Source: a virus
Length of the DNA stretch: 21,476 nt
Reading direction: 5' to 3' (one strand)
IMG/VR virus record: IMGVR_UViG_3300010354_010489
Location: 1 to 21,476 of that record
How positions within the stretch are numbered: the first letter of the stretch is position 1; the number at the start of each line of letters is the position of its first letter. Below, piece after piece: positions 1-21,476 of the stretch. Both the position numbers and the translations under genes were made by a program. Below the pieces are notes generated by a model. That model was not told where the DNA came from, searched no databases, and saw nothing but the letters and a program-made list of their open reading frames with translations.

Positions 1-2
1 AG

Positions 3-317
3 AAGGCCGATTGGCCTCACCGCTACAAAGTCGTGTTTCAGCAGTGGATGGACATCGCCCGCGCCGCCCTAGCTGAACCAGATGGACCGGCTGTGTCCGA
101 CGACAGGGAGCCGGCCTCTGTCATTCCCCAGCTTACTCAGCAACTCCACCGTCGAGCAACAATTCTTCTGATCCGAAAGGTGATTGATCAAGCCCTCCGC
201 GACACTGCATCAGTTCAATGGCGGGTGGCTGATACCGGAGAGCAACTTGTAAGAGCCACTGATCTGTTGGCGTGGGCAGAGCACATGGAAAAACAAATGG
301 AGCAACTCGATGACTGA
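3..317 (+). CDS. hypothetical protein, 5' end outside the window
   Basis: I do not recognise this gene. The reading frame is open to the left edge; a GTG at 33 could start a 94-residue protein, but the in-frame codons before it (reading ADWPHRYKVV) look like coding sequence, so the true start is probably upstream. The product is small, charged and probably helical, with no signal peptide or membrane segment. It overlaps the next gene by 8 bp, which suggests translational coupling in one operon that leads into the terminase genes. Small genes of this kind are common just before terS in phages, but no function can be assigned. Confidence 0.55.
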   Translation, partial: KADWPHRYKVVFQQWMDIARAALAEPDGPAVSDDREPASVIPQLTQQLHRRATILLIRKVIDQALRDTASVQWRVADTGEQLVRATDLLAWAEHMEKQMEQLDD

Positions 318-543
318 CCTCTCCCCCGCCGCCCGCGCAGTGCTGAAAGCAGCCTGCATCCACCACGGTTTATTCAATGAAGAAATCATTCAGCGTCGTC
401 GCATGATCGCCGCCGCCCTGCGTGCTGCTGCAGAGAAGATCGAGGATCTCTACTGCGACAGCAATGTGGACGACAGCGACGGGGTGGTTTTCGCCATGCG
501 CCAGCTGGTGCTCATCGCCGACGAGCTGGAGCAACAGTCATGA
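310..543 (+). CDS. hypothetical small helical protein
   Basis: This 77-residue protein starts at an ATG that overlaps the end of the preceding gene and ends in TGA at 541-543. It is predicted mostly helical, with an Ala/Arg-rich middle (RRRMIAAALRAAAEKIEDL) and an acidic C-terminal part, and has no signal peptide or membrane span. The family is not recognised. Overlapping upstream gene, codon use typical of the window and position before terS support a real gene of the same transcript. Another open frame at 422-634 is a shadow of it. Confidence 0.6.
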   Translation: MTDLSPAARAVLKAACIHHGLFNEEIIQRRRMIAAALRAAAEKIEDLYCDSNVDDSDGVVFAMRQLVLIADELEQQS

Positions 544-551
544 CCTCCCAA

Positions 552-582
552 GTATTGGCTCGCTCTGCAAAACAGCCAATAC
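552..582. repeat. perfect 9-bp inverted repeat upstream of terS
   Basis: GTATTGGCT (552-560) and AGCCAATAC (574-582) are exact reverse complements separated by 13 nt. No T-run follows, so it does not look like an intrinsic terminator. It sits in the 107-bp gap between the small upstream gene and the terminase small subunit. An operator, or a recognition site for the small terminase (pac/cos region), are the two obvious possibilities; neither can be shown from sequence alone. Confidence 0.5.
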
Positions 583-650
583 AACCGGACTGTCCGTCTA
601 CCTGACAGGAAAAACCCAGCTAATATCAGACTGAACCACATATACGTACC

Positions 651-1166
651 GTGCCGCAGCGTTACCACGTTGATCCACGCGACGGCCTCACAGCAAGACA
701 ACGTTTAGCCGTCGATCTCCTCGCTAAAGGTCACACGATTCGCCACGTTGCCCGCGAGCTTGGCGTAACAGAGCGCACAATCACTCGCTATCGCTCGATG
801 CCGACCGTGATGAAAGCGGTCTACCGAGTACAGCAGGAATTCCTCCAGAGCACTGACGCTCGCGGCGTCTCTCATGCCCCCGAGGCCGTGGAGACCCTCA
901 AAGCCATCGTCTCCAACCCCGACGCCCGCGATTCCGACCGCATTGCAGCTTCCCGAGCTCTGTTGAACGGGGCCCAGGCGTATGCCGAGCGTCGGATCCT
1001 GGAGCGTCAGATCCGCGATCTGGAGAACCTCCTGCGCACAATGACGGACGTCGCGCTGCCCAACCGTTCCGACTACGAGCACGATGACGATGACGAGCCC
1101 CTGGACTTCGAGGGTCTCGATCCCTTGCTCCCCTCGGCCGCCGTCACGCCTGAGTGGCAGGACTGA
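651..1166 (+). CDS. terS: terminase small subunit
   Basis: The 171-residue protein carries an N-terminal helix-turn-helix (about residues 13-50; HVARELGVTERTITRYRSMP), a helical middle, a short coiled-coil-like stretch (about 112-132, ERRILERQIRDLENLL) and an acidic tail. That order of DNA-binding domain then oligomerisation helices is typical of small terminases, which recognise the packaging site and hand DNA to the large subunit. Its stop codon overlaps the ATG of the large terminase gene (TGATG at 1164-1168), the expected coupling. The start is GTG, with no clear Shine-Dalgarno sequence. The identification rests on HTH content plus position; size fits the family. Confidence 0.82.
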   Translation: MPQRYHVDPRDGLTARQRLAVDLLAKGHTIRHVARELGVTERTITRYRSMPTVMKAVYRVQQEFLQSTDARGVSHAPEAVETLKAIVSNPDARDSDRIAASRALLNGAQAYAERRILERQIRDLENLLRTMTDVALPNRSDYEHDDDDEPLDFEGLDPLLPSAAVTPEWQD

Positions 1167-2671
1167 TGGCATCCCTCTCCAGCCTTCAACGCCGCGCTGA
1201 TCGCCTCAAGCTCCTGATCGAGGAGCACCAGGCCCGCCAGCGCACCTACACGAGCAGGACCAACCAGACGAGGCTCTCCGGTGCCGAGGATTGGCCGTCA
1301 TTCGCACGACGCACCTACATCCGCACCTCCGGCACGATCCAGCCCTTCGACCCCTACCAGTACGAGATCGACCTCGTGCAGCGGATCCACGAGTCGAAGA
1401 ACACGATCGTCCTCAAGTCCCGCCAGATGGGCGCCTCCGAGACCGTGGCGTCCTACCTGGCGTGCCGTGCGGCCACCGAGCCGGGCTTTGCGGCGATCAT
1501 CATCTCCAAGACCCAGAACGACTCCAGCGACCTGGGCCGGCGTGTCCGTTACATGCTCAACAGCATCACGGGGGCGAACTTCAAGTACATGAGCGACTCC
1601 AACACCACGGTGTCGATCCAGGGTGGAGGAACGCTGTACTTCCTTCCCGGTTCCCCGAGGGCGGCGCGAGGCATCCCATCGGGCTCAGTTCTGTGGATCG
1701 ACGAAGCAGCGTTCGTTGCCGGCGCAGAAGAGATCTACCGAGCAGCAACGCCAGCACTCTCGATGCTGGGCGACAAGGCAAAGGTGATCATCACATCCAC
1801 TCCAGATACCTCAGTGGACTGGTTTGGCAGTCTTTGGCATCACGGAACGCCAATCGATTGGTATGAAAAGGTAAGGAAAGCTCAGAGTGAACCTGCAAAA
1901 GGTGTGCAGTACATCACAGAGCTGAACGCAGAACTAGCAGAGATCGACGATGACTGGTCACGCATTGCAGTCCACTGGTCTCAGCATCCTCTTTACGGTC
2001 AGGATCCCAACTGGGCGGAAAAAACCAGGGAGAAGCGCCGTCTCACCCGAGCGGCGTGGAACTCCGAGTTCGAGCTGGCCTTTGGGTCGACCGATACCCA
2101 GGTCTATCCCAACGAGCTGATCCGCCGGGCAGCCCGTGGGCACTGGCGTGAGTGCGGTTCTGTGGGCCGGACCTACGTGATTGGGGTGGACCCAAACGGT
2201 GGAGGCCGGGACTACTTCACGGCAATCGTGCTGGACATCACCGAGCGTCCCATCGAGGTCGTTGGGATGTACCGGGAAAACGGCAGGTCAACCGACTACA
2301 GCCTGAAGCACGTCCGCGACCTGATCGAGGACTATATGCCCGAGCGCGTGGTTGTGGAGAAGCAGGCCATGGGCAGCGTGATCGCTGAGGCGCTGGCTAC
2401 CGTGCTCCCGCAGTACGCGATCGAGACGTTCAATACCACGAGGCCGTCAAAGATCACCGCAACGGATCGTGTGCTGTTCTTCATGGAGCACGACGAGTTG
2501 ATTTTCCCGGATGGCGTGATCGCCGAGGAGCTAAGAGCGTTCCAACAACAGGAAACAGGTAATAGAGAAGCTGCACCAGGATTCCACGACGATACAGTCA
2601 TGGCCCTCGCTATTGCATGTAGCGTCGTCCCCGAAACACCTAACACCGCTGGTTTCTTCGCTCACATCTAA
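1166..2671 (+). CDS. terL: terminase large subunit (packaging ATPase/nuclease)
   Basis: This is the motor that pumps DNA into the prohead and cuts it. Numbered from ATG 1166 (501 residues), the ATPase has a Walker A-like loop IVLKSRQMGASET (about 81-93) and a Walker B WIDEA (177-181), followed by the STP motif region VIITSTPDTS (207-216). The RNase H-like nuclease has IGVDPNGGG with Asp at 342, a VVVEKQ motif with Glu at 398, and FHDDTVMA with Asp at 475-476, the usual three acidic positions. A GTG at 1154 in frame would add four residues, but ATG 1166 overlaps the terS stop and is preferred. Base composition changes inside the gene: about 1690-2030 and 2530-2660 are richer in A and T at third positions than the rest. 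Confidence 0.95.
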   Translation: MASLSSLQRRADRLKLLIEEHQARQRTYTSRTNQTRLSGAEDWPSFARRTYIRTSGTIQPFDPYQYEIDLVQRIHESKNTIVLKSRQMGASETVASYLACRAATEPGFAAIIISKTQNDSSDLGRRVRYMLNSITGANFKYMSDSNTTVSIQGGGTLYFLPGSPRAARGIPSGSVLWIDEAAFVAGAEEIYRAATPALSMLGDKAKVIITSTPDTSVDWFGSLWHHGTPIDWYEKVRKAQSEPAKGVQYITELNAELAEIDDDWSRIAVHWSQHPLYGQDPNWAEKTREKRRLTRAAWNSEFELAFGSTDTQVYPNELIRRAARGHWRECGSVGRTYVIGVDPNGGGRDYFTAIVLDITERPIEVVGMYRENGRSTDYSLKHVRDLIEDYMPERVVVEKQAMGSVIAEALATVLPQYAIETFNTTRPSKITATDRVLFFMEHDELIFPDGVIAEELRAFQQQETGNREAAPGFHDDTVMALAIACSVVPETPNTAGFFAHI

Positions 2672-2982
2672 TGTCAGTCAGTTACTACCGCAAAAAGCTC
2701 TCCGATAAGGACTACTACCTGTCCCAGGCCAGGCGCCCCCTGCCCAAGAACAAGTACAGCCCTTACCGAGGCGTGTCCAAGGGCACTGCCACCCACCCGT
2801 ATCGGGTGTGCGTCTCCTACAAGGGGCAGCGCCACATGGTGGGCCTGTTCGAGGACGAGCTAGAGGCCGCCAAGGCGTACAACGAGGCCGCCCTGCGAAT
2901 CATCGGTGACTACGCGCTGGTGAATGACATCCCCAACCAGTCGAGCAGCCTCTCCTCCCTCGACGCCTCCCAGAAGTCCTGA
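2671..2982 (+). CDS. stand-alone AP2 DNA-binding domain protein
   Basis: The 103-residue product is essentially one AP2/ERF-type DNA-binding domain (about residues 29-86), with the YRGV signature (SPYRGVSKG), central [17 protein letters not shown] and helix [17 protein letters not shown], preceded by a basic N-terminus. In phages and cyanobacteria this domain is usually fused to an HNH homing nuclease; here it has no nuclease of its own. The ATG overlaps the terL stop (TAATG at 2669-2673), and the 3' end overlaps by 73 bp an HNH gene on the other strand. It may be the remnant of a homing nuclease, or a DNA-binding regulator co-expressed with the terminase. Confidence 0.85.
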
Positions 2983-3236
2983 GCCCTGAACCAGGACATC
3001 CATTCAGCCGAGCCCTTGGCCCGGTTGCACCCCGCGCACGCTGCTACGAGGTTGTGCTGCACCGAGGAACCTCCTCGACGCTTTGCTTTGACGTGGTCCA
3101 GGGTTCCTGCCGGACTCCCGCAGTACGCGCAGGCGCATCCCCAGGAATCCAAGATCCCTTGGCGAAAGCGCAGCTTCGCGCACCGTTTGGAGCAGAGGTA
3201 GGAGCCATCAATGTGATGGTCCAGCATCGCTGCCAT
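2910..3236 (-). CDS. HNH endonuclease
   Basis: A 108-residue minus-strand protein with a zinc-binding HNH fold: CAYC (Cys36, Cys39), TLDHV (Asp47-His48, catalytic), QHNL (Asn62) and CAGCN (Cys67, Cys70, Asn71); an extra Cys pair lies at 15 and 19. HNH nucleases are often encoded beside terL and can help the terminase cut cos ends, but those are normally co-oriented. This gene runs against the late operon and overlaps the AP2 gene tail to tail, which fits a mobile homing endonuclease equally well. ATG start; no clear ribosome-binding site. Confidence 0.85.
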
Positions 3237-3437
3237 GGCCGCTGTACCAGCCTAGGAAGGCCCCCCGAGCCCGCAATAAGCGGAAAGCGCGTCAATTAAC
3301 GCTCAAAGCCTGTCGCCAACAAATAAATGTACGTACGTGCGCTCGCAATACCTGTCTGACTACTCACAACCTTTTTGTATACCCATACCTCCAGTCAAAA
3401 CCCATAAACTTCGTGTATCTCCTCCGTACGCGGAGCC
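3237..3437. other. intergenic gap before the portal gene
   Basis: About 200 bp with no open frame I would defend. It holds short self-complementary stretches such as GTACGTAC (near 3329-3336) and a GTAT/ATAC pair at 3377-3388, and becomes A/T-rich near 3370-3415, as a promoter would. I could not find a convincing -35/-10 pair. Because the minus-strand HNH gene cuts the operon here, the portal operon may need its own promoter in this gap. Confidence 0.3.
3422..3435 (+). promoter_or_regulatory. hairpin with TACG loop just before the portal start
   Basis: CTCCG (3422-3426), loop TACG, CGGAG (3431-3435) forms a compact 5-bp stem ending two bases before the GTG start at 3438. The 3' arm contains the only GGAG-like sequence near the start, although its spacing is too short for a good ribosome-binding site. 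The mRNA hairpin could damp portal translation, but a chance fold cannot be excluded. Confidence 0.3.
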
Positions 3438-5249
3438 GTGAATCAATCCATATCCGACTCCACCCGCCAGGACGGTGCCCTGGTCAATGTCCTCACGGGC
3501 ATGGGCACTCCCACCAAGGACAAGAGCATCGCCACCTCGGTAGCGGGCAAGACGTTGCTCACCGAGCACGAGCTGGAAGCCCTGTACATCCACGGTGTAC
3601 CCCGTCGGTACGTCGATGCCATCTCCGACGAGATCCTGCGCCACCGCACCACCATCAAGCTCGGGGGTGAGGAGCAGGACAACGAGGTCATCAGCCAGGT
3701 CGAGGAGTACCTCAAGGGCACCCGCTTCCACCAGGCGCTCTCCGAGGTCGTCAAACTCCAGCGCCTCTACGGGGGTGCGGGCCTGGTCCTGCTGATCGAC
3801 GACGGCCTTCCCCCCGAGGAGCCGGTGAACGTCCAGCGGATCCGTGCTGTACGGGACTACATCCCCCTCTCACGGCACGAGCTGATCCCCGAGGACTTCA
3901 CGATCACGGACTACAGCAAGCCTCAGTACTACCGGATCACCACCTCCCAGAAGCTCGCCCCGGACCAGCAGGGGAGCTATGTGAACATGCGCATCCATGC
4001 GTCCCGCGTGGCGCGCTTCGACGGTCTGTACCTGCCCTGGAACGTCCGCTCCCGCAACACCGGCTGGGGCATGTCTGTCCTCCAGCTGATCTGGGAGGCG
4101 TACAAGCGCTACGAGTCCACCCTCAGCGGGTTGGAGTCGATGACCAGCGACGCGGACCTGTTCGTCCACAAGATCCCTGGTCTCTTCCAGCGCATCGCTG
4201 CTGGCAACGAGAGCGACCTGCGCAAGCGCCTGGAAGCCAACAACCTCTCCCGCAGCGTCTACGGGGGCATGGTGGTGGACGTGGAGGAAGACCTCCAGTT
4301 CCTCAACCGAGCTCTCAGCAACATCGCCACGGCGACCGAGCCCTTCGTCAAGGATCTCCAGGCAGCCACCGGCTGGCCCGCCTCGATCCTGATGGGGGAC
4401 TCCCCCGGTGGCCTGGGCAAGGAAGGCCGCTTCGAGGAGCGCGTCTGGGCCTCCCTGGTGGAGCAGTGGCAGGAGCTCTACTGCCGGGGACCGATCACCG
4501 AGGTCTTCGAGTACGTGCTCCTGTCACGAGAAGGCCCCACCCGAGGCAAGCCCCCCGAAAGCTGGAGCGTCCACTTCCCGAGTGTCTTCACCGAGACCGA
4601 TGAGGAACGTGCCGCCCTGCGTCTGCAGATGGCTCAGGTGGACGCCCAGTACGTCAACCTCGGTGTCCTCAACGCCCTGGAGGTGCGCGAGAGCCGCTTC
4701 GGTGGAACGGAATACAGCATCGAGACGAACCTGGATGAGGCTGTCACCCAGCAGATGGTCACCCAGGCCGACGCCCAGTTCCAGACCCAGATGATGTCGA
4801 TGGAGGCCCAGGCCCAGGCGATGCTGAACCCACCGGAGGCTCAGCCCCCCGAGAACGGTGGAGATCCGGCTGCCCAGCCCGATCAACAGGCCAAGACCGA
4901 CGTCTTCGACCACTACGACGCCCAGGGCCTGCGCATCCGGGTCACCCACACCCATGGGGACGTGCGGGTGGGCTATCTGGTCGGTCCTGACGGACAGCGC
5001 ACCGATTCCAGCGCAAACGCCCCGCTGATGGTGTTCGGTCCCCATCGGACACGGGCACACAAGCTGTACCGAGCTCGGTTTGACGCAGGTGAGGAGCTGA
5101 TCGCAGGTCCGTATGTCACCGGCTTCGCATCGATGCGTGCAGCCAAAAGAAGTCTGGTCGCTCTCTTCCCTAGACAGAATGTGGCAGGGCTCATCCCTGT
5201 CCCCGAGGGCGAGCTGGAATCACTCCGTGCCGGTTGGGAGCAGTACTGA
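3438..5249 (+). CDS. portal protein (DUF1073 family) with C-terminal extension
   Basis: This 603-residue protein forms the ring through which DNA enters and leaves the head. Residues about 40-440 match the DUF1073 portal type: an N-terminal alpha/beta part with YGGAGLVLLIDD (111-122), then WGMSVLQLIWEAYKRYE (210-226) and the family signature ASILMGDSPGGLGKEG (315-330), then a helical region rich in Gln and Met (438-462). A Pro/Gly-rich linker (464-486) joins an extra domain of about 115 residues (488-603), absent from a minimal portal and not confidently identified; its tail (GFASMRAAKRSLVALFP) faintly recalls pyrophosphatase-like domains of other phage head proteins. Start is GTG; the stop overlaps the next ATG by one base. 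Confidence 0.88.
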   Translation: MNQSISDSTRQDGALVNVLTGMGTPTKDKSIATSVAGKTLLTEHELEALYIHGVPRRYVDAISDEILRHRTTIKLGGEEQDNEVISQVEEYLKGTRFHQALSEVVKLQRLYGGAGLVLLIDDGLPPEEPVNVQRIRAVRDYIPLSRHELIPEDFTITDYSKPQYYRITTSQKLAPDQQGSYVNMRIHASRVARFDGLYLPWNVRSRNTGWGMSVLQLIWEAYKRYESTLSGLESMTSDADLFVHKIPGLFQRIAAGNESDLRKRLEANNLSRSVYGGMVVDVEEDLQFLNRALSNIATATEPFVKDLQAATGWPASILMGDSPGGLGKEGRFEERVWASLVEQWQELYCRGPITEVFEYVLLSREGPTRGKPPESWSVHFPSVFTETDEERAALRLQMAQVDAQYVNLGVLNALEVRESRFGGTEYSIETNLDEAVTQQMVTQADAQFQTQMMSMEAQAQAMLNPPEAQPPENGGDPAAQPDQQAKTDVFDHYDAQGLRIRVTHTHGDVRVGYLVGPDGQRTDSSANAPLMVFGPHRTRAHKLYRARFDAGEELIAGPYVTGFASMRAAKRSLVALFPRQNVAGLIPVPEGELESLRAGWEQY

Positions 5250-8074
5250 TGAGCACCGAACGCAACCTCACACCCGAAGGCTTCCGCACAGCTGCGTACC
5301 TGGAAGCCCGAGCACGGATGGATGCAGGTAAGACCCGCAGAAACGTGCAATGCACACCGCCCAATAAGCGGTGCGGAAATAGATGTATACCTCCTAATTG
5401 GGACTGTCGGTTGAAAGGCGAGGGACCAGACCCTCATCTACGCGCTGTGAAGACAGATCCACTTGGGGGTCTTGCCAATATCCAAAGGGGTACAGGTCGT
5501 ATCATCCGTGGTATCGCCAAGGGAAGTTTTTCTGATGTAGAAGGAGGAAAGAGATCGGTTATTCGAGGAGCCGTCAAGATTGCACCAGGGGACTTAAATC
5601 AAAAGAAAGAACTACAGAAAAAGCTAGAAGACCGTACACGCAGTATTGGCATCGGCCTTGCTGTCATCACAGGTGGGCTGGGTATTCATGCCCTACTAAT
5701 GAAGACGGATACGTTTGGGTACAGGGATGGTTTAGGTGCGGATATTAACCATGCGACGCGTATGGGCGTCAACAAGATTTTGGACGCTACTCCAATTATC
5801 GGTGCCAACCGCGCTCGCACCCGAGCTCGTGTGGCATCAGGTCTGGCATCACAACTGGAAAGACAACACAATCCGGTGTCGGCTGCTTTAACAAATCAGC
5901 TGGCACGGACCCCTGTACATACAGGCGAGACGGAAAGCCGGACATTACTCGTCACCAGACTCCAGAAAGTTGACGAAGCCCATAGTGGTGCGTCTGCTGA
6001 CTTCTATGCGTGGGACAAAGCACATCAGAAAACGTTCTGGTCAACAACCAAAAAGGAGACTGGTGTTGGCCTGGATAAGGAGGAACGCGCTAGCGTTTTC
6101 GCCCGCCCAGCAACGGAGGAATTTCTAGCACGTCAATTCAAGCTTCAAGGAGACGATGTCCTCACAACAAAATCAATAAAAGATGCAATCGAGCGTCAGA
6201 TGGATAGCCATAAGTCTGATTTGCTTGATCTAGCGCGTCAACAGGGTTTCGCTGTAAAAAATGTCATTGGAGGCGGGCGCGTTATCGAGGCAAAGCAGCA
6301 GCGTGCCTTCATTCAGGGGCTGGTCAAGAAGACCCTGCCTCCTGGAACCGCTTCGGAAACCGTACGCAGTCAGCTCACTAAGCACATTGAAGATACGTTG
6401 AAATACAGCTCGAAAACACGCACTGACAATCTGTACAGAGATACATTCAAGGGATTTAATGACTTCTACACCAGTCAGGCATCTATAACAAATAGAGCGC
6501 TAAATTCCCCCAAGATGACCCCCGAGCTACGTAGAGCGGGGGCTGAGCAGACCATTTTGGATGGAAGGCAGGCTCGTGCTCAGTACGTTATTGGACGTAC
6601 GCAACCAGGAAAGCAGATCAAGGGAAGCGCGCACGCAGAAGTAGCTCTACGGGATTACCACGCCCGTGTCGTCCGTAAGACCCCGCGCAACATGTTCACG
6701 ATTACAGATCGTCTGGCGATAGCCGCTGCCTCCGAGATCGAAGGACGAACTGTCAACAAGAAGGAAGCATTCCAAATCCTGGAGCGTGAAGGCTTTACAG
6801 GCATCGTCTCATCCAACCCGCCCTCTCGAACCCGAGAACGGCCTCAAACTGAAGGAGAGGCTGTTTATGAACTCATGCGTCAGAACCCCGGAATGGGCCT
6901 GGCGGCAGCTCGTCGTGAAATTAAGCGACGTCGCAAGGACTCTGATGACCTTCCATTAGAGGTAGTCCGTGCATCCACTTATCTTGTAGTACGCCAGGAT
7001 CTCCGAAATGGTAAACACCTGGGAAAGCCCTGCGGTGAGAGCCACATCCCTAAGACTCACGAGTGTACAAAAGGAGTAGGCACTTCTAATACATCAGATG
7101 AACGAAAGAAAAAAGCAGCGATAGCCGCAGCAGTTATTGGTGGCGCGGCCTTAGTTGCCATCGCTGGCGCCACTGCATATGACGTTAAGAACCTACAAGA
7201 TCCTAGTAAGTCTCCAATGCCTCCAAGTCCAAGCATCAAAGACTTGGCAAAACAGATGAAAAAAGAAGCGGGCACAAAAAGTGCCAGCGAGGCAATGGGA
7301 CACTACTACACTAAAAAGTCTGGTCTCAAGCCGGGTGACGTCGTGTATTTCCGCCACGAGAAAGACCCAGCCGCGCACTTTGGCATCTACCTAGGTGAAG
7401 GCAAGGACGGTGTTGTAAGAGCGGTAATCGCTAATACAAAAGACTCCCGCTTTAGCTGGGCTGATGTGAGCGAGATCGGTTCTACAAAGCCAGGTGGAAA
7501 GGCGGCACAGGCGCTGATGACTCCACTGATGAAGGCTCCTACTCCTCAATTTGCTGATAAAGCTACGAAGTATACAAATGAAGAGGTTGTCAGGCGCGCC
7601 ATTCGGATCGCTGGTACGGACTACAAGTTTTCACTTACACGGGACAACTGTGAGGCGCTAGCCAATGGCATCGCTTACGGCGTCCCCGAGTCCGAGCAGC
7701 TGAAACGATTCAAGGTCGCCACCAGAGCCGCTGTAGATGTCAGTATTGGCAGGAACCAAAGGCGCGAAGGTAAGCGGGCTATTTACGAGGGTCGTGCTCA
7801 AGGAAGAAACTACACAGCAAAAGAGTTTGTCTCCTTCCTTGAAGGTCAGCGCGAGTTCAGTTCTTACGCAGGTAAAGAGCTAGCTCAACAGTACGCGCAT
7901 TACTTCAAAGATTCCCGTGTCGACCAAGAGGAGGGTATGTCGTTCGGCCTAGTCACTCCAGAAGCATTGTGGGAGAAAGTTAAGTCATACAGTGCTCCTA
8001 TAAAAGCGCGCGCGATGGCTGACTATCTCCTCATTCAGCGGTCCCTTGCAGAATTAGCGAATGGACCTGATTGA
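5249..8074 (+). CDS. large virion-associated protein with Cys motifs and LRAT/NlpC-like domain
   Basis: ATG 5249 overlaps the portal stop and gives 941 residues; a TTG at 5234 is less likely. Visible parts: an N-terminal Cys cluster (Cys35, 42, 46, 53, containing CGNRCIPPNWDC); a hydrophobic stretch at about 131-151; a long charged helical middle; a second Cys motif CGESHIPKTHEC (595-606); a membrane-like Ala/Gly/Val segment at about 622-644; then a domain resembling circularly permuted NlpC/P60 (LRAT-like) enzymes, with GDVVYFRH (696-703), AHFGIYLGEG (His710) and DNCEALANGIAYG (Cys801). His before Cys is the LRAT order. Such enzymes cleave or transfer acyl groups or peptides. Position between portal and Mu F-like protein suggests an internal or ejected head protein, perhaps acting on the cell envelope. 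Base use is more A/T-rich than in neighbouring genes. Confidence 0.75.
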   Translation: MSTERNLTPEGFRTAAYLEARARMDAGKTRRNVQCTPPNKRCGNRCIPPNWDCRLKGEGPDPHLRAVKTDPLGGLANIQRGTGRIIRGIAKGSFSDVEGGKRSVIRGAVKIAPGDLNQKKELQKKLEDRTRSIGIGLAVITGGLGIHALLMKTDTFGYRDGLGADINHATRMGVNKILDATPIIGANRARTRARVASGLASQLERQHNPVSAALTNQLARTPVHTGETESRTLLVTRLQKVDEAHSGASADFYAWDKAHQKTFWSTTKKETGVGLDKEERASVFARPATEEFLARQFKLQGDDVLTTKSIKDAIERQMDSHKSDLLDLARQQGFAVKNVIGGGRVIEAKQQRAFIQGLVKKTLPPGTASETVRSQLTKHIEDTLKYSSKTRTDNLYRDTFKGFNDFYTSQASITNRALNSPKMTPELRRAGAEQTILDGRQARAQYVIGRTQPGKQIKGSAHAEVALRDYHARVVRKTPRNMFTITDRLAIAAASEIEGRTVNKKEAFQILEREGFTGIVSSNPPSRTRERPQTEGEAVYELMRQNPGMGLAAARREIKRRRKDSDDLPLEVVRASTYLVVRQDLRNGKHLGKPCGESHIPKTHECTKGVGTSNTSDERKKKAAIAAAVIGGAALVAIAGATAYDVKNLQDPSKSPMPPSPSIKDLAKQMKKEAGTKSASEAMGHYYTKKSGLKPGDVVYFRHEKDPAAHFGIYLGEGKDGVVRAVIANTKDSRFSWADVSEIGSTKPGGKAAQALMTPLMKAPTPQFADKATKYTNEEVVRRAIRIAGTDYKFSLTRDNCEALANGIAYGVPESEQLKRFKVATRAAVDVSIGRNQRREGKRAIYEGRAQGRNYTAKEFVSFLEGQREFSSYAGKELAQQYAHYFKDSRVDQEEGMSFGLVTPEALWEKVKSYSAPIKARAMADYLLIQRSLAELANGPD

Positions 8075-8936
8075 GCAGTACAACCAGCGTCTCCGCTCCA
8101 CCGAGGACGACATCATCACCATGCTCAACCGTGTCCTTGATGCCAGCTTAAACCGGCTGGTACGACGGGCGCGGGTCCACATGAAAGCCGGCTACGCGGA
8201 TCCCGCTCAGCGCAACCTCGCCCTACTGCAGGAGTTCCGCCAGCTGGTGCCGGTCTTCAACCCAGATAAGGTCGACGCCTACGACAGGCTCCTGAGGAAC
8301 CTCCATGGCAGCGCCTCCCGTTACGGCATCACCGTGGCATCTGAACTCAGCGGGAACGTCCTGCCGGATACCCCCCGCGTAGATGTCTCGATCCCCCTGG
8401 ACGCCACCATCGCAGCGGCGAGTCAAGCCAAGGGCTACCTCCGCAAGCACGGCAACACGTTCGCAGAGACGTCCGCAGTCACGGTCGCCCAGGGCATCGC
8501 CGAAGGAAGGCCCACAAACGCCGTGGTCGAAGACCTCCGAGCCCGTCTCGGTATCGTCAAGTCCAGATCAGAGGCGATCGTACGCACCGAAGCGCTCAGG
8601 GCATATAACGACGCATCCAACACGTACTACGCGGCGCAAGGGATCGATCAGGTGGTGTATTACGCCACAAGTGATGATCGAACCTGCGTTTACTGCGCTC
8701 CGAGAGCGGGAAAGATCTACAACCGAAGCAAAGTTCGCACCCCACTGCACGTTCGTTGTCGCTGCTACCTCGCTCCCTGGAATAGCGATCTGGCTTCCAT
8801 CGACCCCGACTACGCCGAGATGCCAGCCCGTCACCGCAAGGAAGTCATGAAAGCGTTCGCCTCTACCGGCCAGGAGCCAGTCTCCCTGAACAAGCCGGCA
8901 GCTTTCGAGCAGATTGCTCCGACCCCGCGTAACTGA
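8061..8936 (+). CDS. minor head protein, Mu F / SPP1 gp7-like
   Basis: The 291-residue protein has the Mu F-like head morphogenesis domain in its second half: IVRTEALRAYNDASNTYY (173-190), the Cys pair in DDRTCVYCAPRAGKIY (Cys209, Cys212) and the closing PLHVRCRCYLAPW (Cys233, Cys235). The N-terminal half is helical and would face the portal. In relatives this protein binds the portal, is carried in the head and takes part in early assembly or DNA entry. It overlaps the preceding 941-residue gene by 14 bp in another frame, consistent with a portal/minor head protein set. An 86-bp gap without a clear signal follows. Confidence 0.88.
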   Translation: MDLIEQYNQRLRSTEDDIITMLNRVLDASLNRLVRRARVHMKAGYADPAQRNLALLQEFRQLVPVFNPDKVDAYDRLLRNLHGSASRYGITVASELSGNVLPDTPRVDVSIPLDATIAAASQAKGYLRKHGNTFAETSAVTVAQGIAEGRPTNAVVEDLRARLGIVKSRSEAIVRTEALRAYNDASNTYYAAQGIDQVVYYATSDDRTCVYCAPRAGKIYNRSKVRTPLHVRCRCYLAPWNSDLASIDPDYAEMPARHRKEVMKAFASTGQEPVSLNKPAAFEQIAPTPRN

Positions 8937-9022
8937 TTCCCGATACGGATAGGTTTTAACGCGATTAGCACACGGCCATAAAATGGGCGTAACCAGGCTC
9001 GGGCGGACGTGCCCTTACTGCT

Positions 9023-10018
9023 ATGCCCGTACCCACCAAGAAGCGTCCACCCCTGGAAATGGAGCCGGGTGAAGGCAAAGCCCACGAGATGAGCGAGAGC
9101 TCTTCCGAGGAAGTACGCGAAGGCTCCGAGGCCGATGAGAAGCAGTCTTCCCACTCCCGCAAGCGCAGCGCCAAAGGCTCCAAGAACACCAAAGCCCCCA
9201 TGGACGCCGAGGGCGGTTGCTGCAACGAGAAGAAGGGCAAGGGCAAATGCCCGACTTGCGCAGCTGGTGGTGCTTGCCGTGGTGATGCAGCCCTCACCCC
9301 TCACGAATACCTGGCCGCCTGCGAGCTCGGTATCCAGGACCGCAGCCGTACCTACATCCGAGCCCGCCTTGACACTGCTATGAACCTCACTCCTTCCTCC
9401 ATCCGCTCCGACCTGAAGTGCGGAAAGGGCTCCATCAGCCAGGGCGAGAAGTGCCACGTCGGTGCAGCTCAGAAGGTTGACCCGAAAGCTGCAGCTAAGA
9501 AAGAGTTCAAGACTCTGATGAGCGACCCTATGGCCGCAAATCGTTTCAACAGAACCAAAGCCTCTACCAAAGGTATTAACAACAAGATCAAAGCTACAGG
9601 CGAGTTTGCCGCTCGCCTCGGTGGTGGCGCAGCTATCGGAGCTGGTCTAATGCAGACAATGGAAGGCGCAGCACGCGGCAACCTCGGTGAAATAAGCCGT
9701 GGCTACCGCAACATGACCCTCGGTGCCGCTGCCACTCAGGTAGCCAATGCGAGTAAGGCCGGTCGCATGGGCAAATCCGAGCTCTCCAAGGAGTTCCTCA
9801 AGAGCGCTGCCCGTAATGCTGCCATTGGTGTCGGACAAGAGGCCGCTATCGGTGCTTACGCTGGGTTCAAGCGCGCTGGTGGTGTAGCCGGAGCTACTCG
9901 CGGTGCTCGTCGCACTTATCAAGCAGCCCGTATGCGTGCTGCTGGAATGCGCACGATGAAACGCGACTCGATCTATGCCAGCGGGTTCTCCCCCGAGCTC
10001 GATCAACTCGCTATCTGA
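9023..10018 (+). CDS. Cys-rich virion-region protein with C-G-x3-I-x5-C motif
   Basis: No known family is recognised for this 331-residue protein. Residues 1-60 are low-complexity (Lys, Glu, Ser). A Cys cluster follows (Cys66, 67, 76, 79, 85, including CPTC), possibly a metal site. Next come LTPHEYLAACELGIQ (91-105), YIRARLDTAMNLTPSSIRSD (111-130) and CGKGSISQGEKC (133-144), the motif also found in the flanking genes. The rest is Gly/Ala-rich with weakly hydrophobic helices (195-245) and a basic tail. It lies between the Mu F-like gene and another motif protein, with no convincing ribosome-binding site before ATG 9023. A structural or internal head protein is inferred from context only. Confidence 0.7.
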   Translation: MPVPTKKRPPLEMEPGEGKAHEMSESSSEEVREGSEADEKQSSHSRKRSAKGSKNTKAPMDAEGGCCNEKKGKGKCPTCAAGGACRGDAALTPHEYLAACELGIQDRSRTYIRARLDTAMNLTPSSIRSDLKCGKGSISQGEKCHVGAAQKVDPKAAAKKEFKTLMSDPMAANRFNRTKASTKGINNKIKATGEFAARLGGGAAIGAGLMQTMEGAARGNLGEISRGYRNMTLGAAATQVANASKAGRMGKSELSKEFLKSAARNAAIGVGQEAAIGAYAGFKRAGGVAGATRGARRTYQAARMRAAGMRTMKRDSIYASGFSPELDQLAI

Positions 10019-10021
10019 GCC

Positions 10022-10750
10022 ATGACTCTCACCCCCGCTGCGCTGCGCTCAGATGCCCCCGGCCGAGCCTGCGGCCAGAGCCACATCGCCCAAGGAAAGA
10101 CCTGTCATAAAAAAGGGTCTTTCCCTGCAACTAAAGTTCTCGCCGCTACTGCAGGAGCTGCCGCTGTCGGGATCACTGCATACGCTTTGACTCGCCGAGG
10201 TACTAGAAAACCACAAAAGAAAACACCCACAAGTCAGCCTCTTTTACCTGCAGCTAAGGAACCCCCGAGTCCGCCTCGTTTACCTGGCATCACGCCGAAA
10301 GCACTGCTTCCTCCCGCCCCTCCGCGCAAGTCCAAGACTCAGCGCATGCGTGAGAACACCGCAGCGGCTGTGAAGCACGCCGAGGCGCGCATCACTCAGA
10401 CCGCCCGCGAGGAAACCCGGCGTATCGCCCAGGTGGCCAACACCATGGGAGCTGCCGGTGAAGCAACCGGGATGACCATCAAGACCGGTCTCCGTGAACT
10501 CCGTCTCCGTACCGAGGCCGCTCGCCGTCGCTTCGAACCGGGTTACCGCAAGCCTGATCAGAAACGCCTGCCAGGTGGCATCCAAGCACAGCTCCCTACA
10601 AGCGATCCAACCCCCGAGCGCGTTCCCATTCCCATCGATCCGCGCACCGGTCAACCTCGGCGCCGTAAGGCTCGTGGCTTCGGTCGCACAGACAATTACA
10701 TCCAGCACTACGCCACGACATACATCGACCCCGCTCGCAAAATGGGCTAG
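10022..10750 (+). CDS. basic membrane-segment protein with the same Cys motif
   Basis: The 242-residue protein begins MTLTPAALRSDAPGRACGQS, reaches CGQSHIAQGKTC (17-28), and is followed by one hydrophobic segment at about 38-57 (VLAATAGAAAVGITAYAL). After that it is very basic and Pro-rich, with an Arg/Glu helical stretch at about 110-175 and a PRTGQPRRRKARGFGR patch near the C-terminus. Its start echoes the region around residue 121 of the previous protein (NLTPSSIRSD then the Cys motif), so the two probably share a duplicated module. Only 3 bp separate the genes. The basic tail could bind DNA; the function is unknown. Confidence 0.7.
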   Translation: MTLTPAALRSDAPGRACGQSHIAQGKTCHKKGSFPATKVLAATAGAAAVGITAYALTRRGTRKPQKKTPTSQPLLPAAKEPPSPPRLPGITPKALLPPAPPRKSKTQRMRENTAAAVKHAEARITQTAREETRRIAQVANTMGAAGEATGMTIKTGLRELRLRTEAARRRFEPGYRKPDQKRLPGGIQAQLPTSDPTPERVPIPIDPRTGQPRRRKARGFGRTDNYIQHYATTYIDPARKMG

Positions 10751-10764
10751 CGACTCGCTTTTCC

Positions 10765-10944
10765 ATGCCTGAACTCGATGTGAAGCTCCCTCACATACCT
10801 GCTCACGCCCGAGTGCGGATCTGGTTCTGGAACAACGCGGGCGCCCAGACTCACATCTGCCGAGCCATCGATGCCTCCGCAACCCGTCGCGCCCTGATAT
10901 CCATGGGGGCGACGGTCTTCCATACCGAGTACCTCTTCGACTAG
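10765..10944 (+). CDS. small hypothetical protein, 59 residues
   Basis: ATG 10765 opens a 59-codon frame ending in TAG at 10942-10944. The product starts MPELDVKLPHIPAHARVRIW and ends in VFHTEYLFD; it has a plausible globular composition with one Cys, no membrane segment, and no recognised family. It follows the 242-residue gene by 14 bp in the same direction, filling what would otherwise be a gap, with codon use like its neighbours. Its TAG stop shares the palindrome CTAG with the TAG stop of the XRE gene on the opposite strand. Confidence 0.55.
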   Translation: MPELDVKLPHIPAHARVRIWFWNNAGAQTHICRAIDASATRRALISMGATVFHTEYLFD

Positions 10945-11159
10945 ATCCCGGCCAGCAGGATGTCCAGGGGCATCGCGTAGAGCTCACTCAAAACCATCAG
11001 CTTTGAGAAGGAAATCTCAATTTCCCCCTTCTCAAGGCGACTGTACGCAGCTTGGCTCACACAAAGTTTCTCTGCAACCTCACTTTGTGTGAGTCCCATG
11101 CTCTCTCGTAAGCTCCGAATACGCCGACACAGCGTCAGCTGCCTGTGAATCGCCACCAA
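10941..11159 (-). CDS. XRE/Cro-CI family transcriptional regulator
   Basis: This 72-residue minus-strand protein is nearly all one Cro/CI-type helix-turn-helix: RIRSLRESMGLTQ, then the recognition region SEVAEKLCVSQAAYSRLEKGE, then the closing helix ISFSKLMVLSELY. No dimerisation or protease domain is attached, so it resembles a small Cro-like repressor or an addiction-type antitoxin rather than a CI repressor. The longest frame starts at TTG (11159) with GTG directly after; the exact start is uncertain. It lies downstream of an HNH-AP2 nuclease on the same strand and may be co-transcribed with it. A perfect 12-bp inverted repeat lies within its own HTH codons. Confidence 0.88.
   Translation of the reverse strand: MVAIHRQLTLCRRIRSLRESMGLTQSEVAEKLCVSQAAYSRLEKGEIEISFSKLMVLSELYAMPLDILLAGI
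11056..11093. repeat. 12-bp perfect inverted repeat inside the XRE gene
   Basis: CTCACACAAAGT (11056-11067) and ACTTTGTGTGAG (11082-11093) are exact reverse complements with a 14-nt spacer. They fall in the codons for LTQSEVAEKLCVSQ of the regulator's helix-turn-helix. A similar CACA/AAAGTG arm pair lies in the intergenic region near 11761-11814. It may be an operator or an mRNA hairpin; coincidence from Thr-Gln-Ser and Cys-Val-Ser-Gln codons is possible. Confidence 0.55.
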
Positions 11160-11178
11160 GATTATCCGCTATCCGTTT

Positions 11179-11194
11179 AAGCGTACCTACGCTT
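11179..11194. repeat. palindrome between the HNH-AP2 and XRE genes
   Basis: AAGCGTACCTACGCTT is a 7-bp inverted repeat with a 2-nt centre in the 41-bp gap between the two minus-strand genes. On the + strand a short TTTT overlaps its end, but neither orientation has a long T-run. It could be a weak terminator for one strand or an operator next to the XRE start. Confidence 0.4.
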
Positions 11195-11200
11195 TTCGGG

Positions 11201-11689
11201 TTAAGGCACTCCTCCCGCAGCTATGTAGGCGGCGTGCGCCTCCTCTGCGGTCTCGAAGTGCCCTAGATAGGTACGTTGTCCGTTTTTATTGATGGATGAT
11301 CTGAAATACTGCCTAGACCCTTTTGTATAGCGATGCACACCCTTGAGTCCTGTGCTATTGCTCCGTAACATTCCCCTGTTAGCCATCTGTTCACAGGGAT
11401 CGGCAAGTCTAAGGTTGCAGAATCTGTTGTCATGCCTAATCCTATTGATATGATCTATTTGAAAACTACCAGGATCATCGCCTGTGACCCATTTCCAAAT
11501 TAGTCGATGGCCTGACCATAACTTTCCCGGACCACCAAAACGTACTTGCAGGTAGCCGGTATTTTTACTTATAGATCCGGCCAGCACTAAACCTTTAACT
11601 GTCCGCCGCATCAACAACCCTGTATCAGGGTCGTAATCAAATTCGTTCCTAAGCGCCTCTAAAGGCGGCAGGGCCTTAAAGTTCCTCAT
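11201..11689 (-). CDS. HNH homing-type endonuclease with AP2 domain
   Basis: The 162-residue protein has an HNH_3-like nuclease core, with SGHRLIWKW (His61), QIDHINRIRHDNRFCNLR (Asp79-His80, Asn88, Asn92) and ANR (103-105), followed by an AP2 DNA-binding domain at about 112-157 (GLKGVHRYTKGSRQYF, then YLGHFETAEEAHAAYIAA). This pairing is typical of phage-borne homing endonucleases, which cut an allele lacking their gene and spread into it. It ends soon after AAYIAAGG, a little earlier than many relatives that continue through the last AP2 strand, so the C-terminus may be trimmed. It runs opposite to the late genes, with the XRE gene downstream. Confidence 0.9.
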   Translation of the reverse strand: MRNFKALPPLEALRNEFDYDPDTGLLMRRTVKGLVLAGSISKNTGYLQVRFGGPGKLWSGHRLIWKWVTGDDPGSFQIDHINRIRHDNRFCNLRLADPCEQMANRGMLRSNSTGLKGVHRYTKGSRQYFRSSINKNGQRTYLGHFETAEEAHAAYIAAGGVP

Positions 11690-11747
11690 CAGCCTGGGTC
11701 TACAGGTTGGTCACGCGGCAGGTGTTGACGCACGCTGTCGCACCCAA

Positions 11748-11775
11748 ATCATAACAGATTCACAAAAGTGTCGAA
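11748..11775 (-). promoter_or_regulatory. candidate promoter for the HNH-AP2/XRE genes
   Basis: Read on the minus strand, TTCGAC (11775-11770) and TATGAT (11753-11748) are 16 bp apart, and the -10 box is preceded by TGT, giving an extended -10 (TGTTATGAT). It lies about 60 bp upstream of the ATG at 11689. The match to the -35 consensus is only partial. Confidence 0.4.
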
Positions 11776-11786
11776 CGGCGTATAGA
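11759..11786 (+). promoter_or_regulatory. candidate promoter toward the head-tail operon
   Basis: TTCACA (11759-11764) and TATAGA (11781-11786) are 16 bp apart on the + strand, about 180 bp before the protease-scaffold start. The region overlaps the candidate minus-strand promoter and the AAAGTGT/ACACTTT repeat, so one bound regulator could affect both. Late phage promoters may not follow this consensus. Confidence 0.35.
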
Positions 11787-11963
11787 GAGCGCTCTTGTAG
11801 TCACACTTTCTGTGCTTCGATCGACAGTTAATGCCCTTTTTGAGGCAGCCCCTTGGCCTTCCAGGCATTCACCTACAGGGCTACAGACCGATAGCTAAGC
11901 GCTGTGCTTATACGGGTTCCGTGTATCTGTACCTCTTTCGCTCGAAAGTCATAATATGGCTCC

Positions 11964-13256
11964 ATGGGACCATCAAGTTCTGCACATCGGTTCGACTTCG
12001 CCCCTATCACCAAGGCGGAGAAGACGTCGGAGGGTTACCTCCGAGTTTGGTGCCGTGCTGCGCGCACGGGGACTCAGCTCTACCGCAGAGCTGATGGCAC
12101 CCAGGTTCGGGAGTATCGACCTCCTGAGGAAGTCGGAAAACCTGAATCACTCTCCACGTTCGGTATGAAACCGACGACGTGGGGACACCCGCCCGTTCTT
12201 CTCGATGCTGAGAACACTAAGCAGTACCAAATTGGCTACTCCGGTAGCCAGGTGCGCTTTAACGACGGGTTTGTCGAGGTTGCTCTTGTCGTGACAGACA
12301 AAGAAGCTATCGACAAGATCGAGCGAAAGGATGCTGCAGAAGTCAGTGCGGGTTATTCCGTTGACTATGACCCTACCCCCGGAATCACCCCCGAGGGCGA
12401 GGAGTACGCCGGCATCCAGCGCAACATCCGGGTCAATCACATCGCCATTGTTCCTCGGGGTCGGGCTGGCCCCGAGGTGCGCCTTCTCCTGGATCGCATG
12501 GATGCAGCAGACGCTGTTTCCTTCGACCCGGATCTGATCCCACAAGGATCGGCGCTCCAGCCCTGTTCACCTGCATCTCCCGTTATGGCAACCGTCAAAC
12601 TTGACGGCCTGGAGATCGACCTGCCTGCAGAGGCAGCTACTGCGGTCCAGTCCTATGCACGGGACATGGAGCGCCAGTTCAAAGCTGTTTCCACCGAGCG
12701 CGACAACCTGTCGGCCAAGCTCGATTCTCTGCAGTCGGACTTCGATTCTCTGAGCTACGAGAAAGAAGCCGCCGAAGGCCGTGCCGACGCTCTCGAAGAG
12801 CGCCTGGCTGAGCTCGAGGACGGTGCTCCCCGCATCGACACCGCTGAACTGGATCAGCTGGTCGCTGCTCGTCTCGCCACCCTCCAGAAGCTTGCCCCCG
12901 CCTTTGCCGAGGACTTCAAGTTCGACGGCATCGACGACGAAGCTCTGTACGCGACTGCCTTCGAGAACCTGACCGGTTCCGCACCCCGCGAAGACGCCGC
13001 CCCCGCCTACATCCAGGGCGTGGTGGACGGCATCCTGGCCGCCCGCGCCGATTCCGACGACGAGGAAGGCGACGAAGAAGGCGAGGAGGAAGCCCCCGAG
13101 GCCGAATCCAAGGAAGACGCCGCCGACCGCGCCGACAGCACTGCAACCCTGCGTGACGCCCTGCGTGGCGCTGGTCGCAGCTCCGCTTCCCCGGTCTCGG
13201 ACTACCGAGCTCGGATGGCGGATGCCTGGAAGCGTCCCCTGACCGCCACTAAGTAA
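11964..13256 (+). CDS. prohead protease-scaffold fusion (DUF2213-like)
   Basis: The 430-residue protein combines two head-assembly roles. Residues about 8-180 resemble DUF2213/prohead proteases: WGHPPVLLDAENTKQYQIG with candidate catalytic His75, EVSAGYSVDY with candidate Ser128, and RVNHIAIVPRGRAG (156-169). After a Pro/Ser linker, residues 208-287 form a coiled coil (DMERQFKAVSTERDNLSAKL onward) typical of scaffolds, followed by a helical part, a strongly acidic run (364-388) and a basic C-terminus (RMADAWKRPLTATK) that could bind the capsid protein. ATG 11964 has no clear Shine-Dalgarno sequence. An internal ATG at 12585 (Met208) would produce scaffold alone. The decoration and capsid genes follow directly. 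Confidence 0.85.
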   Translation: MGPSSSAHRFDFAPITKAEKTSEGYLRVWCRAARTGTQLYRRADGTQVREYRPPEEVGKPESLSTFGMKPTTWGHPPVLLDAENTKQYQIGYSGSQVRFNDGFVEVALVVTDKEAIDKIERKDAAEVSAGYSVDYDPTPGITPEGEEYAGIQRNIRVNHIAIVPRGRAGPEVRLLLDRMDAADAVSFDPDLIPQGSALQPCSPASPVMATVKLDGLEIDLPAEAATAVQSYARDMERQFKAVSTERDNLSAKLDSLQSDFDSLSYEKEAAEGRADALEERLAELEDGAPRIDTAELDQLVAARLATLQKLAPAFAEDFKFDGIDDEALYATAFENLTGSAPREDAAPAYIQGVVDGILAARADSDDEEGDEEGEEEAPEAESKEDAADRADSTATLRDALRGAGRSSASPVSDYRARMADAWKRPLTATK

Positions 13257-13260
13257 GGAG
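13255..13260 (+). promoter_or_regulatory. strong ribosome-binding site of the decoration-like gene
   Basis: AAGGAG lies 8 nt before ATG 13269. Together with the site before the major tail gene it is one of the few clear Shine-Dalgarno sequences in the window, matching a gene expected to be made in high copy. Confidence 0.7.
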
Positions 13261-13268
13261 TTCCTTCC

Positions 13269-13880
13269 ATGGCCGTTTCTTTCACCCCGACCACCGTCAC
13301 CAGTCCCGCTGGTGCGCAGGGCAGCTATCCCCAGACCCTGGTCAAGGGTCACGAGGGCATGCTCGCCGACCTGCAGGCTTACGTGAGCCGCAGCTATCGC
13401 AACCAGAGCGGTGCTGCCATCCCGTTCGGCGTGTTCGTCTCCACCGACAACAGCCCGACCAGTAACGACCAGTACGCCGTGCAGATCGCTGCCGGCACCA
13501 CCCTGATCCAGGGCATGGCCGTTAGCACCATGACCATGGAGGGCACCAGCCTGGGCTCCTCCTACACCCCGGTTCCCACCCCTGTGTACTCGGATGGCCG
13601 CATCGGCTACCCGGACAAAGAGACCATCAACGTGGTCTCCAAGGGTGTCGTCTGGGTTCACAGCGTGGAGGCCATCGCCCTGGGCGACGCCGTGCGCTTC
13701 TACCTCGCTGACTACTCGGGCACGACTGCCGGCGCCTATCTGGGCCGTTTCGGCAAGACCGCCGTGGCAACCAAAACCGTCGCCGTCACCGGCGCCCGTT
13801 GGCTGTCTGAGACCTCGGCCGCCGGCCTGGTTCTGCTGGAGATTGACATCCCCGGCATGACCTACTCCGCCGACTCTTGA
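13269..13880 (+). CDS. head decoration / capsid cement-like protein
   Basis: The 203-residue protein is rich in Ser, Thr, Gly and Val, predicted mostly beta, without Cys or membrane segments. It lies between the protease-scaffold and the capsid gene, where decoration or cement proteins are normally encoded, and contains segments common in such proteins (SYRNQSGAAIPFGVFV near 42-57, VVWVHSVEAIALGDAVRFY near 127-145). Decoration proteins bind the outside of the expanded capsid and stabilise it. Codons are strongly C-ending, as in the capsid gene, consistent with high expression. Family assignment is by position and general character, so the exact type is open. Confidence 0.72.
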   Translation: MAVSFTPTTVTSPAGAQGSYPQTLVKGHEGMLADLQAYVSRSYRNQSGAAIPFGVFVSTDNSPTSNDQYAVQIAAGTTLIQGMAVSTMTMEGTSLGSSYTPVPTPVYSDGRIGYPDKETINVVSKGVVWVHSVEAIALGDAVRFYLADYSGTTAGAYLGRFGKTAVATKTVAVTGARWLSETSAAGLVLLEIDIPGMTYSADS

Positions 13881-13897
13881 TCACGGAGCTTCCCCCC

Positions 13898-14815
13898 ATG
13901 ACTACCGAAATCCGTAACGACGACGTCGGCATCTTTTTGGCTCGCGAGCTGGAAACGATCCTGGCTCGCACCTTTGAGGTCGAGTACGCCGACATCAAGT
14001 ACAGCTCCCTGATCCCGATCTCCTCCGAGGTCGGTGTCGGCGCTGACTCCTTCACCTACCGAGTCTTCGACAAGCAAGGCTCGATGAAGGTGATCGGCGA
14101 TCGGGCACAAGACCTGCCCCGCGCCGACGTCCTGCGCAAGGAAGTGAGCCACCCGGTTCGCTCCCTCGGTGCGAGCTTCGCTTACACCATCCAGGAAACC
14201 CGTGCCGCCGCCATGGTGCCCGGCATGAACCTGGAGCAGCGCCGGGCCAACGCCGTACGCCGCGCCTACGAAGAGAAGGTGCAGGAGATCGCCTACTTCG
14301 GCGATGCCCCCTCCGGCATGAAGGGCTTCTTCAACAACGACCAAGTCGACAAGCTTGTCCCTGACAAGTGGTTCGACACCAACGGCGTGACCACCGACGA
14401 GATGCTGGCCCTCCTCAACGAGGCCCCGACCCGTCTGGTGCAGAACTCCAACATGAAGGAGATGCCCAACACGATGCTGGTGCCCTACAACGTGTACCGC
14501 ATCATCTCCACCACCCCGAGGTCGTCCACTTCGGACACCACCGTGATGGAGTTCTTCCTGCGGACCAACCCGATGATCCAGGCCATCGAGCCGATCAACG
14601 AGCTGGAAGCAGCCAAGTCCGGCGGCACCCTGTCGAAAGACCGGATCATGGTGTACGACCGCAGCCCCGACAAGCTGCAACTGCACGTACCCCAGCCCCT
14701 GGAGTTCCTGCCTCCTCTGCGCCGCGAGCTCGAATTCACCGTTGCTGCCCACGCACGCATCGGTGGTCTTGCTCTGTACTACCCCAAGAGCGCGATGGTG
14801 CTGGAGAAGGCTTGA
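13898..14815 (+). CDS. major capsid protein (DUF2184-like, HK97 fold)
   Basis: From ATG 13898 the protein has 305 residues; an in-frame TTG at 13877 is less likely, because GGAG at 13885-13888 lies 9 nt before the ATG. The sequence matches the character of the DUF2184 capsid family: N-terminal helical arm (FLARELETILARTFEVEYAD), DSFTYRVFDKQGSMKVI, the long helix QRRANAVRRAYEEKVQEIAYFG followed by MKGFFNN, the domain with NTMLVPYNVYRIIS, and a C-terminal beta part (LEFTVAAHARIGGLALYYP). It forms the shell of the head. Position after the decoration gene and very regular codon use support a highly expressed structural gene. Confidence 0.9.
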   Translation: MTTEIRNDDVGIFLARELETILARTFEVEYADIKYSSLIPISSEVGVGADSFTYRVFDKQGSMKVIGDRAQDLPRADVLRKEVSHPVRSLGASFAYTIQETRAAAMVPGMNLEQRRANAVRRAYEEKVQEIAYFGDAPSGMKGFFNNDQVDKLVPDKWFDTNGVTTDEMLALLNEAPTRLVQNSNMKEMPNTMLVPYNVYRIISTTPRSSTSDTTVMEFFLRTNPMIQAIEPINELEAAKSGGTLSKDRIMVYDRSPDKLQLHVPQPLEFLPPLRRELEFTVAAHARIGGLALYYPKSAMVLEKA

Positions 14816-14829
14816 TTTATTTCAAGTCT
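14808..14829 (+). other. stem-loop at the capsid gene stop codon
   Basis: AGGCTTGA (14808-14815) can pair with TCAAGTCT (14822-14829), including one G-U pair, around the loop TTTATT. No T-run follows, so it is not a classical terminator; it might protect or separate the capsid mRNA. It covers the TGA stop. Confidence 0.35.
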
Positions 14830-14873
14830 TCTAACCACATCAGAATAGGTCAAACCCATCACTTCACCCCGTC

Positions 14874-15284
14874 ATGATCCTCGTTTATCGCCCTGAGCTC
14901 GAAAACCCTCCGATGGACAAGGAATGCACCATCGGCTTCTCGTTCGTAACGGGCGGTGGTCTTACCGATCACATCCAAGTCCGTTCGGGTGTCACTCGTG
15001 ACTTCCCCGAGAGCGTTTGGGAAAAGATCCAGGGCTACGAGGTTGTCAAGAACCTGCTCAGCCTCGGCGCACTCCGCATCGAGGCCGACGTTCCCGCTGA
15101 CACCGTTGCCCCGAAGTCGACCAGCGATTCCATCGCTGACATGCCCGTCAACCAGGCCATGGGCCTGATCGAGGACAGCTTCGACATCGAGCAACTGCGC
15201 CAGTGGGACCGCCACGAGCAGCGCATCCGGGTGAAGAACGCCATTGCCAAGCGGATTTCCGCGATCACAGAGGGTAACGGCTGA
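14874..15284 (+). CDS. conserved-type head protein, function unknown
   Basis: The 136-residue protein begins MILVYRPELENPPMDKECTI, has a short beta-like N-terminal half and a helical C-terminus (MGLIEDSFDIEQLRQWDRHE, then RIRVKNAIAKRISAI) of a kind often seen in small proteins encoded right after phage capsid genes. That C-terminal pattern may be a small helical binding domain. No enzymatic motif is seen. The TGA overlaps the next ATG (TGATGG), so it is coupled to the connector gene. A head or head-tail joining role is inferred from position only. Confidence 0.65.
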   Translation: MILVYRPELENPPMDKECTIGFSFVTGGGLTDHIQVRSGVTRDFPESVWEKIQGYEVVKNLLSLGALRIEADVPADTVAPKSTSDSIADMPVNQAMGLIEDSFDIEQLRQWDRHEQRIRVKNAIAKRISAITEGNG

Positions 15285-15592
15285 TGGCAGTGCCAACGAC
15301 CAGTGAATTCCTCCTTCGATTCCCCGAGTTCGGCGAACAGTCGACCTCGGTGGTTGAAGGAGCCCTGAGCGAAGCCTCCGACATCGCTCCTGAATCCACC
15401 TGGGGCGTTTGGCAATACAAAGCCGTCAGCTACCTCGCAGCCCACCTCCTCGCGATCCGCACCATGCAGATCGGCAATCAGGTGGGCACCCTCAGCGGCA
15501 CTCCACTCGGCGAGGAGCTCAAGTCCACCCAATACGGGCAGACCTACAAGGCGCTCCTCGGCTCCCTGCCCATCACTGGTTTTGCGATCTAG
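15284..15592 (+). CDS. head-tail connector, DUF4054 family
   Basis: This 102-residue protein fits the DUF4054 pattern, an HK97 gp6/SPP1 gp15-like adaptor: FLLRFPEFGE near the N-terminus, WQYKAVSYLAAHLLAIRT (43-60) in the middle, VGTLSGTPLGEELKSTQYGQ (68-87), then YKALLGSLP. Such adaptors form a ring under the portal and link the head to the neck. ATG 15284 overlaps the preceding stop; the next gene begins 2 bp after the TAG at 15590-15592. Length agrees with the family. Confidence 0.82.
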   Translation: MAVPTTSEFLLRFPEFGEQSTSVVEGALSEASDIAPESTWGVWQYKAVSYLAAHLLAIRTMQIGNQVGTLSGTPLGEELKSTQYGQTYKALLGSLPITGFAI

Positions 15593-15594
15593 CC

Positions 15595-15993
15595 ATGGCG
15601 ATCGACGCAACGACCATCTCCGACTACGCCCCCTGGGGCAATGCCGAACTGGCTTTCACCATCGGAACTGGCGCTGCGTCGACGGATCCATTGACGGGGA
15701 ACGTCATTCAAGCCACCGAGGTCGTCGAGTACCTCGCAGCTCTGACCGTCGAAGCCCCCAACTGGACCGGCAAGCCAGGTGCAGATGAAACGGCGTACAG
15801 CTGCCAAGGGCGTTTGCTCTCCCCGAGCACGCTGGACGCCCGCATCACCAACGGCAGTCAGGCCGAAGCGACGATCAACGGCATCCGAGGCCGTTTCGAG
15901 CTCGTCTTCGACCTGGCCATGGACTCCTATCACCGGGCTGACCTGCGCCAGGTGATCAAGGGCAACTTCCGCGTCATCGGAGGACCGGAATGA
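15595..15993 (+). CDS. head-tail joining (stopper-like) protein
   Basis: ATG 15595 gives 132 residues; the same frame stays open further upstream over the DUF4054 gene, but that part reads as a shadow. The protein is predicted mixed beta, with GRLLSPSTLDARITNGSQAE in the middle and ending VIKGNFRVIGGPE. Its place between the adaptor and the HK97 gp10-like gene is where a head-closure (stopper) protein is expected in siphoviruses. No decisive motif is seen, so the role is inferred from gene order. GGAGGA at its 3' end serves the next gene. Confidence 0.65.
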   Translation: MAIDATTISDYAPWGNAELAFTIGTGAASTDPLTGNVIQATEVVEYLAALTVEAPNWTGKPGADETAYSCQGRLLSPSTLDARITNGSQAEATINGIRGRFELVFDLAMDSYHRADLRQVIKGNFRVIGGPE

Positions 15994-16367
15994 TGGCAAG
16001 ACCTAATCGCGACCTGAGCCAGCTGGTGGAAGACGCCTCCCGCGAGGCCGTCAGAAACCTGAGTATCTGGCTCGACAACCGCTTCACCGAGGAGATCTCC
16101 TCCGTGAAGTGGGACTTCCCTACCCCACCCAAGGTCCGGGACATCGTGGACACCGGGCGCCTGCGGGCCAGCCAAACACGGGTCATCAATGCCGACGGCA
16201 GCGTGACCTTCACCTGGCCCGTGGAGTACGCCAATCAAGTCCACGAGGGCGGTGTATCCACCACAGGGCTCCGATTCCCCGGTCGCCCCTGGACGAAGGC
16301 CCCCCTTGAGGAGGCCCCAGCCAAGTTCGCTGCCCTGCTGCGCACCGCATTGGAGGCGCAGAAATGA
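15990..16367 (+). CDS. HK97 gp10-like neck/tail component
   Basis: Two consecutive ATG codons (15990 and 15993) overlap the upstream stop; GGAGGA at 15979-15984 is a good ribosome-binding site for either. The 125-residue protein has the family pattern: an N-terminal amphipathic helix, VDTGRLRASQTRVI (53-66), FTWPVEYANQVHEGG (73-87) and the terminal PGRPWTKAPLEEAPAKF (96-112). HK97 gp10-like proteins sit at the head-tail interface or tail end of long-tailed phages. The gene overlaps the next by 4 bp (ATGA). Confidence 0.85.
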   Translation: MMARPNRDLSQLVEDASREAVRNLSIWLDNRFTEEISSVKWDFPTPPKVRDIVDTGRLRASQTRVINADGSVTFTWPVEYANQVHEGGVSTTGLRFPGRPWTKAPLEEAPAKFAALLRTALEAQK

Positions 16368-16837
16368 CGATCTCAACGACCTGCCCCCCGGTCACCGCAC
16401 TGCGGAGCACGATTGAGCGCCACATCCTTGACCTCTACGAGAGCGACGGGACCACGCTCAAGGCGTACACCGCATGGCCGGGGCACTACAGGCTCCCTGA
16501 CAGCAGCCGCGTTCCTGCGGTGTATGTCGTGGGGGCGGCCATGGTTCCCTCGAACTGGAACGTGATCGGCATCGAATGCACGATCGAGGACGTTCCCGAG
16601 ATCAACAGTCCCGGGTCTGTATGCGGCGTTCTCTCGTTTGAGACGTGGAACGTGCGCTTCACCAACTACGGGACGAACGAAAGCACGGCCATGACGGTGT
16701 CCCTGCGGGATATCGCCCGCCGGCTTGCCCGCGCGTTCCCCAGGGACCAAGTCACGTACATGGCCCGCACCGAGGTCACCTTCGAGGCCCTCACGGCCCG
16801 CATTCGCGGTGCTGTCTTCAACCCCCCGATCCCCTAA
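16364..16837 (+). CDS. tail completion / tail terminator-like protein
   Basis: This 157-residue protein lies exactly where the tail terminator (lambda gpU/SPP1 gp17-like) is encoded, just before the major tail protein. Features are an N-terminal helix (VTALRSTIERHILDLYE), a central beta part (SVCGVLSFETWNVRFTNYGT, 86-105) and a C-terminal helix (SLRDIARRLARAFPRDQ) then beta strands. Known tail terminators have alternating helices and strands, cap the tube and stop its growth. The start overlaps the gp10-like gene by 4 bp. A long minus-strand open frame crosses it but is a shadow. Confidence 0.75.
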   Translation: MTISTTCPPVTALRSTIERHILDLYESDGTTLKAYTAWPGHYRLPDSSRVPAVYVVGAAMVPSNWNVIGIECTIEDVPEINSPGSVCGVLSFETWNVRFTNYGTNESTAMTVSLRDIARRLARAFPRDQVTYMARTEVTFEALTARIRGAVFNPPIP

Positions 16838-16842
16838 GGAGT
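16837..16842 (+). promoter_or_regulatory. ribosome-binding site of the major tail gene
   Basis: AAGGAG overlaps the last base of the tail-terminator-like stop codon and lies about 5 nt before ATG 16847. It is a strong match, unlike most starts in the window. Confidence 0.65.
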
Positions 16843-16846
16843 CACC

Positions 16847-17851
16847 ATGGCCGACTATGCCATCGGGCTGTCCTTCCACAAGGCACACCGGACCATCGTC
16901 CGTGCCGTGGACCTGACTGCCCCCTGCCGGTACTTCGCTACCCGCGACACCGCCGGCATGATCACCCTGCCCACCCTCGATACAGGCGACAGCTACATCG
17001 AGCTGCAGGGCATCACCCAGACCAGCTTCCAGATCAACGACAACAACCAGGAGTTCCGCCTTCTGGGCGATGACGGCTGGACCGACAGCGTCATCACGGG
17101 TTCTTCCGTGCAGGCAAGCGTCACCGCTTATTTCCTGCGCAACACCGAGGTTCCCGCCGGTCAGGACTGCCCCGTCTTCAAAGGCAACTACGACGAGGGC
17201 TTCAACCTGATCCAACGAGCCCGTTACGACAAGGACTTCGAGATCTACATCGAATTCCTGAAGGAGCTGGGCCAAGCGGACGGCACCTCCGGTAACTACA
17301 TCTACGACTTCACCGGCTTCAACGCCGTGATGCAGAACTACCAGGAGCAGATGACCGCCGAGGGTCTGACCGAGATCTCCTTCGACCTCGTGTCCCGCTC
17401 CCGCCCGGTGTTCGGCCGCTACGACAGTGGTGCATCTGCCATCAGCTTCGGCGCTGTGCAGGCCAGCCTGCTGTTCCTGGTGGATGGCACCCGCCAGGCT
17501 GCAACAGTTCCTGCGAACAACGCCTCTGGTATCGCTGTGGGCAACAACCTGACGGTGACCTACACCACCGATGGCTCCACTGCCATGACCCAGCTGGCCC
17601 TGGGCCAGGCCGATGGTTCCGGCTTCCGTCTGGAAGTGGCTTCCACTGGTGCTGTGGTGCCCGCCACGGTGTCGCTGGCATCCAACGTAGTGACCATCAA
17701 CCCGAGCGCGAACCTGAGCGCTACCACCATCTATCGCCTGGTGGTCGCCGATGGCGCTATCACCCAAGCGGTGGACGCCAACGGCAACCCCAGCGGCAGC
17801 GGTGTGAAGCGTCCTGTACAAGGTCTCACCACCAGCTTCATCACTGCATAA
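16847..17851 (+). CDS. major tail protein with C-terminal Ig-like domain
   Basis: The 334-residue protein would build the tail tube. Residues 1-205 form the tube domain (beta-rich; SYIELQGITQTSFQINDNNQ near 48-67, EGLTEISFDLVSRSRPVFGR near 172-191). Residues about 212-330 resemble an SbsA/Big_5-type Ig-like domain: an entry near PANNASGIAVGNNLTVTY, the middle VVPATVSLASNVVTINPSAN and the closing ATTIYRLVVADGAI, then a final strand ending in TTSFIT. Tail-tube proteins of several siphoviruses carry such surface Ig domains, thought to help contact with cells or surfaces. A strong Shine-Dalgarno, C-ending codons and a hairpin after the stop fit a highly expressed gene. Confidence 0.86.
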   Translation: MADYAIGLSFHKAHRTIVRAVDLTAPCRYFATRDTAGMITLPTLDTGDSYIELQGITQTSFQINDNNQEFRLLGDDGWTDSVITGSSVQASVTAYFLRNTEVPAGQDCPVFKGNYDEGFNLIQRARYDKDFEIYIEFLKELGQADGTSGNYIYDFTGFNAVMQNYQEQMTAEGLTEISFDLVSRSRPVFGRYDSGASAISFGAVQASLLFLVDGTRQAATVPANNASGIAVGNNLTVTYTTDGSTAMTQLALGQADGSGFRLEVASTGAVVPATVSLASNVVTINPSANLSATTIYRLVVADGAITQAVDANGNPSGSGVKRPVQGLTTSFITA

Positions 17852-17874
17852 GCTGACTAGGTGAGAGTCGAACT

Positions 17875-17898
17875 GGCCCCGCAAGTCGGGGCCTTTTT
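17875..17898 (+). terminator. intrinsic terminator-like hairpin after the major tail gene
   Basis: GGCCCCG (17875-17881), loop CAAGT, CGGGGCC (17887-17893), then TTTTT (17894-17898): a 7-bp GC-rich stem with a U-run, 23 nt after the tail gene stop. The next start codon is only 6 nt downstream, so it likely acts as a partial terminator that lowers expression of chaperone and tape measure genes relative to the tube protein. Confidence 0.85.
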
Positions 17899-17904
17899 AA
17901 TGCC

Positions 17905-18159
17905 ATGCAGCACGACCTACTGATCGACCCGCTTAACACGGTGTTTGCGGTGAACTGCCGAGAAGAGGACTCCACCCTGCACTGCGGAGCCCTGTATCTC
18001 GAACCCCTCGTCCAAAGCCAGTTTATACGCCTGGCGTATGGTCCCGCTAGCATTCAGGTAGAACTTCCCCCCGAGTTCGTGGGACAAGTCCAAGCGTTCC
18101 GGGGATGGAGTATTGCTCTACCAATCCGTGATGTCGAAGTACGCGAGTCTGCTCTTTAG
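17905..18159 (+). CDS. small hypothetical tail-region protein
   Basis: ATG 17905 opens an 84-residue protein ending in TAG. It looks like a small, mostly beta protein (DPLNTVFAVNCREED, FIRLAYGPASIQVELPPEF), with two Cys and no membrane span. No family is recognised. It lies between the terminator-like hairpin and the tail chaperone gene, whose start overlaps its last 29 bp in another frame, so it is probably co-translated with the chaperone. A chaperone-associated or minor tail role is possible, but only by position. Confidence 0.6.
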   Translation: MQHDLLIDPLNTVFAVNCREEDSTLHCGALYLEPLVQSQFIRLAYGPASIQVELPPEFVGQVQAFRGWSIALPIRDVEVRESAL

Positions 18160-18667
18160 CCCCGAGGAGTACCACGAGATCGGACCATTCCGCTTCCCGG
18201 TCTATCACGACCTCGTACCGGGTGAAGCAAAGGGCATCGAGGAGATCTCCCGTAAGCAGTCCCGCTCGACGTTCAAGTCGATCAAGCTGGCCCAGCGTGT
18301 CGCGAAAGACAGGGGTATCTCGACCAAAGAAGCCATCGACCTGCTGGGCAACGCAAGCGACGACGAGAGCCTGATCTACGACTACGCCACCGAGCTCGAA
18401 GACCTCCAGCGCGAGGGTGTGGGTGCTGTTGAGCAGCAGGTTGCTTTCGTGACGGTGTTCATGAAGTACCGCGCAGAGGCCCGCCTCCCCAAGAGCAAGG
18501 AGTGGCAGCAGCTCAGCGACTGGGCCATCGAGGACACTGAAGCAATGCCCACCAAGCTGATGGAGGACGTGTTCCGTCTGATCAGCTGGGAGCGTGATGG
18601 CTGGCCCGTCGAGGGAAACGAGGAGGAAGCTCCGCAGGAGTTCAGCCCACCCCCGACGAAATCCTGA
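18131..18667 (+). CDS. tail assembly chaperone (G-type)
   Basis: From ATG 18131 the product has 178 residues; a TTG at 18113 in frame is less likely. It is helical and charged (YDYATELEDLQREGVGAVEQ, VFMKYRAEARLPKSKEWQQL), ending in an acidic and Pro-rich tail (EEEAPQEFSPPPTKS). Position directly before the tape measure, and a second frame open across its end, match the G/GT pair of long-tailed phages, where G binds the tape measure and a small fraction of ribosomes shift frame to make GT. It overlaps the previous gene by 29 bp. Confidence 0.75.
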   Translation: MSKYASLLFSPEEYHEIGPFRFPVYHDLVPGEAKGIEEISRKQSRSTFKSIKLAQRVAKDRGISTKEAIDLLGNASDDESLIYDYATELEDLQREGVGAVEQQVAFVTVFMKYRAEARLPKSKEWQQLSDWAIEDTEAMPTKLMEDVFRLISWERDGWPVEGNEEEAPQEFSPPPTKS

Positions 18668-19098
18668 AGCAGTGTGAGGCACACCTCAAGTCGCCTGAAA
18701 CCGACTGGGACGTGGTGTACCTACGCCTACGCACGTCCCCGCTCGGGCCGGATTTCCCCCGAGACCGTTTCCTCCGTACACCCATCCGGCTGATCCGCTG
18801 GGTGATGGAACGCCTGGACAATGAGGAGCAGCGCCAGGCCAATACAGCCTCGATCACCGAGGCCCGCGTCGCAGACCTGCTCCTCAAGGTCGCGCACGGC
18901 TTTTCGGGGTCACGCCGCAGTCCCCCAAGGACAAGTCCCAAAGACTTCCTGCCTTACCCAGGCTGGCAACCCCCGAGCACGACGAGCACAGGCCCGGATC
19001 AGCCGACGAAGTTTGTGCTGGGGCAGTTGGTGCAAACCTCACGCATACCACTGCATGTGTTCCTGGGACTTGTGACCAGCCCCGAGAGCGACTCTTAA
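18655..19098 (+). CDS. tail assembly chaperone C-terminal part, made by -1 frameshift (T-type)
   Basis: The -1 frame relative to the G-type gene is open from 18598 to the TAA at 19096-19098 and reads PDEILKQCEAHLKSPETDWD from 18652 onward. It has no ATG, GTG or TTG codon before GTG 18712, although the residues before that GTG look like coding sequence. This suggests that it is translated as an extension of the G protein (about 322 residues if the shift occurs at CCC CCG, 18650-18655). The run CCACCCCCG allows a Pro tRNA to slip from CCG to CCC. In lambda-like phages GT links the tape measure to tube subunits. The rest includes PIRLIRWVMERLDNEEQ and a Pro/Ser-rich tail. The exact slip site is inferred. 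Confidence 0.68.
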   Translation, partial: DEILKQCEAHLKSPETDWDVVYLRLRTSPLGPDFPRDRFLRTPIRLIRWVMERLDNEEQRQANTASITEARVADLLLKVAHGFSGSRRSPPRTSPKDFLPYPGWQPPSTTSTGPDQPTKFVLGQLVQTSRIPLHVFLGLVTSPESDS

Positions 19099-19128
19099 CA
19101 TACGGATGGAGAGTAGGCGCGTCCGACT

Positions 19129-21476
19129 TTGGCTGACTTCAACATTAAGGTATCGGCTGAAACTCAGGACGCTGAGAAGAAGCTTCAGCGCGTAGACAAA
19201 GTAGCCAATGAAGCCACTAGGGATAGAAAGATCAATATAGACATACCAGACCTAGGCAAGACATACAGAAATCTTGGTGATATCGGCAAGAACGTTAGCA
19301 ATGCCGCCAATGACATAAAAGAGTTCTACAAAGTAGCCAAACATATCCCAGGCATCGGCGATACGATCAAATCGTATGAGAAAGCGGCTGGCGCGACAGC
19401 AAAAGCGACGAACGCATTAGCAAATAATACAAAAGCCGGTGAAATCCTTGCTCATAGCTTTGAAAAAGCCAACAACGTTCTCGGGAAGCTGGTCAATAGC
19501 ACCGCAAAGCTTGGTTTCGCTCTCTTCGGCCTCAAAGAGATCGCAGGTGTACTCCAGGCCGCCTTCGGAGGACTGTTCCAGCAGACCATCGGACGAGAGG
19601 TTCAGCTCCGGGATACGATCCTAAAAACGCAGACGACGCTCGCCTCTACAAACAAGGTATTCAAGAACGGGAAAGAGATTACAGATCCCTACGAGAAAAT
19701 CGTAAGCCTCACAGGCGCAGTCCGCAAGAATATCGACAGCATCCGAGAGCGCTCCATTGCGCTTGCTGGGGTCACATCCAACGATGTGATCGAAGTATTC
19801 GGTATTGTCGCAGGTCAAATTAGCCAGATCGGTGGCGGTCTTAAGGAGGCAGAGGATCTTGCAATCAATTTCTCAGCAGCATTAGGAACCTTCGGCATCC
19901 CTCTGTACCAAGCCAGGCAGGAGATTGGATCGATCCTCAGAGGTGATATCACGATGGATTCATACCTAGCAAAGTCGCTAGGCATCACAAATGAAGATAT
20001 CGCTAAGGCCAAAAGCCAAACCGGTGGTGTAGTTAAGTTCCTTGAAGACCGCCTTGCTGGTGCCGTAGCCGGTCAAAAGATCGCGGCTCAGGGCTTTCGC
20101 GGGGTCGTGTCGAACATCCTGGATCTCTGGGAGCTGATCGGACAACGCTTTGGCGCAAAGCTCCTCGATCCTCTACTGAATCAGCTCACGAACGTCTTTG
20201 AGACACTCTTCAAGATCAGGACACAGATCTTCTCCATCGTCGATATCGTCGCCGGCACCCTCTCTAGAGGCTTTGCCCTAGGCGGTCTCGTCACCGAGCG
20301 CGTTGCTCCAAAGAAAGACGACGGTAAAGCCGGCACCAAGGCTCTGAACGACGTCAAAGACGCATTCCAGGACGTCACTGTTCTGATCGAGAACGCAGCT
20401 CAGCGTGCGGTAGGAGCTGTTGTCCAAATCATCGAGACCATCAAGCCCTCCGTGATGATTGTTGCGGATGCCTTCATCCGGCTCGGCAAAGTCTTCATCG
20501 AGATCAAAGTAGATGTATTCGAGTCGCTAGCCCGAGCACTCGCGAATGTTATCACCGCAGCCGAGCCGCTAATTACTGTATTCAGCAGCCTATTTAATCT
20601 GTATAGTCAGTTCTTAGATCTTCCCATTATCGCAGAGTTTGCGCGTTTTAGCGCGACTATGGGCCTATTAAAGCGGGCCGGGATGGATACGATCACCAAC
20701 ATGATCGTTATCAGTCGTACGTTCGGGATTCTGATACCAGCAATAGGCGCTGCAGGAACTGTTTTTAGCGTATTCCTCGGTGGCGTCGGCGCTCTCACTC
20801 TCGCTCTCGGTAAGCTATCCCTGTCGCTCGCCGGTATAGCTGCTGCTTTTGCCGGACTACCCACGATCGCAAGTGGCGTAGCAAAGGCGATGCTTGACGT
20901 CGCAAAGAACCTCCAAGAAACAGGCAATAATGCCAACCAAGCTGGCACCAAGATCAATAACGTTGCAGGAGGATTCAAAAACCTCGGAGAAACCGCCAAG
21001 CTCGCAGGACTCAATATCATCAAATCACTTGGTTGGATATTCCTGATCCAAGCAGGCATTACTGCTGTAGTAGATGCTATCAGCACCTACCAGAAGGCCA
21101 ACGAAGAAGCAGCTAAGACCCGCCGTGCTGAACAAGCGCTTTACGATCTAAGCGTTACCTATAAGAACCTCGGTGACAACGCTACGTTCGCGCAAAAAGC
21201 AGCTCGCGATTTTGCACAGCAACTCGCAGACGCAGAATACAACAGAGCAACCGAAGGACTTGAAGAAGTAAGAAAGAAGCTCAATCAGCTGAAATACGAA
21301 TCACAGTTTGGTTGGCAGTCATGGGGAGAGTTTCTTAGTGACATGAACCCAATCGAGGGTGCTCTCGGTCGACGTTCTGATTCACAAAAAGCCGCTGCTC
21401 TGCTTGCAGAACAGGCGCGTCTCCGCGCATATCAGCGGAAGTACGAAGCTGCCCAGGATAAAAAGAACATCGAAGA
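19129..21476 (+). CDS. tape measure protein, 3' end outside the window
   Basis: The frame is open from TTG 19129 through the window end (782 complete codons). An in-frame TAG at 19114-19116 excludes earlier starts, and the first in-frame ATG is far inside, so TTG is the best start, giving M-ADFNIKVSAETQDAEKKLQ, a typical tape measure beginning. The protein is helical and Ala/Lys-rich with hydrophobic stretches at about 123-149, 533-583 and 632-650, and a coiled-coil-like region near the window end. Tape measure proteins fix tail length and are ejected into the cell with the DNA. The start lacks a well-placed Shine-Dalgarno sequence, and codons are more A/T-rich than in the tube gene, as expected for a protein needed in few copies. 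Confidence 0.9.
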   Translation, partial: MADFNIKVSAETQDAEKKLQRVDKVANEATRDRKINIDIPDLGKTYRNLGDIGKNVSNAANDIKEFYKVAKHIPGIGDTIKSYEKAAGATAKATNALANNTKAGEILAHSFEKANNVLGKLVNSTAKLGFALFGLKEIAGVLQAAFGGLFQQTIGREVQLRDTILKTQTTLASTNKVFKNGKEITDPYEKIVSLTGAVRKNIDSIRERSIALAGVTSNDVIEVFGIVAGQISQIGGGLKEAEDLAINFSAALGTFGIPLYQARQEIGSILRGDITMDSYLAKSLGITNEDIAKAKSQTGGVVKFLEDRLAGAVAGQKIAAQGFRGVVSNILDLWELIGQRFGAKLLDPLLNQLTNVFETLFKIRTQIFSIVDIVAGTLSRGFALGGLVTERVAPKKDDGKAGTKALNDVKDAFQDVTVLIENAAQRAVGAVVQIIETIKPSVMIVADAFIRLGKVFIEIKVDVFESLARALANVITAAEPLITVFSSLFNLYSQFLDLPIIAEFARFSATMGLLKRAGMDTITNMIVISRTFGILIPAIGAAGTVFSVFLGGVGALTLALGKLSLSLAGIAAAFAGLPTIASGVAKAMLDVAKNLQETGNNANQAGTKINNVAGGFKNLGETAKLAGLNIIKSLGWIFLIQAGITAVVDAISTYQKANEEAAKTRRAEQALYDLSVTYKNLGDNATFAQKAARDFAQQLADAEYNRATEGLEEVRKKLNQLKYESQFGWQSWGEFLSDMNPIEGALGRRSDSQKAAALLAEQARLRAYQRKYEAAQDKKNIE

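Follow-up and report, generated by a model that had tools for sequence, protein, structure and literature searches.

A recurrent two-cysteine motif in phage head-region proteins as the probable core of a tag on putatively packaged and protease-trimmed cargo

The viral DNA analysed here (the window, 21,476 nucleotides) encodes a portal protein, three proteins with the motif CGxxxIxxxxxC, a MuF-like minor head protein, a DUF2213 head maturation protease and the major capsid protein (Table 1). The motif is present in four exact copies, with the spacing and at the places given in an earlier note on this DNA, and the six frames of the window contain no fifth match. The untagged MuF gene separates the gene of the 941-aa protein from those of the 331-aa and 242-aa proteins.

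Table 1. Coordinates of the head-region genes of the window and of the sequence elements within them
Feature	Position	Strand	Evidence or remark
Portal protein (PF06381)	3438..5249	+	Pfam E 3e-56; N-terminal RQD at 3465-3473
941-aa tagged protein	5249..8074	+	LTP N-terminus, 4-Cys tag, then ~500-aa conserved helical region
LTP segment LTPEGFR...ARARMD	5267..5323	+	ends in RMD (5315-5323), candidate cleavage site
Tag copy 1, 4-Cys form, CTPPNKRCGNRCIPPNWDC	5351..5407	+	C35, C42, C46, C53 invariant in 27 homologues
Motif core of copy 1, CGNRCIPPNWDC	5372-5407	+	exact match
Two R-x-D sites, RKDS and RQDL	6932..7000	+	between N-terminal region and second tag
941-aa protein, C-terminal order		+	second tag (2-Cys), then hydrophobic helix and LRAT-like domain
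Tag copy 2, 2-Cys form, CGESHIPKTHEC	7031..7066	+	exact match, alignments
Ala-rich hydrophobic helix after copy 2	7097..7198	+	AlphaFold2 helix, residues 33-66 of segment from 7001
LRAT/PLAAT-like papain-fold domain of 941-aa protein	7325..7684	+	Pfam LRAT 7.6e-09
MuF-like minor head protein, untagged	8061..8936	+	PF04233 1.9e-10; phrog_115 5e-21
331-aa tagged protein	9023..10018	+	Gly/Ala-rich after tag; no Pfam/PHROGs family match
LTP-RxD segment LTPSSIRSD	9386..9412	+	directly before tag (sequence)
Tag copy 3, CGKGSISQGEKC	9419..9454	+	exact match
C-terminal tag DSIYASGFSPELDQLAI of 331-aa protein	9965..10015	+	YASGF starts 14 residues before stop
242-aa tagged protein	10022..10750	+	no family match above threshold
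MTLTPAALRSD, 11-residue candidate propeptide	10022..10054	+	R-x-D end; variants in relatives
Tag copy 4, CGQSHIAQGKTC	10070..10105	+	exact match
Hydrophobic segment VLAATAGAAAVGITAYAL after copy 4	10136..10189	+	sequence
DUF2213 head maturation protease	11964..13256	+	PF09979 6.5e-44; phrog_530 7e-85
Major capsid protein (PF09950)	13877..14815	+	N-terminal MTTEIRND, RND 13913-13921

The LTP segments described previously lie at residues 7-9 of the 941-aa protein, 122-124 (and also 91-93) of the 331-aa protein and 3-5 of the 242-aa protein. The pattern Y-[LI]-x-A-R-x3-D, proposed as common to the two larger proteins, fits YLEARARMD of the 941-aa protein and is broken by YIRARLDTA of the 331-aa protein; the common elements are in fact Y-[LI]-x-A-R and R-x-D, and the longer pattern was dropped for R-x-D. 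R23 and D25 of the 941-aa protein are invariant in 27 homologues. Copy 1 has two further cysteines, at -7 and +4, that the earlier note did not mention. The N-terminal region of this protein (~600 aa) is conserved and helical, and neither PDB nor BFVD gave a match to its fold; the LRAT-like domain is the one recognised domain beside it.

The LRAT-like domain scores 36.3 bits against Pfam PF04970, above the curated cut-off of 24.3. A profile search of PDB matched it to HRASLS2 (E 1e-10), and the best eight Foldseek matches of its predicted fold are all PLAAT proteins. The catalytic residues lie in HFGIYL at residue 710 and NCE at 800-802, and the His, Asn, Cys and Glu (H126 and N216-C217-E218) are invariant in an alignment of 22 sequences. 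The domain resembles the LRAT/PLAAT (HRASLS) family in sequence profile, predicted fold and the catalytic His and Asn-Cys-Glu, and differs from it in its place inside a tagged phage head-region protein. It is likely a thiol acyltransferase or phospholipase, as predicted from its sequence.

The motif recurs far beyond the window. In a comparison set of the window and 148 related viral loci (1.73 Mb) it occurs 408 times in 260 distinct contexts, 407 times on the coding strand and once on the opposite one. In five long contigs (66-72 kb) all 31 copies are found on the strand of the major capsid gene, 3.2-13.8 kb upstream of it, that is, near late or virion genes as described for polyvalent proteins, and the tag is matched in 22 of 22 long relatives. 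Composition-preserving shuffles, 5000 for each tagged protein, produced at least one motif in 2, 1 and 0 cases. To test the retention of cysteines, a profile with the Cys positions masked was used, and both motif cysteines are kept in 462 of its 463 matches. Each copy has just 12 residues, which could suggest a chance or low-complexity resemblance of unrelated head proteins; the strand and location controls refute this, and with a 407:1 strand bias, shuffle rates of at most 1 in 2500 and the nearly invariable presence of both cysteines its probability is negligible. The earlier opinion that the copies are too alike for chance is therefore upheld, and recurrence and location strongly support a small module common to co-located head-region proteins. 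The check that the note had proposed, whether matches fall near portal, MuF or capsid genes rather than at a background rate, was positive for all 31 copies. No match in Pfam, PHROGs or NCBIfam names the module, in line with that note, which knew of no named family. When 50,697 phage records were searched by tblastn with the three tagged proteins and with a peptide of the 4-Cys tag, no matches were obtained.

The additional cysteines follow a strict rule. In 402 copies the pair at -7 and +4 is either complete (76) or absent (326), and never is one cysteine found alone, which favours disulfides over zinc. A small zinc clasp in place of disulfides could be built in type B tags, where two frequent histidines (CGxSHIPKxHxC) would allow C2H2 ligation; in the 4-Cys form the four cysteines might make up a C4 site. 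Type C tags (CGKGAISEGEKC), however, have only two cysteines and no conserved histidine, and together with the strict pairing this makes metal binding quite improbable. The AlphaFold2 model of the tag is of low confidence (pLDDT ~35), too poor to place the cysteines. A hydrophobic helix clearly follows no more than 59% of the type B tags and 23% of those of type C, and the charges flanking it show no clear topology.

Three further elements recur in the tagged proteins: an N-terminal M-x-LTP-xx-[LIV]-RxD, an R-x-D before the tag and a C-terminal DS[VI][YW]AxGF. The first has 35 distinct variants (M.LTP..[LIV]R.D) among relatives. The density of R-x-D in the 30 aa before tags is 51.6 per 1000 aa vs 4.3 in shuffles, and the control patterns R.E, K.D, D.R, RD and R..D have no excess there. 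An R-x-D is found at most 40 aa from the tag in 418 of 422 copies; in type C copies its Asp is at -3 in 122 of 122. Of 322 tagged ORFs, 123 carry the C-terminal element, its end lying 2 or 9 residues from the stop; some of the ~60% without it are truncated at contig ends.

The distribution of R-x-D among homologues of the proteins of this locus fits processing by a prohead protease. The observed-to-expected ratio is 3.1 for the protease, 2.5-2.6 for the 331-aa and 242-aa families, 1.8 for the capsid protein, 1.37 for MuF and 1.16 for the 941-aa family over its whole length, vs 0.05-0.3 in TerL and most connector families, with the major tail protein (1.0) and g136 (0.7) as exceptions. The short motif is thus present on capsid and portal N-termini, in the protease and in the cargo, and is rare elsewhere apart from these exceptions, the pattern of prohead protease substrates of the T4/SPN3US kind. 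All capsid N-termini listed contain R-x-D, and the position of the portal R-x-D-[GA] is common to S-CBS4 (GGIRADG) and CL131 (SDIRYDA). Cyanophage S-CBS4 has R-x-D at matching places in its portal, capsid (MSEFRMD) and protease, and none in gp23, 25, 26, 28-30 and 32. This relative shows the pattern and lacks the Cys tag; the protease pathway can therefore do without the tag. The DUF2213 protease, itself R-x-D-rich with RADS at 13044 and 13128, is the candidate enzyme for these sites.

Behind one and the same tag the proteins are otherwise different and carry alternative domains, and this repertoire varies among phages whose capsid proteins are 82-94% identical to that of the window. The recognised domains include LRAT, APH/ABC1/RIO/Kdo kinases, ADPrib_exo_Tox and DnaJ, with a weak match to ATLF (0.003), and one class matches phrog_832, the T4 Alt-like 'RNA polymerase ADP-ribosylase'. 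Others have HExxH or one of several domains without a family match, and some tagged families are merely Gly/Ala-rich or coiled. Two tentative labels, acetyltransferase (YRRYGF) and GxSxG hydrolase, come from short signatures read by eye, and Pfam gave the acetyltransferase assignment of the YRRYGF cargo no support. Among relatives, a single ORF can hold as many as three tagged units that differ in their domains. The post-tag segments form 35 greedy clusters, a figure that depends on thresholds, as single-linkage clustering chains nearly all cargo into one family. The tagged proteins could be mainly structural or conduit proteins that make up an internal core or an ejected channel, the clasps and helices forming a pore and the enzymes being secondary; the hydrophobic Ala/Gly-rich helices after many tags, the Gly/Ala-rich or coiled families and the conserved helical N-terminal region of the large protein fit such a role. 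It is nevertheless rather unlikely, since a conduit should be conserved and the domains differ between close relatives; several of them, moreover, match enzymes, and the LRAT one retains its catalytic residues.

We propose that the motif is probably the core of a tag on head-packaged, protease-trimmed and ejected effector cassettes. The short tag would mark proteins as cargo of the phage head. A tagged gene would give a precursor or a chain of precursors, starting with the N-terminal LTP peptide and continuing with the Cys clasp, usually a hydrophobic helix, and a variable, often enzymatic domain; many precursors would close with RxD-S-[VI]-[YW]-A-x-G-F plus 2 or 9 residues. Scaffold, DUF2213 protease and these precursors would enter the prohead together; the protease would cut after R-x-D, trim the capsid, portal and cargo proteins and split tagged units of one reading frame. 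Mature cargo would keep the clasp near its new N-terminus and leave the head together with the DNA. Its passage across the envelope, or its stay there, may be aided by the helix and by the clasp, which is probably a single disulfide (two in the 4-Cys form). In the window this cargo would include the LRAT/PLAAT-like domain. Several results count against this proposal: the lack of R-x-D enrichment over the whole 941-aa family and its modest excess in MuF, the values of the major tail protein and g136, the tagged ORFs that lack the C-terminal element, the many copies with no clear helix, the ambiguous charges around it, the poor model of the tag and the untagged S-CBS4.

The tag itself could instead be the capsid-targeting signal, binding the scaffold or capsid interior, with the LTP, R-x-D and C-terminal peptides as spacers or secondary features. 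It is the most constant element across otherwise unrelated proteins and is limited to the head-gene block, and T4 IPIII and P1 DarB have targeting sequences (PMC9024508). On the other hand, a short docking peptide needs neither strict retention of cysteines nor a paired extra set, and if R-x-D is cut, the tag remains while the terminal peptides are lost, as removable targeting signals are; we consider this role of the tag somewhat unlikely. Of the earlier suggestions, a disulfide clasp, a metal clasp or a targeting signal, the disulfide is favoured by the pairwise cysteines, and targeting would more likely reside in the flanking LTP...RxD and DSxYAxGF peptides, the clasp staying on the mature protein.

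A further possibility, to which we give slightly less than an even chance, is a dedicated delivery platform, in which the LTP-RxD head, the Cys clasp with its helix and the RxD-SxYAxGF tail load any enclosed protein into the prohead, DUF2213 trims it, and effectors are swapped as cassettes and delivered through the cyanobacterial envelope. One signal would then serve many effectors, as in secretion systems. The hosts of this phage family are probably cyanobacteria; psbA is absent from 14 long relatives and hence gives no clue to the host. The exact type B DNA pattern was found in three stretches of 84,980 bacterial and archaeal genomes, none of which encodes the protein motif within an ORF of at least 50 aa, so this search revealed type B tags in neither a prophage nor a host genome. 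If the proposal is true, it describes a modular protein-delivery signal for cyanophages. On this view R-x-D should be a specific motif of the protease, and packaging signals should lie at the protein ends. The discovery of phage-ejected effectors usually proceeds domain by domain; a constant tag offers a sequence handle for cargo with no recognisable function, and all cargo behind it, including many clusters without a family match, becomes a candidate early effector.

Several known systems resemble the proposed one. SPN3US gp245, which cuts after A-x-E, removes the N-propeptides of eight head proteins, among them the portal and gp54, which is ejected (PMC10052503). As predicted for our locus, SPN3US and phiKZ have a three-residue motif whose P1 is acidic, propeptides at the N-termini of portal, capsid and ejected proteins, and a protease that cleaves its own C-terminus; the motif proposed here is a different one, R-x-D. 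The T4 Alt and internal proteins and the P1 Dar proteins are head-packaged effectors with terminal signals, maturation processing and delivery with DNA, all of which would have counterparts here, and one of our cargo classes is an ADP-ribosyltransferase, as is T4 Alt. In contrast to T4 and P1, the signal sequences are others, the protease is of the DUF2213 family, and a two-Cys clasp with a helix would be retained. MuF polymorphic toxins have variable C-terminal domains and are delivered by phage particles (Jamet et al. 2017, PMC5576092). The variable domains and the location among head genes are common to both; here, however, the domains are on separate tagged proteins, and the 291-aa MuF, without an extra domain or tag, has significant matches only to head-morphogenesis and portal families and uncharacterised PHROGs. 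Polyvalent proteins (Iyer et al. 2017, PMC5512222) are multidomain phage proteins whose genes neighbour late virion genes and for which packaging and injection are predicted; they have similarly disparate enzyme domains (kinases, ADP-ribosyltransferases, peptidases) and a MuF neighbourhood. The main text of that paper has no mention of 'cysteine', 'transmembrane', 'NlpC' or 'LRAT', and our proteins differ in that several separate genes share a single short Cys tag, flanked by R-x-D and C-terminal signals. Since head-packaged multidomain effectors were already known as polyvalent proteins, the 'new system' of the earlier note was an overstatement; the apparent novelty lies in the tag with its processing signature and in its reuse as a module.

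The window (21,476 bp in its IMG/VR record) has the standard head-tail gene order: TerS, TerL, AP2-like, portal (PF06381), 941-aa protein, MuF, 331-aa protein, 242-aa protein, DUF2213 protease, major capsid (PF09950), connectors, major tail and a tape measure incomplete at the window end. The four copies of the cysteine tag CGxxxIxxxxxC lie where the earlier note placed them, two of them in the 941-aa protein, and no fifth copy is found in six frames. In 148 related viral loci (1.73 Mb), collected with the 941-aa and capsid proteins as queries, the strict motif was counted 408 times, with 407 copies on the coding strand; these counts are not independent events, since the loci are mostly from one phage clade. 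The resemblance is not due to chance, as had been argued. The expected head-gene neighbourhood was also found: in five relatives of 66-72 kb, for which all six frames were read over the full length, the 31 copies all lie on the capsid-gene strand, 3.2-13.8 kb upstream of the capsid gene, with none elsewhere.

The tag has three forms. Type A (C-x-PPN-xx-CGxRCIPPNWDC) has four cysteines and lies near the large protein's N-terminus. Type B is GKPCGxSHIPKxHxC, linked to type A by a small four-cysteine variant in a different gene (CGNACIPKDHKC), and type C is R-x-D-LK-CGKG[AS]ISxGEKC. Every one of 22 long relatives has a match to the type B profile, and 21 have one to the type C profile. Type B tags are followed by a hydrophobic Ala/Gly-rich stretch, type C tags less frequently (Kyte-Doolittle mean above 1.6 in 59% and 23%, versus 13% and 6% at random positions of the same proteins). 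A core pattern search of 2.9 million viral contigs yielded 193 type B stretches (136 confirmed) and 125 of type C (124 confirmed). The type B pattern has no real match in 84,980 prokaryote genomes, and the three tagged proteins and the four-cysteine tag peptide have none in 50,697 phage records.

A profile search with both cysteines masked, which removes their weight although all source copies had both, still finds both in 462 of 463 copies. Additional cysteines at -7 and +4 occur together in 76 of 402 distinct copies and never singly. Two independent disulfides (0-11 and -7-4) would produce such an all-or-none pattern. Metal binding by the tag seems less likely, because type C provides just two ligands. 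The AlphaFold2 model of the tag has low confidence (pLDDT about 35).

The tag is accompanied by R-x-D, which lies within 40 residues in 418 of 422 copies; in type C its D is at -3 in 122/122. In the 30 residues preceding type B/C tags its density is 51.6 per 1000 residues versus 4.3 in shuffles, and none of five control patterns is in excess there. By family, R-x-D is 3.1 times as frequent as expected in the DUF2213 protease; the observed/expected ratio is 2.5-2.6 for the 331/242 families and 1.8 for both capsid and portal. It is 1.0 for the major tail protein, 0.7 for g136 and as low as 0.05-0.3 for TerL and the majority of connector families. On crude ORF calls for five long contigs, the capsid and upstream genes have about 1.8-2.0 and the remaining genes 0.7-0.9. 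Every capsid homologue listed has an N-terminal R-x-D (MTTEIRND and variants). From this distribution and conservation, we infer R-x-D as the candidate site after which the DUF2213 head maturation protease cleaves. The sequence pattern resembles that of processing by SPN3US gp245, which cleaves after A-x-E, stripping N-propeptides off head and ejected proteins (PMC10052503).

Many tagged genes start with M-x-LTP-xx-[LIV]-R-x-D, in 35 distinct versions (LTP in tagged proteins: 176 observed, 23 expected). Of 322 distinct tagged ORFs, 123 end in R-x-D-S-[VI]-[YW]-A-x-G-F plus exactly 2 or 9 residues, and contig ends truncate some of the others. Cleavage at R-x-D would remove both terminal peptides and leave the clasp near the new N-terminus; such removable ends, distinct from the retained clasp, could be targeting signals. 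The C-terminal signal may be used beyond tagged proteins, since small untagged ORFs have it without the Cys tag.

Features in the window and in related viral loci
Locus	Position (strand)	Feature
Window	2671-2982 (+)	AP2-domain-like protein in head-gene block; weak match (E 0.02)
Window	2910-3236 (-)	HNH endonuclease in head-gene block (E 9e-09)
Window	9218-9277	331-aa protein, residues 66-85: additional cysteine cluster (CCNEKKGKGKCPTCAAGGAC) before tag; resembles small zinc ribbon
Window	10941-11159 (-)	Small XRE-type helix-turn-helix protein between last tagged gene and protease, opposite strand
Window	11201-11689 (-)	AP2/HNH-like protein in head-gene block, judged by eye
Window	16847-17851 (+)	Major tail protein-like; C-terminal bacterial Ig-like domain (Big_5, E 7e-08)
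S-CBS4 (L217)	9161-14127	Portal-protease slot: glycosyltransferases and methyltransferase in place of tagged cargo
S-CBS4 (L217)	13837-14127 (-)	'Transcriptional repressor', same position as window's XRE-type protein
L120; L136; others	1999-3291; 568-1998	C-terminal region with own cysteines, recurrent in several tagged cargo proteins; DUF5872 match in L120, then KKYSKKVRDPKTGRTRTVRYGAKGYKIAPGTDKGDRYCARSFGDMKS...
L111, L221, L222, others		Small untagged ORFs with EDPSTNRARNGHGxxPRLKRDS[IV]WAEGFAP at or near end

The AP2-like, HNH and AP2/HNH-like genes inserted in the head-gene block are probably homing-type elements.

The segments behind type B/C tags form 35 greedy clusters, a number that varies with thresholds. 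They include matches to LRAT, APH/ABC1/RIO/Kdo-type kinases, ADPrib_exo_Tox, DnaJ, DUF5872 and phrog_832 (PHROGs, RNA polymerase ADP-ribosylase family); one protein containing HELGH matches ATLF weakly. Judged by eye and unconfirmed are two more HExxH groups, one GxSxG hydrolase-like protein and a group with an acetyltransferase-like signature (...IYRRYGF...). Cargo set and order vary from phage to phage even where the relatives' capsid proteins share 82-94% identity with that of the window. For example, LRAT gives way to a different LRAT type, to a hydrolase-like protein or to the YRRYGF group; a kinase, an ADP-ribosyltransferase or a 242-like protein occupies the final slot.

In the window's 941-aa protein, the LRAT match spans residues 693-812 (7.6e-09). 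As a 22-sequence profile this C-terminal domain finds human HRASLS2/PLAAT proteins (1e-10), and the best eight Foldseek matches are all PLAAT/HRASLS structures (target-normalised TM 0.55-0.69). Its His and Asn-Cys-Glu residues are invariant; the domain probably acts as a thiol acyltransferase or a phospholipase A. For the 331-aa and 242-aa proteins, no family scored above threshold.

The nearest isolates, S-CBS4 and CL131, are phages of cyanobacteria, which makes a cyanobacterial host likely for the tagged phages; psbA was not found in 14 long relatives. The Synechococcus phage S-CBS4 is 55% (capsid), 40% (portal) and 38% (protease) identical to the window and has R-x-D at matching positions of all three. 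Its gp23, 25, 26, 28-30 and 32 have no R-x-D, and the Cys tag was not found in the 30 kb examined.

Polyvalent proteins, described by Iyer et al. 2017, carry kinase, ADP-ribosyltransferase and peptidase domains, are encoded close to late genes and have been predicted to enter the virion and be injected (PMC5512222). Judging by its sequence, the tagged cargo would work similarly, and in this part the proposal of a new system goes too far. The difference is a constant Cys tag, reused in several genes with R-x-D and C-terminal signals, of which we found no description in searchable papers. We therefore regard the tagged proteins as a variant of polyvalent-type cargo.
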